Below are positions 1 to 64,000 of a stretch of DNA of 64,000 bases, one piece after another. The stretch is taken from positions 496,001-560,000 of the forward strand of contig NZ_CP133018.1 in assembly GCF_030866785.1 (NCBI RefSeq). The letters run 5' to 3'. The first letter of the stretch is position 1. Each line of letters starts with the position of its first letter. Both the position numbers and the translations under genes were made by a program. Source of the DNA: Agromyces protaetiae. GTDB lineage: Bacteria > Actinomycetota > Actinomycetes > Actinomycetales > Microbacteriaceae. The notes below the pieces were generated by a model. It was not told the origin of the DNA, searched no databases, and worked only from the letters and a program-made list of their open reading frames with translations.

Positions 1-2
1 TC

Positions 3-281
3 GTCGCCTTCCTCGGCCAGCCTGAGAACATGGCCGCGCTCACCATGACCTTCCCCGCCCGGATCAGCGCGTCCGAGGACCCGAAGTTCACGACCCCGGA
101 GCGTGCGGCCTACGCCGAACAGCTCGCCGAGCACTCCGTCCCGGCTCCGAACGACCCGCGCTGGACCGCGATCCTCCAGTCCGTGCACGACCAGATCCAG
201 CAGGTCGCCCTCGGCCGTGAGACCGCCGAGGGTGCCGCCGCGGCCATCCAGCAGCTCGCGGACGACGCGCTCGCAGGCTGA
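3..281 (+). CDS. ABC transporter substrate-binding protein, C-terminal fragment
   Basis: Only the last 92 codons are in the window; the start lies upstream. The helical, alanine/glutamine-rich end (ILQSVHDQIQQVALGRETAE followed by an AAIQQLADDA helix) is typical of the C-terminus of family 1 (sugar) extracellular binding proteins. It lies 11 bp before two sugar-type permease genes on the same strand, which supports its role as the binding protein that delivers substrate to that transporter. The identification rests on context and a short tail, so the substrate cannot be read. Confidence 0.75.
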   Translation, partial: VAFLGQPENMAALTMTFPARISASEDPKFTTPERAAYAEQLAEHSVPAPNDPRWTAILQSVHDQIQQVALGRETAEGAAAAIQQLADDALAG

Positions 282-292
282 ACGAGGACCCG

Positions 293-1177
293 ATGACGAT
301 CACCGCCCCCAGGCCGGTCCGGCCTGCCCCTCGCCGGCGACGGGCAGGCCACCCCGTGGCCCTCATGATCCCGGCCGCCGTGTTGACGGCCGTGCTGATG
401 CTCGTGCCGATCGTGTCGACGATCGTCCGGGTGATCGGCGACGGCGGCGAGGGGCTCGTGCGCCTCTTCGATCTGCCGAACATCTGGCCGATCATGCTCA
501 ACACCGCAATCTGGACCCTGGGGTCGGTCCTGGGCGGAATCGTCATCGGGTACCTCGGTGCACTGGTCCTGCAGTCGCCACGGCTCCGGCTCGTGGGCGT
601 CTGGCGGGCGCTCGTCATGGTGCCGTGGATCATCCCCGGCGTCGTCGCCGCGACCGTGTGGCGGTGGACACTCTCGACCGACTACGGGATCCTGAACCAG
701 ACCCTGCTCGATCTCGGCATCCTCGACGCCCCCGTCCGGTGGCTGTCCAACCCCGACATCGTCCTCATCGCGGTCGCGATGATCCAGATCTGGGTGACCG
801 CCCCGTTCGTGATGCTCATGGTGTCGGCGGCGCTCGCCGGCATCCCGGAAGAACGCTACGAGGCGGCCCGGCTCGACGGCGCCAACGCGCGGGTGATCCT
901 CTGGCACATCGTGCTCCCGGCGATCCGGACGACGACCGGCATCTGCGTGCTCACCCTCGCGATCTGGGCGCTCAACTCGTTCACGATCATCTGGGTCACG
1001 ACCTCGGGCGGCCCGGCAGGCGCCTCGACGATCCTGCCGATCCTGCTCTACCAGGCATTCCAGAACGGCGATCAAGCGCTCGTCTTCGCCGTGGCGATGG
1101 TGCAGCTGCTCATCGGCGCCGGATTCGCGGTGCTCTTCGCCCGCACCATGCGCACCGACCTGGAGGAACAGTCGTGA
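293..1177 (+). CDS. Sugar ABC transporter permease (MalF/UgpA type)
   Basis: A 294-residue inner-membrane protein with about six hydrophobic helices. The cytoplasmic EAA loop that contacts the ATPase is clear near residues 183-207 (EERYEAARLDGA, then the LP of HIVLP). It overlaps the next permease by 4 bp (GTGA), so the two are translationally coupled and probably form the heterodimeric channel. The N-terminus is Pro/Arg-rich (APRPVRPAPRRRRAG), as is common in actinobacterial MalF homologues. Substrate is not shown directly; the downstream acid-sugar dehydratase and oxidoreductases suggest a sugar, sugar acid or glycoside. Confidence 0.92.
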   Translation: MTITAPRPVRPAPRRRRAGHPVALMIPAAVLTAVLMLVPIVSTIVRVIGDGGEGLVRLFDLPNIWPIMLNTAIWTLGSVLGGIVIGYLGALVLQSPRLRLVGVWRALVMVPWIIPGVVAATVWRWTLSTDYGILNQTLLDLGILDAPVRWLSNPDIVLIAVAMIQIWVTAPFVMLMVSAALAGIPEERYEAARLDGANARVILWHIVLPAIRTTTGICVLTLAIWALNSFTIIWVTTSGGPAGASTILPILLYQAFQNGDQALVFAVAMVQLLIGAGFAVLFARTMRTDLEEQS

Positions 1178-2013
1178 CCCCCCGCATCGGCCGGACGCTC
1201 ATCGGCATCGGCATCTGGGCGCTGCTGGCGCTCATCCTCGTCTGGAGCCTCGCGCCCGTCGTGGTCATGGTCTTCACGTCGTTCAAGGCGCGCGGGGACA
1301 TCTTCTCGGTGCCTGCGCGGCTCCTGCCCGAGACGTGGACGCTCGACAACTACGTCTCGGTCTTCACGGCGAGCACGATGCCCCAGGCCCTGTGGAACTC
1401 GATCGTCGTCGGCGTCCTCGTTGCCGTCGCGACGCTCGTGTTCTGCTTCAGCGCCGGCTACGCGCTCGCGCGGTTCCGCTTCCGGTCCGCGCGCCCGCTC
1501 GCCCTGTTCATCCTGCTCGGGCAGGTCGTGCCGCTCACCGTCGTGCTGCTCCCGCTGTTCCAGATCATCTCCTCGGCGAACCTGCTCGACTCGACGATCG
1601 GCGTCGCGTTTGCGCACCTCGCGATCACGGTCCCGCTAGTGACGTGGATGGTGCGCAACCAGGTCGCGGCCATCCCAGTCGAGCTCGAGGAAGCGGCGAT
1701 GATCGACGGGGGATCGCGCTTCGACGCGGTCACCTACGTGACGCTGCCCATTTGCGCCCCAGGCCTCGCTGCGGCCGGCATGTTCGCCTTCCTGCAGTCG
1801 TGGCACGAGTTCCTCTTCGCGTCCGTGCTCACGAGCTCGGCCGCCTCCAGGACCGCGCCCGTGGCGCTCACCGAGTTCTCGAATGAGTTCAGCGTGGACT
1901 GGGGCGCCACGATGGCCGCATCGGTCGTGCTCACGGTGCCCATCGTCATCGCGTTCGTCGCGATGCAGCGCTACTTCGTCGGCGGGCTCACCGGGGGAGC
2001 GGTCAAAGGATGA
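1174..2013 (+). CDS. Sugar ABC transporter permease (MalG/UgpE type)
   Basis: Second permease of the importer, 279 residues. I place the start at the GTG that overlaps the stop of the upstream permease; the open frame runs far upstream but only as a shadow of the first permease. Features are an N-terminal helix, the periplasmic segment TWTLDNYVSVF typical of MalG-like subunits, and an EAA loop near residues 168-190 (VELEEAAMIDGGSRF). It overlaps the following dehydratase gene by 4 bp (ATGA). No ATPase is encoded in the visible part of the operon, so it may be upstream or a shared MsmK-type ATPase may serve. Confidence 0.92.
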   Translation: MTPRIGRTLIGIGIWALLALILVWSLAPVVVMVFTSFKARGDIFSVPARLLPETWTLDNYVSVFTASTMPQALWNSIVVGVLVAVATLVFCFSAGYALARFRFRSARPLALFILLGQVVPLTVVLLPLFQIISSANLLDSTIGVAFAHLAITVPLVTWMVRNQVAAIPVELEEAAMIDGGSRFDAVTYVTLPICAPGLAAAGMFAFLQSWHEFLFASVLTSSAASRTAPVALTEFSNEFSVDWGATMAASVVLTVPIVIAFVAMQRYFVGGLTGGAVKG

Positions 2014-3218
2014 GGATCGTCGACATCCGCTGCGCCCGCATCGGCCGCAGCCCGATCATCCGGGTCCTCACCGACGAAGGCATCGACGGGTTCGCCGAGA
2101 TCGAGTACTCGAAGCCGTACGTCGCCGACACGCTGCCCGTGTATCGCCGTTTGTTGCTCGGCGCCGACCCCACCGAGGTCGAACGCTGCATGCTGCGCAT
2201 CCGTCGGATGGGCGCGTCCAAGCCCTGGGGTGCGATCGTCTCGGCGATCGAGATCGCGCTCTGGGACATCGCCGGCCGTGCGCTCGACGTCCCCGTCCAC
2301 CGGCTGCTCGGCGGCAAGGTGCGCGATCGGATCCGCGTGTACAACGGCGGCATCCGAACCGATCTGGGAACGCATACGCCGGAGGACTACGCCGCATCGA
2401 TGGCGTACATGGCGGCGTCGCCGGAGGGGTTCTCGATCCTCAAGGAGGGCGTGGGACTGCACGGGTTCATGGCGCCGAACACGCCCGACTTCCTCTACGG
2501 CGACCTGCGTGAGGGTCCGCTGCACCCGAACCGCGGCTTCATCACGCCGAGCGCCGTGAGCCACATCGTCGACTGCGTGGCCGCGATGAAAGACGCGATC
2601 GGTCCCACGCGCCGACTCGCGCTCGACATGGGGCCGGGCTGGGTCGTCTCCGACGCCATCACGGTGCTGCGGGCGCTCGAGCCGTTCGACATCGCCTGGG
2701 CGGAGGACGTGCTCACGGGCGACTTCGTGCCGTGGAACGACGTCGCCGGCTATCGCGAGCTCACCTCCTCGGTCGCCGTGCCGACCCACACGGGCGAGCA
2801 GCTCTACCTGCGTCAGAACTTCCGCGAGCTCATCGAGCAGCGTGCCGTCCGGGTGATCGGGCCCGATCCCGGAGACGTCGGCGGGCTCGCCGAGCTGAAG
2901 TGGATCGCCGAGTTCGCCGACCTCTACGGCGTCGGCATGGCACCGCACGGGGTCAGTAGCGGTCTCTTGGGACTCGCCGCGCTCATCCAGGTGTCGGCGA
3001 CGCTCCCGGACAATCTCATCGCGTTCGAGTACCCGCTCGCGCAGGACCCGTGGTGGTACGACATCCTCGACGGCTTCGACTCACCGATCGTCGTCGACGG
3101 GTTCGTGCGTGTCGGCGACCGGCCGGGGCTCGGCTTCGAGTGGGACCGCGTCGCGGCAGCGAGGCACCTCGAGCCGGGCGCCGAGGACTTCTTCGACTGG
3201 AACCTTCCGGAGGACTGA
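2010..3218 (+). CDS. Mandelate racemase/muconate lactonizing enzyme family, probable acid-sugar dehydratase
   Basis: A 402-residue enolase-superfamily protein. The N-terminal capping domain (about 1-125) precedes a TIM barrel. Probable metal ligands are the Asp of LDMGPGW, the Glu of WAEDVL and the Glu of HTGEQLY; the His of MAPHGVSSG fits the catalytic base used by dehydratases of this family, and ILKEGVG holds a barrel lysine. Known members dehydrate aldonic acids such as galactonate or fuconate to 2-keto-3-deoxy acids. The adjacent aldo/keto reductase and Gfo/Idh enzyme would make the oxidised substrate. Exact substrate is not determined. Confidence 0.85.
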   Translation: MRIVDIRCARIGRSPIIRVLTDEGIDGFAEIEYSKPYVADTLPVYRRLLLGADPTEVERCMLRIRRMGASKPWGAIVSAIEIALWDIAGRALDVPVHRLLGGKVRDRIRVYNGGIRTDLGTHTPEDYAASMAYMAASPEGFSILKEGVGLHGFMAPNTPDFLYGDLREGPLHPNRGFITPSAVSHIVDCVAAMKDAIGPTRRLALDMGPGWVVSDAITVLRALEPFDIAWAEDVLTGDFVPWNDVAGYRELTSSVAVPTHTGEQLYLRQNFRELIEQRAVRVIGPDPGDVGGLAELKWIAEFADLYGVGMAPHGVSSGLLGLAALIQVSATLPDNLIAFEYPLAQDPWWYDILDGFDSPIVVDGFVRVGDRPGLGFEWDRVAAARHLEPGAEDFFDWNLPED

Positions 3219-3219
3219 C

Positions 3220-4170
3220 ATGCAGTGGACCATGAACCGGCTCGGGCGGAGCGGGATCGAGATCACCCCGCTGACGGTGGGCGGCGCGCCCCTGGGCTCG
3301 ATGCCCGGCAACTTCGGGTACGAGGTCGAGGCCGAGGCGGGTATCGCCACGGCCCAGGCGACGCTGACAGGCCCGATCCGGGCGATCGACACCTCGTGCG
3401 CCTACAGCCGGGGCGAATCCGAGCGGCGGATCGGCGAGGCGATCCGCCGCGTCGGCGGCGTCCCCGAGGACTTCGTGCTCGCGACCAAGATCACACGGGA
3501 TCTCGACACCGGCGACTTCTCGGGCGAGGAGATGCGCCGTGCGATCGCCGGGAGCCTCGAACGGCTCGGTGTCGACCGGGTGCCGCTCCTGTATCTGCAC
3601 GACCCTGAGAACACGACGTTCTCGCAGGCGACTGAGCCGGGCGGCCCCGTCGACGTCATCCGCGAGCTCAAGGACGCCGGCGTCGCGGGCGCGATCGGCG
3701 TGGCAGGCGGAGACACCGCCACGATTCTCGAGTACGTGGAGACCGGCGTGTTCGACGTGCTCCTGACCCACAACCGCTGGACGCTCGTGAACCGCACCGC
3801 AGACCGCCTCATCGACGCCGCGACCGAACGCGACATGGGCGTTGTCAACGCCGCGGTGTTCGGTGGGGGTATCCTCGCCGCCGGCAGTGACGGCCGCACG
3901 CGGTACGGCTACCGGGAGGCGCCCGCCGTGTTGCTCGACGCGATCCGCGAGATCGAGCGGCTCTGCGCCGAGGCCGACGTTCCGCTCGCGGCGGCCGCCG
4001 TGCAGTTCTCGGCGCGCGACCCGCGGATCGGGACGACGATCGTCGGGGTCTCCCGGCCCGAGCGCATCGCGCAGAGCGTCGCGCTCGTCGAGCGGGACAT
4101 CCCGGATGCCCTCTTCGACGCGATCGACCGCGCCGTCGCGCACCTGCCCGCCGATCTCGGCCCGCGCTGA
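3220..4170 (+). CDS. Aldo/keto reductase, probable sugar dehydrogenase
   Basis: A 316-residue (alpha/beta)8 NADP-dependent oxidoreductase. The start is the ATG one base after the dehydratase stop, with GGAGGA just upstream; the longer open frame is read-through of the previous gene. The catalytic tetrad is visible: Asp57 and Tyr62 (IDTSCAY), Lys90 (ATKITRD) and His127 (LHDPE). Homologues in sugar-acid pathways oxidise free aldoses such as L-fucose to lactones. In this operon it probably supplies the aldonate or lactone used by the neighbouring dehydratase; this is inference from context. Confidence 0.85.
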   Translation: MQWTMNRLGRSGIEITPLTVGGAPLGSMPGNFGYEVEAEAGIATAQATLTGPIRAIDTSCAYSRGESERRIGEAIRRVGGVPEDFVLATKITRDLDTGDFSGEEMRRAIAGSLERLGVDRVPLLYLHDPENTTFSQATEPGGPVDVIRELKDAGVAGAIGVAGGDTATILEYVETGVFDVLLTHNRWTLVNRTADRLIDAATERDMGVVNAAVFGGGILAAGSDGRTRYGYREAPAVLLDAIREIERLCAEADVPLAAAAVQFSARDPRIGTTIVGVSRPERIAQSVALVERDIPDALFDAIDRAVAHLPADLGPR

Positions 4171-4211
4171 CCCGCATTCGGCGTCTCGCCGACCCGCTGA
4201 AAGGACCCCGA

Positions 4212-5237
4212 ATGGCCATCCGCACCGCGATCGTCGGGTACGGCACCGCAGGCCGTGTCTTCCACGCGCCACTCATCGCCGCCGATCCGGCGTACGAGCT
4301 CGCGACGGTCGTCACCGGCTCGCCCGAACGCGCCGCAGCTGCGGCGGTCGCGTATCCGGGCGCGACCGTGGTCGGTGGCGCCGACGCGCTCTTTGCCCGC
4401 GCCGACGAGTTCGACCTCGTCGTCATCGGCAGCCCGAACGAGACCCACGCGCCGCTCGCGCTCCGCGCCATCGACGCAGGCAAGCACGTCGTCGTCGACA
4501 AACCCGTCGCCGTCACCGTCGCCGAGGCCGAGGCGGTCGTCGAGCGCGCATGGGCCCGTGGTGTGGTGTTCTCCGTGTTTCAGAACCGCCGGTGGGACGG
4601 CGACTTCCTCACGCTCCGGGACGTGCTCGCGTCGGGCGAACTGGGCGAGGTGCGGCAGTTCGAGTCCGCGTTCGAGTGGTTCGCGCCTGAACTCGGCGAG
4701 CGGTGGAAGGACACCGCCCCGCATGCCGCGGGCGGCGGCATCGCCTACGACCTCGCCCCGCACCTCATCGACCAGGCTGTGCAGCTCTTCGGCCCGGTCG
4801 CCGACCTGCACGCCGAGCTCGACGTCCGGCGCGCGGGCGGTGCCGCCGACGACGAGGCGTTCATCTCGATGCGACACGGGTCCGGGGTGCGGGCGCGACT
4901 GTGGATGAGCGCCGTGGCGCCCGCATCACGACCTCGCTTCCGGGTGGTCGGCGAGCACGGCGTGCTGACCTTCCACGGGCTCGATCCGCAGGAGCCGCAG
5001 CTCATCGACGGCGTTCGGCCCGGGGACCCGGGCTACGGTCGGCACGCCGACGGTCGAGCAGCCGAGCTCGAAGGTCCGAGCGGCGCCCGTCGGATCCCGT
5101 TGGCCGCCGGCGACTATCCCGCGTACTACCGCGCCCTCGCCGCGGCGATCACGGAGGGCCGGCCGGTGCCGGTCGATCCGGCCGACAGCATCGCTGCGCT
5201 CGCGCTGATCGAACAGGTTGTCGCCGGCGCACGATGA
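4212..5237 (+). CDS. Gfo/Idh/MocA family oxidoreductase
   Basis: A 341-residue NAD(P)-dependent sugar/polyol dehydrogenase. The N-terminal Rossmann fold starts with GYGTAGRVFHAPLI, and the segment KHVVVDKPVAV near residue 100 corresponds to the EKP motif, with Asp in place of Glu. The C-terminal domain carries GGGIAYDLAPHLIDQ, containing the usual Asp and His catalytic pair. An AAAGGA ribosome site lies 8 bp before the ATG. It closes the operon and probably acts on the imported sugar. Confidence 0.88.
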   Translation: MAIRTAIVGYGTAGRVFHAPLIAADPAYELATVVTGSPERAAAAAVAYPGATVVGGADALFARADEFDLVVIGSPNETHAPLALRAIDAGKHVVVDKPVAVTVAEAEAVVERAWARGVVFSVFQNRRWDGDFLTLRDVLASGELGEVRQFESAFEWFAPELGERWKDTAPHAAGGGIAYDLAPHLIDQAVQLFGPVADLHAELDVRRAGGAADDEAFISMRHGSGVRARLWMSAVAPASRPRFRVVGEHGVLTFHGLDPQEPQLIDGVRPGDPGYGRHADGRAAELEGPSGARRIPLAAGDYPAYYRALAAAITEGRPVPVDPADSIAALALIEQVVAGAR

Positions 5238-5329
5238 CTCGGATCGCGGTCCCGGAACCTCACTGTTCATCGAGGCGTGGAACCGAGGGTCGGCCCCGAC
5301 GTGGAGAAGTGGCCGCTGCACGCGGCACC

Positions 5330-5364
5330 CTGACGTTCGATCAGATCACGAGTATATTGGCACG
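5330..5364 (+). promoter_or_regulatory. Probable promoter giving a leaderless transcript
   Basis: CTGACG and TATATT are 17 bp apart, and the ATG of the next gene begins 6 bp after the -10 box, so transcription probably starts at or next to the start codon. Leaderless mRNAs are common in actinobacteria. No Shine-Dalgarno sequence is present before this ATG. Confidence 0.5.
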
Positions 5365-5676
5365 ATGAGCGACGAAACCGGACGACACATGTTCCGCTCG
5401 GCCATCTCATCCACCGAGGCATCGGTCAACGCACCCGATCCTGACGTTGCTCGTCGGGTATTCGAGATCGGCAGCTCGCTCCAGGAGCACCTGCTGAACG
5501 CGGCTCGGCTCGGCTCCGACCTCGACGCAGCACTTCTCGAGCTCAGCGCGAGCGGCAGCAGTGTCGAAAGCGTGGCGAACGAGGCACATGTTGACGTTGC
5601 ACTCGTTCAGCATGTGTTCGGTGGTCACCAAAGCCTGGATTACTTGCTCCGGCGGATGATCGAATCATCCCGGTGA
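5365..5676 (+). CDS. Small hypothetical protein with a possible helix-turn-helix
   Basis: 103 residues, soluble, no signal peptide, no family recognised. The ATG was chosen because a TATATT box lies 6 bp upstream; the frame stays open to 5218 but without coding character. The C-terminal half (DLDAALLELS, then SVESVANEAHVDVALVQHVF) has the alternation of a helix-turn-helix ending in a recognition-type helix, so it could be a small DNA-binding regulator. It is the last gene before a strong hairpin and is convergent with the secreted protein that follows. Confidence 0.6.
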   Translation: MSDETGRHMFRSAISSTEASVNAPDPDVARRVFEIGSSLQEHLLNAARLGSDLDAALLELSASGSSVESVANEAHVDVALVQHVFGGHQSLDYLLRRMIESSR

Positions 5677-5702
5677 GAGCGAGTCAAACCACCCAGGTCC
5701 GG

Positions 5703-5734
5703 GGATCGGCGTGCACAATAGTGCACGCCGATCC
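5703..5734. terminator. Bidirectional terminator hairpin
   Basis: A perfect 14-bp stem (GGATCGGCGTGCAC with its complement) closes a 4-base AATA loop. It lies between two convergent genes and could end both transcripts. Confidence 0.75.
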
Positions 5735-5739
5735 GGTCG

Positions 5740-6444
5740 TTACTTCTTCACGTGGCACTTCAGCTTGTAGTCCGGGTGGTATCGCGTCGAGACGTGGACA
5801 CCGTCCCGCACGAACAATTGAACTGAGACCCGCATCTTGCGCTCCTCAGACGAACTGCAAGGCGACGTGTACGCCAGAATCTTCACGCGGCTGAAGTCCT
5901 GTTGCGAGGGGCTCCTGTACGGACCCCGTTTCGTCTCCCAGATGAAGCATGCATCAGCCGCGCAAGTGTCCTCGAAAGTGACGACAACCCAGGATGGTGT
6001 GTGATCTCCCTCACAGGTCGCCCCACCACCCCACTCCAGGCCACCATTCACGACTCGCATCTCCGGGATCTGTGTCTCGCAATACCACGCATCCTCCGAC
6101 AAGATCGCTTCGCCATTGGCATCGCGCTCGATCGGCACGCTCGAGACAAGACTGCGCCCTTCGTCCGCCCAGGTCGTCAGCGTCAGATCTGGATCAGCCG
6201 GATCAGGATGGGTGGTCACACCCCCGCTCTTGTTCAAGAGCGCGCGCAGTTCGGCAGGATCACCAAACTCCTCGACGGCCACCCGTTCATCGGCATACGC
6301 GGTCGCCTCATCTTCCGTCTCTGCCCCCGCCGGGATTGCAGGAGCGACAGACAACGCGAGCAAAGCCCCCAGCATCGTTGTGAGGCGAACGCCGAGGCGC
6401 CGCAGTTTCCGCCGAGAGATCGGCTTCGCACTGGTCATGTTCAT
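5740..6444 (-). CDS. Secreted hypothetical protein
   Basis: 234 residues. The N-terminus has an Arg/Lys-rich segment (ISRRKLRRLG), a hydrophobic core and an ALSVAPAIPAGAE cleavage region, so it is probably exported by Sec. I chose the ATG at 6444, preceded by GGAGAGGG; an ATG two codons later is the alternative. The mature part has six cysteines, several probably paired by disulfides (CETQIPEM, GATCEGDH, DTCAADACF, SPCSSS, KLKCHVKK). No family recognised. It is a single gene, convergent with the small gene to its right in minus-strand terms, behind an AT-rich upstream region. Confidence 0.75.
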   Translation of the reverse strand: MNMTSAKPISRRKLRRLGVRLTTMLGALLALSVAPAIPAGAETEDEATAYADERVAVEEFGDPAELRALLNKSGGVTTHPDPADPDLTLTTWADEGRSLVSSVPIERDANGEAILSEDAWYCETQIPEMRVVNGGLEWGGGATCEGDHTPSWVVVTFEDTCAADACFIWETKRGPYRSPSQQDFSRVKILAYTSPCSSSEERKMRVSVQLFVRDGVHVSTRYHPDYKLKCHVKK

Positions 6445-6851
6445 TCTCGATACCCTCTCCGCTGAGCGCGACACTCAGCGATATGACCCTTCCCGATCAC
6501 GAACAGGAAGTCCAGTACTGAAATATTAAACAATAATAGGTTGGTGCGTACTGAGGTGGGGTGATCGCTGCTATCGAATGCCGCGAGGGTCTGTGGTGTC
6601 CCGTCGCCAATTCATGGAGTCGGCGCAGCCCCTCGATCGTCTATTGCTCGCCGAGGACGCGGGCGTAGAACTTGAGGACGTTCTGCATGGTTGGGTGAGT
6701 CCCTGCCTCAGTGCTTCAGGGGGTCGCGGGAAGACGTGCCCAGGGAGCATGTCGTCCTAGCCGAACCGGCAGACGGCTTGCTGTCGAAGCGTCAATGAGT
6801 GGGGCATCCTCGGTAGTGGCCGAGGTCAGTGCGTCGCACTACACGGGCCCA
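6445..6851. other. Intergenic region, no intact gene
   Basis: About 400 bp. An AT-rich stretch (roughly 6513-6540, with AAATATTAAACAATAATAG) stands out from the GC-rich surroundings and probably holds the promoter of the minus-strand secreted protein. On the minus strand at 6643-6688 a 15-codon frame MQNVLKFYARVLGEQ ends in TAG and stays open beyond it (TIEGLRRLHELATGHH), which may be a remnant of a broken gene. I see no intact reading frame with coding character. Confidence 0.5.
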
Positions 6852-7105
6852 ATGACTCCGAAGCTGGCGGACTACATGGAAGCGGGTAAGGCCTTCGATG
6901 CCGGCGAGCGCCTTGTGGCGGCTCACCAGCTCCTGCTCAGTGTCGATTCGAGACACCGGCGCAGACCAGGCCGGCACCGATTCAGCGTGGGACGAAGCTG
7001 GTGATCGCCGTGTCAGCGACATTCACGGCGGCGCGGCCAAGCTCGTCGATGGTCGCGAGGCTCACGTTCGTGTACGTGCCGAGGTCGCCGCGTCCCGCTA
7101 CCCCG
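6852..7105 (+). pseudogene. Frameshifted antitoxin relic (addiction module component, TIGR02574/PF09720 type)
   Basis: Frame 1 from the ATG at 6852 reads the usual antitoxin front half, with a helix of acidic/leucine residues ending ERLVAAHQLLLSVD. At about 6948 one extra base shifts the frame; the other frame then continues as RDTGADQAGTDSAWDEAGDR and RRVSDIHGGAAKLVDGREAH, which matches the back half of the family (an aW..E..rRv.ei.sG...l pattern). The stop has also been lost, and the frame runs on into the next gene. No ParE/RelE-type toxin gene is adjacent. Confidence 0.65.
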
Positions 7106-7170
7106 GCGGGGGTTGTACCCCGCACCGACATCTCCGCCGAGTCGACGCCGGCCGAACGAATCGACGCGGC

Positions 7171-7914
7171 ATGCACTCTTCCCCGCCGCGCACCAGAGCC
7201 TGGCACGCGAACTCGACGTCGAGGTTCGTGCTCGGTGCAACTGCAGCCGCCGTGTTCTCGGCACTGGTGATGACCGGGGGCTCCGCGGCGGCCGAGGAGA
7301 TCCCCAGCAGTCCCTCCGCTGTCATCGAGTTCCCGCCCGGACTGACCATGCGAACCCTCGAGACCTCCGGCGCGGGCTCGATCCTGATCTCAGGATGCCC
7401 TGCCGGCGGCGCAGTGACCGTCGAGAGCTACTTGGAGGTCCCCCTCGGTAACGATGAGACGTCGTCGCTGCCGGTGTCGGTGTTCCCCGCCTTGACCGTC
7501 CCCGACGATGGCGTCGTCGCCCTCCCGCTGCTGCCCTTCACTGAGTTCCTCAACACGGTCCGACCGATGGCCGCGGCGCAGTTGGTGGTCGCGGCCCGGT
7601 GCGACCTCGGCGGTCCGTGGGTGAGCCGGAACGTGCCGCTCGGCGGCGGCTTGGGTGCAACTTCGCCGACGCAGGTCCCGCCACGGCCTGCGCCAGCCGC
7701 ACCCACCCCCGCAGCGGACTGCCACGCCACACCAGGCGAGCACACCTCAGCCGCCGTCCCGGTTGAAGCCGGCCGATCCGTGCTCCCCGAAACCGGTAGT
7801 CCGACGGGCCTGACCGGCCCCATCGGCGTCGGTGTCCTGCTCACGCTCATCGGCGGCGGGATGATCGCCCTGCGATCGTGGGTGGACCCACATCATCGGG
7901 CGGCCAGAGACTGA
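7171..7914 (+). CDS. LPETG-anchored surface protein
   Basis: 247 residues. The N-terminus has a hydrophobic export segment (RFVLGATAAAVFSALVMTG) and an AAAEE cleavage region. The C-terminus has the complete sortase signal: LPETG at residues 205-209, a hydrophobic helix (GPIGVGVLLTLIGGGMIAL) and a basic tail. The middle is Pro/Ala-rich (PPRPAPAAPTPAA). I chose the ATG at 7171; the open frame further upstream belongs to the antitoxin relic. No sortase gene is nearby, so a housekeeping sortase must act. It overlaps the convergent dehydrogenase gene by 22 bp. Function beyond wall attachment is unknown. Confidence 0.75.
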   Translation: MHSSPPRTRAWHANSTSRFVLGATAAAVFSALVMTGGSAAAEEIPSSPSAVIEFPPGLTMRTLETSGAGSILISGCPAGGAVTVESYLEVPLGNDETSSLPVSVFPALTVPDDGVVALPLLPFTEFLNTVRPMAAAQLVVAARCDLGGPWVSRNVPLGGGLGATSPTQVPPRPAPAAPTPAADCHATPGEHTSAAVPVEAGRSVLPETGSPTGLTGPIGVGVLLTLIGGGMIALRSWVDPHHRAARD

Positions 7915-9188
7915 GCGCCGGGCGGCGCCCACGCAAGCGGGTCGCCCGCGTACTTCGCGGCGCGCACGTCGCCCGCACGGGCGTAGCCCTCGAAGGATTC
8001 CACGCGGGCCGCACGGCCGAGCAGTCGCCCGAGCTCGGCGCTCGCGGCGGGCGAGCGGACCTCCTGGTAGGTCACCGTCTTCAGGTACTTGCCGGCCCAC
8101 AGGCCGCCGGTGTACCGCGACGCCTTCCGGGTGGGCAGGGTGTGGTTGGTGCCGATGACCTTGTCGCCGTATGAGACGCACGTGCCCTCGCCGAGGAACA
8201 GTGCGCCGTAGTTGCGGAGCCGGTCGAGCGCGGCTCGCGGCGTCGACGTGAGGATCTGCACGTGTTCGAACGCGTACTCGTCGGTGAGCGCCCAGGCCTC
8301 GTCGAGGTCGTCGACGACGACGATCTCGCCGTAGTCGCGCCAGGCCGGCTCGGCGAAGTCCTTCGTCGGCATCCCGGGAAGCAGCCGGTCGACGTGTGCC
8401 GACACCTCGCGGCCGAGGTCGGCGGAGGTCGTGATCAGCACGACCGGCGAGTCCGGGCCGTGCTCGGCTTGGCTGAGCAGATCGACCGCGACGATGAACG
8501 GATCGGCCGACTCGTCGGCGACGATCAGCACCTCGGTCGGGCCGGCGAACAGGTCGATGCCGACTTCGCCGAACAGCTGCCGTTTCGCCTCGGCATCGAA
8601 CGCGTTGCCGGGCCCCGCCAGCAGGTCGACCTTGCCGACGGTCTCGGTGCCGATCGCCATCGCGGCAACGGCCTGCGTGCCGCCGAGCAGGAGGATGTCG
8701 TCGGCGCCGGCCAGGTGCAGTGCCGCGACCGTCGCGGCCGGAACCTCGCCCGAGATCGGTGGCGTGCAGGCCGTGACTCGAGGCACACCGGCGACCTTCG
8801 CGGTGACGACCGTCATGTGTGCGGTCGCGACCAGCGGGTACCGGCCACCGGGCACATAGGCACCGGTTGCTCCGACCGGGATGTGCTTCTGGCCGAGGAA
8901 CACACCCGGTTCGGTCTCGGCCTCGAAGTCCCGCATCGAGGCGAGCTGCCGTTCCGCGAAGTCCCGGACCTGGGCCTGCACCGCCACGATGTCGTCGATC
9001 GCCTTGGCCGGCACCGAGGCGACGACCTCGTCGATCTGCTCGGGCGACAGCTTGAACGACTCGGGCGTCTCGGTCATCGGATTCGACGACGTGACGATGG
9101 CGGCCTGGGACGTGATGTCGCTCACCACGGTCCGCTGCGACCTGGACGCACTGGCCGCCGCGGCCGTCGAGATGCTCGTCCGACGCAT
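7893..9188 (-). CDS. Histidinol dehydrogenase family protein, HpsN-like, with altered metal site
   Basis: 431 residues, one gene, not in a his operon. Segments such as GQKHIPVGATGAYVPGG, SQAEHG, YAFEHVQIL and SYGDKVIGTNHTLPT match the HisD superfamily and most resemble the sulfopropanediol dehydrogenase (HpsN) branch. The Glu-His pair (FEH) and the Gln/His zinc ligands of SQAEHG are kept. However, in FEGYARAGDVR the family has EGHAR: the C-terminal zinc-ligand His is Tyr (TAC for CAC). The N-terminal region before ESFKLS also looks several residues short and lacks the usual GDxA segment. It may be a decaying or re-purposed enzyme. The start at 9188 has no clear ribosome site. Confidence 0.75.
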   Translation of the reverse strand: MRRTSISTAAAASASRSQRTVVSDITSQAAIVTSSNPMTETPESFKLSPEQIDEVVASVPAKAIDDIVAVQAQVRDFAERQLASMRDFEAETEPGVFLGQKHIPVGATGAYVPGGRYPLVATAHMTVVTAKVAGVPRVTACTPPISGEVPAATVAALHLAGADDILLLGGTQAVAAMAIGTETVGKVDLLAGPGNAFDAEAKRQLFGEVGIDLFAGPTEVLIVADESADPFIVAVDLLSQAEHGPDSPVVLITTSADLGREVSAHVDRLLPGMPTKDFAEPAWRDYGEIVVVDDLDEAWALTDEYAFEHVQILTSTPRAALDRLRNYGALFLGEGTCVSYGDKVIGTNHTLPTRKASRYTGGLWAGKYLKTVTYQEVRSPAASAELGRLLGRAARVESFEGYARAGDVRAAKYAGDPLAWAPPGAQSLAAR

Positions 9189-9282
9189 CCGAGGCCTCGA
9201 CGCCGGGAGCCGTCGGCGGATCCCGGTCGAACTCGTCCTGCGCGGAAGCCACGGTCGCCCTCACCGGCGGTCTCGGTGACCC

Positions 9283-9321
9283 AGCCGCGCCGGCCGCGCC
9301 GGCCGCGCCGGCCGCGCCGGA
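9283..9321. repeat. Short 9-bp tandem repeat
   Basis: GGCCGCGCC repeats head to tail about four times between the dehydrogenase start and the sigma factor stop, followed by an imperfect copy. It is non-coding in the frames I consider real and is a likely slippage site. Confidence 0.6.
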
Positions 9322-9329
9322 GCCGGCGC

Positions 9330-10610
9330 TCAGCCCCTCCCCGGTGAGGCGGCGTCGATCCGGGTCATGAGCAGCCGCCGCTCGGCGTGGTTCGCGGTCA
9401 GCTCGCGGGCCCGGTGGTCCGCCTCGAGCGCGGCGTCGGCGTGTCCCTCGCGGCGCAGCAGCTCCGCACGCACGGCGTGCCACAGATGGGATCCCGAGAG
9501 TCGCGGCTCGAGTTCGTCGAGCGCCCGCAGGGCGGCCGGTGTGCCGGCGACCTCCGCGAGGGCGACCACCCGGTTGAGCTTGACGAACGGGGACGGATCG
9601 TAGATGAGCAGCAGGTCGTAGAGCACGAGCAGCTGCGGCCAGTCCGTGTCGTCAGCAGATGTGGCATCCGCATGGCAGGCCGCGATCGCGGCCTGGAGCT
9701 GCCAGCGTCCGGGGCGTCGCAGCGCGGCCGCGTGCTCCAGCGCGACTCGCGCCTCGGCGATCATGGCTTCGTCCCACCGGCTCCGGTCCTGCTGCGGGAG
9801 CGGAACGAACTCGACGCCGACCGCGCGCGCCCCCTCGCGTGCACGATGGAACCGCAGGAGCGCGAGCAGACCATGCGCCTCGGCCTGCCGCGGGAGCTCG
9901 TCGACCACGACCCGGGCGAGCCAGAGCGCGTCATCGGCGAGATCCCGGTCTGCCGAGGCGTCCGCCTCGGCCCGCAGGTGCGCGGCGTCGTACATGACGG
10001 CGATCATCGCCAGGACGCGATCGAGCCGAGGCGCGAGCTCGTCGCCCGCGGGGACCCGGAGCGGAATCCCGGAGGCCACGATCTTGCGCTTCGCGCGGGA
10101 AATCCGCTGCGCGACCGTCGGTACCGGCTCCAGGGTCGCCCGAGCGATCTGCGCCGTCGTGAGCCCCAGGACCGCACGGAGCGACAGCGCCAGCTGTGCC
10201 TCCGGCGCGAGCGCGGGATGACAGCACCCGAAGAGCAGCGGCAACCGTTCATCCGCCGGCGCTCGCTGCGGTGCCGACGGTGCCATCGGCGCCGACGGCT
10301 CCGACGCATCCGGAAGCAGCGCGATCTTCTCGCGCAGCCGCCGCTCGCGCCGCACCCGATCGAGGGCATCGTGGCGCGCGGCCATGGTGAGCCATGCCCC
10401 CGGGTTCGGCGGGACGCCGCGGACGCGCCACTCGCCGAGCGCCGCCGCGACGGCGCCCGCGACGGCGTCCTCGGCGAGGTCGAGATCGCCGAACGAGCGC
10501 GCGAGCGCGGTGACGATGCGGCCCGCCTCCGCGCGCACCACGCGAGCGAGGACGAGATCGGATGCCGCGCCGGAAGCCGGCTCCGGCGTGGCATCCGGCC
10601 CGAGGCTCAC
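9330..10610 (-). CDS. ECF42-type RNA polymerase sigma factor with DUF6596/TPR extension
   Basis: 426 residues. Sigma region 2 (about 20-90: ALARSFGDLDLAEDAVAGAV, then NPGAWLTMAARHDALDRVRR) and region 4 (about 120-185: LTTAQIARATLEPVPTVAQR) are followed by a long helical extension with the CCHPAL signature. This architecture, and the partner gene encoding a DGPF protein 4 bp upstream, are those of the ECF42 group. The GTG start overlaps the partner's stop (GTGA). ECF42 factors lack a classical anti-sigma; their C-terminal TPR-like part is reported to be needed for activity. The stimulus here is unknown. Confidence 0.88.
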   Translation of the reverse strand: MSLGPDATPEPASGAASDLVLARVVRAEAGRIVTALARSFGDLDLAEDAVAGAVAAALGEWRVRGVPPNPGAWLTMAARHDALDRVRRERRLREKIALLPDASEPSAPMAPSAPQRAPADERLPLLFGCCHPALAPEAQLALSLRAVLGLTTAQIARATLEPVPTVAQRISRAKRKIVASGIPLRVPAGDELAPRLDRVLAMIAVMYDAAHLRAEADASADRDLADDALWLARVVVDELPRQAEAHGLLALLRFHRAREGARAVGVEFVPLPQQDRSRWDEAMIAEARVALEHAAALRRPGRWQLQAAIAACHADATSADDTDWPQLLVLYDLLLIYDPSPFVKLNRVVALAEVAGTPAALRALDELEPRLSGSHLWHAVRAELLRREGHADAALEADHRARELTANHAERRLLMTRIDAASPGRG

Positions 10611-10975
10611 TGGCCGAACAGCTCCGCCTCGTCGTACATCGGCCGGATCTCGACCGAGTTGCCCGGGAGCTCCAGCGACGGCCAGGTGCGCGCGAGCGCG
10701 ATCGCGGCATCGAGGTCCGGGACGTCGATGAGCGTGAATCCGCCGATGACCTCCTTCGCCTCGGAGAACGGGCCGTCGACCACGACCGGCCCCTGATCGC
10801 CGGCGCGCACGGTCGTGGCCGTCGAGGCCTCGTGCAACGCGGCGCCGCCGTCGACGATGTGCGCGGCGTTGTCCTCGTGCCACTGGAAGATCCGCTGCAT
10901 ATCGGCTTCGCTCCGCTCGGCGGGGACGACTGCGTCGAGCTCGGGATCGGACGTGAACATGAGTACGTACTTCAC
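10607..10975 (-). CDS. YCII-related DGPF-domain protein
   Basis: 122 residues, a small ferredoxin-like fold. It carries the family motif in VVVDGPFSEAKEVIGGF near residues 60-75 and starts VKYVLMFTSDPEL. The GTG start is supported by AAGGAGAG 9 bp upstream; upstream codons in the same frame lack coding character. It is the first gene of a two-gene operon with the ECF42 sigma factor, the conserved partner arrangement of that group. Molecular function of DGPF proteins is not established. Confidence 0.88.
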   Translation of the reverse strand: MKYVLMFTSDPELDAVVPAERSEADMQRIFQWHEDNAAHIVDGGAALHEASTATTVRAGDQGPVVVDGPFSEAKEVIGGFTLIDVPDLDAAIALARTWPSLELPGNSVEIRPMYDEAELFGQ

Positions 10976-11097
10976 GGTGTGACTCTCCTTCTCGCGGGCG
11001 GCGGTCCTTCCGACCGTCCCATGCAGACAGCGAACGGGCAACCGCGGATTCGACACGCGCCTCCAGAATGCTTGCGCGTGGCCGCGCGGTCCGAGCG

Positions 11098-11838
11098 CTA
11101 CTCCCACCGGAAGAAGCGCACCGCCGCGATGCCGAAGATCGCGGTCCACGCGGTCAGGACGATGACCTCCTGGAGCTCGGGCCAGGCACCCGCCGCGGTC
11201 GCGTTCAGGGCGAGCGCGCCGGCGCCGAGCGGGGTGAGCGCGACGAGGTCGCCGAGCAACCCGGGCATGGTCTGCACCGGCAGCCAGACTCCCGCTGTGA
11301 ACATCAGCGGGAACAGCAGGATCGAACCGAACGCCGTCGCGATCTTCGCGGTGCGAGCGATGCCGCCGACCAGTCCGCCGAGGGCGAGGCAGGACGCGAG
11401 CATCAGCAGCGCGATGCCGAGATATCCGACGCCGTTCTGCGGCAGCGCGACCTGATAGGCGAAGAATCCGATCAGGATCGGAACGGCGCCACCGACGACC
11501 GCGGCGGTGCCGTAGATCAGGTACTGCGCGAGCAGCACGGTCCGCGGCCGCACGGGCGTGGTCGCGAACCGGCGCAGGATTCGTTGCTCCCGGTAGGTGG
11601 CGAGCACGACGGGCATCGCCAGCAGCGACGCCATCAGCATCGCGAGGATCACCGCGACCGGCACATAGATCGTCAGGAAGCTGACGCCGATTCCGTCGAT
11701 CGGCTCGCGGAGCACCGGGACGAGCCCGAGCACGATGACCAGAACGGCCGGGAACCCGATGATCCAGAAGACATATCCGGGTTCGCGCGAGAACAGTCTC
11801 ACCTCGGCCTTCACGACCGAGAGCGCCGTCGACGACAT
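11098..11838 (-). CDS. ABC-2 type transporter permease
   Basis: 246 residues with about six membrane helices (for example FWIIGFPAVLVIVLGLVPVL and the helix around VPVAVILAMLMASLLAMPVV), in the pattern of DrrB-like export permeases. The ATG at 11838 has GGAGGAGTG directly upstream; the longer frame is a shadow of the ATPase gene. It follows the ATPase gene with a 1-bp gap, so the pair forms one exporter. Substrate is unknown; relatives export drugs, antimicrobial peptides or lipids. Confidence 0.9.
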   Translation of the reverse strand: MSSTALSVVKAEVRLFSREPGYVFWIIGFPAVLVIVLGLVPVLREPIDGIGVSFLTIYVPVAVILAMLMASLLAMPVVLATYREQRILRRFATTPVRPRTVLLAQYLIYGTAAVVGGAVPILIGFFAYQVALPQNGVGYLGIALLMLASCLALGGLVGGIARTAKIATAFGSILLFPLMFTAGVWLPVQTMPGLLGDLVALTPLGAGALALNATAAGAWPELQEVIVLTAWTAIFGIAAVRFFRWE

Positions 11839-11839
11839 C

Positions 11840-12751
11840 TCACTCCTCCCCGTCCGGTCCGGTGAGATCGAGGAACGCGTCGTCGAGCGTCGCGTCCACG
11901 ATGCGGAGCCGCTCGGGATGCATCCCGTCGGCGGTGAGCGCCTGCAGCACCGGGAGGACCGCCTCGTCGGTGAGGCTGAGCTCGAGCCTGCCGTCGTCGC
12001 GACGGCGCGCGCTCGCCACACCGTCGATGCGCTCGAGCGCCTCGACCTCGACGGCTCCCGAGATCGCGAAGCTCATGACGGTCGGCGCACCGATCCCGCC
12101 GATGACGCCTTCCGGTGTGTCGAGTGCGGTCAGGCGTCCCCGGTCGATGACGGCGACGCGATCGCACAGGTGACGGGCCTCCTCCATGAAGTGCGTGACC
12201 AGGATGACCGTCGTGCCCGCGTCGCGGGCCTCCTCGACGAGACGCCACACCTCCCGCCGCGACCGCGGGTCCAGTCCGGTGCTGAGCTCGTCGAGGAGCG
12301 CGACCCGTGGCCGGCCGACGAGCGCCAACGCGATGGCCAGCCGTTGCTGCTGCCCGCCTGACAGGTCGGCATAGCGGCTGTCGAGCTTCGGGCCGAGGCC
12401 GAGTCGTTCGGCGAGCGCGAGGCCGTCGACCGGGTCGTCATAGAACGAGGCGAACAGCGCGATGGCCTCGCGGACCGTCTGCTTCGCGGGAAGGCCTGCC
12501 TGCTGGAGCTGCACGCCCACGATCCTGGTCACGCGTGCTCGTTCGGCGTGCGGGTCCAGTCCGGTCACCTGGACGACACCGGCATCCGGCCGGCGGAGGC
12601 CGGCGATGCACTCGACCGTCGTCGTCTTGCCCGATCCGTTCGGTCCGAGGATCCCGAAGATCTCGCCGTCCTCGACGTCGAGATCGAGGTGGTCGACCGC
12701 GACGGTCGAGCCGTACGTCTTGCGCAGCCCGCGCACCTCGACGATCGCCAT
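11840..12751 (-). CDS. ABC transporter ATP-binding protein (DrrA/CcmA type)
   Basis: 303 residues. Walker A is GPNGSGKTT near residues 36-44, the signature LSGGQQQRL near 131-139, and Walker B is VALLDELSTGLD, where Leu replaces the usual Pro after DE. A C-terminal domain of about 85 residues follows, as in drug-export ATPases. It is the first gene of the exporter operon and is divergent from the two-component system across about 135 bp, so the regulator may control the exporter. Confidence 0.92.
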   Translation of the reverse strand: MAIVEVRGLRKTYGSTVAVDHLDLDVEDGEIFGILGPNGSGKTTTVECIAGLRRPDAGVVQVTGLDPHAERARVTRIVGVQLQQAGLPAKQTVREAIALFASFYDDPVDGLALAERLGLGPKLDSRYADLSGGQQQRLAIALALVGRPRVALLDELSTGLDPRSRREVWRLVEEARDAGTTVILVTHFMEEARHLCDRVAVIDRGRLTALDTPEGVIGGIGAPTVMSFAISGAVEVEALERIDGVASARRRDDGRLELSLTDEAVLPVLQALTADGMHPERLRIVDATLDDAFLDLTGPDGEE

Positions 12752-12844
12752 GGGGGTCAGCCTGCCAGAACGGCCGCCCGCCGAACAGCCGTCCCCGGTG
12801 AGGATGTCGCCCGTCGTGCCACTTCGTCGCCGGTCGCCCGCACC

Positions 12845-12862
12845 GCTTCAGCCCCGATTCAG
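12845..12862 (+). promoter_or_regulatory. Direct repeats, probable response-regulator site
   Basis: GCTTCAG and GATTCAG start 11 bp apart, about one helical turn, 24 bp before the response-regulator ATG. The same GCTTCAG element occurs three times before the PepSY gene that ends this locus. This spacing is typical of OmpR/PhoB-type binding and suggests autoregulation. Confidence 0.5.
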
Positions 12863-12885
12863 TCGCGATCCGCCACGATGGGGGC

Positions 12886-13626
12886 ATGCGTCTGCTCGTG
12901 GTCGATGACGAGGTCCGCCTCGCCGAGGGACTGAAGCGCGGCCTCGAGGCCGAGGGCTTCGCGGTCGACGTCGCGCACGACGGCGCCGAGGGCCTCTGGT
13001 ATGCGCGGGAGCACGACTACGCGGCGATCCTGCTCGACATCATGCTGCCGCGCATGAACGGCTACGTGCTCTGCCGGACCCTCCGCGAGGAGCGCATCTG
13101 GACGCCCGTGCTCATGCTCACCGCGAAGGACGGCGAGTGGGACGAGGTCGAGGGCCTCGACACCGGCGCCGACGACTACCTCACGAAGCCGTTCTCGTTC
13201 GCCGTGCTCGTCGCGCGCGTGCGCGCACTCATCCGCCGCGGCGGGAGTGCCCGGCCGGCCACCCTCGAGGTCGGCGACCTCACGCTCGACCCGGCCGCAC
13301 GCACGGTCGCGCGCGCCGGCACGCCCATCGAGCTCACGACGCGCGAGTTCGCGGTGCTCGAGTTCCTCATGCGGCGTGCCGGCGACGTCGTGCCGAAGGC
13401 CGAGATCCTGAACGGCGTATGGGACTTCGGATTCGACGGCGACCCCAACATCGTCGAGGTGTACATCCGGCACCTCCGCAACAAGGTCGACCGGCCGTTC
13501 GGGCTCGAGACCATCGAGACGTTGCGGGGTGCCGGCTATCGCATCGGCCCGGGCCCCGCCGGCCCGGGCGGCGCGGGCGCCGACGTCGCCGACCGCGGTG
13601 GCACGATCGGCGCGAACCGTGACTGA
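12886..13626 (+). CDS. OmpR-family response regulator
   Basis: 246 residues. The receiver domain (1-120) has the acidic pocket DDE at 6-8, phospho-acceptor Asp51 (LLDIML) and Lys101 (LTKPFS). A winged-helix DNA-binding domain follows (about 125-220; TTREFAVLEFLMRRAGDVV, IVEVYIRHLRNKVD). The last 25 residues are a Gly/Pro-rich tail. It overlaps the kinase gene by 8 bp. GCTTCAG-type direct repeats lie just upstream and recur before the PepSY gene, so probable targets are its own operon and that gene. Confidence 0.93.
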   Translation: MRLLVVDDEVRLAEGLKRGLEAEGFAVDVAHDGAEGLWYAREHDYAAILLDIMLPRMNGYVLCRTLREERIWTPVLMLTAKDGEWDEVEGLDTGADDYLTKPFSFAVLVARVRALIRRGGSARPATLEVGDLTLDPAARTVARAGTPIELTTREFAVLEFLMRRAGDVVPKAEILNGVWDFGFDGDPNIVEVYIRHLRNKVDRPFGLETIETLRGAGYRIGPGPAGPGGAGADVADRGGTIGANRD

Positions 13627-15082
13627 ACGCCGCCGCCGTGCCGGCGTCGCCGTCCGCGTCACGATCGCGGCGACGCTCGTCGTCGCGGTCGCGCTCGTCG
13701 CCGGCGCGCTCATCTTCTGGGCCACGCTGCGTGCGTCCCTCACCTCCCAGCTCGACGCGGCGGCCCGGCAGGATGCCTCGGCCATCGCCCAGCAGCTGGA
13801 CGCCCTCGACCTCGACGGCGGGAGCGGCAGCAGTGACGACGACGATGACGACGACGATGAGACATCGGCCGACGAGGCATCCGCCACCGAGGCATCCGCC
13901 GCCGATCGCGACGCGATCGAAGCGATGCTGCCCGATCTCGACGACGACCGGTTCGTCCAGGTCATCGACCGCGACACCGGCACGGTCGTCGCCGCGACCG
14001 ACGCCGCCGATGACGCGCCGGCGCTCGCGGATCGCGACGGCGCTGCCCCCGGCACCGTGCGTCTGCCCGGCGAAGACGAGACGTACGCCGCCGCGGCCGA
14101 GCGCGACGGCGACTGGGTCGTGGTCGCCGGGCGCAGCACCGCGCAGGCCGAGTCGACCCTCGCGACGGTGGGGATCATGCTCGCGATCGCCGTACCGCTG
14201 CTCGTCGGTCTCGTCGCGCTCACCTCGTGGCTCACCGCGCGCCGCGCGCTCGCACCCGTCGAGCGCATGCGGCGCGAGGTCGACGCGGTGACCGGCACCG
14301 ACCTGTCCCGCCGGGTCCCCGAGCCGGAGACCGACGACGAGATCGGCCGGCTCGCGCACACCATGAACGGCATGCTCGCGCGCGTCGAAGCCTCCGCGAA
14401 CACCCAGCGCCGCTTCATCTCGGATGCCTCGCACGAACTGAAGTCCCCGCTCGCGTCGCTCCGGCAGTACGCCGAGGTCGCGCGCCTGCACCCCGACCGC
14501 ATCACCCAGGCCGAGCTCAGCGAGGCCGTGCTCGACGAGGGCGGGCGGCTCGAACGGCTCGTGCAGGGCATGCTCGTGCTCGCGCGCGCCGACGAGCGCG
14601 CGCTGCCGCTCACGCTCGCCGACGTCGACCTCGACGACCTCGCGCTCGCCGAGGCGCGCCGGCTCGGCGCGGCGGCGACGGTCGCGACGGATGTCTCGGG
14701 CGTGGCGCCCGCACGCGTGCGCGGCGACCTCGGGCTGCTGCAGCAGCTCGTGCGGAACCTGGCCGACAATGCGGCGCGGCACGCGACCGGCCGGGTCGCG
14801 TTCACGACGGTGGCGGATGCCTCGGGCGTGAGCCTCGTCGTCGACGACGACGGTGACGGCGTGCCGCCGGGGGAGCGCGAGCGCGTGTTCGAACGCTTCG
14901 TGCGCCTCGACGATGCGCGGGCACGCGACACCGGCGGCAGCGGGCTCGGCCTCGCGATCGTGCGCGAGATCGCGGCGGCGCACGGCGGGTCCGTACACCT
15001 CGAGGGCTCGCCGCTGGGCGGCGCACGCGTGGTCGTGCGCCTCGCGGCCGGCGTCTCGTCGCCCGCCGTATCGCGTGTCTGA
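13619..15082 (+). CDS. Sensor histidine kinase with acidic extracytoplasmic loop
   Basis: 487 residues from a GTG inside the regulator's end. Two membrane helices (about 13-36 and 183-206) enclose an external domain containing an Asp/Ser/Glu/Ala-rich stretch with eight consecutive Asp near residues 75-82. HAMP (205-258), HisKA with the phospho-His near 272 (SDASHELKSP), and HATPase with the N box (LVRNLADNAARHA) and G boxes (DDDGDGVPPGE, GGSGLGLAIV) follow. An acidic external patch is how PhoQ-type sensors bind divalent cations or cationic peptides; that parallel is inference. Confidence 0.92.
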   Translation: MTERRRRAGVAVRVTIAATLVVAVALVAGALIFWATLRASLTSQLDAAARQDASAIAQQLDALDLDGGSGSSDDDDDDDDETSADEASATEASAADRDAIEAMLPDLDDDRFVQVIDRDTGTVVAATDAADDAPALADRDGAAPGTVRLPGEDETYAAAAERDGDWVVVAGRSTAQAESTLATVGIMLAIAVPLLVGLVALTSWLTARRALAPVERMRREVDAVTGTDLSRRVPEPETDDEIGRLAHTMNGMLARVEASANTQRRFISDASHELKSPLASLRQYAEVARLHPDRITQAELSEAVLDEGGRLERLVQGMLVLARADERALPLTLADVDLDDLALAEARRLGAAATVATDVSGVAPARVRGDLGLLQQLVRNLADNAARHATGRVAFTTVADASGVSLVVDDDGDGVPPGERERVFERFVRLDDARARDTGGSGLGLAIVREIAAAHGGSVHLEGSPLGGARVVVRLAAGVSSPAVSRV

Positions 15083-15087
15083 ACGCG

Positions 15088-15115
15088 GCTTCAGCTCGCT
15101 TCAGGCTGGCTTCAG
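15088..15115 (+). promoter_or_regulatory. Three GCTTCAG direct repeats, probable response-regulator site
   Basis: GCTTCAG occurs at 15088, 15098 and 15109, a 10- to 11-bp period on one helical face, ending 42 bp before the PepSY ATG. The same element precedes the response-regulator gene. The first copy begins 5 bp after the kinase stop, so the PepSY gene probably has its own regulated promoter here. Confidence 0.55.
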
Positions 15116-15157
15116 CGGTCGCGCGGGAGAGTGGGCCTACCAACGAGGAGGAACCCC

Positions 15158-15727
15158 ATGAAGAAGCGCACCATCTGGATCACGTCGGCCGCTGCGGCGG
15201 GCGTGCTGGCGATCGGCGCGACGGCGGCAGCCGCCTTCGCGATCGGCTCGGATGAGTCGGACGACCGCGCCGACCGCGCCGGGGTGTCCGCATCGCAGGT
15301 CGACGCGGCCGTCGAGGCCGCGCTCGCCGAGGTCGGCGCCGGCACCGTGACGGACATCGACGTGGACGACGACGCGAGCCACGCGTACGAGGTCGACGTC
15401 CGGCTCGACGCGGGCGGCTCGGTCGAGGTGAAGCTCGACCGCGACCTGAACGTCGTGGCCGTCGAGGAGCGGGGCGACCGCAGCGGTGACGACGACGATG
15501 ACGACCGTGGTGACGACCGTGGTGACGACAGCAACGTGGTCATCGACCCCGCCGACCGTCAGCGTGCCATCGATGCGGCGCTCGCTCACGCCGGCGGCGG
15601 CACCGTCTCCGAGGTCGAGCTGAGCGACGACGCCGACCACGTCTGGGAGGTCGAGGTGCAGCTGCCGAACGGCGGCGACCTCGATGTCGAGCTCGACGCG
15701 GCCTTCGCGGTCGTCAAGGCCGACTGA
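15158..15727 (+). CDS. Secreted PepSY-domain protein (duplicated)
   Basis: 189 residues, start fixed by GAGGAGGAACCCC before the ATG. A signal peptide (MKKRTIWITSAAAAGVLAIG) is followed by two homologous PepSY-like halves (about 45-110 and 130-189); compare AAVEAALAEVGAGTVTDIDV with AIDAALAHAGGGTVSEVELS. The linker is very acidic (GDDDDDDRGDDRGDD). It is coupled in position, and probably in regulation, to the two-component system before it. PepSY proteins often act at the cell surface as inhibitors or cation-linked modulators; its acidity echoes the kinase's sensor loop. Confidence 0.85.
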   Translation: MKKRTIWITSAAAAGVLAIGATAAAAFAIGSDESDDRADRAGVSASQVDAAVEAALAEVGAGTVTDIDVDDDASHAYEVDVRLDAGGSVEVKLDRDLNVVAVEERGDRSGDDDDDDRGDDRGDDSNVVIDPADRQRAIDAALAHAGGGTVSEVELSDDADHVWEVEVQLPNGGDLDVELDAAFAVVKAD

Positions 15728-15755
15728 CGGGCGCCGGCCGCCGGAGGCCGCCCCA

Positions 15756-15817
15756 GATGCTTCCAAATGGACGACCGGATCGCTTCTGCATTGACGACGT
15801 GATCGCTTACACATTGG
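15756..15817 (+). promoter_or_regulatory. Three direct repeats upstream of the ROK repressor
   Basis: GATGCTTCCAAATGG (15756), GATCGCTTCTGCATTG (15778) and GATCGCTTACACATTGG (15801) share GATcGCTTnnnCATTGG and start 22-23 bp apart, about two helical turns. They lie in the 214-bp gap before the ROK gene, a probable operator array for this divergence-free regulon or for another DNA-binding protein. Confidence 0.45.
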
Positions 15818-15941
15818 CTCCCGCCAGCCGACCGCGCGTCCAGCGGGTCCACGGACGAGTACCGGCGCGGGTGGCACGCGCTCACGATTCACTTCGCAAA
15901 AGGGTCTTGCTTACTTCGTTTCTTCCCGGTAGAAAGTAGGC

Positions 15942-17078
15942 ATGGTCGAAGAAGTCGTCGCGAGCCCCATCAGTCGCACGCGACTGCGGGAGATCAAGCG
16001 GCACGTCGCGATCGCGTTCGCGCGTGAGCACGGTGTCTTCTCGCGGGCCCAGCTCGCCGAGGCGACCGGCCTGAGCGCCGCGACCGTCACCCGGCTCGTG
16101 CGCGACCTGCTCGCGGAAGGCTACGTCGTCGAGACCGGGGCCGGGCCGTCGAGCGGCGGGCGTCCGCAGACCATGCTCGAGTTCCAGGCGGGCAACGAGC
16201 TGGTCGCGGTCGTCGACCTGCACGACGGCGAGATCGACGCCGCGCTGCGGGACTGGAACGGCGACCTGCACGGCACGATGGTCCGACGTCCGCTCGTCGA
16301 CCTCAGACGTGACCTGCCCGAGGTCATCGGGGAGCTGCGCGACCAGGTCGGATCGCGGCTGAAGGCGACCGCGATCGCGATCCCGGGTGTGGCGATGGGC
16401 GGGGAGGGGCAGATCCGGCTCGCTCCGTCGATCGCGCGCGGAGAAGGGCCGGCGCTCGGCGCTGCCCTGCTCGACGCGCTCGACATGCCCGTCGTCGTCG
16501 ACAACGACGTCAACCTCATGGTCGTCGGCGAGCACGTCGCCGGTGCGGCCGTCGACACCGACGACGTGTTCCTCGCGCACATCGGTGCGAGCGGCATCGG
16601 CGCCGCGCTGATGATCGACGGCGTCGTGCGCCGCGGCGCACGCGGCTCAGCAGGGGAGATCGGCTTCATGCCGCTCGGCGCGGCCCTCGCCCCCTCATCT
16701 GACGTCGGCGCGTTCGAGGGCGAGTGGGCGCTGGGCGCCCTGCACCGGCGTGCCGATGCCCTCCTCGGCCCTGGCGACGGGCCGCTGCTCGAGCGCCTGC
16801 GCGACGCGCAGGTACCCGCCGCCCGCCAGTTGCTCATCGACGCGTTGCGCGCCTGGGGACGAGCGATCGCCGCCGCGGTGTGCGTGCTCGACCCCGCTCG
16901 CGTGCTTCTGAGTGGACCCCGGATGACCGACGGCGACCTCGATGTCCTCATCGAGGAGACCAGCCGGTTCGTCCCCGGCGGGGTGGACATCCGCCCCGCT
17001 GCCATCGGCCCTCGCGCCCTGCACCTCGGCGCCGCGAGACGGGCGTTCGACGCCCACGACGCACGTTCAGCCCGCTGA
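15942..17078 (+). CDS. ROK-family transcriptional repressor
   Basis: 378 residues. An N-terminal winged helix (about 15-75; FSRAQLAEATGLSAATVTRL) precedes a ROK sugar-binding domain (VVDNDVNLMVVGE, HIGASGIGAALMIDG, SAGEIGF). The cysteine zinc motif usual in ROK proteins is missing after GEIGF. NagC-like members repress amino-sugar or sugar genes until ligand binds. The downstream kinase and NagB genes make an amino sugar or its phosphate a likely effector. The start at 15942 gives the expected N-terminus. It is followed after 51 bp by the transporter operon on the same strand. Confidence 0.9.
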   Translation: MVEEVVASPISRTRLREIKRHVAIAFAREHGVFSRAQLAEATGLSAATVTRLVRDLLAEGYVVETGAGPSSGGRPQTMLEFQAGNELVAVVDLHDGEIDAALRDWNGDLHGTMVRRPLVDLRRDLPEVIGELRDQVGSRLKATAIAIPGVAMGGEGQIRLAPSIARGEGPALGAALLDALDMPVVVDNDVNLMVVGEHVAGAAVDTDDVFLAHIGASGIGAALMIDGVVRRGARGSAGEIGFMPLGAALAPSSDVGAFEGEWALGALHRRADALLGPGDGPLLERLRDAQVPAARQLLIDALRAWGRAIAAAVCVLDPARVLLSGPRMTDGDLDVLIEETSRFVPGGVDIRPAAIGPRALHLGAARRAFDAHDARSAR

Positions 17079-17129
17079 GCCCGTCAGAGCATCATCCCCA
17101 TTGCACACAGCACCCAGAAGGAGACATCG

Positions 17130-18185
17130 ATGACGAAGCGATTCATGATCGGCGCGGTCGTCGCGGCCGCAGCATTGGCGCTGACCGGCTGCGCCGGTTC
17201 CGGCGAGCCCGCCGGCGGCGGGGCCGCCGAGGCCGAGGACCTCATCATCTACAGCTCTCGGGCCGAGCCCATCACCGACTACGTGGTCGAAGAGTTCGAG
17301 ACCGCCTACCCCGAGTACGAGGGGAAGGTGCAGATCGTGAACCTCGGCGCCGGCGACATCCCTGAGCGCGTGCGTGCAGAGAGCGGCAACCCGCAGGCGA
17401 GCCTGTGGTGGGGCGGCACCCAGCAGAACCTGGCTGCCGGCGTCGCCGGCGACCTGCTCGCCGCGTGGCCCGACGCGCCGTTCGCCGACGAGATCGACGA
17501 CGCGTTCAAGGACGCCGAGGGCCGCTGGTACGCGGAGTACCAGCTTCCGCAGGTGATCGTCTACAACTCGGACGTGCTCAGCGCGGACGAGGCACCCCAG
17601 GATTGGGACGAACTGATCGACCCCGCGTGGAAGGATCAGATCGTCATCCGCGACGTCGCGCCGTCCGGAGGCATGCGGTCGATCTTCGACGCCATGATCT
17701 TGCGTGAGTCGCCCGACGGCTCCGACCCGGAGCCCGGGTACGAGTACCTCCGGGCACTCGATGCGAACACCGTGACCTACGCGGCCGACCCGTCGGACCT
17801 CTACCTCCAGTTGAGCCGGCAGGCCGGGACCATCAGCGCTTGGAACATGCAGGACACGCTCATCCAGATCAACCAGAACAAGATGCCGTTCGAGTTCATC
17901 GTGCCCGAGAGCGGGACGCCGGTCCTCGTCGACGGCCTCGGCATCATCAACGGAGCACCCAACGAAGAGGGCGCGAAGCTGTTCGCGGAGTTCCTCTACG
18001 AGCCCGACGTCCGTGCCGCGCTCGCCGACGAGTTCTACCAGATCCCGGTCACCGGGCTCGAGTCGGAGCCCGAATGGCTCGAGGGTCTGACGATCACGCC
18101 CATGGAGGTCGACTGGTCGATCGCGGCCGAGAACGAGGCCACGTGGATCGACTACTGGTCGAACAACATCAAGAACCAGGGCTGA
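17130..18185 (+). CDS. ABC transporter substrate-binding lipoprotein (iron/spermidine/phosphonate type)
   Basis: 351 residues. A lipoprotein signal ends at LALTGC with the lipidated Cys at 21. The mature part begins LIIYSSRAEPITDYVVEEFE, the pattern of the Fe3+/putrescine/2-aminoethylphosphonate class of binding proteins, not of the family 1 sugar class. AAGGAG lies 7 bp before the ATG. A strong hairpin after the stop separates it from the ATPase gene, which would raise its transcript level relative to the membrane parts. The class predicts a small, charged ligand. Confidence 0.9.
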   Translation: MTKRFMIGAVVAAAALALTGCAGSGEPAGGGAAEAEDLIIYSSRAEPITDYVVEEFETAYPEYEGKVQIVNLGAGDIPERVRAESGNPQASLWWGGTQQNLAAGVAGDLLAAWPDAPFADEIDDAFKDAEGRWYAEYQLPQVIVYNSDVLSADEAPQDWDELIDPAWKDQIVIRDVAPSGGMRSIFDAMILRESPDGSDPEPGYEYLRALDANTVTYAADPSDLYLQLSRQAGTISAWNMQDTLIQINQNKMPFEFIVPESGTPVLVDGLGIINGAPNEEGAKLFAEFLYEPDVRAALADEFYQIPVTGLESEPEWLEGLTITPMEVDWSIAAENEATWIDYWSNNIKNQG

Positions 18186-18197
18186 GCAGCTGAGCTG

Positions 18198-18225
18198 AGC
18201 GCGGGGGCCATCGGGCCCCCGCGCT
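18198..18225 (+). terminator. Intra-operon terminator hairpin
   Basis: A perfect 12-bp GC-rich stem (AGCGCGGGGGCC with its complement) with a 4-base loop lies 12 bp after the binding-protein stop. There is no clear T run, so it may be a partial terminator or an mRNA 3'-end stabiliser within the transport operon. Confidence 0.65.
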
Positions 18226-18247
18226 CGTCGATCACGGTGGTGCACAT

Positions 18248-19321
18248 ATGACACGAATCCTTCTCACCGACGTCAACAAGAGCTACGGCGCGGCCGCCGG
18301 GCACGCGGTCAGCGACGTCAACATCGACATCGGCTCGGGTGAGTTCTTCACCCTGCTGGGGCCGTCCGGATGCGGCAAGACGACGACTCTGCGCATGGTC
18401 GCCGGGTTCGTGCGGCCGTCGGGCGGGACCATCCACTTCGACGATGACGACGTGACCCATCGGAGCGTCCACCGTCGCGGCACCGGCATGGTCTTCCAGA
18501 ACTATGCGCTGTTCCCGCACCTGACCGTGGCGGAGAACGTCGCCTACGGGCTCAAGGTCCGCCGCACCGCGGCACCGGAGCGGCGGCGGCGCATCGACGA
18601 AGCCATCGAACAGGTGCATCTGCAGGGCCTCGGGGCGCGGCGGATCTCCGATCTCTCGGGCGGTCAGCAGCAACGCGTCGCGCTGGCGCGCGCCCTCGTC
18701 GTGCGGCCTCGCGTACTCCTGCTCGACGAACCGCTGTCCAACCTCGACGCCAAGCTGCGCGACGAGACGCGTCGCGAGATCCGGCGTGTGCAGTCGGCGA
18801 GCGGCACGACCGCGATCTATGTCACGCACGATCAGGCCGAGGCGATGGCGATGTCCGATCGCATCGCGGTCATGGAGGCCGGGCGCGTCCACCAGGTCGC
18901 CGCGCCTCGGGAGCTCTACGCGCACCCGGCGACGGCGTTCGTGGCACGGTTCATCGGCGACAGCAACGTGCTCGACGGCCGCCTGCTCACCGGAGTCGGG
19001 AAGCAACGCAGGGTGGCGATCGCCGGCCGCGACGGCGAGGCCGTCGAGCTCGACGTGACGCTGCCGTTCGAGCCGGAGGGCGATGGTGTCGCGCTCGCGG
19101 TACGGCGCGAGCATGTCTCGATCCATCCCGCCGGCACACCCGAGACGTTGCGTGGCACGGTGCTGGACGCCGAGTTCACCGGGATGACCACGCACGTGAC
19201 GGTCGACATCGGCTCCGGCGTGGTGACCGCGGTCATGTTCGACGACGTCGAGCTGCCGCGGATCGACAGCGAAGTGGGCATCGGGTTCGTCGCGGGCCGC
19301 GTCCGCGGAGTGCGGGCATGA
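18248..19321 (+). CDS. ABC transporter ATP-binding protein (PotA/FbpC type)
   Basis: 357 residues. Walker A GPSGCGKTTT near 35-44, signature LSGGQQQRVALARAL near 136-150, Walker B LLLDEPLSNLD, and a C-terminal TOBE-type region after residue 240. The type matches the spermidine/iron/phosphonate class of the binding protein before it. It overlaps the permease gene by 4 bp (ATGA). It energises the importer formed with the fused permease. Confidence 0.93.
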   Translation: MTRILLTDVNKSYGAAAGHAVSDVNIDIGSGEFFTLLGPSGCGKTTTLRMVAGFVRPSGGTIHFDDDDVTHRSVHRRGTGMVFQNYALFPHLTVAENVAYGLKVRRTAAPERRRRIDEAIEQVHLQGLGARRISDLSGGQQQRVALARALVVRPRVLLLDEPLSNLDAKLRDETRREIRRVQSASGTTAIYVTHDQAEAMAMSDRIAVMEAGRVHQVAAPRELYAHPATAFVARFIGDSNVLDGRLLTGVGKQRRVAIAGRDGEAVELDVTLPFEPEGDGVALAVRREHVSIHPAGTPETLRGTVLDAEFTGMTTHVTVDIGSGVVTAVMFDDVELPRIDSEVGIGFVAGRVRGVRA

Positions 19322-21051
19322 GTGCCACCGCGCTCGAGATGCCGAAGCTGAGCACCCGGTTCGCACGGGTCTTCACGGGGCCCGGCTTCCCCTACCTGCT
19401 GGCCATCCCGATCGTCCTCGTCCTCGCGGGATACGTGGTCGGCCCACTGCTCGCGACCTTCGCGGAGTCCGGCGAGGGGGCCGGCGCTGCGGCCAACTAC
19501 GGCCGATTCGTCAGCGGCGAAGGCGCGGCCCTCCCCGCGCTCCTGACGACGATCGGCATCTCGCTGGCCAGCGTGGTGCTGTGCGGGATCATCGGCACGG
19601 TCATGGCGCTGCTGCTGCGACGCTTCGACTTCCCGGGGCGCAGGCTGATCGAGGCGTTGATCCTCATTCCCGCCGCGCTGCCGGCACTGATCGGCGCGGT
19701 GGCCTTCCAACTGCTGTACAGCAACATCGGCATCGTCCCGCGTTGGCTGCAGTCGGTCTTCGGCACGGACCAGCCGGTGCTGGCGGCGACCGGGATCGCC
19801 GGGGTGCTCGTGGTGCACGCGTTCACCATGTACCCCTTCTTCTACCTCTCCGTGTCGGCGGCGCTGGCCGGAATGGACGGCTCGGTCGAGGAGGCCGCGT
19901 CGAACCTCGGTTCGTCGCCGGCTCGCGTGTTCCGCACCGTGACGCTTCCGTTGCTGACCCCGGCCCTCGTCTCCGGGTCGCTGATCGTCTTCATGATGTC
20001 GATGGCGTCGTACACCGCGCCGCTGCTCTTCAACGTCGACCAGGTCATGACGATGCAGATCGTGCTCGCGCGGAACAACGGCGACCTCGCGCTCTCGGCG
20101 AGCTACTCCACGGTGCTCGCGGTGATCTCCATCGTCTTCCTGCTGCTGATGCGCTGGTACGAGAGCCGGCGCAACTACCTGTCGACGTCCAAGGGAACGG
20201 CTGTACCGCCGCGCCCCGTCTCCTCGCGGCTCGGGCGGGCGATCGCCGCGACGGCCGCAGTGATCGGCGCCATCGTGCTCCTCGCGCCCGTCGCGACGAT
20301 CGCCCTCGTCGCGTTCTCCGAACGCGGATCGTGGACGAGCCAGATCGTGCCGTCGGCGTACACGCTCGAGAACTTCATCACGATCTTCACCGACCCCGAA
20401 GCCTTCCAGCCGATCCTCACCTCGCTCGGCCTGAGTGCGATCGCGACGGCCGGCAGCGTGGTCATGGGTGTGCTGAGCGCCTATCTCGTGCGCAGATACC
20501 GCTTCTTCGGACGCGGCCTCATCGACATCGCGATCATGCTCCCGTGGGCGCTTCCCGGGACCGTCGTGGCCATCAACCTCATCTCGGCGTTCAGCGAGGG
20601 CAACGCGTTCAGCTTCGACCAGGCCCTCGTGGGCACGTTCTGGATCCTGTCGCTGGCGTACTTCGTCAGGTTCGTCCCGCTCGTGTTCCGCTCCTCGGCG
20701 GCAGCGCTGAGCCAGCTCGACCCCTCCCTGGAGGAAGCCGCACGCAGCCTCGGCGCGGGATGGGTCCGTGCGTTCTCGACCGTGACGATACGGCTCATCT
20801 ACCGCGGCATGCTCGCGGGCGCGCTGCTCGCGTTCGTCGACGGCATCGGTGAGTTCGTCGCTTCGATCCTGCTCTACACCCCGAAGGCGATCCCGATCTC
20901 CGTCGAGATCAACAACCGTCTCTACAGCTTCGACATGGGCGCAGCGGCGGCGTACGGCATGATCCAGATCGTGCTCATCTTCGTCATCGTCCTGGTGACG
21001 CGGAGACTGGAGTCGTCCGGCGGGCGGCGGCGGAAGGAGGCGCTGGCATGA
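19318..21051 (+). CDS. Fused two-domain ABC permease (FbpB/PhnV type)
   Basis: 577 residues containing two complete permease halves, each with about six helices and an EAA loop: SVEEAASNLGSSPARVF near 184-200 and SLEEAARSLGAGWVRAF near 469-485. A single chain therefore forms the whole channel, as in iron and phosphonate importers. It overlaps both neighbours by 4 bp. Together with the binding protein and ATPase it makes a complete importer. Confidence 0.92.
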   Translation: MSATALEMPKLSTRFARVFTGPGFPYLLAIPIVLVLAGYVVGPLLATFAESGEGAGAAANYGRFVSGEGAALPALLTTIGISLASVVLCGIIGTVMALLLRRFDFPGRRLIEALILIPAALPALIGAVAFQLLYSNIGIVPRWLQSVFGTDQPVLAATGIAGVLVVHAFTMYPFFYLSVSAALAGMDGSVEEAASNLGSSPARVFRTVTLPLLTPALVSGSLIVFMMSMASYTAPLLFNVDQVMTMQIVLARNNGDLALSASYSTVLAVISIVFLLLMRWYESRRNYLSTSKGTAVPPRPVSSRLGRAIAATAAVIGAIVLLAPVATIALVAFSERGSWTSQIVPSAYTLENFITIFTDPEAFQPILTSLGLSAIATAGSVVMGVLSAYLVRRYRFFGRGLIDIAIMLPWALPGTVVAINLISAFSEGNAFSFDQALVGTFWILSLAYFVRFVPLVFRSSAAALSQLDPSLEEAARSLGAGWVRAFSTVTIRLIYRGMLAGALLAFVDGIGEFVASILLYTPKAIPISVEINNRLYSFDMGAAAAYGMIQIVLIFVIVLVTRRLESSGGRRRKEALA

Positions 21052-21815
21052 GCCTGATCGATGTGCGGAGGGTGCTCGGCCGCGACACGGCTCGGACGTT
21101 CCAGGAAGCGGACTTCGCGGTCCTCCCGCTCGGATCGATCGAGTGGCACGGGCCCCACCTGCCGCTCGGGACCGACACCCTGATCGCCGAGGACATCGCC
21201 GCCTCGCTCGACGCCGGCGAATGGACCGGAGTGCTCTACCCGCCGGTGGTCTTCACCGCGGTGCCCGGGCAGACGCGGCACTATCCGGGCACGGTGGGGC
21301 TGCGACCCGAGACGATGGTCGAGGTCTTCTCGCAGCTCCTGGCCGGCCTTGCGGGCAACGGGTTCCGACGCATCCTGATCGTCAACGCCCACGATGCGAA
21401 CATGGCGACCGTCCGCGCGGCGATGGAGTGGGTTTCGGGGGAGCACCCCGTGAGCCTGCTGCTGGCGAACTGGTTCCAGCTCGTGACCCCCGCCGAGACG
21501 ACGTCGATCTTCGGCCCGGATCAGCCGCGAGGCCACGGCGGGGCCTTCGAGACGAGCGGCGTGCTGGGCATCGATGAGGGGCTCGTCGCCCTCGATGCCG
21601 CGACGGACCTTCCACCGCGACCCAGACTCACCGCGAGCGATCATGTGCTCGTGGAATCCCACCCGGCGCCGTGGCACGGCTGGTCCGGTCATGTCTCCCG
21701 TGTCGACACGGAGGGCGCGCAGCAGGTGCGGCGGATCGCCAGGGAGCGGCTGCACGGGCTGGTCGCCGAGTGGCTCGGGACCCCGGCTCCGGAGGCACCC
21801 GGCGTCCGGCCCTGA
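21048..21815 (+). CDS. Creatininase-family amidohydrolase
   Basis: 255 residues. The metal-binding motif is intact: GSIEWHGPHLPLGTDT near 25-40 (E, H, H, D ligands) and GHGGAFETS near 163-171. The usual NGHGGN is replaced by NAHDAN near 108-113. Family members hydrolyse cyclic or linear amides or formamides (creatinine, mycofactocin precursor, ribosyl formamide compounds). In this operon it probably opens an amide of the imported compound before or after the lyase acts. The ATG overlaps the permease stop. Confidence 0.85.
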   Translation: MSLIDVRRVLGRDTARTFQEADFAVLPLGSIEWHGPHLPLGTDTLIAEDIAASLDAGEWTGVLYPPVVFTAVPGQTRHYPGTVGLRPETMVEVFSQLLAGLAGNGFRRILIVNAHDANMATVRAAMEWVSGEHPVSLLLANWFQLVTPAETTSIFGPDQPRGHGGAFETSGVLGIDEGLVALDAATDLPPRPRLTASDHVLVESHPAPWHGWSGHVSRVDTEGAQQVRRIARERLHGLVAEWLGTPAPEAPGVRP

Positions 21816-21871
21816 ACGCGCGCGGACCCCATCCTCGCCTCTGTACGAACTCGCTCATGAAGGAATCCACG

Positions 21872-23323
21872 GTGCTCACCACCTATCAGCAGAACCACCT
21901 CGCCCCGACCTACCGCCTGCACGGTGAGATGCTCTACCCCCGCATCGTCGAGGCCAGCCGAGCCCATGTCGTCATGCTCGGCGAGGCCGGCCTCGTCCCC
22001 GCGGACGAGGTGTCGGCCATGCTCCGCGGGCTCGACCGGCTGCAAGCCGAAGCGCCCGACCTTCCCGTCTACGACGGATCGTTCGAGGACGTGTACTTCG
22101 CGTTCGAGCGCCGGCTCGCCGAAGCCATGGAGGTGCCGCGCTCGGAGCTGAGCGTGCAGCTCGCCAGGAGCCGGAACGACCTCGACGCGGCGATCTTCCG
22201 GATGATTCTGCGCGACCAGCTGTGCGAGGTCGGCCAAGCCGCGGTCGCGGCGGCGCGGGCCGCGCTCGACGCCGCGGGACGCACGCGCGAGGCGCTGATC
22301 ATCGCCATGACCCACCGTCGTCCGGCGCAGCCGACCTCGATCGGTCACGTCCTCGCCGGTTACGCCGAGGCGCTGATCGGTGAGATCGAGGCGTACGACG
22401 GCGCCATCGAGACGCTGCAGCGCTCGCCGCTCGGCGCGTGTGCGATCGCCGGCACCGACCTGCCGATCCGCCCCGAGCGGGTCGCCGAACTGCTCGGGTT
22501 CTCGGGCCGCCTCGTGAACTCCTACGAGGCGGTGGCGGGCGCGGACCACCTCATGCAGCCCGCTCTGCTGAACGCCAGGGCGCTTGCGACGGGGAGCCGC
22601 CTGGTGCGAGTGCTCCAGGACTGGATGTCGTGGCGATGGATCGTGACCCAAGCGGAGTTCTGCCAGGGGAGCAGCATCATGCCGCAGAAGCGAAATCCGG
22701 TGGTGTTGGAGCACCTCGTGTCCATGACCGGGATGACGGTGGCGGACTCCATGTCGGTGCTCTCGAACGTGTCGACGGCCTGGTGGGAGGACTCGAACAA
22801 CGCCACCACCGATGTGCAGGTGCGGCTCTGGGAGTCGAACGACCGGAGCCGGCGCTTCTTCGTCCTGCTCGAGGCACTGCTGCGGACCCTGGAAGTCGGG
22901 CAGCTTCCCAGCACTGACGAGATCGTCGCGGCCGGGACGACCACGACGGCTGCCGCCGACGTGCTCTCACGCGCGGGCGTGCCGTTCCGTGTCGCGCACG
23001 CGACGATGTCCGCCCTCGTGGATCGCGGAGACCCGCGCGAGTGGACCGCCGCCGACGTGCAGGCCGCGCTCGTCGAGCGCGCGCCCGGGCTCGTCGTGGA
23101 CGGCGGAGTGCTCGATGCGGTGATCGATGTCGCGTCGCATCCGGAGCGCGTGCTCGACCGTGCCCAGGACGACGGCCCAGGTGCGGCGGCCGTGGCGGCG
23201 CAGCTCGACCGGCTCGGCGAGCGGCTGGCGAGCGCCGCCGCGCGCCTCGACGAGCGCGCAGCCCAGATCGAGGCCGCGGCCTCGCGGCTCGGCGAGGCGA
23301 CGCGGGCGGTGGTTCGCTCGTGA
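21872..23323 (+). CDS. Argininosuccinate lyase/fumarase superfamily enzyme
   Basis: 483 residues from a GTG with AAGGA 7 bp upstream; an ATG at 21857 without a ribosome site is the alternative. All three superfamily signatures are present: ARSRNDLDAAIF (C1), MTHRRPAQPTSIGHVLAGY (C2) and GSSIMPQKRNP (C3, with the catalytic serine loop). Such enzymes break C-N or C-O bonds and usually release fumarate. This is not ArgH by context: the operon has a transporter, an amidohydrolase, a sugar kinase and NagB, but no arginine genes. The long Ala/Arg/Glu helix after residue 440 is extra. A substrate with a succinyl- or aspartyl-type group on an amino sugar is my inference. Confidence 0.85.
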   Translation: MLTTYQQNHLAPTYRLHGEMLYPRIVEASRAHVVMLGEAGLVPADEVSAMLRGLDRLQAEAPDLPVYDGSFEDVYFAFERRLAEAMEVPRSELSVQLARSRNDLDAAIFRMILRDQLCEVGQAAVAAARAALDAAGRTREALIIAMTHRRPAQPTSIGHVLAGYAEALIGEIEAYDGAIETLQRSPLGACAIAGTDLPIRPERVAELLGFSGRLVNSYEAVAGADHLMQPALLNARALATGSRLVRVLQDWMSWRWIVTQAEFCQGSSIMPQKRNPVVLEHLVSMTGMTVADSMSVLSNVSTAWWEDSNNATTDVQVRLWESNDRSRRFFVLLEALLRTLEVGQLPSTDEIVAAGTTTTAAADVLSRAGVPFRVAHATMSALVDRGDPREWTAADVQAALVERAPGLVVDGGVLDAVIDVASHPERVLDRAQDDGPGAAAVAAQLDRLGERLASAAARLDERAAQIEAAASRLGEATRAVVRS

Positions 23324-24204
23324 GTGATGGTGGCACGCGTGTCATCGGCATCGACCTGGGGGGAAGCAAGGCTGACATCGGCATGGCCGTCGGCCCGCGG
23401 CTCAGCTCGTCCTCACGGATCGCGACGATGGCGAGGGAGGGAGCCGAGCAGGCGATCGAACGCGCGCTCGATGAGGCGCTGCGGCTGGCCGGTGGAGCGC
23501 CGATCGCGGCCGTTGCGCTGGCGACGCCGGGCGTGGTCGAGGGCGGTCGCGTCCGGCAGGCCCCCAACCTTCCCGGTCTCGAGGAGTTGGACGTCCCCGC
23601 ACTGATCGCGCGCCGGCTGCCCGGCACCCGGCTGCGGCTGCTCAATGATGTGAACGCGGCCACGGTCGGCCTGCGCGGAACTGTGGTCGGGGGGTCCGAC
23701 ACGGCGCTCGTGGTCGGGCTGGGCACCGGCATCGCGGCCGGCCTGCTCCTGGACGGGCGGCTCTGGGAGGGGTCTCGGCACGCAGCCGGCGAGCTGGGCG
23801 AGGCGCTGATCTGCCCTCCGGGCTCGGATGTGCCCGTCCCGCTGGAGGTCGTCGCTGGCGGCCGGGCGCTCGACGAGCTCGCGGCCGGCTTCGAGCTGGC
23901 CGGGGCCCGGCAGCTGCTCGACGCCGCAGACGATCCGGAGGTGCGATCCGCGGTCCTCCCCCGCCTCGACGCGCTCGCGGGCGCGCTCGCCGTGGCCTGC
24001 CGTCTGCTCGATCCGGATCACCTCGTGCTCTTCGGCGGGCTCGCGGCGCACCCGCTCGTGCGCGCGCGCGTCGAGCGCATGCTGGTGTCGCACCGGTTGG
24101 GCGAGCTCAGGGTCCACTGGGTCGAGGAGGGCGTCCGCCCGGCGATGCAGGGCGCGGTCGCCGCCGCCGTCGAGTGCGTCGTCCCGTCAGGGGTCAGGTC
24201 GTGA
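23320..24204 (+). CDS. ROK-family sugar kinase
   Basis: 294 residues from a GTG overlapping the lyase stop. The phosphate-binding motif GIDLGGSKADIG is at 10-21 and the catalytic Asp lies in LLNDVNAATVG near 108. VGLGTGIAAG is the second phosphate loop. The ROK zinc motif of three cysteines is absent after GELGEALIC, which is unusual for glucokinase or GlcNAc kinase. It overlaps the nagB-like gene by 4 bp, so it most likely phosphorylates an amino sugar or amino-sugar conjugate at O6. Confidence 0.85.
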   Translation: MSDGGTRVIGIDLGGSKADIGMAVGPRLSSSSRIATMAREGAEQAIERALDEALRLAGGAPIAAVALATPGVVEGGRVRQAPNLPGLEELDVPALIARRLPGTRLRLLNDVNAATVGLRGTVVGGSDTALVVGLGTGIAAGLLLDGRLWEGSRHAAGELGEALICPPGSDVPVPLEVVAGGRALDELAAGFELAGARQLLDAADDPEVRSAVLPRLDALAGALAVACRLLDPDHLVLFGGLAAHPLVRARVERMLVSHRLGELRVHWVEEGVRPAMQGAVAAAVECVVPSGVRS

Positions 24205-24992
24205 GCGGCGTCCGCATCGAGATCCTCGCGCGGGCCGAGGCCGGCCGTTTCGCCGCGGAACGGATCGTCGAACGGGCAAGGTCGGGGCGGCTGCGCACCC
24301 TCGGAGTGGCGACCGGCAGCAGTGCCGAGCCGGTGTACGAGGCGCTCGTCCGACTGCCCGGTGCGCGCGCTGCGCTGGCGGGCGTCACGGCCTACGCGCT
24401 GGACGAGTATGTCGGACTCGCCGACACGGATGCGAACTCGTACCGTACAACGCTCGAGCGGCAGTTCACACAGCCCCTTGGCCTGACTTCGGCGGCCCTG
24501 AGGGTCCCCGATGGCACAGCCCTCGATCCACGAGCCGAGGCGGGCCGCTACGAACGCGAGCTGGCCGAGCGGGGCGGCGCCGATCTGCAACTGCTCGGCA
24601 TCGGGTCCAACGGGCACATCGCCTTCAACGAGCCGGGAGCCGATCTCGACGGGCGGACGCACGTCGTCGAGCTCACGGCCCAGACACGGGCGGACAACGC
24701 GCGCTTCTTCACCGAACCCGGTGCGGTCCCGACCCTGGCGATCACGCAGGGCGTGGGCACGATCATGTCCGCCGACGAACTCCTCCTGCTCGCGTTCGGC
24801 CCGGAGAAGGCCGACGCGCTGCATGCAGCGCTCACCGGGCCCGTCACCAGCGCGGTGCCGGCGTCGGCCGTGCAAGCGCACCGCCGCGTCACCGTGCTCG
24901 CCGACGAAGCGGCCGCCGGACAGCTCCTCGCGGGCGGAGCCCTCGGCGAGCGAGATGTCTTGGTCCAGGGCATGACATCCGTTGGTGCGTGA
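24201..24992 (+). CDS. nagB: Glucosamine-6-phosphate deaminase/isomerase family protein
   Basis: 263 residues, close to the NagB length. Motifs are LGVATGSSAEPVYEAL (phosphate loop), YALDEYVGL with the catalytic Asp, GIGSNGHIAFNEPG with the catalytic His, and ITQGVGTIM. The enzyme converts GlcN-6-P to fructose-6-P and ammonia. It is the last gene of the operon and explains how the product of the lyase/kinase steps enters glycolysis. A deaminase for a different isomer cannot be excluded from sequence. Confidence 0.9.
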   Translation: MSGVRIEILARAEAGRFAAERIVERARSGRLRTLGVATGSSAEPVYEALVRLPGARAALAGVTAYALDEYVGLADTDANSYRTTLERQFTQPLGLTSAALRVPDGTALDPRAEAGRYERELAERGGADLQLLGIGSNGHIAFNEPGADLDGRTHVVELTAQTRADNARFFTEPGAVPTLAITQGVGTIMSADELLLLAFGPEKADALHAALTGPVTSAVPASAVQAHRRVTVLADEAAAGQLLAGGALGERDVLVQGMTSVGA

Positions 24993-25010
24993 TGCGCAAC
25001 ACGCTAAACT
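24982..25010 (+). promoter_or_regulatory. Probable promoter of the toxin-antitoxin pair
   Basis: TTGGTG and TAAACT are separated by 17 bp, and the toxin ATG begins 6 bp after the -10 box, so the mRNA is probably leaderless. The -35 box lies in the 3' end of the deaminase gene. Confidence 0.5.
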
Positions 25011-25016
25011 TGTGCC

Positions 25017-25295
25017 ATGATCAAGTCCTTCCGGCACAAGGGCTTGCGGGCGCTGTTCGAGAGCGGCAAGACGACCGGTGTACAGCCGAATCATGCGAGG
25101 CGGCTCCAGCTGCAACTCGCCGCGCTCGATTCGGCGCAGTCCATCAATGACATGAATATCCCGGGCTTCCGGCTTCACCCGCTGAAGGGCGGGATGGTCG
25201 GTCGATGGTCGGTCAGCGTGAACGGCAACTGGAGGATGACGTTCGAGTTCCGCGATGGGAACGCGTACGTCCTGGATTACGAGGACTATCACTGA
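25017..25295 (+). CDS. higB: HigB-family mRNA interferase toxin
   Basis: 92 residues. It begins MIKSFRHKGLRALFESG and contains HARRLQLQLAALD and a C-terminal WRMTFEFRDGNAYVLDYEDYH, all characteristic of RelE-fold HigB toxins that cleave mRNA on the ribosome. It lies before the antitoxin, the reversed order typical of higBA, and its stop overlaps the antitoxin start by one base. Confidence 0.9.
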   Translation: MIKSFRHKGLRALFESGKTTGVQPNHARRLQLQLAALDSAQSINDMNIPGFRLHPLKGGMVGRWSVSVNGNWRMTFEFRDGNAYVLDYEDYH

Positions 25296-25600
25296 TGAAC
25301 GAGCTGAAGCCCATGCACGACCCGCCCCACCCCGGTGAGCTCATCGCCGAGGTGTACCTCACGACGCTCGGAATCAGCGGTCGCGAGCTCGCGAAGCGCC
25401 TGGATGTCTCCCCGTCCACCCTGAGTCGAGTGTTGTCCGGCGCGAGTCGCGTGACTCCGGAGATGGCTCTGCGGCTGTCGAAGGCGCTCGGGCGGAGCGC
25501 CGAGAGCTGGCTGGCCATGCAGGACGCGCATGATCTCTGGGGCGCCCGCCAGAGTCTCGATCTCGACCGGGTTCACCCGATCGCAGTCCCTTCCGCATGA
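25295..25600 (+). CDS. higA: HigA-family antitoxin
   Basis: 101 residues. An XRE helix-turn-helix spans about 20-65 (ISGRELAKRLDVSPSTLSRV), preceded by the family start HPGELIAEVYL. It neutralises the toxin and represses the shared promoter. The ATG coincides with the toxin stop (TGATG); the longer upstream frame is toxin-gene shadow. Confidence 0.9.
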   Translation: MNELKPMHDPPHPGELIAEVYLTTLGISGRELAKRLDVSPSTLSRVLSGASRVTPEMALRLSKALGRSAESWLAMQDAHDLWGARQSLDLDRVHPIAVPSA

Positions 25601-25640
25601 ACGTGGCCGGCTGACGGTCGACCACGACCCGAATCATCCG

Positions 25641-26114
25641 TCAGCTGACCGCGCGCCTGACCAGGTCGGCGATGCGGGCCTCGTCGTCCTTCGTGAGCGA
25701 GGTGATCGCGAACGCGGTCGGCCACATCGAGCCGTCGTCGAGCTTGGCCTCCTCGTTGAAGCCGAGCGTGGCGTACCGGGTCTTGAACTTCGAGGCGGCC
25801 TGGAAGAAGACCACGACCTTGCCGTTCGTCGCGTAGGCGGGCTGGCCGTACCAGGTCTTCGGCTCGAGGTCGGGCGCGACGGTCGTGACGATCGCGTGGA
25901 TGCGTTCGCCGATCGCGCGGTCATCCTCGGGCATCTCGGCGAACGCATCGAGCACCGCCTGCTCGCCGGATACCTTGCCGGCCTTGGGGCCCTTGCCCTT
26001 CGCAGCCTTGAGCTCTTGCGCGCGCTCCTTCATGGCGGCGCGCTCTTCGGCGCTGAAACCGTCGGTCGCCTCGCGTCGCTCGTCGGTGGTCGCGCGGGTC
26101 TTCTGCTGAGCCAT
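25641..26114 (-). CDS. DUF1801 (YdhG-like, iron-chaperone fold) protein
   Basis: 157 residues. An N-terminal Lys/Glu-rich segment (SAEERAAMKERAQELKAAKG) precedes a DUF1801 domain with the signature KTWYGQPAYA and VVFFQAASKFKTRYATLGF. Bacterial relatives are described as Fra/frataxin-like or stress proteins with unclear roles. Single gene, convergent with the antitoxin. The much longer frame on this strand is read-through of non-coding sequence. Confidence 0.85.
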   Translation of the reverse strand: MAQQKTRATTDERREATDGFSAEERAAMKERAQELKAAKGKGPKAGKVSGEQAVLDAFAEMPEDDRAIGERIHAIVTTVAPDLEPKTWYGQPAYATNGKVVVFFQAASKFKTRYATLGFNEEAKLDDGSMWPTAFAITSLTKDDEARIADLVRRAVS

Positions 26115-26209
26115 GATCGTCCGTCCTGTCGTCGTCGGGGTCGCTTCCCTCATCGTAGGAATCGACCCGCGGTCGCCGCTTCTCGAAAACTGATCGATGC
26201 CCGGCTGCG

Positions 26210-27118
26210 TCACGCGGCCGCGGTGCGCAGCAGGCCCACTGCGCGCTCGACCGCCGGGTGGGCGCGCATCGACCGCTTCGTCCGCAGCATGATCCGGCGA
26301 CGGATGCGTGCGTCGTTCACCGGCACGGCGACCACCTCGGCCGGCAGGCGGAACGCGCCGAGCTCGGGGACGACGGTCAGGCCGAGGCCGGCGGCGACGT
26401 AGTCGAATGCGGTCGCATAGTCGGGTGCGGCGACCCCGAACCGTGGCGTGAAGCCCGCGGCGGCGCAGGCCGAGATCACGATCTCGCGGCACGGACCGCG
26501 GGCATGGTCGTTGTCGATCCAGGTCTCGTCGGCGAGATCGTCGACCGAGAGGTCGGCGCGGGTGGCGAGCGCGTGCGCACTCGGTACCACGGCCAGGTAG
26601 CCCTCGTCGCGCAGTTCTTCCACGAGGTATCCGTCGGCCTGACCATCGGCCACCGCCGGGTCGAGGCCTGCGCCGACCGACTCGGCGATGAACAGTTCGA
26701 GGTCGGCGTCGATCGCCCGGTGCCCCGTGAGCTCGACCAGCGCGATCTCGATGCGGAGGTCGGCGAACTCCCGGGTGAGCGCGGCCACCACACGAGGCAT
26801 CCACACACGATTGGCGGACATGAAGCACCCGACCCGCAGCGTGCCGCTCCGGCCCTCGCGCAGATCTTCGGTGAGCGTCTCGAGATCGCTGACCTGATCG
26901 AGGACTCGGGCGGCCCGGTTCGCGATCGCAAGGCCCGCGGCCGTCGGGACGATGCCCCGGCCGTGTCGTTCGATGAGCGTCAGACCGGTCTCGCGTTGCA
27001 GCGCGCTCACCTGCTGGCTCACGGCCGACGGCGTGTACCCGAGGCGTTCGGCAGCGCCGTTGATCGACCCGGTCTGGGTGACGGCGCGGAAGACCCTGAG
27101 GCGTTGCAGCTCGACCAT
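26210..27118 (-). CDS. LysR-family transcriptional regulator
   Basis: 302 residues. The winged helix-turn-helix lies at about 2-60 (GSINGAAERLGYTPSAVSQQ), followed by a two-lobed ligand domain (about 88-300). The Met at 27118 gives the usual start MVELQRLRVF. It is divergent from an EamA transporter across about 60-85 bp, the standard arrangement in which a LysR protein controls an exporter gene. Confidence 0.92.
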   Translation of the reverse strand: MVELQRLRVFRAVTQTGSINGAAERLGYTPSAVSQQVSALQRETGLTLIERHGRGIVPTAAGLAIANRAARVLDQVSDLETLTEDLREGRSGTLRVGCFMSANRVWMPRVVAALTREFADLRIEIALVELTGHRAIDADLELFIAESVGAGLDPAVADGQADGYLVEELRDEGYLAVVPSAHALATRADLSVDDLADETWIDNDHARGPCREIVISACAAAGFTPRFGVAAPDYATAFDYVAAGLGLTVVPELGAFRLPAEVVAVPVNDARIRRRIMLRTKRSMRAHPAVERAVGLLRTAAA

Positions 27119-27201
27119 GCACACACACTACAGCGCGGCTACATGGATGAGTAGGAAGATTCACTTGTCCTGAACGGATGGATGGCTCGAAGCTTGAGAG
27201 C

Positions 27202-28149
27202 ATGTCCTCCTCGCCGCGCCCGGCCGCCCGAACGCACCGGGTCGAGACCCACACAGCTGGAGCTGCCCCGGCGGCGATCCCGGTCTCGGCGCGCCCCGCC
27301 GACTGGCGCGTGCTGATCGCGACCGCGATCGTGCTCGTGCTCTGGGCCTCGGCGTTCGTGGGGATCCGGTTCGTCGGCGACGCGCTCTCGCCCGGCGCGC
27401 TCGCCCTCGCGCGGCAGGTGACCGGGACCGTCGTGCTCGTCGCGATCGCGATCTGGCGGCGGCCCGCGTTCCCGCGCGGCCGCGGGCTCGTGCTCGTCGT
27501 CGTGTACGGGCTGCTGTGGTTCGCCGGGTACACGCTCGTGCTGAACATCGCGGAGCGTCACCTCGACGCCGGCACCACGGCGATGCTGGTGAACGTGGCG
27601 CCCTTGCTCGTCGCGGTGGTGGCCGGCATCGTGCTCCGGGAAGGGTTCCCGAAGCCGCTCATCGTCGGGATCGGCGTGGCCTTCACCGGTGTCCTGCTCA
27701 TCGCCGCGGGCGGAGTCGGGCCGCACAGCGAGCCGCTCGGCATCGCGCTCGGACTGCTCGCCGCGGTGCTCTACGCGAGCGGCGTCCTGGTGCAGAAGGT
27801 TGCGCTGCGCACCATCGACCCGCTCGCGGCGACCTGGGTGGGCTGCGCGGTCGGCGCCGTCGCGCTGCTGCCGTTCCTGCCGCAACTCGGCACCGAGATC
27901 GTGGACGCGCCCGTCTCCGCGGTCATCGCAGCCGTCTACCTCGGGGTGTTCCCGACGGCGGTCGCGTTCCTGCTCTGGGCGTGGGTGCTCAAGCGGGGGA
28001 CCGCGGGCGCGACCGCCTCGGCCACGCTCGCCGTCCCCGCGATCGTCGTGCTGCTCGCGTGGCTCCTGCTCGGCGAGCTCCCCACCCTGCTCGGCATCGT
28101 CGGCGGCGCACTCTGCCTCGCTGGCGTCGCCTGGAGCCGACGGCGGTGA
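27202..28149 (+). CDS. EamA-family (DMT) transporter
   Basis: About 315 residues with ten membrane helices arranged as two EamA repeats (RVLIATAIVLVLWASAFVGI in the first; PLGIALGLLAAVLYASGVLV opening the second). Such proteins export amino acids, purines or other metabolites. It is divergent from the LysR gene. The start is uncertain: ATG at 27178 adds eight residues; neither has a convincing ribosome site. A palindrome follows the stop. Confidence 0.85.
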   Translation: MSSSPRPAARTHRVETHTAGAAPAAIPVSARPADWRVLIATAIVLVLWASAFVGIRFVGDALSPGALALARQVTGTVVLVAIAIWRRPAFPRGRGLVLVVVYGLLWFAGYTLVLNIAERHLDAGTTAMLVNVAPLLVAVVAGIVLREGFPKPLIVGIGVAFTGVLLIAAGGVGPHSEPLGIALGLLAAVLYASGVLVQKVALRTIDPLAATWVGCAVGAVALLPFLPQLGTEIVDAPVSAVIAAVYLGVFPTAVAFLLWAWVLKRGTAGATASATLAVPAIVVLLAWLLLGELPTLLGIVGGALCLAGVAWSRRR

Positions 28150-28156
28150 CACGGCG

Positions 28157-28176
28157 GCGGTGACGGCCGTCACCGC
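28157..28176. terminator. Palindrome after the EamA gene
   Basis: GCGGTGACGGCCGTCACCGC is a perfect 20-bp palindrome 8 bp after the stop. It could act as a terminator hairpin, although there is no loop or T run. Confidence 0.4.
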
Positions 28177-28303
28177 GGCGGGACCGCAGCCGACATCAGG
28201 GTGTTTCCCCAGCTGAAATGTCATAGATTAATCCGCATGGATGACCCTCCGAGTTGTACGTATCCGGATCTTCATCGAACGAGCGCCCCAGCGGGGGTGA
28301 CCC

Positions 28304-29641
28304 TTGCCTGAGTGGGCGCTCATCCTCATCGGCCTGACCTTGACGGTCGGCACCGGCTTCTTCGTCGCCAGCGAGTTCGCGCTCGTGAACCTCGACCGCA
28401 ATGAGCTCGAGGCCCGCCGCACACGCGGTGAGAAGCGTCTCGGCCCCACGATCGGCGCGCTCAAGATCACGTCGACGCACCTGTCGGGCGCGCAGCTCGG
28501 CATCACGCTGACCACGCTGCTCACGGGCTACACGTTCGAGCCGGCCATCAGTCGCCTGCTCGAGGGGCCGCTCGTCGCCGTCGGCGTGCCCACCGGGCTC
28601 GTGCCCGCCGTGGGCGCCGTCACGGGCATCCTGCTCGCGACCCTGCTCTCGATGATCGTCGGCGAGCTGGTGCCGAAGAACTTCGCGCTGGCCCTGCCCC
28701 GGCAGACCGCGAAGGTCGTCGTGCCGTTCCAGGTGTTCTTCACGACCGTGTTCAAGCCCGTCATCGCGCTCTGCAACGGCACCGCGAACGCGCTCATCCG
28801 GCGCATGGGCATCGAGCCGAAAGAAGAGCTGAGCGGGGCGCGCAGCGCCGAAGAGCTCGGCTTCCTCGTGCGACGCTCTGCGACGCAGGGCACGCTCGAC
28901 GCCGACCACGCGACCCTGCTCGACCGCACGCTCAGGTTCGCCGAGCGCGACGCCGCCGACGTCATCACCCCGCGCGTCCGCATGGTCACCGTGTCCGCGG
29001 ACGACACGGCCGACGACGTCATCGCGACCTCGCTCGCCTCGGGTCACTCGCGGTTCCCGGTCACCGGTGAGGACCGCGATGACATCGTCGGCCTCGTGCA
29101 CGTGAAGCAGGCGTTCCGCCTGCCTCCGGGCGAGCGCGGCCGAGTGCGGGCGGCCGAGCTCGCGTCGACGCCGCTGTTCGTGCCCGAGACCGCGGGGGTC
29201 GAGGGGCTGCTGACGTCGCTCCGCAGCGATGGGCAACAGGTCGCCATCGTGCTCGACGAGCACGGCGGCACCGCGGGCCTCGTCACGATCGAGGACCTCG
29301 TGGAAGAGATCGTCGGCGAACTCCGCGACGAGCACGATCGCGTGCACGTCGACATCGTGCCCACCGACGACGGGTTCCTCTTCGACCCGGGCCTGCGGCC
29401 CGACGAGCTCAGACAGCGCATCGGAGCATCCATCCCCGCCGACGACGACTACGAGACCGTCGGCGGCTACGTGCTCGACCGGCTCGAGCGCATCCCCGAG
29501 GTCGGCGAGGAGATCGACGTGCCCGACGGCACGATCCGCGTCGAGCGGCTCGACGGTGTGCGACTCACGAGACTCAGGTGGGTGCCGAGCGCGACACCCG
29601 AGCTCGCGCTGGCCGGGGAGGAGGCATCCGATGGCCGCTGA
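28304..29641 (+). CDS. CNNM/CBS-domain membrane protein (CorC/HlyC type)
   Basis: 445 residues from a TTG start with a GGGGGTGA ribosome site. A CNNM membrane domain (1-190; FFVASEFALVNLDRNELEAR) is followed by paired CBS domains (about 210-335) and a C-terminal transporter-associated domain (about 350-430). Family members are implicated in Mg2+/Co2+ efflux; annotation as hemolysin is historical. It overlaps the second CNNM gene by 11 bp. Confidence 0.92.
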   Translation: MPEWALILIGLTLTVGTGFFVASEFALVNLDRNELEARRTRGEKRLGPTIGALKITSTHLSGAQLGITLTTLLTGYTFEPAISRLLEGPLVAVGVPTGLVPAVGAVTGILLATLLSMIVGELVPKNFALALPRQTAKVVVPFQVFFTTVFKPVIALCNGTANALIRRMGIEPKEELSGARSAEELGFLVRRSATQGTLDADHATLLDRTLRFAERDAADVITPRVRMVTVSADDTADDVIATSLASGHSRFPVTGEDRDDIVGLVHVKQAFRLPPGERGRVRAAELASTPLFVPETAGVEGLLTSLRSDGQQVAIVLDEHGGTAGLVTIEDLVEEIVGELRDEHDRVHVDIVPTDDGFLFDPGLRPDELRQRIGASIPADDDYETVGGYVLDRLERIPEVGEEIDVPDGTIRVERLDGVRLTRLRWVPSATPELALAGEEASDGR

Positions 29642-30680
29642 CTACGTTCCCGGACTGATCTGGCTGTTCGTCCTGCTCGCGCTCAACGCGTTCTTCGTCG
29701 GCGCCGAGTTCGCGGTGATCTCCGCGCGCCGCTCGCAGATCGAGCCGCGCGCCGCACAGGGCAGCCGCGCCGCGAAGACGACGCTCTGGGCGATGGAGCA
29801 CGCGACGCTCATGCTCGCCACGAGCCAGCTCGGCATCACCGTGTGCTCGCTCGTGATCCTGAACGTCTCCGAGCCGGCGATCCATCACCTGCTCGAGATC
29901 CCGCTCGGATTCACGACGCTCTCGGCCGAGGCGATCGGCATCATCGCGTTCGTCGTCGCGCTCGTGCTGGTGACCTTCCTGCACGTCGTGTTCGGCGAGA
30001 TGATCCCGAAGAACCTCGCGTTCTCGGTGCCCACCCGGGCCGCGCTCATCCTCGCGCCGCCGCTGGTGCTGGTCTCGCGGATCATCTATCCGGTGATCGC
30101 GAGCCTGAACTGGGTCGCCAACGGCATCCTGCGCCTGTTCCGGGTGGAACCGAAAGACGAGGCGACGAGCACGTACACGCTCGACGAGGTGGCCGGCATC
30201 GTCGAGCTCTCGACCCGCGAGGGCCTGCTCGACGACGCATCAGGCACGCTGAGCGCCGCGTTCGAGTTCACGTCCAAGCGCGTGCGCGACGTCGAGGTGC
30301 CGACCGGCACGATGCACATGCTGCCGGACGGCGTGACCGTCGAACAGGTGCGCGAGGCGGTCGCCGCGAGCGGCTGGTCGCGGTATGTGGTGACGGATGC
30401 CTCGGGCATCCCGACCGGCTACCTGCACCTCAAGGACGTGCTCGACCTCGCCGACCGCGGCGATCAGCCGGTGCCCGCGAAGCGCGTGCGCCGGCTCATC
30501 ACCGTGCCGCGCGATGCTGACCTCGAGGACGCGCTCGCGAGCATGCGCCGCCAGGGCGTGCACGTCGCGCGAACCGCGTCCGAAGACGGCACCATCCACG
30601 GCGCCGTCTTCCTCGAGGACATCATCGAGGAGCTCGTCGGCGAGATCGCGGATGCCTCGCACGAGGTGCGCGCGACCTGA
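29631..30680 (+). CDS. CNNM/CBS-domain membrane protein, short form
   Basis: 349 residues, paralogous to the gene before it. It has the CNNM membrane domain (FFVGAEFAVISARRSQIEPR) and CBS pair (SRYVVTDASGIPTGYLHLKD; EDIIEELVGEIAD) but ends without the transporter-associated domain. The tandem of a long and a short form is common in actinobacteria and suggests a heterodimeric divalent-cation transporter. Confidence 0.92.
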   Translation: MAADYVPGLIWLFVLLALNAFFVGAEFAVISARRSQIEPRAAQGSRAAKTTLWAMEHATLMLATSQLGITVCSLVILNVSEPAIHHLLEIPLGFTTLSAEAIGIIAFVVALVLVTFLHVVFGEMIPKNLAFSVPTRAALILAPPLVLVSRIIYPVIASLNWVANGILRLFRVEPKDEATSTYTLDEVAGIVELSTREGLLDDASGTLSAAFEFTSKRVRDVEVPTGTMHMLPDGVTVEQVREAVAASGWSRYVVTDASGIPTGYLHLKDVLDLADRGDQPVPAKRVRRLITVPRDADLEDALASMRRQGVHVARTASEDGTIHGAVFLEDIIEELVGEIADASHEVRAT

Positions 30681-30729
30681 TCCGGGGTGCGGGGTGTCGC
30701 CGATCGCGCGCCCCGCACCCGCCCTTCGC

Positions 30730-30930
30730 CCGCCTGGGAGTCGAACGCTCCCGCCTGGGACATCGAAAGCTCCCGCCTGGGAAGTCGAAAAGTGGGTTGG
30801 AAGGCCCGCAGGGGCTGCCGCAAACCCACCATCGGGCCGCCAACCCACCGTCTGACCGAAGACCCACGATCGGCCCGCCGACCCACCGTCTGACGCCAGA
30901 CCCACCATTCGACCGCCAACCCACTTTTCG
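30730..30930. repeat. Composite repeat locus: 21-22 bp and 19-bp tandem repeats inside inverted arms
   Basis: The left part has three copies of CCGCCTGGGA (30730, 30751, 30773). The right part has six units beginning ACCCAC exactly 19 bp apart (30824, 30843, 30862, 30881, 30900, 30919), consensus ACCCACCRTCNGACCGCCA. Inverted arms CGAAAAGTGGGTTGG (30786-30800) and its complement (30916-30930) enclose the 19-bp array. The 17-mer GGAAGTCGAAAAGTGGG at 30780 recurs at 34930. There is no plausible coding frame. It lies between the CNNM and MFS genes. Confidence 0.8.
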
Positions 30931-30969
30931 GGGCTATGCGCCGGGGGCCGGGTGTGGTTCAGTGTGCAC

Positions 30970-32553
30970 ATGAACGGGGGCGCGGAGACGCCAGTGCGGT
31001 TCAACGGGCGGCTCGCCATTCTGCTGGCGATGGCCATGTTCGTGCTGGTCGTCGACACGTCGCTCATGAACGTGTCGATCTCCGCGGTCGTGCGCGACCT
31101 CGACACGACGGTCAGCGGGGTGCAGGGCGCCATCGCGCTCGAGGCGCTGGTGTCGGCCGCGTTCATCCTGATCGGCGGCAAGACCGGTGACCTGATCGGC
31201 CGCAAGCTCGCCTACATCCTGGGGCTGCTCGGCTACGCCGTCGGCGCGATCGCGATGACGCTCGCGCGCGACCTCACCGCGATCATCGTGTTCTGGGCGG
31301 TGATCGGCGGCATCGGGGCATCCCTCTTGCTGCCCGCGATGCAGTCGCTCATCCACGGGAACTTCGAGGGTGCCCACCAGAAGCGCGTGTACGCGCTGGT
31401 CGGCGCGTCGGCCGCGATCGCGGCCGCGGTCGGGCCGCTCCTCGGCGGGTTCATCACGACGTTCCTGTCGTGGCGCGTCGGCTTCCTGCTGGAGGCGGTC
31501 ATCATCGCGGTCGTGCTGCTCGGCATCGGCCTGGTGAAGGATGTCCCGTACACCGGTGACCGGTCGATCGACCTGTTCGGTGCGCTCCTCTCGGTCGTCG
31601 GCATGGGCGGCATCGTGCTGGGCATCCTGATCTGGCAGGAGGGCGGCGAGTGGGTGGGGCTCACGATCGCCGTCGGTGCGGTCGCGCTCGCCGGATTCGT
31701 GGTGTGGCTGCGGGCGCGGAAGCGGCGGGGCCGACCGACGCTGCTCGACCCTGACCTGTTCCGGCAGAAGCCCTTCCTGACCGGGGCGAGCGGACAGTTG
31801 CTGCAGCAGGTCGCGCTCGGCGGAACCATGATCGCGCTGCCGATCTATCTGCAGATGGTGCTCGAGTACAACGCGCTGCTCGCTGGCCTGTCGATCGCCC
31901 CGCTCTCGCTCAGCATGTTCGCCGTGGCCCTGATCGCCGGCCGGCGCGGCAAAGGGCGGCCGGCGAACCTGATCCTGTGGGGCTTCGTGCTCGTGTTCGT
32001 CGGCGTGCTCATCCTCATCCCGCTCGTGCCCCTCGCCGACTCGGGCTGGTGGCTCACCGGTCCGCTCATCGTCGCGGGCGTCGGCCTCGGACTCCTGGTG
32101 TCGCAGTTGAACAACTTCACGCTGTCGCCGATCTCCGACGAGCGCGTGAGCGAGGCGGCGGGCGTGAACTCGGCGGCCGGATCGTTCGGGCTGTCGTTCG
32201 GGCTCGCCTTCGCGGGCGCCATCATGCTCGCGACGCTCGCGTTCACGTTCACCGCGCGGGCGGATGCCAGTTCGGTGCTCTCAGCGGAGGAGCAACAGCA
32301 GGTGGCGGCCGTGCTTGAAGAGGACGCGCAGGTCATGACCAACACCGGCCTCGTCGAGCTGCTCGCCGACGAGCCACCCGAGGTGCAGGCCGAGGTCCTG
32401 CGCATCAACACCGAGTCGCGTCCGCTCGCGCTGCAGGTCGCGCTCCTCGTGCCGCTGCTCGCAGCGCTGCTCGGGGTGCTGAACGCGTTCCGCATGCGCC
32501 GGCTGCCCGACCCGAAGCCGTCGTCGGCCGAGGGCGGTGTGGTCCTCGGTTAG
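30970..32553 (+). CDS. MFS transporter, DHA2 (14-helix) drug-export type
   Basis: 527 residues with 14 predicted membrane helices. The N-terminal helix has [12 protein letters not shown] (motif D1 of DHA2), and [11 protein letters not shown] is the loop motif A. Between the last two helices lies an external helical segment ([20 protein letters not shown]). Members expel drugs or dyes using proton motive force. An in-frame GTG at 30952 is an alternative start. It is convergent with the CoA-transferase operon and overlaps it by 4 bp. Confidence 0.88.
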
Positions 32554-33203
32554 GCCGTCCCTGGCTCGGGCACGGCGACGCGCAGCGGTGGTTCGGTCGC
32601 CGCGAGCACCTCATCGACCGTGACGCCGGGCGCGACCTCGACCAGCACGAGTCCCTCGTCGGTCACGTCGATGACGGCGAGATCGGTGATGATGCGGTCG
32701 ACCACGCCGCGCCCCGTGAGCGGCAGCGTGCACTCGTCGACGATCTTGGCGCTGCCGTCCTTCGCGACGTGCTCCATGAGCACGATGACGCGCCCGGCGC
32801 CGTGCACGAGATCCATCGCACCGCCCGGACCTTTGACCATCTTCCCCGGGATCATCCAGTTCGCGAGGTCCCCGGTCGCGGACACCTGCATGGCGCCGAG
32901 GATCGCGACATCGATCTTGCCGCCCCGGATCATGCCGAAGCTCGTGGCCGAGTCGAAGAACGAGGCGCCGGGCAGGGTCGTCACCGTCTCCTTGCCCGCA
33001 TTGATGAGGTCGGGGTCGACGGCGTCGTCGGTCGGGTACGGCCCGACGCCGAGGATGCCGTTCTCGGACTGCAGCGCGACGGTGACGCCGGGCGCCACGT
33101 AGTTCGGCACGAGCGTCGGCAGTCCGATGCCGAGATTCACGTAGGCGCCGTCGGCGAGCTCGCGCGCGGCGCGCGCGGCCATCTGGGTGCGGTCGAGCGG
33201 CAT
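32550..33203 (-). CDS. scoB: 3-oxoacid CoA-transferase subunit B
   Basis: 217 residues. [12 protein letters not shown] and [12 protein letters not shown] are present; the Glu of SENG is the catalytic residue that forms the CoA thioester. CoA-transferases of this type move CoA from succinyl-CoA to 3-oxoadipate or acetoacetate. It follows subunit A with a 1-bp gap. Confidence 0.92.
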
Positions 33204-33204
33204 G

Positions 33205-33993
33205 TCAGGCTCCTTCCTGGGCGGATGCCTCGGTGGACACCGTGCGGCGTTCGATGCGTTTCTCGATGTCGGGGCCGACCTCGACGACCCGGTGCACGAA
33301 CACCCCGGGGAGGTGCACGCGGTCGGGATCGATCTCGCCGGGTTCGAACAGCGTCTCGACCTGCGCGATGCAGACCCGGCCGGCCATGGCCGCCAGCGGG
33401 TTGAAGTTGCGCGCGGCCTTGTTGAAGACGAGATTGCCGTGCCGGTCGCCGGCGAGCGCGTGCACGAGCGCGAAGTCGGTCGTGATGGCTTCCTCGAGCA
33501 CGAACTCGCGAGGCTCGCCGCGGACGGTGAACGTCTGCACGGGCTTGGGGGAGGAGGCGACGGCGACCCGCCCGTCGGCGTCGTAGCGCTGGGGCAGGCC
33601 GCCTTCGGCGACCTGGGTGCCCACGCCGGTCTGTGTATAGAACGCCGCGATCCCGGAGCCTCCGGCGCGCAGCTTCTCGGCGAGCGTGCCCTGCGGCGTG
33701 AGCTCGAGTTCGAGCTCGCCGGAGAGGTACTGCCGGGCGAACTCCTTGTTCTCGCCGACGTACGACGAGGTCATCTTGCGGATGCGGCCTGCCGCGAGCA
33801 GGACGCCGAGGCCCCAGTCGTCGACGCCGCAGTTGTTGGAGACGATCGACAGGTCGCGGGTGCCCTGCTGCAGCAGCGCGTCGATGAGCGACATCGGGTT
33901 GCCCGAGAGCCCGAAGCCGCCGACCGCGAGCGAGGCGCCGTCGCCGATGTCGGCCACGGCCTCGGCCGCCGTGGCGAACTGCTTGTCGATCAT
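33205..33993 (-). CDS. scoA: 3-oxoacid CoA-transferase subunit A
   Basis: 262 residues; the ATG at 33993 gives [13 protein letters not shown]. Motifs include [16 protein letters not shown] near 25-40 and [10 protein letters not shown]. With subunit B it forms the heteromeric enzyme of ketone-body or 3-oxoadipate degradation. No thiolase or aromatic genes are next to it. A divergent IclR gene starts about 130 bp away; IclR proteins often control 3-oxoadipate genes (PcaR/PcaU), which slightly favours 3-oxoadipate as substrate. Confidence 0.92.
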
Positions 33994-34110
33994 CGGGCCC
34001 CAACTCCTTCGTCGCACTCCCGTGGGCCCGTCCGGGCCTGCACTCCAGCCTGTCCGTGAGGTGGCCGCGGTGCACGCGACCGCTTGCCATGTGGAGGCAG
34101 GACGGTCTAG

Positions 34111-34127
34111 TGTCCGCATTATGGACA
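34111..34127. promoter_or_regulatory. Palindrome over the IclR start codon, possible operator
   Basis: TGTCC-GCATTAT-GGACA is a 5-bp inverted repeat with a 7-bp spacer that covers the ATG of the IclR gene. Its place between the divergent regulator and CoA-transferase genes suits autoregulation. Confidence 0.4.
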
Positions 34128-34903
34128 CGATGGCTGCGGTGCCGGGCGCGCAGGCCGTGGCGCGGGCGGCGGCGCTGCTCCGCCAGGTCACGGCGTCCGG
34201 GTCGGCCGGCGCGACCTCTGCCGAGCTCGCCCGGCGTACCGGGCTGACGAGGCCGACGGCGCATCGTCTGCTGGTCGCGCTCGCTCGCGAGGGCCTGGTC
34301 GATCATGACGAGGCATCCGGCGGGTGGCTGCCGGGCCCGGAGCTCTACCTGATGGGGAATGTGGCTGCCGCGCGGTTCGACATCACGGAACTGGCCGGCG
34401 ACATCGTCCGTTCGCTCGCGATCGCCACCGAGGAGAGCGCGTTCCTCTCGGTGCGGCGCGGTGATGAGACCGTGTGTCTGATGCGCGAGGAAGGGAGCTT
34501 CCCGATCCGGTCGTTCGTCTTGGCCGAGGGGGTGCGATTCCCGCTCGGTGTGGCCTCCGCCGGGCTTGCCATCCTCGCGTTCCTACCTGATCACGATGTG
34601 GACGCGTATCTGACGAGGCATCCGGATCTCGCCGAGGGCTGGGGTGCTGCGCATGCCGAACCGGCGCTGCGCGACCGGGTGCGCGAGACCCGCGAACGCG
34701 GCTTCGCCCTGAATCCGGGTCTCATCGTCGAGGGCAGCTACGGGGCCGGGGCCGCCGTGTTCGGCCGGACCGGGGCGCCGGAGTGGGCGCTCAGCGTGAC
34801 CGGGGTCGACTTCCGCTTCGCGGAGGCCCGGCTGCCTGCTCTCGGCCGGATCCTGCTCGGCCACGCGCACACGCTCACCGCCCGCATCCGCAACGGTCGA
34901 TAG
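34121..34903 (+). CDS. IclR-family transcriptional regulator
   Basis: 260 residues. The N-terminal winged helix (about 8-70; TSAELARRTGLTRPTAHRLL) and C-terminal effector domain (about 85-255; FALNPGLIVEGSYGAGAAVF) are complete. The Met at 34121 or the one three codons later starts the protein; the longer frame upstream lacks coding character. It is divergent from scoAB and is their likely regulator. Confidence 0.88.
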   Translation: MDTMAAVPGAQAVARAAALLRQVTASGSAGATSAELARRTGLTRPTAHRLLVALAREGLVDHDEASGGWLPGPELYLMGNVAAARFDITELAGDIVRSLAIATEESAFLSVRRGDETVCLMREEGSFPIRSFVLAEGVRFPLGVASAGLAILAFLPDHDVDAYLTRHPDLAEGWGAAHAEPALRDRVRETRERGFALNPGLIVEGSYGAGAAVFGRTGAPEWALSVTGVDFRFAEARLPALGRILLGHAHTLTARIRNGR

Positions 34904-34926
34904 CTCCTCTGAGCGTCGAGCCGTGT

Positions 34927-34994
34927 GTTGGAAGTCGAAAAGTGGGATCGAGCTCGGTTCTGCGTGACTTCCACCCCACTTTTCGACTTCCAAC
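34927..34994. terminator. 20-bp inverted repeat between convergent genes
   Basis: The arms GTTGGAAGTCGAAAAGTGGG (34927-34946) and its exact complement (34975-34994) enclose a 28-base loop. It lies between the stops of the convergent IclR and Ku genes, so it may terminate both. The arm shares a 17-mer with the repeat locus at 30.8 kb, so it is also a member of an interspersed repeat family. Confidence 0.65.
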
Positions 34995-35005
34995 GCGAGC
35001 GTGGG

Positions 35006-35944
35006 CTAGGACGCCGCCTTCTTGCGCGTGCTCTTCGCGGCGGGCTTCTTCGCGGGCTGCTTCTTGGCGGCCGGCTTCTTGGGGGCGGATGCCTCGTCGG
35101 CATCGGCATCGGCGTCCGCATCGGCGTCGGCGTCGCCCGCGGACTTCGCCCCGCCCGTACCGCGCTTCGCGGCGATCGACTGCCTGAGCGCCTCCATGAG
35201 GTCGATGACCTCGCCGCCCTCCTCTTCTTTCGGCTGCTCCCCGAAGGTCTTCGCGGTGTCGAGCGCGTCGCCCTCCTCGAGCTTGGCCTTGATGAGCGTG
35301 CGCAGCTCCTCCTGGTACTCGTCGACGTACTGCTCGGGCTCGAAGTCGGTGACGAGGCTCTCGACGAGCTGCTTCGACAGGTCGAGCTCCTTCGCCGAGA
35401 TCTTCACCTCCTCGTTCAGGCTCTTGAACTCGGCCGTGCGCACCTCGTCGCTCCAGAGCAGCGTCTGCACCATGAGCACGTCGCCGTGCACGCGCAGCGC
35501 CGCGAGCCGGGTCTTCTGCCGCAGCGCCATCTGCACGATCGCGGTCTTATCGGTCGATTCGAGGGTCTTCCGCAGCAGCACGTAGGCCTTCGACGACGCC
35601 GAGTCGGGCTCGAGGTAGTAGCTCTTGTCGAACATGATCGGGTCGATCTGCTCGGTGGGCACGAACTCCACGACCTCGATCTCACGGCTGCGTTCGGCGG
35701 GCAGCGCCTTCAGATCCTGGTCGGTGATGATCACCGTGCGTTCGCCGTCGTCGTAGGCCTTGTCGATGTCCTGGTAGGCCACGACCTCGCCGTCGATCTC
35801 GCAGACGCGCTGGTACCTGATCCGCCCGCCGTCTTCGGCGTGCACCTGGTGCAGCGACACGTCATGATCCTCGGTCGCGCTGTACAGCTTCACGGGCACG
35901 TTGACCAGGCCGAACGTGACCGCACCCTTCCACACGGCTCGCAT
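35006..35944 (-). CDS. ku: Non-homologous end-joining protein Ku
   Basis: 312 residues. The Ku core spans about 1-200 (MRAVWKGAVTFGLVNVPVKL at the start; KTAIVQMALRQKTRLAALRV in the bridge). The tail has an acidic Asp-Ala repeat (DADADADADADAD) and a Lys/Ala/Pro-rich end (KKPAAKKQPAKKPAAK), typical of actinobacterial Ku and used for DNA binding or LigD contact. It binds broken DNA ends and recruits LigD, encoded divergently 86 bp away. Confidence 0.95.
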   Translation of the reverse strand: MRAVWKGAVTFGLVNVPVKLYSATEDHDVSLHQVHAEDGGRIRYQRVCEIDGEVVAYQDIDKAYDDGERTVIITDQDLKALPAERSREIEVVEFVPTEQIDPIMFDKSYYLEPDSASSKAYVLLRKTLESTDKTAIVQMALRQKTRLAALRVHGDVLMVQTLLWSDEVRTAEFKSLNEEVKISAKELDLSKQLVESLVTDFEPEQYVDEYQEELRTLIKAKLEEGDALDTAKTFGEQPKEEEGGEVIDLMEALRQSIAAKRGTGGAKSAGDADADADADADADEASAPKKPAAKKQPAKKPAAKSTRKKAAS

Positions 35945-36030
35945 GCTCCAAGTAGACACCCCGATACATCCGCATGTGAACCCCTTGCCAGCGATATCGC
36001 CGCGCGGTCTCATGCGAAAGGATGGGCGGC

Positions 36031-38550
36031 ATGGGTGGGGACGAACGGCAGCTCGTCGAGGTCGACGGTCGCAGGCTGCGGCTGACGAACCTCGACAAGG
36101 TGCTGTATCCCGAGACGGGGACGACCAAGGGCGAGGTGATCTCGTACTACGCCGAGATCGCCCCGGTCATGGTGCCGCTGGTCGCCGGCCGGCCGGTCAC
36201 GCGCAAGCGCTGGGTGCACGGCGTCGGCACGGCGGATGCCCCGGGGCAGGTGTTCTTCGAGAAGGCGCTCGCCGACCACGCGCCCGAGTGGCTGCGTCGC
36301 GGCACGATCGAACACTCCGACGGCCCCAAGACCTATCCCATCGTCGACAGCCGGGCCGCGCTGGTGTGGCTCGCCCAGCAGGCGTCGCTCGAGGTGCACG
36401 TGCCGCAGTGGCGGTTCACCCCCGACGGCGCGCGCGGCAACCCCGACCGGCTCGTGTTCGATCTCGACCCGGGGGAGGGCGTGGGCCTCGCCGAGTGTGC
36501 GGAGGTGGCGCGCATGGTCCGCGGCCTCCTCGACGGGATGCGCCTCGAGACGTTCCCGGTGACGAGCGGCAGCAAGGGCATCCATCTGTACGCGCCGCTC
36601 GACGGCTCCCAGACCTCGCAGCAGATCTCCGAGGTGGCGCACGAGCTCGCACGCGCGCTCGAGGCCGACCACCCCGACCTGATCGTGTCGAGCATGAAGA
36701 AGACGCTGCGCACGGGCAGGGTGCTCATCGACTGGAGCCAGAACAACCAGAACAAGACGACGATCGCGCCGTACTCGTTGCGCGGCCGTCACCGGCCGAC
36801 CGTCGCGGCGCCGCGCACCTGGGACGAGCTCGACGACCCCGGCCTGCGGCACCTCGAGTGGCAGGAGGTGCTCGAGCGGGTCGCGGCCGGCGACGATCCG
36901 GCGGCGCCACTCGAGGCATCCGGTCCGTCGACCGGGCCGCTCGCGACCTACCTGTCGATGCGCAACGAGGGCGAGACGCCCGAGCCCATGCCCGACGCGG
37001 CGGCCGGGCCGCCGGCCGACGGCCGCCTGCGGTTCGTGATCCAGGAACACCACGCGCGCCGGCTGCACTACGACCTGCGGCTCGAGCGCGACGGCGTGCT
37101 GAAGAGCTGGGCGGTGCCGAAAGGCGTGCCCGAGTCGACCGGGACGAACCACCTCGCGGTGCAGACCGAGGACCACCCGATGGAGTACCTCGTGTTCGAG
37201 GGTACCATCCCCGAGGGGCAGTACGGCGCCGGTGGCATGACGGTCTGGGACACGGGGACCTACGAGGCCGAGAAATGGCGCGATGACGAAGTGATCTTCA
37301 CGCTCACCGGCGGCCCCGGGGGGCCGCTCGGCAGCGTGCGGCTCGCGCTCATCCGCACGCAGGGCGAGGGCGAGAAGTCGAGCTGGCTGCTGCACCGCAT
37401 GAAAGCGCAGACCGGTGCCGCCCCCTCGCCCTCGGCTCGATCGGGCGGGGACGCGAACGGTCGCTCGCGCGCCCCGCGAGCGACGAAACGCGTCCCCGGC
37501 GCGGATGGCTCGGGCGGGGTGGATGGCTCGGGCAGCGCGGATGGCTCGGGCGGGGTGGATGGCTCGGGCGGGGCATCCGTGGCGGAGCGGCCGATGCTCG
37601 CGACGCTCGGCACGATCGGGGCGCTCGGGCGTGGCGACTGGGCGCTCGAGTGGAAATGGGACGGCATCCGCGTGCTCGCGCGGACCGACGGCGGCGAGGT
37701 GCGGCTGATCAGCCGGAGCGGGCGCGACGAGACCACGCGGTATCCCGAGCTCGGCGGGCTCGCGAGCGCGCTTCGCGCCGACGCGCTCGTCGACGGCGAG
37801 ATCGTCGCGCTCGACGAGCACGGCCGCACGGACTTCGGTCGGCTGCAGCCGCGCATGAACGTGACCAGGGCGCGTGAGATCGCCGAGCTGATGGCGGAGG
37901 TGCCGGTTCGGCTGCTGCTGTTCGACGTGCTCGAGGTCGCCGGGACGCCGACCATCGACGAACCGTATGAGCGACGCCGCGCTCGGCTCGAGCGACTGGT
38001 GCGGGCCGGCGGTGAGGTTCCCGTCGAGGTGCCGCCGCTCGTCGAGGACACCGCCGAGGTGGCGCTCGAGGAGGCACGGCGGCTCGGCCGCGAAGGGCTC
38101 GTCGCGAAGCGGCGCGGGTCGCCCTACCGGCCCGGCGTGCGCAGCGACGACTGGCTGAAGCTCAAGGTCACCCGCACGCAGGAGGTGGTCATCGGCGGCT
38201 ATCGCCGCGGCTCGGGGACCCGCACCGGCACGATCCGCTCGCTGCTCGTCGGCATCCCCGCCGAGGCGGGGCTCGAGTATGTCGGTCGCGTGGGGTCCGG
38301 GTTGCGGGAGGCGGAGCTCGGCCGGCTGCTCGAGGCGTTCGCGCCGCTCGAGCGCGACGATTCGCCGTTCGTGCACGTGCCGGCGGCGGACGCGTCGGAT
38401 GCGACGTGGATCGAGCCGCTTCTCGTCGGCGAGATCGAGTTCGGGGAGTGGACGCGGACCGGTGTCGCGAGACATCCGCGATGGCGCGGCCTCCGGCCAG
38501 ACAAGGCGCCCGGGGACGTGGTGCGCGAGGAACCGTCCGATTCGCGCTGA
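36031..38550 (+). CDS. ligD: Multifunctional ATP-dependent DNA ligase LigD
   Basis: 839 residues in mycobacterial order. Polymerase/primase (about 1-290) has the catalytic VFDLDPG near 140-146 and the SGSKGIHLYAPL loop. The 3'-phosphoesterase (about 330-450) has EHHARRLHYDLRLE. The ligase (about 515-839) has WKWDGIR near 541 with the adenylated Lys. A Gly-Ser-Asp repeat linker (DGSGGVDGSG units) lies at about 490-516, encoded by near-identical tandem DNA. The ATG at 36031 has AAAGG 9 bp upstream; ATG 36022 is possible. With Ku it repairs double-strand breaks. Confidence 0.95.
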   Translation: MGGDERQLVEVDGRRLRLTNLDKVLYPETGTTKGEVISYYAEIAPVMVPLVAGRPVTRKRWVHGVGTADAPGQVFFEKALADHAPEWLRRGTIEHSDGPKTYPIVDSRAALVWLAQQASLEVHVPQWRFTPDGARGNPDRLVFDLDPGEGVGLAECAEVARMVRGLLDGMRLETFPVTSGSKGIHLYAPLDGSQTSQQISEVAHELARALEADHPDLIVSSMKKTLRTGRVLIDWSQNNQNKTTIAPYSLRGRHRPTVAAPRTWDELDDPGLRHLEWQEVLERVAAGDDPAAPLEASGPSTGPLATYLSMRNEGETPEPMPDAAAGPPADGRLRFVIQEHHARRLHYDLRLERDGVLKSWAVPKGVPESTGTNHLAVQTEDHPMEYLVFEGTIPEGQYGAGGMTVWDTGTYEAEKWRDDEVIFTLTGGPGGPLGSVRLALIRTQGEGEKSSWLLHRMKAQTGAAPSPSARSGGDANGRSRAPRATKRVPGADGSGGVDGSGSADGSGGVDGSGGASVAERPMLATLGTIGALGRGDWALEWKWDGIRVLARTDGGEVRLISRSGRDETTRYPELGGLASALRADALVDGEIVALDEHGRTDFGRLQPRMNVTRAREIAELMAEVPVRLLLFDVLEVAGTPTIDEPYERRRARLERLVRAGGEVPVEVPPLVEDTAEVALEEARRLGREGLVAKRRGSPYRPGVRSDDWLKLKVTRTQEVVIGGYRRGSGTRTGTIRSLLVGIPAEAGLEYVGRVGSGLREAELGRLLEAFAPLERDDSPFVHVPAADASDATWIEPLLVGEIEFGEWTRTGVARHPRWRGLRPDKAPGDVVREEPSDSR

Positions 38551-38575
38551 ACCTGCGCGCTGACCGGTGTGCCCG

Positions 38576-39559
38576 TCAGGCCGCGTCGGGCTCGATCAGC
38601 TCGAGCAGGGCGCGTTCGACGGTCCCGGCGGACAGCGCTCTGGCTGGCAGCACCACGCCCTCGGTGTAGGCGGTGAACACGCGCGGATCGATGTAGCTCG
38701 CCTTCGCGATCGTCGGGGTGTTGCCGAGGGCGTCGGATGCGGCGACCACTGCCTCCCGCATCGCGGCGTTCCGGGCCTTCGCGGTGCCCTCCGGGCCGAT
38801 CGCGGCGAGGCGCTCGGCGGCGACGACCGTGCCCCGGAGGGTGCGGAAGTCCTTCGCGGTGAAGTCGCCGCCCGTGCGCTCGCGGATGTCGTCGTTCACG
38901 TCGGAGGCGCTGAGCGCCCGGTAGCGACGGCCGTCGCGCCACGCGTACAGCCTCGCCGAGGCGCTTCGTTCGGCGTTGCGTTCGACGAACGCCGCCAGCG
39001 TGGCATCCGGAATCGTGAGGTTCTGCGCGATGCCGCCCTTCGCGCGGAACCGGAACCGCACCTGGTCCTCGGCCGCCTCGGCGTTGCGGACGAGCAGCGT
39101 GGTCAGCCCGCGCGTCTTCGCGGTGGACAGCGACTCCTCCGAGCCGACCCGGAGCGCGCCGAGGTCGAGCGTGCGGAATGCCGCCGCGAGCACCAGCGTC
39201 CGTAGCGGCTCATCGCCGGCGAGGTCGTCGAGGACGGACTCGCGGGCACCCGGAAGCGCCCGGATGAGCGCCGCCATGCGCAGGAACTTCTCGGCGTCCT
39301 GCCGTTCGCGCCACGCGGGGTGGTAGAGGTACTGCCGCCGGCCGGCCGCATCGACGCCGACCGCGAGGATGTGCGCGTTCGGCGCATCGGCGATCCACAC
39401 CTCACGCCAGGCCGGCGGCACCGCCAGCTCGGCGAATCGAGCGCGCTCCGCGCGCCCCGCCCCCGTTCCGTCGGCGTGCACGTAGGAGAAGCCCGTCCCC
39501 CGGCGGATGCGGGTCCAGCCGGGGGTCGAGTACGGTTCGACGCGGCGAAGTCTCGGCAT
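38576..39559 (-). CDS. DNA topoisomerase IB (poxvirus-like)
   Basis: 327 residues. The N-terminal domain (1-85; GTGFSYVHADG) and catalytic domain carry TAKTRGLTTLLVRN, DFTAKDFRTLRGT and the active Tyr in KASYIDPRVF near 287. It relaxes supercoils through a 3'-phosphotyrosine. Convergent with ligD, 25 bp apart, and upstream of small stress-type genes, so it may belong to a DNA-maintenance island. Confidence 0.93.
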   Translation of the reverse strand: MPRLRRVEPYSTPGWTRIRRGTGFSYVHADGTGAGRAERARFAELAVPPAWREVWIADAPNAHILAVGVDAAGRRQYLYHPAWRERQDAEKFLRMAALIRALPGARESVLDDLAGDEPLRTLVLAAAFRTLDLGALRVGSEESLSTAKTRGLTTLLVRNAEAAEDQVRFRFRAKGGIAQNLTIPDATLAAFVERNAERSASARLYAWRDGRRYRALSASDVNDDIRERTGGDFTAKDFRTLRGTVVAAERLAAIGPEGTAKARNAAMREAVVAASDALGNTPTIAKASYIDPRVFTAYTEGVVLPARALSAGTVERALLELIEPDAA

Positions 39560-39577
39560 CGGTGTCTGCGTCGCCGC

Positions 39578-39844
39578 TCAGTGGTTCCTGAGCGCGTCGA
39601 TCAGCTCGGCCTTGCGCTTCCCGCTGTAGCCCGAGAGGCCGAGCTCCTTCGCGCGCGTGCGCAGCTCGTCGACGGTCCAGTCCTCGTAGTCGCCGTGCTG
39701 GCCGCCCTTGCGGCCGACCGCGCTGCGGCCCTGGTTGGCCGCCGCATTCGAGATGCGCGCCGCCTTCTCCTTGGACGCACCGTCCTTGCGGAGTTCTTCG
39801 TAGAGCTCGGGGTCCTTCAGCGAGGCGTTCTTCCGGCCAGGCAT
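39578..39844 (-). CDS. Small SAP-like/Rho N-terminal-domain protein (DUF7218 type)
   Basis: 88 residues. The front half (ELYEELRKDGASKEKAARIS, GRSAVGRKGGQHGDY) is a conserved actinobacterial block; the back half (WTVDELRTRAKELGLSGYSG) is a SAP/Rho-N helix-extended-loop-helix that usually binds nucleic acid. It precedes the topoisomerase gene on the same strand by 18 bp, so the two are probably co-transcribed. Confidence 0.85.
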   Translation of the reverse strand: MPGRKNASLKDPELYEELRKDGASKEKAARISNAAANQGRSAVGRKGGQHGDYEDWTVDELRTRAKELGLSGYSGKRKAELIDALRNH

Positions 39845-39860
39845 CGTGCCTTCTCCTTTC

Positions 39861-40742
39861 CTACAGGCCCTTCCCGCCCGTCACGGGCAGGATCGCGCCG
39901 GAGACGTACGAGGCGTCCTCGGACGCGAGATAGACGTATGCGCCGGCGAGCTCGGCCGGCTGGCCGGCGCGCCCGAGCGGGGTGTCCTGGCCGAAGCTCG
40001 GCAGCTTGTCGGGCCAACCGGTCGCGGGGATGAGCGGGGTCCAGATCGGGCCCGGGGCGACGGCGTTCACGCGGATGCCCTTCGGTCCGAGCTCCTCGGC
40101 GAGCGCCTTGGTGAATGCGACCTGGGCAGCCTTGGTCATGGCGTAGTCGACGAGGGCGTACGACGGGTCGAAGCCCTGGATGGACGTCGTCGTGATGATC
40201 GACGAGCCGGGAGCGAGCTTGGGCACGGCCGCGCGCGCCATGAACACGGGCGCGAAGAGGTTCGTGCGCATGACGCGTTCGAAGCCGTCCGTGGGGATCT
40301 CGTCGATGCCGCCGCGCTCGCGCTGATGCGCGGCGTTCAGGACGAGCAGGTCGAGCCCGCCCAGCTCTTCGGCCGTGCGTTCGACCACGGACGTGCAGAA
40401 CGCCTCGTCCCGGAGGTCACCCGGGAGCAGCACGGCCTTGCGGCCCGCGTCTTCGACCCAGCGGGCCGTCTCCTCGGCGTCCTGCTGCTCTTCGGGCAGG
40501 TAGACGATCGAGACATCCGCTCCTTCGCGGGCGTAGGCGATCGCGACCGCGCGCCCGATGCCCGAGTCGCCGCCCGTGATCAGGGCGCGTCGCCCGGTGA
40601 GACGCCCGGACCCGGCGTAGCTCCGCTCGCCGTGGTCGGGCTGCGGGCGCATCTCATCGGTGAGGCCGGGCTGCGACTGCTCCTGCTTCGGGAACGGCTC
40701 GGTCGTGTGCTTGGTCGTGGGGTCGACGAGGTGGTCGTTCAT
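39861..40742 (-). CDS. Short-chain dehydrogenase/reductase (YghA/GsiB-like)
   Basis: 293 residues. A polar N-terminal extension of about 45 residues (TTEPFPKQEQSQPGL) precedes TGGDSGIGRA for NAD(P) binding, NAAH in place of NNAG, the catalytic Tyr-Lys in YAMTK, and VNAVAPGPIWTPL. This extended class is common in stress-induced bacterial genes. It is upstream of the SAP-like and topoisomerase genes on the same strand. Substrate unknown. ATG 40742 follows AGGAGC at 13 bp; a GTG four codons earlier is possible. Confidence 0.88.
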   Translation of the reverse strand: MNDHLVDPTTKHTTEPFPKQEQSQPGLTDEMRPQPDHGERSYAGSGRLTGRRALITGGDSGIGRAVAIAYAREGADVSIVYLPEEQQDAEETARWVEDAGRKAVLLPGDLRDEAFCTSVVERTAEELGGLDLLVLNAAHQRERGGIDEIPTDGFERVMRTNLFAPVFMARAAVPKLAPGSSIITTTSIQGFDPSYALVDYAMTKAAQVAFTKALAEELGPKGIRVNAVAPGPIWTPLIPATGWPDKLPSFGQDTPLGRAGQPAELAGAYVYLASEDASYVSGAILPVTGGKGL

Positions 40743-41036
40743 CCTGGATGTCACGCTCCTATCGGTCGTTGGTCGGCAACGCTACGCGCGCGCGGTTCGC
40801 GGCTTGCAGGGGTTGACAGGTGTCGGTGCCGTGGCGGGCGCTGCGGCGGGGAGATGACCGTGAGAGCGCGTCCATGCGCGGGATAGCATCGCCCGAAGAA
40901 ACGGGTCAACCCCTTCCGGGGTGGCGCCGAGCGGGCGTAGCTTTTCGGACGTGGGTCGCCAACAGCGCCCATCCGGTCCTCATGCGGGACCGGTCCCGCT
41001 CGTCGACCACGCGCGGAACCGTGAAGGAGATCCAAC

Positions 41037-41204
41037 ATGAACATCCTCGTCGCCATCATCGCCATCGCGGCCGTGGTGCTGCTCATCACCGGAGGGGTGG
41101 TTCCCACGCTGAACTTCCTGCTCTGGGTCGGTATCGCCCTCGCGATCATCGCTGTCATCGTGTTCCTTATCCGGTACATCGGAGGGAACAAGCGCGCGGT
41201 ATAG
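41037..41204 (+). CDS. Small two-helix membrane protein
   Basis: 55 residues. AAGGAG lies 8 bp before the ATG. Two hydrophobic helices (NILVAIIAIAAVVLLITGG and FLLWVGIALAIIAVIVFLI) are joined by a short loop, and the end is basic (RYIGGNKRAV). It resembles small actinobacterial membrane proteins annotated as hypothetical or YtxH/GlsB-like by size only; no function can be assigned. A strong hairpin follows its stop. Confidence 0.8.
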   Translation: MNILVAIIAIAAVVLLITGGVVPTLNFLLWVGIALAIIAVIVFLIRYIGGNKRAV

Positions 41205-41223
41205 CTGCGCGGATCACGCACAC

Positions 41224-41253
41224 CGAACGGGCGCCCCACGGGGCGCCCGTTCG
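41224..41253 (+). terminator. Terminator hairpin after the small membrane protein
   Basis: CGAACGGGCGCCCC and its exact complement form a 14-bp stem with almost no loop, 19 bp after the stop. It separates the small gene from the next transcription unit. Confidence 0.75.
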
Positions 41254-41268
41254 GCGTATGGTCGAAGT

Positions 41269-41718
41269 GTGGGAACGCTGTTCTACGGGGAGTCCGGTAC
41301 CCCGATCAGCATCGAAGACCGTGCGCTGTCGCATCTGAAGGTCGCGGTCACCACCAAGCTGCGGCGTGGCGAGAGCTTCACGCTGTCGTGGCAGCACTCC
41401 GAGGGTCAAGGGCGGGGTCGCAGCACGCTGTGGCTGCACCCGTCGATCCCGCTCAGGTTCGTGTTCGACGAACCCGAACGGCCCGAGCTGAGCCGGCGTT
41501 GGATCGAGGAGCTGATGAAGTCGGCGAACTCGACCGGAGGCATCCAGCTCGTGCCCGAGCATCTGGTCGTGCCGCCGGCCGCCGCCGGGTCCGAGACCGG
41601 GGCGGCCCGTGGCGCGAGCGCCGAGTACGACGCGAGCGCCGAGTACGGCGGGAGCGGCGAGTACGGCGCGAGCGCCGAGCACGACGCGACCGCCGAACCG
41701 GGTTCCGAACCGGATTAG
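41269..41718 (+). CDS. DUF7882-type hypothetical protein
   Basis: 149 residues. It starts GTG at 41269; TATGGT lies 6 bp upstream, so the mRNA may be leaderless. The conserved part (MGTLFYGESGTPISIEDRAL; TLWLHPSIPLRFVF) matches a small protein family that is widespread in Microbacteriaceae and sometimes misannotated as ATP-dependent DNA ligase. The tail consists of about five six-residue repeats like ASAEYD/GGSGEYG. Role unknown. It overlaps the convergent SRPBCC gene by 4 bp. Confidence 0.8.
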   Translation: MGTLFYGESGTPISIEDRALSHLKVAVTTKLRRGESFTLSWQHSEGQGRGRSTLWLHPSIPLRFVFDEPERPELSRRWIEELMKSANSTGGIQLVPEHLVVPPAAAGSETGAARGASAEYDASAEYGGSGEYGASAEHDATAEPGSEPD

Positions 41719-42248
41719 GCGCGCAGGTCCGGATCGGTGCCGATCGCGCCGTCCCCGACGGGAGGCACGGCACCGGTGGCCCCGCCCGGCTCACCGCCGT
41801 GGATCTCCCCGCGCCAGGCGCCGGTCTCGTCGCCGCGCGCCTCGATGAACTTCTTGAACCGCTCGAGGTCGCGCCGCACTTGGCGGTCGTCGATGTGCAG
41901 CGCAGAGCCCGCCTTCTCGACGAACCCCTCGGGCTGCCACTGCATCTCGAGGTCGAGGTGCGTGCGCGCCGGGCCGTCGGAGCGGAACGCGATGCGCCCG
42001 CGATGCCTCGGCTCGTCGATGCTCTGCCACGCGACGTGCGAGTCCGGAACCTGGTCGGTGATCTTCGCGTCGAACTCGCGCTTCACCCCGCCGATCGACA
42101 CGATCCAGTGCGTCGTCGCGTCGTCGAGCTGACGGATCTCTTCGACGCCGCCCATGAAGTTGGGGAACGATTCGAACTGGGTCCACTGGTCGTAGGCCAC
42201 GCGCACGGGCACGTCCACGTCGATGTCCGAGCTCACGGTCGTACTCAT
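41715..42248 (-). CDS. SRPBCC (polyketide cyclase/START-like) family protein
   Basis: 177 residues. The start MSTTVSSDIDVDVPVRVAYD and the signature WTQFESFPNFMGGVEEI match the SRPBCC group of cyclase/dehydrase-like lipid-binding proteins. AAGGAG lies before the ATG at 42248. The last 30 residues are Gly/Asp/Pro-rich. Function is not known; relatives are often stress-associated. Confidence 0.88.
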   Translation of the reverse strand: MSTTVSSDIDVDVPVRVAYDQWTQFESFPNFMGGVEEIRQLDDATTHWIVSIGGVKREFDAKITDQVPDSHVAWQSIDEPRHRGRIAFRSDGPARTHLDLEMQWQPEGFVEKAGSALHIDDRQVRRDLERFKKFIEARGDETGAWRGEIHGGEPGGATGAVPPVGDGAIGTDPDLRA

Positions 42249-42476
42249 GTCGACTCCTTCCGTCATCGGGCGCCGGTCGCGCCCACGGCCAAGCTAGGCA
42301 TGCCGGTCGGGGAGCGGTGAGGGGGTTGCCGGTGCCTGAGGCGGCTGCTACGAACGAGTCGACGGATGCTCCACGGCGACGCGGTGCGCGGGTGCGACCG
42401 GATTGGCGATCACGCGAACCGTGAGTTAGAGTGACTGGGTTGCCTGATCGCGGTGAGAGCCCAGGCGGCATCTGAT

Positions 42477-42549
42477 GCGCCCGTAGCTCAATGGATAGAG
42501 CATCTGACTACGGATCAGAAGGTTGGGGGTTCGAGTCCCTCCGGGCGCA
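42477..42549 (+). tRNA. tRNA-Arg (anticodon ACG)
   Basis: A 73-base cloverleaf. The acceptor stem pairs GCGCCCG with CGGGCGC plus discriminator A; the anticodon stem TCTGA/TCAGA encloses CTACGGA, giving anticodon ACG; the T loop is GTTCGAGTC. CCA is not encoded. It reads CGN Arg codons after A34 is converted to inosine. It sits directly before the utilisation locus. Confidence 0.95.
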
Positions 42550-42589
42550 CGCTCGATTGAGAAAGAACTGTGTTGAGACAGTGACGTTC

Positions 42590-42619
42590 GAACGGCTCCA
42601 GCTTCGGCTGGGGCCGTTC
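42590..42619 (+). terminator. tRNA terminator
   Basis: GAACGGCTCCAGC-TTCG-GCTGGGGCCGTTC forms a 13-bp stem with one G-T pair and a stable TTCG loop, followed by TTGCGTTTT. It is 41 bp after the tRNA end. Confidence 0.85.
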
Positions 42620-42651
42620 TTGCGTTTTGGGCTCACGTCGGGATAAAATTT

Positions 42652-42663
42652 CGGCCGGGGCCG
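42652..42663. promoter_or_regulatory. CGG-N6-CCG operator, site A
   Basis: CGG-CCGGGG-CCG, flanked by AAAATTT on the left and ATATTAGG on the right. TAAAAT and TATTAG are candidate -10 boxes beside it. It lies 45 bp before the first gene of the utilisation locus. Four other intergenic regions of the locus carry the same core. Confidence 0.6.
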
Positions 42664-42708
42664 ATATTAGGCTCCGGCGACGATGGTGTGTGGGAGTCTG
42701 GGGCGAGT

Positions 42709-43437
42709 GTGAGGGTCTTCGATTGCAATCGCCTGCTCGGGGCGCTGCCGTCGATCCCGACGGCGGGGTCCGAAGACGAGACGCTCGCGCAGCTCGACCA
42801 CCTCGGAATCGACGGTGCATGCGTGACGCCGGCGTGGATGCTGCACGGGGATCCGCGTACGTCGGCCGAGTTCGAGGCGGCCTCGGGCACGAGCCCCAGT
42901 TCCTCACGCCTCGTTCGCGTGTCGGTGGTCATACCGGGCAGCGCGGCGGCCGGCTGGCCGAGGCATCCCGAGATGCTCCGCGGTGAGCTCGCCGTGCGCG
43001 CCTGTCCGGTCCGGCATCGATTCGACCCGCTCGGCCGGAGCGCGCTGGAGTGGTGGAGCTTCCTCGCCGAGGCGGAGATGCCGCTGCTCCTCGACGCGGG
43101 GGAGATCGGCCTACCGCTCGTCGCGCGCATCGCCGGCGCCGTGCCGCGGCTCCGCATCGTCGTTCTCGCCGCCGGATACCGCGAGAACGCGCGCATCGGC
43201 GAGCTCGCGTCCGAGCACCCCAACCTGTTCTTCGAGACCGGCACCATCATCGGTGCGGGGGCGATCGAGTGGCTGGCCGGCGAGCTCGGTGCGCATCGGA
43301 TGCTCTTCGGTACGGGGGCGCCGGAGTGGGACGATGCCGGACCTCGCTTCCAGCTCGATCGCCTCATGCTCTCAGCCGGTGACGTGGAACTCATCGCCGG
43401 CGGATCATGGGAGCGCCTCGTGGGAGGTCGGCAGTGA
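42709..43437 (+). CDS. Amidohydrolase-like TIM-barrel protein, metal ligands apparently lost
   Basis: 242 residues from a GTG preceded by GGGGCGAG; in-frame GTG at 42688 is the alternative. It resembles its neighbour downstream: VRVFDCNRLLGALP replaces the MHGHIG start, so the HxH metal motif is absent, but LFFETGTIIGAGAIEWL and MLFGTGAPEW match the last strand (FGTDA in the neighbour, with Asp missing here). It is probably a non-metal or regulatory paralogue that pairs with the active enzyme. The GTG of the next gene overlaps its stop by 4 bp. Confidence 0.7.
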   Translation: MRVFDCNRLLGALPSIPTAGSEDETLAQLDHLGIDGACVTPAWMLHGDPRTSAEFEAASGTSPSSSRLVRVSVVIPGSAAAGWPRHPEMLRGELAVRACPVRHRFDPLGRSALEWWSFLAEAEMPLLLDAGEIGLPLVARIAGAVPRLRIVVLAAGYRENARIGELASEHPNLFFETGTIIGAGAIEWLAGELGAHRMLFGTGAPEWDDAGPRFQLDRLMLSAGDVELIAGGSWERLVGGRQ

Positions 43438-44195
43438 TCATCGACATGCACGGCCACATCGGGTCCTGGCGCGACTTCTTCATCGTGCAGCCCTCGGTCG
43501 AATGGCTGGTGGAGACCAACGCCCGAATCGGGATCGATGCCGTCGGGGTCTCGCATCTCGTCGCGATCGGGCATGACACCGTGGTCGGCAACGAGATGGC
43601 GTTGGCCGCCGCGCGCCGGTTTCCCGGACGCGTGGGTGTCTGGCTCGTCGCGAATCCGCACCGTCCCGAGGGGGCGGCAGAGCTCCGGCCGCACCTCGAC
43701 TCGCCGCACGTCTGGGGATTCAAGCTTCATCCCGACGTCCACGAGTGCCCGATCACGGATCCCGGCTACGCCCCGTATCTCGATCTCGCGCAGGAGCGGG
43801 GTCTGCCGGTGCTCACACACGGACAGGGCGGCTCGCCCTGGTCCGATCCGGCGCTCGTGGCCGAGACATCCGCTCGCTATGACGACCTGACCGTCCTCAT
43901 GGGGCATGCCGGACTGTGGGCGCACGCGTTCGATCGCGCGATCTCGCTCGCCAACGAGCACCCCGGTCTTCATCTGGAGATCTGCGGCTCCCGGCTGACG
44001 ACCCGGTGGCTCGAGCGCATGGTGCACCGGGCCGGCGCCGAGAAGGTGGTCTTCGGAACGGACGCCGTCTTCCTCGACCCCCGCATCGGTCTGGGAAAGG
44101 TGATGGGTGCACGTCTGACCGAGCCTGAGCGCACGCTCGTGCTCGGTGGCAATGCGCGCAGGATCTTGCGGCGCGATGAGGAGGCCCGAGGATGA
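43434..44195 (+). CDS. Amidohydrolase (PF04909 type)
   Basis: 253 residues. The metal motif HGH is at 5-7 of MIIDMHGHIG, with GFKLHPDVHE, LPVLTHGQGG, LMGHAGLWAH and VFGTDAVF following in the order expected of metal-dependent hydrolases or decarboxylases. Such enzymes often act as lactonases in sugar-acid pathways (for example fuconolactonase). It overlaps both neighbours by 4 bp and probably opens a lactone or amide of the imported sugar. Confidence 0.85.
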   Translation: MIIDMHGHIGSWRDFFIVQPSVEWLVETNARIGIDAVGVSHLVAIGHDTVVGNEMALAAARRFPGRVGVWLVANPHRPEGAAELRPHLDSPHVWGFKLHPDVHECPITDPGYAPYLDLAQERGLPVLTHGQGGSPWSDPALVAETSARYDDLTVLMGHAGLWAHAFDRAISLANEHPGLHLEICGSRLTTRWLERMVHRAGAEKVVFGTDAVFLDPRIGLGKVMGARLTEPERTLVLGGNARRILRRDEEARG

Positions 44196-45373
44196 CCAGG
44201 TTGGCGATCGACGGCGCGACCCCGGTTCACGACGGCTCGTGGCCGGCCTGGCCGCCCGCACCCGACGAGGCTCAGCGCGCGCTCGTGCACCAGGCCATGG
44301 AGAGCGGCGCGTGGAGCTCGTCGGCCGGCCCGCTCTGCGACCTGTTCGCCGGACGGTTCGCCGCCGCGCACGGTGCGTCGCACGGGATCACGATGACCAA
44401 CGGGACGCTGGCGCTCTTCGTCGCGCTCCGCGCGGCGGGCGTCGGACCGGGGGACGACGTCATCGTCCCGGCGTACACGTTCGTCGCCTGCGCCACCTCG
44501 GTCGTGCTCGCCGGAGCGACGCCCGTGATCGCCGACGTCGATCCGGAACACCTGCATCTGAACGCGGCGGCCATCGAGCGCAGTCTCACCGACCGCTCGC
44601 GTGCCGTCATGGTCGTGCATCTCGCGGGGAGCCCCGCGCCGATGCAGGAGATCAACGACCTCGCTGCGCGACGCGGGCTCCTCGTGCTGGAGGATTCGGC
44701 GCAGGCCCACGGCGCGACCTACCGCGATGCCCCGGTCGGCGCGATCGGCGACATCGGCACCTTCAGCTTCCAGTCGAGCAAGGCCATGACCGCGGGCGAG
44801 GGTGGTCTCATCGTCACGAACGACGATGAGCTGGCGCGTCACGCCTGGTCCCTCTGCAATGTGGGCCGACGGCGAGGCGGGGCCTGGTACGGGCACGACG
44901 AGATCGGGTGGAACCTGCGGATGACCGAGTTCCAGGCCGCGCTGCTGCTGCCGTGGCTCGACCGGCTTCCGGGCGAGATCCGAGTGCGCGAGGACTTCGC
45001 GCAGGCGCTCACGGCGGCGATCGCGGGCGGGGCGATCCCCGCGAGCATCGTCGCCGACCCTGAAGGGACCACCCGCAACTCGCGCCACCTCCTGATCCTG
45101 CGGCTCACGCCCGACACGGACCGGGAGTGGGTGGCTCGTGCGCTCGAGGCCGAAGGCGTTCCCGTCGACCTGGGCTATCCGCATCTCGGCCGGATCCCGG
45201 TCGTCGCCGAGCATGCACGTACGTCGCCGACGCCAGATCTCGATCTGGTGCTGGAACGGTTGCTGTGGATTCGCCAGCCGATGCTCATGTCGGGCCGGTC
45301 CGGGGCGGCGACGGTCGCCGAGGCCCTCGCGCGGGTCCTCCGGGACCCCCGCGCGCGCTCGCAGGCCGCGTAG
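44192..45373 (+). CDS. DegT/DnrJ/EryC1/StrS family aminotransferase
   Basis: 393 residues, a PLP enzyme. TNGTLALFVALRAAGVGPGD, VIVPAYTF, LEDSAQAHGA and SFQSSKAMTAGEGG are characteristic; the Lys of SSKAMTAGEGG carries PLP. Members usually add an amino group to keto-sugars in biosynthesis, but the reaction is reversible. In this locus, with transporter and lyase, a catabolic role removing an amino group from an unusual sugar is plausible. Last gene of a three-gene operon. Confidence 0.9.
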   Translation: MTRLAIDGATPVHDGSWPAWPPAPDEAQRALVHQAMESGAWSSSAGPLCDLFAGRFAAAHGASHGITMTNGTLALFVALRAAGVGPGDDVIVPAYTFVACATSVVLAGATPVIADVDPEHLHLNAAAIERSLTDRSRAVMVVHLAGSPAPMQEINDLAARRGLLVLEDSAQAHGATYRDAPVGAIGDIGTFSFQSSKAMTAGEGGLIVTNDDELARHAWSLCNVGRRRGGAWYGHDEIGWNLRMTEFQAALLLPWLDRLPGEIRVREDFAQALTAAIAGGAIPASIVADPEGTTRNSRHLLILRLTPDTDREWVARALEAEGVPVDLGYPHLGRIPVVAEHARTSPTPDLDLVLERLLWIRQPMLMSGRSGAATVAEALARVLRDPRARSQAA

Positions 45374-45459
45374 GCGTGCGGCGGCGATCCGGGTCGGTCG
45401 CCTCATCGAGTCGGCGCCAGCCGGGCGGCGCACCGTGCCGGATGCCTCGGTGGTGCCGG

Positions 45460-46206
45460 TCAGCGCCCTGTGGCACCCATCCGCGGGCGCCATCCGGCCG
45501 GCCGTAGGAAGGTCTCACCGTCGACATCGCCCGCGACGGGTATGGCTGTGTAGGCCCCGCGCCGGATCAGCGCCCACTCCACCGCGGCAGCCAGATCGCT
45601 CGGGTGGAGCGCGGCGACTGTGCGGCCGTCGGCCATCGTGGGTGCCGTGGGCTCTGCGTCTGGCGTGCTTGGTGACCGCCAGAGCGGCCAAAGATCCTCG
45701 GTCGTCGGCACAGCCAGGCGGAGCGACGTGATCGTGAGGTTCGTGTCCGCCGCCGCGAACGCCGCGCAGGTCTGCTCACCGAGTCGCTTCGTGAGGCCGT
45801 AGGGGGTCAGTGCGTCGGGGGAGGAGTGCGGGTCGATCGGAATCACGCCGTACTGCGCGTAGACCGACATGCTCGACACGTGGACGAAACTGCGGACGCC
45901 GGCGGCTCTCGCGCGCTGCAGGGCCAGGTACACGCTTCGCACGTTGACGTCGAATGCGGCGCGCACCTTCGACTCGTCGTGCATCGCGGCGCCCTTCGGC
46001 ACGACGGCCGCGAGATGGATCACCGCATCGCGGCCCTCGATCGCGCGTTCGACCGTGGTCTCGTCGAGGGCGCTGCCCTGCCGGAACTCCGCGCCGTCGA
46101 GCCGGCCGGCGGTCGTCACGTCGAGCACGGTGAGCTCGTGGTCCCGGAGGTGAGGCACGAGGGATCGGCCGACCACCCCAGCCCCGCCGATGATCAGTAT
46201 TTTCAC
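45460..46206 (-). CDS. NAD-dependent epimerase/dehydratase family protein
   Basis: 248 residues. IIGGAGVVGRSL binds NAD; DAVIHLAAVVPKG, a Ser-rich strand (FVHVSSMSVY) and the catalytic YGLTK follow. It is short for a sugar-nucleotide epimerase and resembles NAD-dependent uronate dehydrogenases or sugar dehydrogenases of the extended SDR class. It is divergent from the next gene across a region that carries operator site B. Confidence 0.87.
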   Translation of the reverse strand: MKILIIGGAGVVGRSLVPHLRDHELTVLDVTTAGRLDGAEFRQGSALDETTVERAIEGRDAVIHLAAVVPKGAAMHDESKVRAAFDVNVRSVYLALQRARAAGVRSFVHVSSMSVYAQYGVIPIDPHSSPDALTPYGLTKRLGEQTCAAFAAADTNLTITSLRLAVPTTEDLWPLWRSPSTPDAEPTAPTMADGRTVAALHPSDLAAAVEWALIRRGAYTAIPVAGDVDGETFLRPAGWRPRMGATGR

Positions 46207-46253
46207 CCTCGCCGTCCTTTCCGAACCGTGACGGTTTCATGGTAGCTTACTTA

Positions 46254-46265
46254 CGGTCTAGGCCG
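46254..46265. promoter_or_regulatory. CGG-N6-CCG operator, site B
   Basis: CGG-TCTAGG-CCG in the context TTACGGTCTAGGCCGTTA, an imperfect palindrome between two divergent genes. It starts 48 bp from the minus-strand gene and ends 17 bp before the plus-strand ATG, so it could control both. Confidence 0.65.
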
Positions 46266-46281
46266 TTATGATTGGAGCAGG

Positions 46282-47298
46282 ATGCGAACGACGTCGGAGT
46301 TGGACGCGCGGTTGACGAGTCCGAGCGCAGGGCTGGTGGAAGATCTGGCGCGCGTGAGCGGGGACATCGCCGTCGTCGGTGCCGGGGGGAAGCTCGGTCC
46401 GAGCCTCGTGCGTTTGGCCGCCCGCGCACTGCAGGAGGCCGGCTCGCGCAGCACCGTCTACGCCGTCTCGCGTTTCGGGGCACCCCGGGCGCGCGAGGCC
46501 GTCGAGGCCGAGGGGGTGACGGTCCTCCCGGCGGATGTCACGTCCGAGCGCGACTTGGCAGGGCTTCCCGACGTCGAGAACGTCGTGTTCCTCGTGGGCG
46601 AGAAGTTCGGCAGCGCCGAGAATCAGACGTCCACCTGGGCGACGAACACCTATCTTCCTGGCCGGATCGCCGAGCGTTACCCGCACGCCCGCATCGCTGC
46701 CCTCTCCACCGGCACGGTCTACCCGCTCGTGTCCGCGCGGTCCGGAGGCTCGGTCGAAGAGGACCCGGTCGGGCCGATCGGCGACTACGCGATGTCCTGC
46801 GTCGGGCGGGAGCGGATCTTCGCCCACTTCGCGGACGTCCATCAGTCTCCGCTGGCGTTGATCCGCCTGAACTACGCCGTCGAGATGCGGTACGGCGTGC
46901 TGGTCGACCTCGCGACGATGATCCTCGAGGACGAGCCCATCGATCTCTCGATGAGTGTCGCCAACGTCGTCTGGCAGGGCTACGCCAACGAGGTCACGCT
47001 CCGATCCCTCGTGCACGCCGGCATCCCACCGCTCACCCTGAATGTGACCGGGCCCGAGACGTTCTCGATCCGGTATGCCGCCGAGCGCCTCGCCCGGCTG
47101 CTCGGCCGCGAGGCGCGGTTCGCCGGTGAGGAAGGCGAGACCGCCTACCTCTCCAACGCCACGAAGTGCCTCGGGATGTTCGGCTACCCGGAGCTGACGC
47201 TCGACGAGCTCATCGTGCACACGGCCGAGTGGATGCTCGCCGGTGGTGCGACGCTCGGCAAGCCGACGAAGTTCCAGAAGCGGGACGGGAAGTTCTGA
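46282..47298 (+). CDS. NAD-binding epimerase-like protein with changed active site
   Basis: 338 residues. An N-terminal extension of about 30 residues precedes DIAVVGAGGKLGPSLVRLA. The catalytic SDR region reads YAMSCVGRER, so the lysine of YxxxK is Cys. LNVTGPETFSIRYAAERLAR is the typical C-terminal region of extended SDRs. The missing Lys predicts altered chemistry or a non-dehydrogenase role. Its stop overlaps the next ATG (TGATG). Confidence 0.8.
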   Translation: MRTTSELDARLTSPSAGLVEDLARVSGDIAVVGAGGKLGPSLVRLAARALQEAGSRSTVYAVSRFGAPRAREAVEAEGVTVLPADVTSERDLAGLPDVENVVFLVGEKFGSAENQTSTWATNTYLPGRIAERYPHARIAALSTGTVYPLVSARSGGSVEEDPVGPIGDYAMSCVGRERIFAHFADVHQSPLALIRLNYAVEMRYGVLVDLATMILEDEPIDLSMSVANVVWQGYANEVTLRSLVHAGIPPLTLNVTGPETFSIRYAAERLARLLGREARFAGEEGETAYLSNATKCLGMFGYPELTLDELIVHTAEWMLAGGATLGKPTKFQKRDGKF

Positions 47299-48371
47299 TG
47301 CTCGAGACGAGCCCGGTGGTGCAGGCCGACGCCCGCGCACGCCTGTGGGAGGGCGGCGTCATCCCCGCGCAGCCGCTTGCCCTCACCCGCGACCGCACGT
47401 TCGACGAGCGCCGACAGCGGGCGATTCTCCGGTACCACGTGGAGTCCGGTTCTCTCGGCATTGCGACCGCGGTGCACTCCACCCAGTTCAGCGTGCACGA
47501 CGAGCATCGCGCGTACCTCGCGCCCCTCCTCGAGCTCGCGGCGGAGACCGTGGCCGAGTATCCGAACCAGAAGCCGCTCCTGGTCGCCGGCGTGACGGGC
47601 ATGGTCCCGAAGGCCCGGCAGACGGCGGAGCTCGCAGCGGGCCTGGGATACGACTTCGTCCTCCTCTCCGGCTATGGGTGCGACGACCTCGACGAACGCC
47701 AGCTGCTCGACCGGGCGGCGGCGGTCAGCGAGGTGCTCCCCGTGATCGGCTTCTACCTGCAGCCGGCCGTGGGCGGGCGGGTGCTCTCGACGGACTATTG
47801 GCGGCGGATGGCCGAACTGCCGAACGTCGTCGGGATCAAGGTCGCGCCGTTCGACCGGTACGGGACCCTGGATGTCATGCAAGGGCTCGCGCTGTCGGAG
47901 CGCGCGGATCAGGTCGCCCTCTACACCGGGAACGACGACAATATCGTCTTCGACCTGGTGAGCCGGTTCCCGGCGCTCAATGCTCGTGGCGACCGGGTCG
48001 ACCTCACGTTCCGAGGTGGGCTCCTCGGGCAGTGGGCGGTCTGGACGAAGACGGCGGTTGAGACGCTCGAGGTGACGCGGCGGGCGCGCAACGGGGACGT
48101 CGAGGCGACCCGCGAGGCGCTGCGCATCAGTCAGGCGCTGACCGACGCGAACGGTGCGATCTTCGACGCGAAGAACGGGTTCAAGGGCGTCATCCCCGGG
48201 ATCCACGAGGTCCTCCGGCGGCATGGCCTGCTCGAGGGCATCTGGTTGCTGGATGAGACGGAGACGCTCTCACCCGGTCAGCTGCGCGAGATCGATCGGG
48301 TCTGGGACGCGTACCCGGAGCTGCGCGACGATGCGTTCATCGCGGAGCATCTCGACCGATGGCTGCGATGA
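47298..48371 (+). CDS. DapA-family aldolase/dehydratase, long form
   Basis: 357 residues, longer than DHDPS (about 290). The barrel has VAGVTGMVPKARQTAELAAG, PVIGFYLQP with a Tyr in the proton-relay position, and VVGIKVAPFDRYGTLD, whose Lys is the Schiff-base residue. Members split or dehydrate 2-keto-3-deoxy sugar acids. It is translationally coupled to the epimerase-like gene and convergent with the regulator gene. Confidence 0.83.
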   Translation: MLETSPVVQADARARLWEGGVIPAQPLALTRDRTFDERRQRAILRYHVESGSLGIATAVHSTQFSVHDEHRAYLAPLLELAAETVAEYPNQKPLLVAGVTGMVPKARQTAELAAGLGYDFVLLSGYGCDDLDERQLLDRAAAVSEVLPVIGFYLQPAVGGRVLSTDYWRRMAELPNVVGIKVAPFDRYGTLDVMQGLALSERADQVALYTGNDDNIVFDLVSRFPALNARGDRVDLTFRGGLLGQWAVWTKTAVETLEVTRRARNGDVEATREALRISQALTDANGAIFDAKNGFKGVIPGIHEVLRRHGLLEGIWLLDETETLSPGQLREIDRVWDAYPELRDDAFIAEHLDRWLR

Positions 48372-48384
48372 CCGCCGTGCGCGG

Positions 48385-49620
48385 TCACAGGGAGAGGCGA
48401 TAGAGCGTGAGCGGGCGACCGGCGGACTCGGGGCTCACCTGACCGACCCGCTCCGCGTGCCCGGCGAGCTCGAGGCGTTGGACGAGGCGACGTGCGGTGC
48501 GCATCTGCACATCCAGATGTGCCGCGATCGCGCGTGTGGTGACGGGCGCCCCGTCCTGTGATCGTTCGAGCTCTTGCAGGCGTTCGATGTTCGCGAGTGA
48601 CAGGCCGATCCGTGCGGCGAGCACTCCGGCGCTCAGGGGGGCCGACGCCTCGGCCTCGGCGGTCGAGTCGGCGGCACCGCGGAGCGTGAGGTCCACGTCG
48701 TGCCGGAGCGACACGACCGTGGCGGACCGCTTGTGCGCCTGGGCGCGCAGCATCGCGCGTTGCGCGAGCCGGGCGGCCTCGGATGCGCTGTGCCCCATGC
48801 CGAACCCGATGTGCACGGCCCGCGTCGACTGTTCCTGCGTCGCGTGGAAGGGCGACGTCGTGAGGTTGTGCGTCGCCCGTTGCAGGCTCCCGCGATTCGT
48901 GACGATGGCGACGTCCCCACCCTGACCGGTCGCGAGGAACGCCGACATCGAGCCGGCATCGGTGACCAGCGCGGCGTCGTCGGCTGCCAGCGGTGGATCG
49001 GCCCTGACCAGCCCGACGACGACGTGGGAGTCCTCGTTGACCTGGTTGGTGGTGAGCAGCATGAGCTCGGTGGCCGCCGCTCGGATCGCGCTCAGCGACG
49101 GGGCGAGACGCAGGCACGGCATCTCGGACTTGAGCGCGTCGTACACGGATGAGACACAGGTCACGGCCGTGTAGCCATCGTCCTGCGCCTGCCGATGGAA
49201 GTCGGCGATCATGCTCGACGTCAGGTCGGGGCGGTATCCGAGCACGCGCAGCTCGCCGGAGGGGATGCCGGCCTCCCCGATCGCCTCGACGACCTCGGCC
49301 TCACGCAGCGAGTCGATCGACAACCGGGTGACGTCGCGCCCGTCGAGGAGCAGGCGCACGACGGCGGTCAGCAAGGTGCTCCCGCTGTACTGCACGTACG
49401 TCGCGGGTCGCGTGAGCGCGGGCCTGCTGAGGAAGTACGGGATGGGCCCGGTGAACAGCCAGCCGTCGACTGCTCCGTCCTGCGAGGTGACGACCTCGGC
49501 GGCTTCGGACTCGTGCGAATACGGGAACGCGTGAAGCTCCGCGCCCGCCTGGCCGGTATCCGTGGACATGACCAGCGACACGAGGTCGTGAGGCCCGACC
49601 ACTCCGATCCTGACTCTCAC
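48385..49620 (-). CDS. Winged-helix transcriptional regulator of unfamiliar family
   Basis: 411 residues from a GTG with GGAGGAG 5 bp upstream. The N-terminal part (RIGVVGPHDLVSLVMS; VDGWLFTGPIPYFL; ATYVQYSGSTLLTAVVRLLL) resembles a periplasmic-binding-type or sensor fold. The middle (VHIGFGMGHSASEAARLAQR) resembles a degenerate GGDEF-like domain. The C-terminus is a winged helix (TTRAIAAHLDVQMRTARRLV; RPLTLYRLS). I do not recognise the named family. It is divergent from the Gfo/Idh gene with a palindrome between them and is the best candidate to bind the CGG-N6-CCG sites. Confidence 0.75.
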   Translation of the reverse strand: MRVRIGVVGPHDLVSLVMSTDTGQAGAELHAFPYSHESEAAEVVTSQDGAVDGWLFTGPIPYFLSRPALTRPATYVQYSGSTLLTAVVRLLLDGRDVTRLSIDSLREAEVVEAIGEAGIPSGELRVLGYRPDLTSSMIADFHRQAQDDGYTAVTCVSSVYDALKSEMPCLRLAPSLSAIRAAATELMLLTTNQVNEDSHVVVGLVRADPPLAADDAALVTDAGSMSAFLATGQGGDVAIVTNRGSLQRATHNLTTSPFHATQEQSTRAVHIGFGMGHSASEAARLAQRAMLRAQAHKRSATVVSLRHDVDLTLRGAADSTAEAEASAPLSAGVLAARIGLSLANIERLQELERSQDGAPVTTRAIAAHLDVQMRTARRLVQRLELAGHAERVGQVSPESAGRPLTLYRLSL

Positions 49621-49731
49621 TGGTGCTCCTCCGGTTCGCCTCGGCTCTTCGCCCTCGAGGTGGACGCTCCCCGAGCCGCTCGAGGCGAACGGCGAACGCG
49701 GGGGATCGCACCTCAGCGTACCCCTGAGAGC

Positions 49732-49749
49732 TTCCGGTGGGGACCGGAA
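49732..49749. promoter_or_regulatory. Perfect palindrome containing a CGG-N6-CCG core, site E
   Basis: TTCCGGT-GGGG-ACCGGAA, a perfect 7-bp inverted repeat, lies in the divergent region between the regulator and the Gfo/Idh gene. Its core CGG-TGGGGA-CCG matches the other four sites, though the flanks are less AT-rich. Placement suggests autoregulation. Confidence 0.6.
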
Positions 49750-49807
49750 TGGACGTTCCGCCATCGCCATGACGGCCATAGGATGGCCGGGTCAACAGAA
49801 GGTCGAC

Positions 49808-50725
49808 ATGCTCATCGGATTCATCGGGCTCGAAACGAGCCATCCGTTCTCCGACGCGGGGAATCTCCGTGCGCTCTGCCCCGACGCCGAGTTCCTGGTC
49901 ACGGGCGAGGCCGACCGGGTAGCGGCGTTCCGTGCGGACAACGCGACGACCAGGGTGACGCAGAGCGCGGAGTCGGTCATCGCGTCCGCGCCCGATGTCG
50001 TCGTCGTCTCAGTGCGACCGGCCGACGTGGCCCACGTCGTCGAGCAACTCGCCGCAGCGCGGATCCCCGCCTTCATCAACAAGCCCGCGGCCGCGAGCGA
50101 CGCAGAGGTCGATGCCCTGGTCGAGGCTGCGCGGGGAGCCGAAGAGCTCTTCCTGACGAGTTCGGTCCTGCGCTTCGCGCCTCGCGTGGGCGCACTGGAC
50201 CTCGACCGTGATGACGTCCTTGCGGTAAGCGTGACGCTGTCGCACGACGTCGGCTGGTGGGAAGATCCTGCGTTCTCCTGGCAGGACGCGGATGAGGGCA
50301 GTGGTGGGCTCGTGCCGGTCATGGGGGTGCACGCGCTGGATGTCCTCGCGGCCGTCTTCGGCCCCGGCCTCGAGGTCGAGTACTGCCGGGTCGCCACGCG
50401 CACGCATCTCCGGCTGACGAACGGTGACGTCGGTCAGCTCGCAGTCCGCCTGCCGTCGGGCGCACGCGCGCTCATCGGCCTGGTCGGGGTGTCGTCGCGC
50501 GAGGAGTACGCGTTCACCTTCCACTCGCCGGTCGGCGACACCCGCCTCGTCCTGTCGAGCGATGTCGGTGAGGAGGACCCGCTCGGCTACGTCGGTACGG
50601 CGCGGCAGATCATCGCGATGGCGCGCGGGGCCGCGTCACCGGTGCCACTGCATGAGAGCGCGTCGATACTGCGCAGCCTCGCGACCGCGTCGACGATGGC
50701 TCGCGAGGCCGGGCTAGGGCGCTGA
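49808..50725 (+). CDS. Gfo/Idh/MocA family oxidoreductase
   Basis: 305 residues from the ATG at 49808 with AGAAGG 5 bp upstream. The Rossmann start is MLIGFIGLETSHPFSD, not the usual GxGxxG, and IPAFINKPAAAS corresponds to EKP with Asn before Lys. The C-terminal domain holds GGLVPVMGVHALD with the catalytic His. Probably an NAD-dependent sugar dehydrogenase of the locus. It overlaps the convergent aldolase gene by 12 bp. Confidence 0.82.
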   Translation: MLIGFIGLETSHPFSDAGNLRALCPDAEFLVTGEADRVAAFRADNATTRVTQSAESVIASAPDVVVVSVRPADVAHVVEQLAAARIPAFINKPAAASDAEVDALVEAARGAEELFLTSSVLRFAPRVGALDLDRDDVLAVSVTLSHDVGWWEDPAFSWQDADEGSGGLVPVMGVHALDVLAAVFGPGLEVEYCRVATRTHLRLTNGDVGQLAVRLPSGARALIGLVGVSSREEYAFTFHSPVGDTRLVLSSDVGEEDPLGYVGTARQIIAMARGAASPVPLHESASILRSLATASTMAREAGLGR

Positions 50726-51637
50726 GACGACCGCGGCTCGGGCGGCTCGCGCCGCCTCGATGACCGCAGCTCTCGTGGCCGGGTCAGGCGCGGTGGCGCC
50801 CCGAGGGTCGAACCCGAACTCGGGCGGGATCGTCCCCTCGTCGACCGCGACCCAGAGCATGCGTTGCACGTAGGCGTCCATGGGTTCCACGAAGGTGGAG
50901 TTGGCGAAGGTGTCGAGGTGGGGAGACAGTCGGCGTAGGGTCGCCGTGTCATCTGCCCGGAAGGCCCGCAGGAATGCCGCGGTGAGCCCGGTGCAGGCGG
51001 CGCCGAGGCCGATCAGGGCACCGGACGCGCCCCACGACAGGCTCTCGGGGAGCATCAGGTCTTCGCCCGACAACACCGTGCGCCCCGCGCGTGCTGCGAG
51101 CTCGATCCCGTTCCGGCTCGCGCGCTTCGCGCGCAGGCGGGCCGGCTTGAAGGCGGCGACGGCCGGATGGTCGAGGAGCCCGGGCAACGCGGCGTGATCC
51201 AGCGGGGACGAGTACAGGTCGAACAGGATCAGCGGGAGACCCGACCGGTCCCACAGCTGATCGAGCCCGCGGCGGAGGTCCTGCGCGACAAGCGCCCGGG
51301 GTGTGAACACGAGCAGCGCCGAGGCGCCCGCATCGGCGGCATGACGTGGCCACTCGCCGATCTCGCCCGACTCGTCGAGCTGGACGCCCGTCACGACGAG
51401 GTCGGCGGCCTCGCTCGCTGCGAGGACGACGTCCTTCCGCTCTGCGATGGAGAGATGCGGGCCGCGCCCCGTGTGCACGGCGGCGGCGAGCCCGGACGCG
51501 CCGTCGCGCATCACCGCGTGTGCGTAGCTCGCCGTGACGGCCGGATCGGTCTCCCCTGACGCCGTCATCGGCGTGGCGATGGCGGCGATGAACGCTCCGT
51601 GCGCGCGCCGCGCGAAGTGTTCCGCCTCTGGGTGCAT
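50714..51637 (-). CDS. DapA-family aldolase/dehydratase, short form
   Basis: 307 residues. FIAAIATPMTASGETD is the family start; GLAAAVHTGRG, LPLILFDLYSSPLD and VAAFKPARL follow, the last with the Schiff-base Lys. It is a second, only distantly similar member beside the one at 47.3 kb, so two different keto-acid steps are likely. It is divergent from the transporter operon across operator site C. Confidence 0.85.
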   Translation of the reverse strand: MHPEAEHFARRAHGAFIAAIATPMTASGETDPAVTASYAHAVMRDGASGLAAAVHTGRGPHLSIAERKDVVLAASEAADLVVTGVQLDESGEIGEWPRHAADAGASALLVFTPRALVAQDLRRGLDQLWDRSGLPLILFDLYSSPLDHAALPGLLDHPAVAAFKPARLRAKRASRNGIELAARAGRTVLSGEDLMLPESLSWGASGALIGLGAACTGLTAAFLRAFRADDTATLRRLSPHLDTFANSTFVEPMDAYVQRMLWVAVDEGTIPPEFGFDPRGATAPDPATRAAVIEAARAARAAVVSAP

Positions 51638-51682
51638 CGCACCAGGTTACCCACGCCGGAGCGGCGTGCCGGTTCCCGCCGG

Positions 51683-51724
51683 TTGACTTTTCGCAGCTCC
51701 CGGTAGTAATTTCGGGACAGGCCG
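51683..51724 (+). promoter_or_regulatory. Promoter with CGG-N6-CCG operator, site C
   Basis: TTGACT is followed after about 15-18 bp by TAGTAAT/TAATTT, and the operator CGG-GACAGG-CCG (51713-51724) comes immediately after, flanked by AATTT and TTATTATT. A repressor here would block the start of the transport operon. Confidence 0.65.
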
Positions 51725-51750
51725 TTATTATTCGAGCGAAAGAGGCAGCT

Positions 51751-52998
51751 GTGAAGAGAGTCATGATGGGTGGGGCCGTGGTGGCAGCAACCGCGTTGGT
51801 CCTGACCGGCTGTTCGAGTTCCGGCAGCGACACGACCGAGGGTGAGCCGTCGACGGTGACGGTGTGGATGTATCCGGTCATCGCGGACGAGAGTGCGAGC
51901 AGCACGTTCTGGGGCGAGGTCGAGTCCGAGTTCGAAGCCGAGAACGAGGACATCGACCTGGTGATCGAGCTGCAGCCGTGGGATAACCGCGACGAGAAGA
52001 TCGCCACGGCGATCGCAGCGAACTCGGGGCCGAACCTGGTGCTGCTCGGGGCGGACCAAGCACTGAACTACTACGAGATCGGTGGTCTCAAGCCGGTCAC
52101 CGACGGCATCGACGACGTCGATTCCTATCTGCCGGCGCCGGTGGGCGCGGTGACGTTCGACGACGAGATCTACGGGGTGCCGATCTACCAGACGGCGACG
52201 ACGACCGTGTACAACCGCGCACTGTTCGAGAGTGCGGGGATCACGGACCTCCCGGAGACCTGGGACGACGTGATCGCGGCGGCACCGGCGCTCGCTGAGC
52301 AGGGCGTGGCGGTGTTCGACTATTCGGGGAGCCCGGAACTCACGCTGAACCTCACGTACTACCCGTTGCTCTGGCAGGCCGGCGGCAGTGTGTTCACCGA
52401 AGACGGCACCGACGTCGCGTTCGACAGCCCCGAGGGTGAGGCGGCGCTGCAGTTCCTCATCGACCTCCAAGCGGTGGGCGGTCTGCCCGCCGACGCGGCA
52501 GTGAAGAACAACGCCGTCGAAGGCGGCCCGCTCGGGACCGGCACGGCCGCGATGGGCCAGGGGATGAATCAGGCGCAGTTCGCGCAGATGGCGACGCTCC
52601 TCGGTGAGGACGTCGCGGCCGTCGGGCTGCCGTTGAGCGACGTCGACCAGGTGACGTTCGGCACCCCTGGCGTGCTCTCGCTGACGACCATCGACGGCAA
52701 CGACGAGGCGTCCCTCAAGGCCGCCAACTTCATCGCCTCGCCGGACATCGCGCACCGGCTCAACGTCGCCGCCGCGAACTATCCGGTGCGCGACGATGTC
52801 GACGCCCCGAACGATGACGAGACGACGCAGATGTTCATGGACGCGCTCGAGTTCGCCAAGCCGGGTGAGGTCGTTCCCAACGCGCGCCAGGTCATGGCGG
52901 TGCTCGCGCCGAACATCCAGGCCGCCCTGCAGGGGAGCAAGACCGCCGAGCAGGCACTGGCGGATGCGGCGGCCGAGGCTCGGGCAGCCCTCCGCTGA
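51751..52998 (+). CDS. Family 1 sugar-binding lipoprotein
   Basis: 415 residues from a GTG with AGAGG upstream. The lipoprotein signal ends at VLTGC with the Cys at 21, and STVTVWMYPVIADE begins the mature fold. It belongs to the family 1 (oligosaccharide) class, unlike the binding protein at 17.1 kb. It captures the product of polysaccharide breakdown for the two permeases downstream. Confidence 0.92.
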   Translation: MKRVMMGGAVVAATALVLTGCSSSGSDTTEGEPSTVTVWMYPVIADESASSTFWGEVESEFEAENEDIDLVIELQPWDNRDEKIATAIAANSGPNLVLLGADQALNYYEIGGLKPVTDGIDDVDSYLPAPVGAVTFDDEIYGVPIYQTATTTVYNRALFESAGITDLPETWDDVIAAAPALAEQGVAVFDYSGSPELTLNLTYYPLLWQAGGSVFTEDGTDVAFDSPEGEAALQFLIDLQAVGGLPADAAVKNNAVEGGPLGTGTAAMGQGMNQAQFAQMATLLGEDVAAVGLPLSDVDQVTFGTPGVLSLTTIDGNDEASLKAANFIASPDIAHRLNVAAANYPVRDDVDAPNDDETTQMFMDALEFAKPGEVVPNARQVMAVLAPNIQAALQGSKTAEQALADAAAEARAALR

Positions 52999-53078
52999 TC
53001 AGCCAGCATCCGGGGGTCAGGGCTGACCGTATGGTCGTCCTGATCCCCGGTTCGTGTCACGAGTGAGGTCTGAGAACC

Positions 53079-54041
53079 ATGACGAGATCCGACGTGGAGC
53101 GTCCGCGGACGCTTCGTCCAGAGCCGCCGCCGCAGCAGGAGCCCAGCCCCAGGGCGGTGCGCAGACGACGGTCGTTCGGCAGCCGCCTGCGCGAGCCGGC
53201 GACGGCCTTCTTGTTCGTGCTGCCGATGCTGGCGTTGTTCGTCGTCTTCCGATTCGTACCGATCTTCGGTGCGGCGGGGATGAGTTTCACCGACTTCCGC
53301 CTCAACGGCGAGTTCGAGTTCATCGGCATCGAGAACTACGAACGGCTCTTCAGCGATCCCGTCTTCTTCACTGCACTGCAGACGACCCTGCTGTTCGGGC
53401 TCATCTACGTCCCGCTGGTGATGGTCCTGTCGCTGGCGACGGCGATGCTGCTCCATCACGTGGTCTGGGCGAAGGGGTTCTTCCGCGGCGCGCTCTTCCT
53501 TCCGTACGTCACGTCGTTCGTCCTGGCCGGCGTCATCTGGCTGTGGGTCTTCGCCGCCGACGGGCTGATCAACGGGACGTTCGCACACTGGGGCATTCCC
53601 GGCATTCCGTTCCTCTCCGGCGATCAGGCCACGGTGCTGAGCTCGCTGGCGGTGGTGACCGCATGGCGCGGATTCGGATACTCGATGCTCATCCTCCTCG
53701 CCGGGCTGAAGAACATCCCCGAGGAGCTCACCGAGGCCGCGATCCTCGACGGCGCCACCGGGCGGCAGCGCTTCTTCCGGATCACACTGCCGCTGCTCAA
53801 GCCAGTGCTCTTCTTCGTGCTCGTCATCGAGACCATCGGTGCGTTCCAGATCTTCGACGTGGTCTACGTCATGACCGGGGGCGGTCCGGCTCGGGCGAGC
53901 TACTCCCTGATCTACATGCTCTACGAGCAGGGGTTCAAGTTCTTCGACTTCGGGTACGCCGCCACCATCGGCATCGCCCTGTTCGTGCTCGTGTTCATCG
54001 TCTCGCTCATCCAGCGACGCTTCCTCGATCGGGAGGACTGA
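53079..54041 (+). CDS. Sugar ABC transporter permease (MalF/UgpA type)
   Basis: 320 residues. A polar Arg-rich N-terminus (about 45 residues) precedes six helices; LPMLALFVVFRFVPIFGAAG opens the membrane part and the EAA loop is EELTEAAILDGATGRQRF near 213-230. Its last base is the first base of the next ATG (TGATG). It forms the channel with the following permease. Confidence 0.93.
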   Translation: MTRSDVERPRTLRPEPPPQQEPSPRAVRRRRSFGSRLREPATAFLFVLPMLALFVVFRFVPIFGAAGMSFTDFRLNGEFEFIGIENYERLFSDPVFFTALQTTLLFGLIYVPLVMVLSLATAMLLHHVVWAKGFFRGALFLPYVTSFVLAGVIWLWVFAADGLINGTFAHWGIPGIPFLSGDQATVLSSLAVVTAWRGFGYSMLILLAGLKNIPEELTEAAILDGATGRQRFFRITLPLLKPVLFFVLVIETIGAFQIFDVVYVMTGGGPARASYSLIYMLYEQGFKFFDFGYAATIGIALFVLVFIVSLIQRRFLDRED

Positions 54042-54916
54042 TGTCCGGAACCGCACTCGCCGGCACCGCACTCGCCGACACCGCGTCGCGATCGTCGACG
54101 CGACGCAACCGCCGAGCAAGCCAGATCGCGATCATCGCGCTCTTGAGCTTGACCGGGATCTTCACCGTCGGTCCGTTCCTCGCGGTGCTCATCCTCGCGC
54201 TGTCTCCGGCCGGCGCGCCGACGATCCCGTACGCGTGGCCGGAAGCGCTCACCTTCGACAACATCATCCGAGTCCTGACCGCGCAGAACTTCCTGCAGTG
54301 GTCGCTGAACTCCGTGATCTACTCGGTCGTGTCGGTGGTCATCATCCTCCTCACCGCAGCCATGGCGGGGTACGCCTTCGCCAAGAAGCGATTCCCGGGG
54401 CGAGACGCGATCATGTGGTCGTTCCTCGCGACGCTCATGGTGCCGGTGCAGGTCACGCTCATCCCGATGTTCGTGTTGATCGCTTCGCTGGACGGGGTGA
54501 ACACCTACTGGGGGCTGATCGTGCCGACGCTGGCGAACTCGCAAGCCGTGTTCCTGATGCGTCAGTTCATCCGAGGGCTGCCCGATGACCTGTTCGAGGC
54601 GGCGCGGATCGACGGTGCGAGCGAGTGGACCGTCTTCACACGCATCGTGCTGCCGCTGATCAAGCCGATCCTGGCCACCCTCGGGATCTTCGTGTTCCTC
54701 TGGCACTGGAATGACTTCCTCTGGCCGCTCATCATCGCGCAGTCCGACTCCATGCGCACCCTCACCGTGGGGCTCGCCGCGATGAACGCCGAGACCGTGT
54801 ATCTCTCCACCCTCATGGCGGCAGCCGCCATCAGTGTGATCCCCTGCTTGCTGATCTTCGCGATCCTGCAGCGGTATCTGGTCAACAGCGTCGCCATGAG
54901 CGGGATCAAGGGATGA
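54041..54916 (+). CDS. Sugar ABC transporter permease (MalG/UgpE type)
   Basis: 291 residues. The start includes an Ala/Thr repeat (GTALAGTALADTA). Six helices and an EAA loop (DLFEAARIDGASEWTVF near 182-198) follow. No ATPase is encoded anywhere in the locus, so a shared MsmK-type ATPase elsewhere must power the importer. It overlaps the etherase gene by 4 bp. Confidence 0.93.
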   Translation: MSGTALAGTALADTASRSSTRRNRRASQIAIIALLSLTGIFTVGPFLAVLILALSPAGAPTIPYAWPEALTFDNIIRVLTAQNFLQWSLNSVIYSVVSVVIILLTAAMAGYAFAKKRFPGRDAIMWSFLATLMVPVQVTLIPMFVLIASLDGVNTYWGLIVPTLANSQAVFLMRQFIRGLPDDLFEAARIDGASEWTVFTRIVLPLIKPILATLGIFVFLWHWNDFLWPLIIAQSDSMRTLTVGLAAMNAETVYLSTLMAAAAISVIPCLLIFAILQRYLVNSVAMSGIKG

Positions 54917-55815
54917 CGGCGACGACGTCGCGGTCGACCGAGGCGCGGAACGACGCCACGCTCGATCTCGACCTCTGGAGTTCTCAGAGAGCCATCGCCG
55001 CCATCCTCGCCCAGGACGCCAAGGCCGTCGAGGCTGCGGAGGCCGCGACGGATGCCCTCGCGGCGCTCGTCGACGCGACCCTTCCGCGGATCGAGAGCGG
55101 CGGCCGGGTCCACGTGTTCGGGGCGGGAGCCTCGGGGCGACTGGCGCTGCTCGATGCGACCGAGACGGTTCCGACCTTCGGGGCCCCGCCCGGACTCCTC
55201 GTCCCGCACTTCCCGGGTGGTGTCGACGCCATCCTCGATCCGAGCATCGACTTCGAAGACGCCGACCGGCTCGGCGAGTCGGACGCGGCCGATGTCACTG
55301 GTGCTGACGTCGTGCTCGGCGTGACGGCCTCGGGAACGACCAGCTACGTCGCCGGCGCGCTGCGAGCTGCCCGGCGTGCCGGGGCCGTGACCGCGCTCGT
55401 CACGAGCAACCCGCTGGCGCCGCTCGCGACCCTGGCGGACCATCTCATCGTGGCGGACACCGGGGCCGAGGCGATCACGGGGTCCACCCGCCTCAAGGCC
55501 GGGACGGCCACGAAGGTGCTGCTCAACGCGTTCTCCACGACCTTGATGGTCAGGAGTGGGCGGACGTATTCGAATCTCATGACGAATCTCGTGGTGACGA
55601 ACTCCAAGCTCCGCGATCGGGCGATCGCCGTCATCGAGATGGCGACGGGGTGCGACGCGGCACGCGCTGCCGGCCTGCTCGAGCTGGCCGATGGCAGCGT
55701 GCCGCTCGCCATCGTCCACGCGCGCTCCGGCCGGACGATCGGCGAGTGCCGAGCCGCGCTGAACGAATCGGCCGGAATCCGCTCGGCGCTGGATCGGCTG
55801 GAGCGTACTGGGTGA
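54913..55815 (+). CDS. murQ: N-acetylmuramic acid 6-phosphate etherase (MurQ) family protein
   Basis: 300 residues, an SIS-fold enzyme. HVFGAGASGRLALLDATE includes the phosphate loop, Glu84 (ATETVPTFG) aligns with the catalytic Glu83 of E. coli MurQ, and TGSTRLKAGTATK is the family signature. MurQ removes D-lactate from MurNAc-6-P to give GlcNAc-6-P. Here it lies between an oligosaccharide transporter and a BadF-type kinase, so the substrate is a phosphorylated ether sugar, MurNAc or an analogue. Confidence 0.87.
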   Translation: MTATTSRSTEARNDATLDLDLWSSQRAIAAILAQDAKAVEAAEAATDALAALVDATLPRIESGGRVHVFGAGASGRLALLDATETVPTFGAPPGLLVPHFPGGVDAILDPSIDFEDADRLGESDAADVTGADVVLGVTASGTTSYVAGALRAARRAGAVTALVTSNPLAPLATLADHLIVADTGAEAITGSTRLKAGTATKVLLNAFSTTLMVRSGRTYSNLMTNLVVTNSKLRDRAIAVIEMATGCDAARAAGLLELADGSVPLAIVHARSGRTIGECRAALNESAGIRSALDRLERTG

Positions 55816-56750
55816 TCGGTGCGCGGTACGTCGGGCTCGATGTCGGCGGAAGCGGACTCCGCGCCGAAGTGGAGGTCGACGGGGTTCGAAGGATGCTCCG
55901 GCACACGGGATACGTGGATCGACGGAATGGCCGAATCGACGAGGATGCGCTGACCGACCGAATCGCCCGCCTGCTGCATCCGGTGATGTCTGTGGGCGGC
56001 GCTGGGATCGAACGGCTCGTCATCGGCACCACCGGTGTGCCTGACCTGGTCGATTCCGATGTGCTGGCGCTTCGCGTGCGCGACGAACTCCGATGCGGAG
56101 CCGTGCTCGTCGTGAGCGATGTGCTCACGACGCATGTCGGGGCCCTCGGGGGCCGGCCCGGTGCGGTGATCGCCGCTGGGACCGGCGCGATCGGCTATGC
56201 CACCGACCACGTCACCGTCGAGCGGCGGGTCGATGGATGGGGGTATCTCCTGGGCGACGAAGGAAGCGGCGCGTGGATCGGTGCGGCCGGCCTGCGTGCG
56301 GCGCTGTGCGCGGCGGACGGCCGGAGCGGAGGTTCCGAGACGTTGCTCCAGGCGCTGCTCGGCAGCTTCGGGTCGACCGACGACCTCATCGACGCGGTGT
56401 ATTCCTCAGCGACGCCGGGGTCGTTCCTCGCCGGCTTCACGCCGACCGTGGCCGCCGCTGCCACGACCTGTGGTGTGGCGGCCGGGATCTGGAACGATGC
56501 GGGCGCGATGCTCGCGCGCAACATCCACGCGATCTCCCAGGGAGTGCCGCCGCACTTCTCGTGGGGAGGCGGGCTGTTCGACGTCGGCGACCTCCTGATC
56601 CGACCGTTCCGCCAGGAGCTCGGACGGCTGGCGCCCGGAGCCGAGGTGAGTGCGCCGCGCGGCAGTGCCGCCGCGGGGGCATTGGCGTTGGCGCGCGGGG
56701 ACGCCTCGACGCACGTCGGCAGGGCCGCGGAGTTCGCCTGGTCGAACTGA
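55812..56750 (+). CDS. BadF/BadG-type sugar kinase (MurK/NagK-like)
   Basis: 312 residues from a GTG overlapping the etherase stop. ARYVGLDVGGSGLRAEV is the first phosphate loop, IAAGTGAIGY the second and YLLGDEGSGAWIG the third. Members phosphorylate GlcNAc and MurNAc (MurK). Coupled to a MurQ-type gene, it probably makes the 6-phosphate that the etherase uses. Last gene of the transport operon. Confidence 0.88.
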   Translation: MIGARYVGLDVGGSGLRAEVEVDGVRRMLRHTGYVDRRNGRIDEDALTDRIARLLHPVMSVGGAGIERLVIGTTGVPDLVDSDVLALRVRDELRCGAVLVVSDVLTTHVGALGGRPGAVIAAGTGAIGYATDHVTVERRVDGWGYLLGDEGSGAWIGAAGLRAALCAADGRSGGSETLLQALLGSFGSTDDLIDAVYSSATPGSFLAGFTPTVAAAATTCGVAAGIWNDAGAMLARNIHAISQGVPPHFSWGGGLFDVGDLLIRPFRQELGRLAPGAEVSAPRGSAAAGALALARGDASTHVGRAAEFAWSN

Positions 56751-56756
56751 CCATTG

Positions 56757-56768
56757 CGGTCTAGGCCG
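56757..56768. promoter_or_regulatory. CGG-N6-CCG operator, site D
   Basis: CGG-TCTAGG-CCG, identical in its 12-bp core to site B. TTGCGG overlaps its left side and TATGGT lies about 18 bp further, so the operator sits between the -35 and -10 boxes of the lyase gene. Confidence 0.65.
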
Positions 56769-56812
56769 TAAAGCGTCTATGGTGGCCGCATCCCAAGGAA
56801 GGCGGTTCGCCG

Positions 56813-59800
56813 ATGTTGCATGGCCGGAAGTCCTGGATGGTTGCTGGTGTCGTCTCTGCGGCGCTCGTGGCCTCCTCCCTGCAGGTGACGACCGCGTCGG
56901 CCGTCGAGTACGAGGACGTCTTCGACGTCCTGGATCTCGGCCGGCCCGAGCTGAGCGCGGTGGCCTCCGAGGTCGCCCAGAACGACCTGGTCGGCGCTGC
57001 CGAGGCGCTCCAGACCCACTTCGCCGCGCGGACCACACCGGAGTGGACGCCGATCGTCCCCGGGTCGGTCAGCTCGCTGGTCACCTCGACGGCCGATGAA
57101 CTGGCGGACGGGTACTTCGAGTTCCGCGGCGGCCTGTCCCGGGACTTCAGCTCGGGAATCGACTGGGCCGACACCTGGAGCGACGATCCGGCCGTGCCGC
57201 TCGGTCAACCGCACTACTGGATGTACGACTTCACGTTCTACGCGACACTCACCGGCGCCTATCTCGCGCTCCCGAGCACGGATCCGAAGCGCGCCGTGTA
57301 TACCGCGGCATGGGAACGGACCGCCGTCGACTTCATGGACGCGCACGAGAACGTGGTCTCCCCCTACAACCGGCTCGGCACGGCCAAGCGCCTCACGCAA
57401 TGGCTCGGGGCGTACTCCGTCTTCAAGGACTCGCCGACCGCCGACCCGCAGGTGCTGTCACGGTACGTCGCGCAGATTCACGCGATGGCCGACGATCTCT
57501 GCCGCAATCTGGAGCGGCACAACGGCAACAACTGGTACGCCTCCATCGCGCGTGCCGTCTACATGACCGCCGTCTACTTCCCCGAGTTCATCAGCTCGAC
57601 GACCTGGGAGCGCCGGGTGATCGGCGCGATGGACCGGGTCGTCGCACTGCAGATGAAGGGCGACGCCGTCCAGTTCGAGCCGGCGCTGAACTATCAGGCG
57701 TACAACCTCGACCTGCTGGTGCAGATCGAGCGGTTCGGACGCCTGAACGGGCGTTCCCCGCTCGCGGCACACCTGCAGGTCATGGAGCGCCAGGCCGAGG
57801 TCATCATGGCCGCGACGATGCCGGACTTTACCGTGCCGCTGATCGGGGACACCCCGTCGTCGACGTTGAGCCTGACCGCGTACGCCGAGCTGTTCGACCG
57901 GGACGACATGCGCTGGGTGGCGAGCGAGGGTGCGACCGGTACGATGCCCGCGCTCGGGTCGGACCTCGCGCCTCACTCGTATGCGTTCATGCGGACCGGG
58001 TGGGACAGCGAGGACGCCTATCTGGCCGTCGCCAATCAGGACACCAACTACGGGGCGTCCCACCGGCATCCGGATGACCTGTCCGTGGTGGCCTACGCCC
58101 ACGGCCGGCCGCTCCTCATCGATCCCGGCGTGGTCGACTACAACGACACGCCCTCGGCGAACTGGCTCAGGCGGACGACGGCCGCGCACAACACGGTCGA
58201 GGTCAACGGCCAGGCGCAGCCGGGTCCTGCGGCCGGCGACCGGGTGCGCCGGGCTGAAGCCTGGGCCAGCAACGCCGGCTTCGACTTCTACGCCGGGATG
58301 CACGACGATTACGCCCCGATCACGCATGACCGGAACGTGTTCTTCGCGAAGGAAGCCGGGCTGTGGATCCTCAGCGACCGCCTGCAAGGGTCGTCGTCGA
58401 CCAACGCGTACCGGCAGCTCTGGCATCCGCCGGGTGATGCGCCGATCGACGTGACCGCCGCGGGCACCGTGAACGCGGGGTTCGGGTCGGTCCCCGGCAT
58501 CTCGGTGATCCCGGTCGATGCTGTGCCGACGACGGTGCACGACGACGGCTACATCGCCGACGGCCTGGGCGGGTTGGAGTCGGACGCCGAGTACTTCTCG
58601 TTCGATCAGAGCGTCGCAGGACCGGCGGCGTTCGATACCGTGCTGCTGCCCGGTGCGGCCGGCTCCGCCCCGGACGCCGACGTGACCCGGACCTCACTCG
58701 GGGTCCCGGTCGACACCGCGACCGCGTTCGACGTCGAGCTCGCCGACTCCAGCCTGGCGTTCTATCAGAGTTTCGAATCGACGCCGCAGGCGCGTACCGT
58801 CGGTGCTCACACGACCGATGCGAGGGTCCTCGCGATCACGTCCGATGGACTCGGCGACGTCACGACGATCCAGCTGGTCGGCGGAACCGGCGTGTCCGAC
58901 TCGGCTGGCGACCTCGTCAGGTCCGCGGGGCCGCTCGGCGACGTCAGCGTACGACTCGGCTCGACGCTCCGGATCGAGACCGGGGGGTTCCGCGACGAAG
59001 AATTGCGTGTTCGCGACCTCGACGCGGTCGCGGTCGAGGTCAATGGCATCGCGGTGCCGCTCGTTCGTGACGGCGACTACGTCGTGATCGCCGAACAGTC
59101 GCGGACGACCGGAGACGCCGTGTTCGAGCCCGTGTTCGACGAGGCAGCCGGGGTCGTCGACGTGAGCGTCGAGGGACTGGCAGGCGACTTCCAGCCCGCG
59201 GCGGGCACGTGGCGACCGGTGGAGACCTCGCCCGGCGTCTGGGCCGTCTCGCAGACGACCGCCACAGCCGTCGAGGCGGCCCTGCTCCGTCGGGTGAGTG
59301 CGTCCGAATCGTCGGTCCGGGTCTCGGCAGATCTCGAGTCGACCGGCCCCACCTTCGGCGTCGGAGCATACGTTCGGTATGTCGATCCGTCGAACTACTA
59401 CCTGGCGCGCGTGTACCGCACCGGCGGTGTGCTCAGCGCGCAGGTCGTGAAGGTGGCGAACGGCACCGCCGCGATCATCGGCGACGCGCCGATCACGCTG
59501 TCGGTGACCGATCCGATCGAGCTCGACGTCGTCGTGGTCGGCGGCGCGATCGAGCTCCGGGTGAACGGCGCGCTCGGCGTTCGCGTCCACGACGCGACCC
59601 ATGCCGATGGTGGCGTGGGCCTCTACGCGCACCGCACGCAGGCGACCTTCTCCGAGCTCGAGATCGGTCAGGGCTCGCGCGTCTCGAGCGACTTCTCGGC
59701 TGGGACATCCGGCTGGACCGCGACCTCGGGGACCTGGGCCGCCGCGCAGCGAGCCGGCGAATGGGGGCTCCACCAGCAGAGCACCTCCGCCCGCGACACC

Positions 59801-61237
59801 GGCATCAGCGCTGGTGCGGAAAGCAGCGACCAATCGATCTCATCCCGGTTCGTGCTCCAATCGGCGTCGGCCAGCATGGCGTTCGGGCTGCAGGTGCGGG
59901 TCGCCGATGCGGCGAACCGCGTGCTCGCTCGGGTCTATCGCACGGGCGGCGTGCTCTCCGCGCAGATCGTCGGGATCGTCGGGGGGACCCCGTCGGTGCT
60001 CGCCTCCGAACCGATCACGCTGGATCTTTCACAGCCCGTCGAGCTCGAGGCGATCGCGACCGACAGCGGAGTCGCGCTCTTCGTCGACGGTGCGCTCGCC
60101 GTCTCCGCGGCGAGCGCGTCGCCGAGCAGCGGTGCGACCGGTCTGTACACGGATCGGGCCACAGGCGCGTTCGAGCAGGTCGCGCAGGCGGCCCTCGCGA
60201 GCGCGACGGGCGTCGACTTCGAGCCGGTGTCGGGCGTCGGCTGGCAAAGCGTCGCGGGGAACTGGCTCGCCGGCGAGGCGCTCAACGACCTGAATCAGTG
60301 GGATGGGACTGCCGCGGATCAGGTCGCGATCTTCGATCAGGTCGGACCGAACGTCGAGCTGACGACCTCGATCATGCTGCATTCCGGTCAGTCGAGCATG
60401 GGCGTCGGTCACGTGCTTCGGTATCAGGACCCGTCGACCTACTACCTCGCTCGCCTCTATCGGACCGGGGGTGCATACTCCGCACAGCTCATCCGGATGC
60501 TCGGGGGGACGGCGACGGTGCTCGGCACGGCACCGGTCTCTTCCGTCACGTATCCGCTCGAGCTCACGTCGCGTGCGAGCGGAGACCTCCTCGAGGTGAG
60601 TATCAACGGGACGCCGGTGGTTCGCGCACGTGATGCCGCTCTCGCCAGCGGCGTCGTCGGCCTGCATACCCACCGCGCTTCGGCCGGCTTCGCCGACCTG
60701 GCTCTGACCGAGCTGGTCGCCGCCGACGACTGGCGGGTCGGCCATGGACTCGTCGCCGTGTCGGGCGCCCAGATGGAAGCGAGCTCGCCGGATGGGCAGA
60801 GTTCGTTTGCGACGTCCACCGGCATCGGTTGGCAGGATGTGGCCGTCGCTGCACAGATGTCCCACGGCGGGCTCGCGGTCGGTGAATCCGCCGGCAGCTG
60901 GCTGCGTTCGACCGGATCGCACACCGGCTACGGATTCGTGATCGAGCGCACCTCCTCCGGGACGGTCGCGAAGATCGTGCGAAAGACCGCGGGGTCGCGG
61001 GGTACACAGGCGGCCACCGTGCTCGCCGAAGCCCCGGTCGTCGTCGACTTCTCGGGGTCGGTCCAGCTCGGCGCGAGCGCGGTGGGCGATGTGCTGACCT
61101 TCACGCTCGACGGGGTCGAGGTGCTGTCCACGCGGGACGGTATTCTGGCCACCGGTGGTGTCGGCCTGTCGGCGAAGACCTCCGCGCCGGTGTCCTGGTC
61201 GGAATTTGTGGCCTCGGCCGTGGCCGTCGGGAGCTGA
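56813..61237 (+). CDS. Secreted heparinase II/III-type polysaccharide lyase with four C-terminal repeats
   Basis: 1474 residues. A signal peptide (about 1-33; WMVAGVVSAALVASSLQVTT) is followed by an alpha-toroid (about 80-380; RHNGNNWYASIARAVYMTA), a beta-sandwich with the heparinase core SHRHPDDLSVVAYAHGRPLL and LIDPGVVDYND near 420-445, and four repeats of about 172 residues (about 789-1474) with LamG/DUF1080-like sequence (YYLARVYRTGGVLSAQ). The repeats probably bind glycan. Heparinase-type enzymes cleave uronic-acid-containing polysaccharides by beta-elimination. No wall anchor is present, so it is likely released. It has its own promoter with operator D. Confidence 0.87.
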   Translation: MLHGRKSWMVAGVVSAALVASSLQVTTASAVEYEDVFDVLDLGRPELSAVASEVAQNDLVGAAEALQTHFAARTTPEWTPIVPGSVSSLVTSTADELADGYFEFRGGLSRDFSSGIDWADTWSDDPAVPLGQPHYWMYDFTFYATLTGAYLALPSTDPKRAVYTAAWERTAVDFMDAHENVVSPYNRLGTAKRLTQWLGAYSVFKDSPTADPQVLSRYVAQIHAMADDLCRNLERHNGNNWYASIARAVYMTAVYFPEFISSTTWERRVIGAMDRVVALQMKGDAVQFEPALNYQAYNLDLLVQIERFGRLNGRSPLAAHLQVMERQAEVIMAATMPDFTVPLIGDTPSSTLSLTAYAELFDRDDMRWVASEGATGTMPALGSDLAPHSYAFMRTGWDSEDAYLAVANQDTNYGASHRHPDDLSVVAYAHGRPLLIDPGVVDYNDTPSANWLRRTTAAHNTVEVNGQAQPGPAAGDRVRRAEAWASNAGFDFYAGMHDDYAPITHDRNVFFAKEAGLWILSDRLQGSSSTNAYRQLWHPPGDAPIDVTAAGTVNAGFGSVPGISVIPVDAVPTTVHDDGYIADGLGGLESDAEYFSFDQSVAGPAAFDTVLLPGAAGSAPDADVTRTSLGVPVDTATAFDVELADSSLAFYQSFESTPQARTVGAHTTDARVLAITSDGLGDVTTIQLVGGTGVSDSAGDLVRSAGPLGDVSVRLGSTLRIETGGFRDEELRVRDLDAVAVEVNGIAVPLVRDGDYVVIAEQSRTTGDAVFEPVFDEAAGVVDVSVEGLAGDFQPAAGTWRPVETSPGVWAVSQTTATAVEAALLRRVSASESSVRVSADLESTGPTFGVGAYVRYVDPSNYYLARVYRTGGVLSAQVVKVANGTAAIIGDAPITLSVTDPIELDVVVVGGAIELRVNGALGVRVHDATHADGGVGLYAHRTQATFSELEIGQGSRVSSDFSAGTSGWTATSGTWAAAQRAGEWGLHQQSTSARDTGISAGAESSDQSISSRFVLQSASASMAFGLQVRVADAANRVLARVYRTGGVLSAQIVGIVGGTPSVLASEPITLDLSQPVELEAIATDSGVALFVDGALAVSAASASPSSGATGLYTDRATGAFEQVAQAALASATGVDFEPVSGVGWQSVAGNWLAGEALNDLNQWDGTAADQVAIFDQVGPNVELTTSIMLHSGQSSMGVGHVLRYQDPSTYYLARLYRTGGAYSAQLIRMLGGTATVLGTAPVSSVTYPLELTSRASGDLLEVSINGTPVVRARDAALASGVVGLHTHRASAGFADLALTELVAADDWRVGHGLVAVSGAQMEASSPDGQSSFATSTGIGWQDVAVAAQMSHGGLAVGESAGSWLRSTGSHTGYGFVIERTSSGTVAKIVRKTAGSRGTQAATVLAEAPVVVDFSGSVQLGASAVGDVLTFTLDGVEVLSTRDGILATGGVGLSAKTSAPVSWSEFVASAVAVGS
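59180..61220 (+). repeat. Four tandem in-frame domain repeats in the lyase gene
   Basis: Units of about 520 bp. The block encoding YRTGG lies at about 59415, 59937 and 60461 (522 and 524 bp apart); the fourth unit is more diverged. Each unit begins with a W...SGTW-like strand. DNA similarity between the first three is still visible. Confidence 0.7.
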
Positions 61238-61371
61238 CGTTCAGAATCTCGCGCATCGGTGAGATTTCTGTGAATATGCTGGGTATCCGTGCGTCGTGTT
61301 CCGGCCGAAGAGATCGCGTGGCATAACGCCCGGCTAGGCTCAGGTCACAAAGGTTTCCGGGTGGGGTACAG

Positions 61372-62730
61372 ATGGTGGGTGGGTACGCCGGTGCGCTGAC
61401 TGCACCCTCGGTCGTCCGACTGGTTCTCGGTCGAGATGGTCAGGCGTACATCCGTCGCGCCCACGTCGCGCTCATCTTCGTCGCATTCGCCACGATCGCG
61501 ATGAAACTGACCGACGCAGGAGCATCCGGATGGAGCGCCGCCGGCCAACTCAACTTCTGGGCGTTGCCAGCCGTCGCCGTCGCGGCGGTGGCCGGCGCGA
61601 CGCTCGTCGTGGTCTCCGGCTCGCCCACGAGCCTCGCCGTCCTCGGGGAGCTCGGCTTCCCCGAGATCAGCGCCCGCCGACGCGCTCGGGCGAACGGTCT
61701 CGTCTGGGCGGGCATCGGCCTGCTCATGGTGCACTTCACCGCGCCCGCGTTCGCCGTGGTCCCCGGTGGTCCGGTGGTCGTCGGTCTCGTGTTCGCGCTG
61801 GGGCTCGGCCTTGGAACGATGCGGCTGCACCTCGCGGCCCTCGAGCACGAGGCGTACCGCAGCTTCAACCTCGTGGCGATGCTGCTCGCCGCGGGCAGCA
61901 TCGCGAGCATGAGCATCACGCCGACGGGTGACTGGTGGGCGCACAACTTCAGCACGCTCGGCACCTCAGACGACTTCGCGGCCATGTGCTTCAATCTCGC
62001 CGTCACCATGTCGGGGCTCGGCATGGCGCTGCTCGGGCCAGCCCTGAGCGCGTCCCTTCGGTCGGAGCGGTTCGGGCTGCGACGAGGCGGTCTCACCGCG
62101 ATCCGGGTGCTCATCGCGTTCATCGGCGCCAGTCTCATGGGCGTCGGCATCGTGCCGATCGATGGCGCCACCGATCTGCACAACCTCTTCGCGTGCGGGG
62201 CGGCGGCCGGCTTCGCGGTGCTGGCGCTCGGCGTGCAGGTGTGGGCGCGGCGGATGCCACGCTCGCTCGTGCTCTTCTCGTACGGCGCGCTCGCCGTGGA
62301 GGTCGCGGCGATGGTCGCCTACGACGGGCTCAAGATCTTCAACCTCACCGTGTTCGAGATCGTGGCCTTCACGCTGGTGTTCGCGTGGCTCATCGCGCTC
62401 GTCGCCATCACCGCCACGGCTCCGCGTGTGTCGGAGGGCGCCACCGAACCCGATGCCACCGCGATCGCGGCGCCGGTGTCGACTCTGGCCGGGCCCGCGC
62501 GTCACGTGCCGGTGCGTGCTCGCGCCCGCTACGTCGGGATGCGCTCGGCTCCGACCCGTGCGGCCGTTCCCGCCAGTCGTGGCCCCGGAACGCGGCAGCC
62601 CGCGTCCGCGCGTCGGCGCTCGGCGCTGACCGCGTTCCCCGACAAGCCACCCGACGGGTGCACGCATCCCTCGCCCCGCGGCGCCGGGTCGAGCCCGATC
62701 GATCGAGCACAGCGTACGGTCGTATGGTGA
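61372..62730 (+). CDS. DUF998-family membrane protein
   Basis: 452 residues. About ten helices span 25-360 (for example HVALIFVAFATIAMKLTDAG and AIRVLIAFIGASLMGVGIVP); GDWWAHNFSTLGTSDD and PIDGATDLHNLFACGAA are the conserved DUF998 loops. The last 90 residues are a cytoplasmic Arg/Pro/Ala-rich tail. Function is not known. The stop overlaps the next ATG region by 7 bp. Confidence 0.85.
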   Translation: MVGGYAGALTAPSVVRLVLGRDGQAYIRRAHVALIFVAFATIAMKLTDAGASGWSAAGQLNFWALPAVAVAAVAGATLVVVSGSPTSLAVLGELGFPEISARRRARANGLVWAGIGLLMVHFTAPAFAVVPGGPVVVGLVFALGLGLGTMRLHLAALEHEAYRSFNLVAMLLAAGSIASMSITPTGDWWAHNFSTLGTSDDFAAMCFNLAVTMSGLGMALLGPALSASLRSERFGLRRGGLTAIRVLIAFIGASLMGVGIVPIDGATDLHNLFACGAAAGFAVLALGVQVWARRMPRSLVLFSYGALAVEVAAMVAYDGLKIFNLTVFEIVAFTLVFAWLIALVAITATAPRVSEGATEPDATAIAAPVSTLAGPARHVPVRARARYVGMRSAPTRAAVPASRGPGTRQPASARRRSALTAFPDKPPDGCTHPSPRGAGSSPIDRAQRTVVW

Positions 62731-63026
62731 CCGAGCGCGCATTCGAGATCATCCGGAACTCCGACCGTGACCGCTACGAGGTCCGAGACGGTGAGCGACT
62801 CCTCGGCTTCGCGATGTTCCGGCAGGAGCCCGGCCGTGTGGTGTTCACACACACCGTCGTGAAGCCTCAGTTCGAGGGGCAGGGCATCGGCAGTGCGCTT
62901 GCCCGACACGTCATCGAGGCCACCATCGCCGAGGGGAACGCCGTCGTGCCGGAGTGCCCGTTCATCGCCGCATACCTCGAGGAACACCCCGAGTACGCCG
63001 GTTCGGTCGTGGCCCCCGCACGCTGA
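62724..63026 (+). CDS. Small GNAT-like N-acetyltransferase (YidJ/NATD1 type)
   Basis: 100 residues. YEVRDGERLLGFAMFRQEPG, FTHTVVKPQFEGQGIGSALA and the end PECPFIAAYLEEHPEY match the minimal GNAT domain of PF14542. The VKPQFEGQGIGS segment is the acetyl-CoA pyrophosphate loop. It overlaps the DUF998 gene end. Substrate unknown. Confidence 0.88.
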   Translation: MVTERAFEIIRNSDRDRYEVRDGERLLGFAMFRQEPGRVVFTHTVVKPQFEGQGIGSALARHVIEATIAEGNAVVPECPFIAAYLEEHPEYAGSVVAPAR

Positions 63027-63309
63027 TCCCGGACCGCGTCGGGCGCCAGCTCTGGCGTCGAAGCAGGCCCTGCTTCGGGCGACATTGCGCATGAGGCATC
63101 CTCGCGTTACGATGCGTTCAAGCCCGAGCCGGCCCCGAGTCGGCAGCCGACCCTCGCCGCGTGAACCGTGACACGCTGCACGCTCCGCTCCGAGGTGGCT
63201 CGCCGAGCTCAGTTCGGGTCGCTCGGCGGGGGAGGCCTCCATCGGAGGCCGCGGCGGGGCGGGAGGTAGGGTTCCCGCCCCACCGTCAGCGCGGGGGCAG
63301 GCGATGCCG

Positions 63310-63762
63310 TCAGCCCGCGTGCCCGCCATTGACCGAGACGCGCAGGCGGTCGCAGAGCTCGGCGAGGTGCGCGAGCTCATCGGTGTCGAGCGCCGAGCCC
63401 ACGTGGCGCGTGATCGCTTCCATATGCGCGATCGCCACCTCGCGGAACAGCTGAAAGCCCTCGGGCGTGATCGCGACGATGGTCCCGCGGCCGTCGAGCG
63501 GGTCGTCGGACTTCGTGAGCAGTCCGCGTGCGGTGAGCCGGTCGACCAGGCGGCTCACGCTCGGCTGCGTGAGCAGGACGTGGCGGTTGAGGTCTTTCAG
63601 GCGAAGCCGCCGGTCGGGCGCGCGGGTGATGTTGAAGAGCACGTCGTACTCGTTCAGCGAGATGACGTCGGATGGGAACTCGGCGGCGAGGGCTCGCATG
63701 ACGGCGACCTGCGCCCGGAAGAGCGACTCCCATGCCGCGACCGTCCGAGTGCGATCTGCCAT
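63310..63762 (-). CDS. MarR-family transcriptional regulator
   Basis: 150 residues from an ATG with GGAGA 6 bp upstream. The winged helix spans about 35-105: LNEYDVLFNITRAPDRRLRL, LTQPSVSRLVDRLTARGLL and the wing DPLDGRGTIVAITPEG. Members respond to phenolics, drugs or oxidants. Its target may lie in the adjoining region beyond the window. The long upstream frame is not coding. Confidence 0.9.
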   Translation of the reverse strand: MADRTRTVAAWESLFRAQVAVMRALAAEFPSDVISLNEYDVLFNITRAPDRRLRLKDLNRHVLLTQPSVSRLVDRLTARGLLTKSDDPLDGRGTIVAITPEGFQLFREVAIAHMEAITRHVGSALDTDELAHLAELCDRLRVSVNGGHAG

Positions 63763-63906
63763 GAGGATCTCCATTCGTGTTCCGCGAGTGCTGTGCGTAA
63801 CAGAATACGGAAATCGGGCACGGCAGATGACCATCGGTGGTCGGATTGTGTGAACTCGCGGAATGCGCCCACCCGGACCGTGGTCGTGGGGGTGGTGCCA
63901 GAAATG

Positions 63907-63948
63907 AGTGAGGGCCGGTCGTAGAGGCTGACGACCGACCCTCACTCT
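63907..63948. terminator. Hairpin at the window edge
   Basis: GAGTGAGGGCCGGTCGT and its complement (one mismatch) form a 17-bp stem with an 8-base loop. It probably ends a gene that lies beyond the right edge on the minus strand. Confidence 0.55.
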
Positions 63949-64000
63949 GCACCAAGAGTGTCCTGCAATCACATTCCACACCGGCCGCCACAGCAAACGA

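Follow-up and report, generated by a model that had tools for sequence, protein, structure and literature searches.

Five palindromic sites, A to E, in a polysaccharide-use gene cluster of Agromyces protaetiae are probably the operators of one local regulon, repressed by the product of a gene within the cluster (48385-49620) and released by a ligand; we put the probability of this reading at about 0.82. A single regulon with a shared operator was proposed in the preliminary description of the window (the whole stretch of 64,000 nucleotides analysed), and that regulon is in all likelihood real, although our grounds differ from the arguments first offered, some of which were wrong. A matrix trained on outside sequences picks exactly these five sites, C being weak among them, and the sites recur ahead of orthologous genes and track the regulator. 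On the best reading, the regulator represents a new family of ligand-released repressor that runs its own catabolic module, a known kind of device.

Gene content of the locus

The locus opens on the plus strand with two Amidohydro_2 genes (42688-43437 and 43407-44195), the second without a PDB match by sequence, and a DegT/DnrJ/EryC1/StrS aminotransferase-like gene (44192-45373) whose product resembles sugar and aminocyclitol aminotransferases. A NAD-dependent epimerase/dehydratase-like gene follows on the minus strand (45460-46206), and then on the plus strand the epimerase-like gene 'Epi' (46282-47298), which has no Pfam family and a distant PDB match to the TerB oxidoreductase, and a DHDPS-like gene (47166-48371), whose Pfam match is under the curated cut-off. 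The listed reading frame of the DHDPS-like gene overlaps the preceding gene, and its true start is later than listed. The regulator gene (48385-49620, minus) is followed by a Gfo/Idh/MocA oxidoreductase gene (49808-50725, plus; ATG at 49808 preceded by AGAAGG) and a DapA-like aldolase/lyase gene (50714-51637, minus). The remaining genes are on the plus strand and encode an ABC sugar transporter (51751-54916), comprising a solute-binding protein (51751-52998) and two permeases (53079-54041 and 54041-54916), a SIS-domain protein (54913-55815), a BadF-type kinase (55812-56750), and a secreted heparinase II/III-type lyase of 1474 aa (56813-61237), for which the nearest solved structures are heparinase III proteins. 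Unless noted otherwise, these assignments are from Pfam.

A core of chance frequency and a longer operator

The CGG-N6-CCG cores reported at 42652, 46254, 49735, 51713 and 56757 (A to E in order) are all present and all intergenic, ending 16-61 bp ahead of the likely start codon. As a motif, CGG-N6-CCG alone is rejected, its frequency being at the chance level: the window, with a GC content of 70%, has 115 copies against a mean of 114.76 over 100 shuffles, 50 of which reach at least 115. The idea of a regulon was to be abandoned if the motif proved equally common elsewhere, and a test on the bare core would sink it, because the core is as frequent as chance predicts; this does not hold for the longer operator described below. 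Some details of the preliminary description also need correction. The 12-mer thought common to B and D, CGGTCTAGGCCG, stands at B and E, the core of D reading CGGGACAGGCCG. Site E was called a perfect palindrome, but 5 of 6 pairs match, as at A and B, with 4/6 at C and 3/6 at D, such that none is perfect. It is C, not E, that adjoins the regulator, as E is about 7 kb from the regulator start, ahead of the heparinase gene.

Searching the 4.18 Mb host genome by pattern, we found the exact 12-mer at two places, both inside the locus (B and E). An 18-bp extended pattern, TTWCGGNCNNGNCCGWAA, is found at three genome places with one mismatch or none, all in the locus (A, B and E), and at 17 with up to two mismatches, of which four, A, B, D and E, belong to the locus. 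Site C has three mismatches, a level reached at 338 genome places, and support for C therefore comes from its position and matrix score and not from the pattern. The 12-mer CGGTCTAGACCG was not found in the literature searched, which does not imply its absence in print.

To define the operator from other genomes, named genomes were scanned with an alignment of 24 sequences of the regulator and its relatives (A1), yielding 131 loci with a regulator relative, of which the best 80 (L034-L113, 1.58 Mb) were kept. The sequence GGNCTAGNCC occurs 32 times in this 1.58 Mb, where CTAG totals only 336. We seeded a symmetric 22-bp matrix with these occurrences (omitting one, in L079) and refined it on the 80 loci only; the seed was suggested by the 12-mer of the window, and the window itself lay outside the training set. 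The true operator, as predicted by the matrix consensus TTWCGGTC-YW-GACCGWAA, is longer than the core. Above 12 bits the matrix finds 322 sites, with all 80 loci represented, compared with 2 in an order-3 Markov control copy and with a mean of 4.9 (maximum 49) for 200 column-permuted matrices. There are at least two sites in 76 of the 80 loci and at least three in 61, and 200 of the 322 are mainly outside called genes, in the 12% of bases that these do not cover; with a 60-bp tolerance for start calls, 272 of 327 sites, including the five in the window, are outside genes. The operator thus computed recurs in dozens of other actinobacteria next to a relative of the regulator.

The five top-scoring positions in the window are exactly the five sites, and the sixth scores 6.5 bits. 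Operator B (ACTTACGGTCTAGGCCGTTATG, 46249-46270; 28.0 bits) ranks first and lies in the divergent region between 45460-46206 (minus) and Epi (plus). It is followed by A (AATTTCGGCCGGGGCCGATATT, 42647-42668; 25.8 bits, one mismatch to the 18-bp pattern), ahead of the first amidohydrolase-like gene with its GTG at 42688, by D (AATTTCGGGACAGGCCGTTATT, 51708-51729; 24.5 bits), between the divergent DapA-like gene (minus) and transporter genes (plus), and by E (CATTGCGGTCTAGGCCGTAAAG, 56752-56773; 24.2 bits), ahead of the secreted heparinase II/III-type gene and with the same exact 12-mer as B. Operator C (GCTTCCGGTGGGGACCGGAATG, 49730-49751), placed where the regulator and oxidoreductase genes diverge, is weak at 12.9 bits and ranks fifth. 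A matrix from 32 Nonomuraea loci, with training sites picked using the first matrix, returns the same five. When 55 other loci of the same genome were scored, the sole score above 12 bits was at L122, which is site D itself. Chance alone, by which a core common in GC-rich DNA yields five meaningless intergenic copies, would fit the number of bare cores and the many three-mismatch places, but not a longer operator that selects the same five sites and is found in every locus far above its control. We give this explanation practically no weight: it has been refuted at A, B, D and E, and only at C is it a serious option.

Operators ahead of orthologous genes

Much of the locus recurs among the 80 loci, in which genes were called crudely and then clustered. 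The number of loci is 60 for the aminotransferase, 59 for the epimerase-like gene, 55 for the DHDPS-like gene, 52 for a permease and 51 for the solute-binding protein; the regulator, itself the search key, is more widespread than any other gene. The proposed comparison of orthologous loci bears out the conservation of sites. An operator is located ahead of the epimerase-like gene, the ortholog of that at site B, in 57 of 59 loci, and ahead of orthologues of the solute-binding protein gene at site D in 46 of 51. For DegT aminotransferase genes the fraction is 46/65, with none near the called start in 19/65, and in the case of the regulator itself, 59 of 74 genes in other loci have an operator above 12 bits close to the start and 15 have none near the called start. 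One operator sequence thus stands ahead of several genes of one locus.

Linkage of the operator to the regulator

We next define a close regulator as a match above 400 bits, the next score being 214.7. Of 394 class genomes, 26 contain an exact match to TTWCGGNCNNGNCCGWAA and 18 encode a close regulator. The pattern accompanies a close regulator in 14 of 18 genomes versus 12 of the other 376 (p 1.3e-15, inflated by phylogeny), and within one family in 12 of 14 versus 1 of 8 (p 0.0015, similarly inflated); these p-values are overstated because related genomes are not independent. The genome of the window is one of the four with a close regulator but without the exact pattern. In 59 relatives of this genome the pattern with up to one mismatch is found at 24 places, compared with 31 for a backward control, and there is no operator signal in those relatives lacking the regulator. 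One of the 59, G343, does carry a close regulator.

A second comparison made use of the epimerase gene, which 30 of the 394 genomes carry; 30 copies out of 36 matches were scored, one per genome. All 14 copies on a contig with a close regulator have an operator, at 24.7-35.5 bits and 11-28 bp ahead of the match. The other 16 copies have no linked close regulator: eight occur with the distant paralogue, five with neither protein, and three are second copies located far from the regulator. One of the 16 passes 12 bits, at a distance of 145 bp and lacking the CGG/CCG core (14/14 versus 1/16, p 2e-7, inflated by phylogeny). Linked genomes number 14 rather than 17 because second copies near the regulator in G471, G499 and G517 were left out. 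In both comparisons the positives are not independent, since many regulator-bearing genomes are organisms of the training loci; the negatives are independent. Twelve loci of the distant paralogue have no site above 9 bits, and the recognition region of the paralogue differs from that of the regulator. One regulator locus, L191, likewise lacks a site of more than 9 bits up to 1.5 kb away. Across genomes the operator co-occurs with the regulator, and it is well supported by these sequence comparisons that the sites go with the 48385-type regulator and not with the distant paralogue or with absence of the regulator.

This pattern also bears on whether a regulator encoded elsewhere could be responsible. 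The sites might be dre-type operators of a GntR/HutC regulator (DasR/NagR) sensing amino-sugar phosphates, with the 48385 protein a bystander. DasR and NagR are likewise repressors of sugar loci with palindromic operators, the 10-bp centre GGTCTAGACC is identical to that of the DasR consensus, which reads A(G/C)TGGTCTAGACCA(G/C)T (PMC4398421), and the SIS and BadF-type kinase genes could handle amino sugars. However, compared with that consensus, positions +-6 are C/G (at 0.92) in this operator and not T/A, the TTW/WAA arms are AT-rich and reach further, and the central TA is variable. Moreover, epimerase copies without a 48385-type regulator lack the operator, and ten common gene clusters of the loci that are absent from the window have no DNA-binding Pfam family at E 0.001, five having no Pfam match at all. 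We consider the dre explanation very unlikely, and return to the 48385 protein as the probable cognate regulator.

Predicted architecture of the regulator

The regulator is 411 aa in length, counted from a GTG at 49620 that follows GGAGGAG and is probably the true start. At E 0.001 it falls in no family of Pfam or NCBIfam, and a sequence search gives 101 relatives, most of them 'hypothetical' where the source names them; in the same bacterial family, 3 of 299 genomes have a match, its own included and the other two weak. The C-terminal region is strongly conserved in the A1 alignment (TTRDIAxxLGVQxRTARRMLxRLELAG...GRPLTLY). The predicted fold (pLDDT 88.8) consists of a PrpR-type sensor, a GGDEF/cyclase-like palm and a C-terminal winged helix, with residues 199-411 modelled as palm plus winged helix and the winged helix at residues 326-411. 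Although the PrpR_N sensor fold is present in the model, the regulator's list of 8 Pfam families at E 1 does not include the PrpR_N sequence family.

Solved relatives of the sensor fold are E. coli PrpR (2pju) and a Clostridium NtrC-family regulator (2q5c), at 11-13% identity. PrpR carries an AAA+ and a Fis-type module after the sensor, whereas the regulator has the palm and C-terminal winged helix; the palm, a fold of GGDEF proteins, class III cyclases and GTP cyclohydrolase III, is here within a predicted transcription factor. An N-terminal GntR winged helix with a chorismate-lyase-like effector domain is not found, the helix-turn-helix of the regulator being C-terminal and GntR under the cut-off, and the sensor fold is unrelated to that of DasR/NagR. 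The proposed regulatory logic is that of local LacI-family sugar regulons, with a local repressor, palindromic operators at each catabolic gene and a presumed pathway inducer, and the LacI sensor has a periplasmic-binding-like layout in common with the regulator sensor at lower Z (about 9). The DNA-binding domain is nonetheless a C-terminal winged helix and not an N-terminal LacI helix-turn-helix, and no LacI family is in the Pfam list of the regulator. In the literature searched we found no description of a PrpR-like sensor with palm and C-terminal winged helix, of the locus or of the motif, although this does not imply absence in print.

Possible promoters and a model for repression

In other loci, epimerase promoters (rows read by eye) have TTGACA, an 18 bp spacing, and TACGGT inside the operator. 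At three sites of the window the left operator half shares bases with a candidate -10 box, which reads TAAAAT at A, TACGGT at B and TAATTT at D; at E a candidate -35 box is covered by the operator. A general promoter scan of 42300-57000 does not support these boxes: its single promoter-like hit (chance mean 0.8) lies elsewhere on the minus strand, and A-E have no plus-strand hit. Repression is favoured because the operator overlaps the -10, and the alternating gene strands are accounted for because B, C and D, in divergent regions, could each serve two genes.

The 48385-49620 protein very probably binds the five sites, as judged from sequence, and we infer that it would do so directly, as a dimer contacting TTWCGGTC-YW-GACCGWAA through its C-terminal winged helix. 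It probably also represses: bound to operators overlapping the -10 region or the transcription start, it would block transcription of the sugar locus, and probably that of its own gene, for which C is a candidate autoregulatory site, albeit weak in the window. A pathway intermediate would then fill the PrpR-like sensor domain, causing the protein to release the DNA and inducing the whole module. Alternatively, the regulator might act at these sites as an activator or dual regulator, as PrpR proteins, which have the same sensor fold, are bacterial enhancer-type activators. This seems unlikely, as protein bound across the -10 in the epimerase promoters and at A, B and D would block RNA polymerase, and the 411 residues of the regulator have no Pfam match to an AAA+ sigma-54 activator domain.

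An unnamed protein family, mostly 'hypothetical' where a source names its members, gains a probable function, a precisely defined operator and, across many actinobacteria, a regulon open to testing, together with a suggested sensor architecture of PrpR-like sensor, palm and C-terminal winged helix. More doubtful is the proposal that it founds a new and widespread actinobacterial family with two simultaneous inputs, the PrpR-like domain sensing a pathway metabolite and the cyclase-like palm a nucleotide or nucleotide-shaped ligand, with the paralogue subfamily using the same frame at a different operator. These sites illustrate that a real operator can hide beneath a core of chance frequency. 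As the operator marks genes of a polysaccharide-use locus, it also offers a handle toward the substrate of that locus; in 50 of the loci (95 assignments), operators also precede a large secreted protein that is absent from the window.

A possible island boundary at tRNA-Arg

The sugar locus begins directly after a tRNA-Arg gene (42477-42550), at position 42551, and a strong terminator-like hairpin of 13 pairs (42590-42619) lies between this gene and operator A (42647..42668). The tRNA-Arg gene has a match in each of 60 genomes of the genus, and similarity to these same genomes stops at its 3' end, while the regulator encoded at 48385-49620 (-) is missing from five same-genus genomes. Given the loss of similarity and the five genomes lacking the regulator, the sugar-locus module is possibly an island that integrated at tRNA-Arg.

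Variable gene content among related loci

Comparison with the best 80 of 131 loci carrying regulator relatives places the window's SIS-domain gene and BadF-type kinase gene (54913-56750) outside the common locus, and a clustered relative of the kinase is found in just one of the 80 (L112). A large secreted protein (cluster c0) is present in 50 of these loci, all within L038-L113 (for example L038:1776-4166), and operators often precede its gene. One member was scanned against Pfam and PDB and gave no match; our guess from its sequence is a propeller-like repeat protein that acts as a lyase or in binding. Some Nonomuraea-type genomes (L047, L058, L064 and others) have hydantoinase/oxoprolinase genes near the locus, the corresponding gene clusters occurring in 17 and 14 loci.

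A different element in genomes with the distant paralogue

The epimerase genes of genomes carrying the distant paralogue of the regulator (L206, L207, L209, L210, L213 and L221) share a different, AT-rich element following TTGACTT. Read by eye, it approximates TTTAGGMTGTCTYTAAAT, and in these six loci it lies upstream of the epimerase match at a distance of roughly 90-150 bp. This element is possibly an operator of the paralogue itself.
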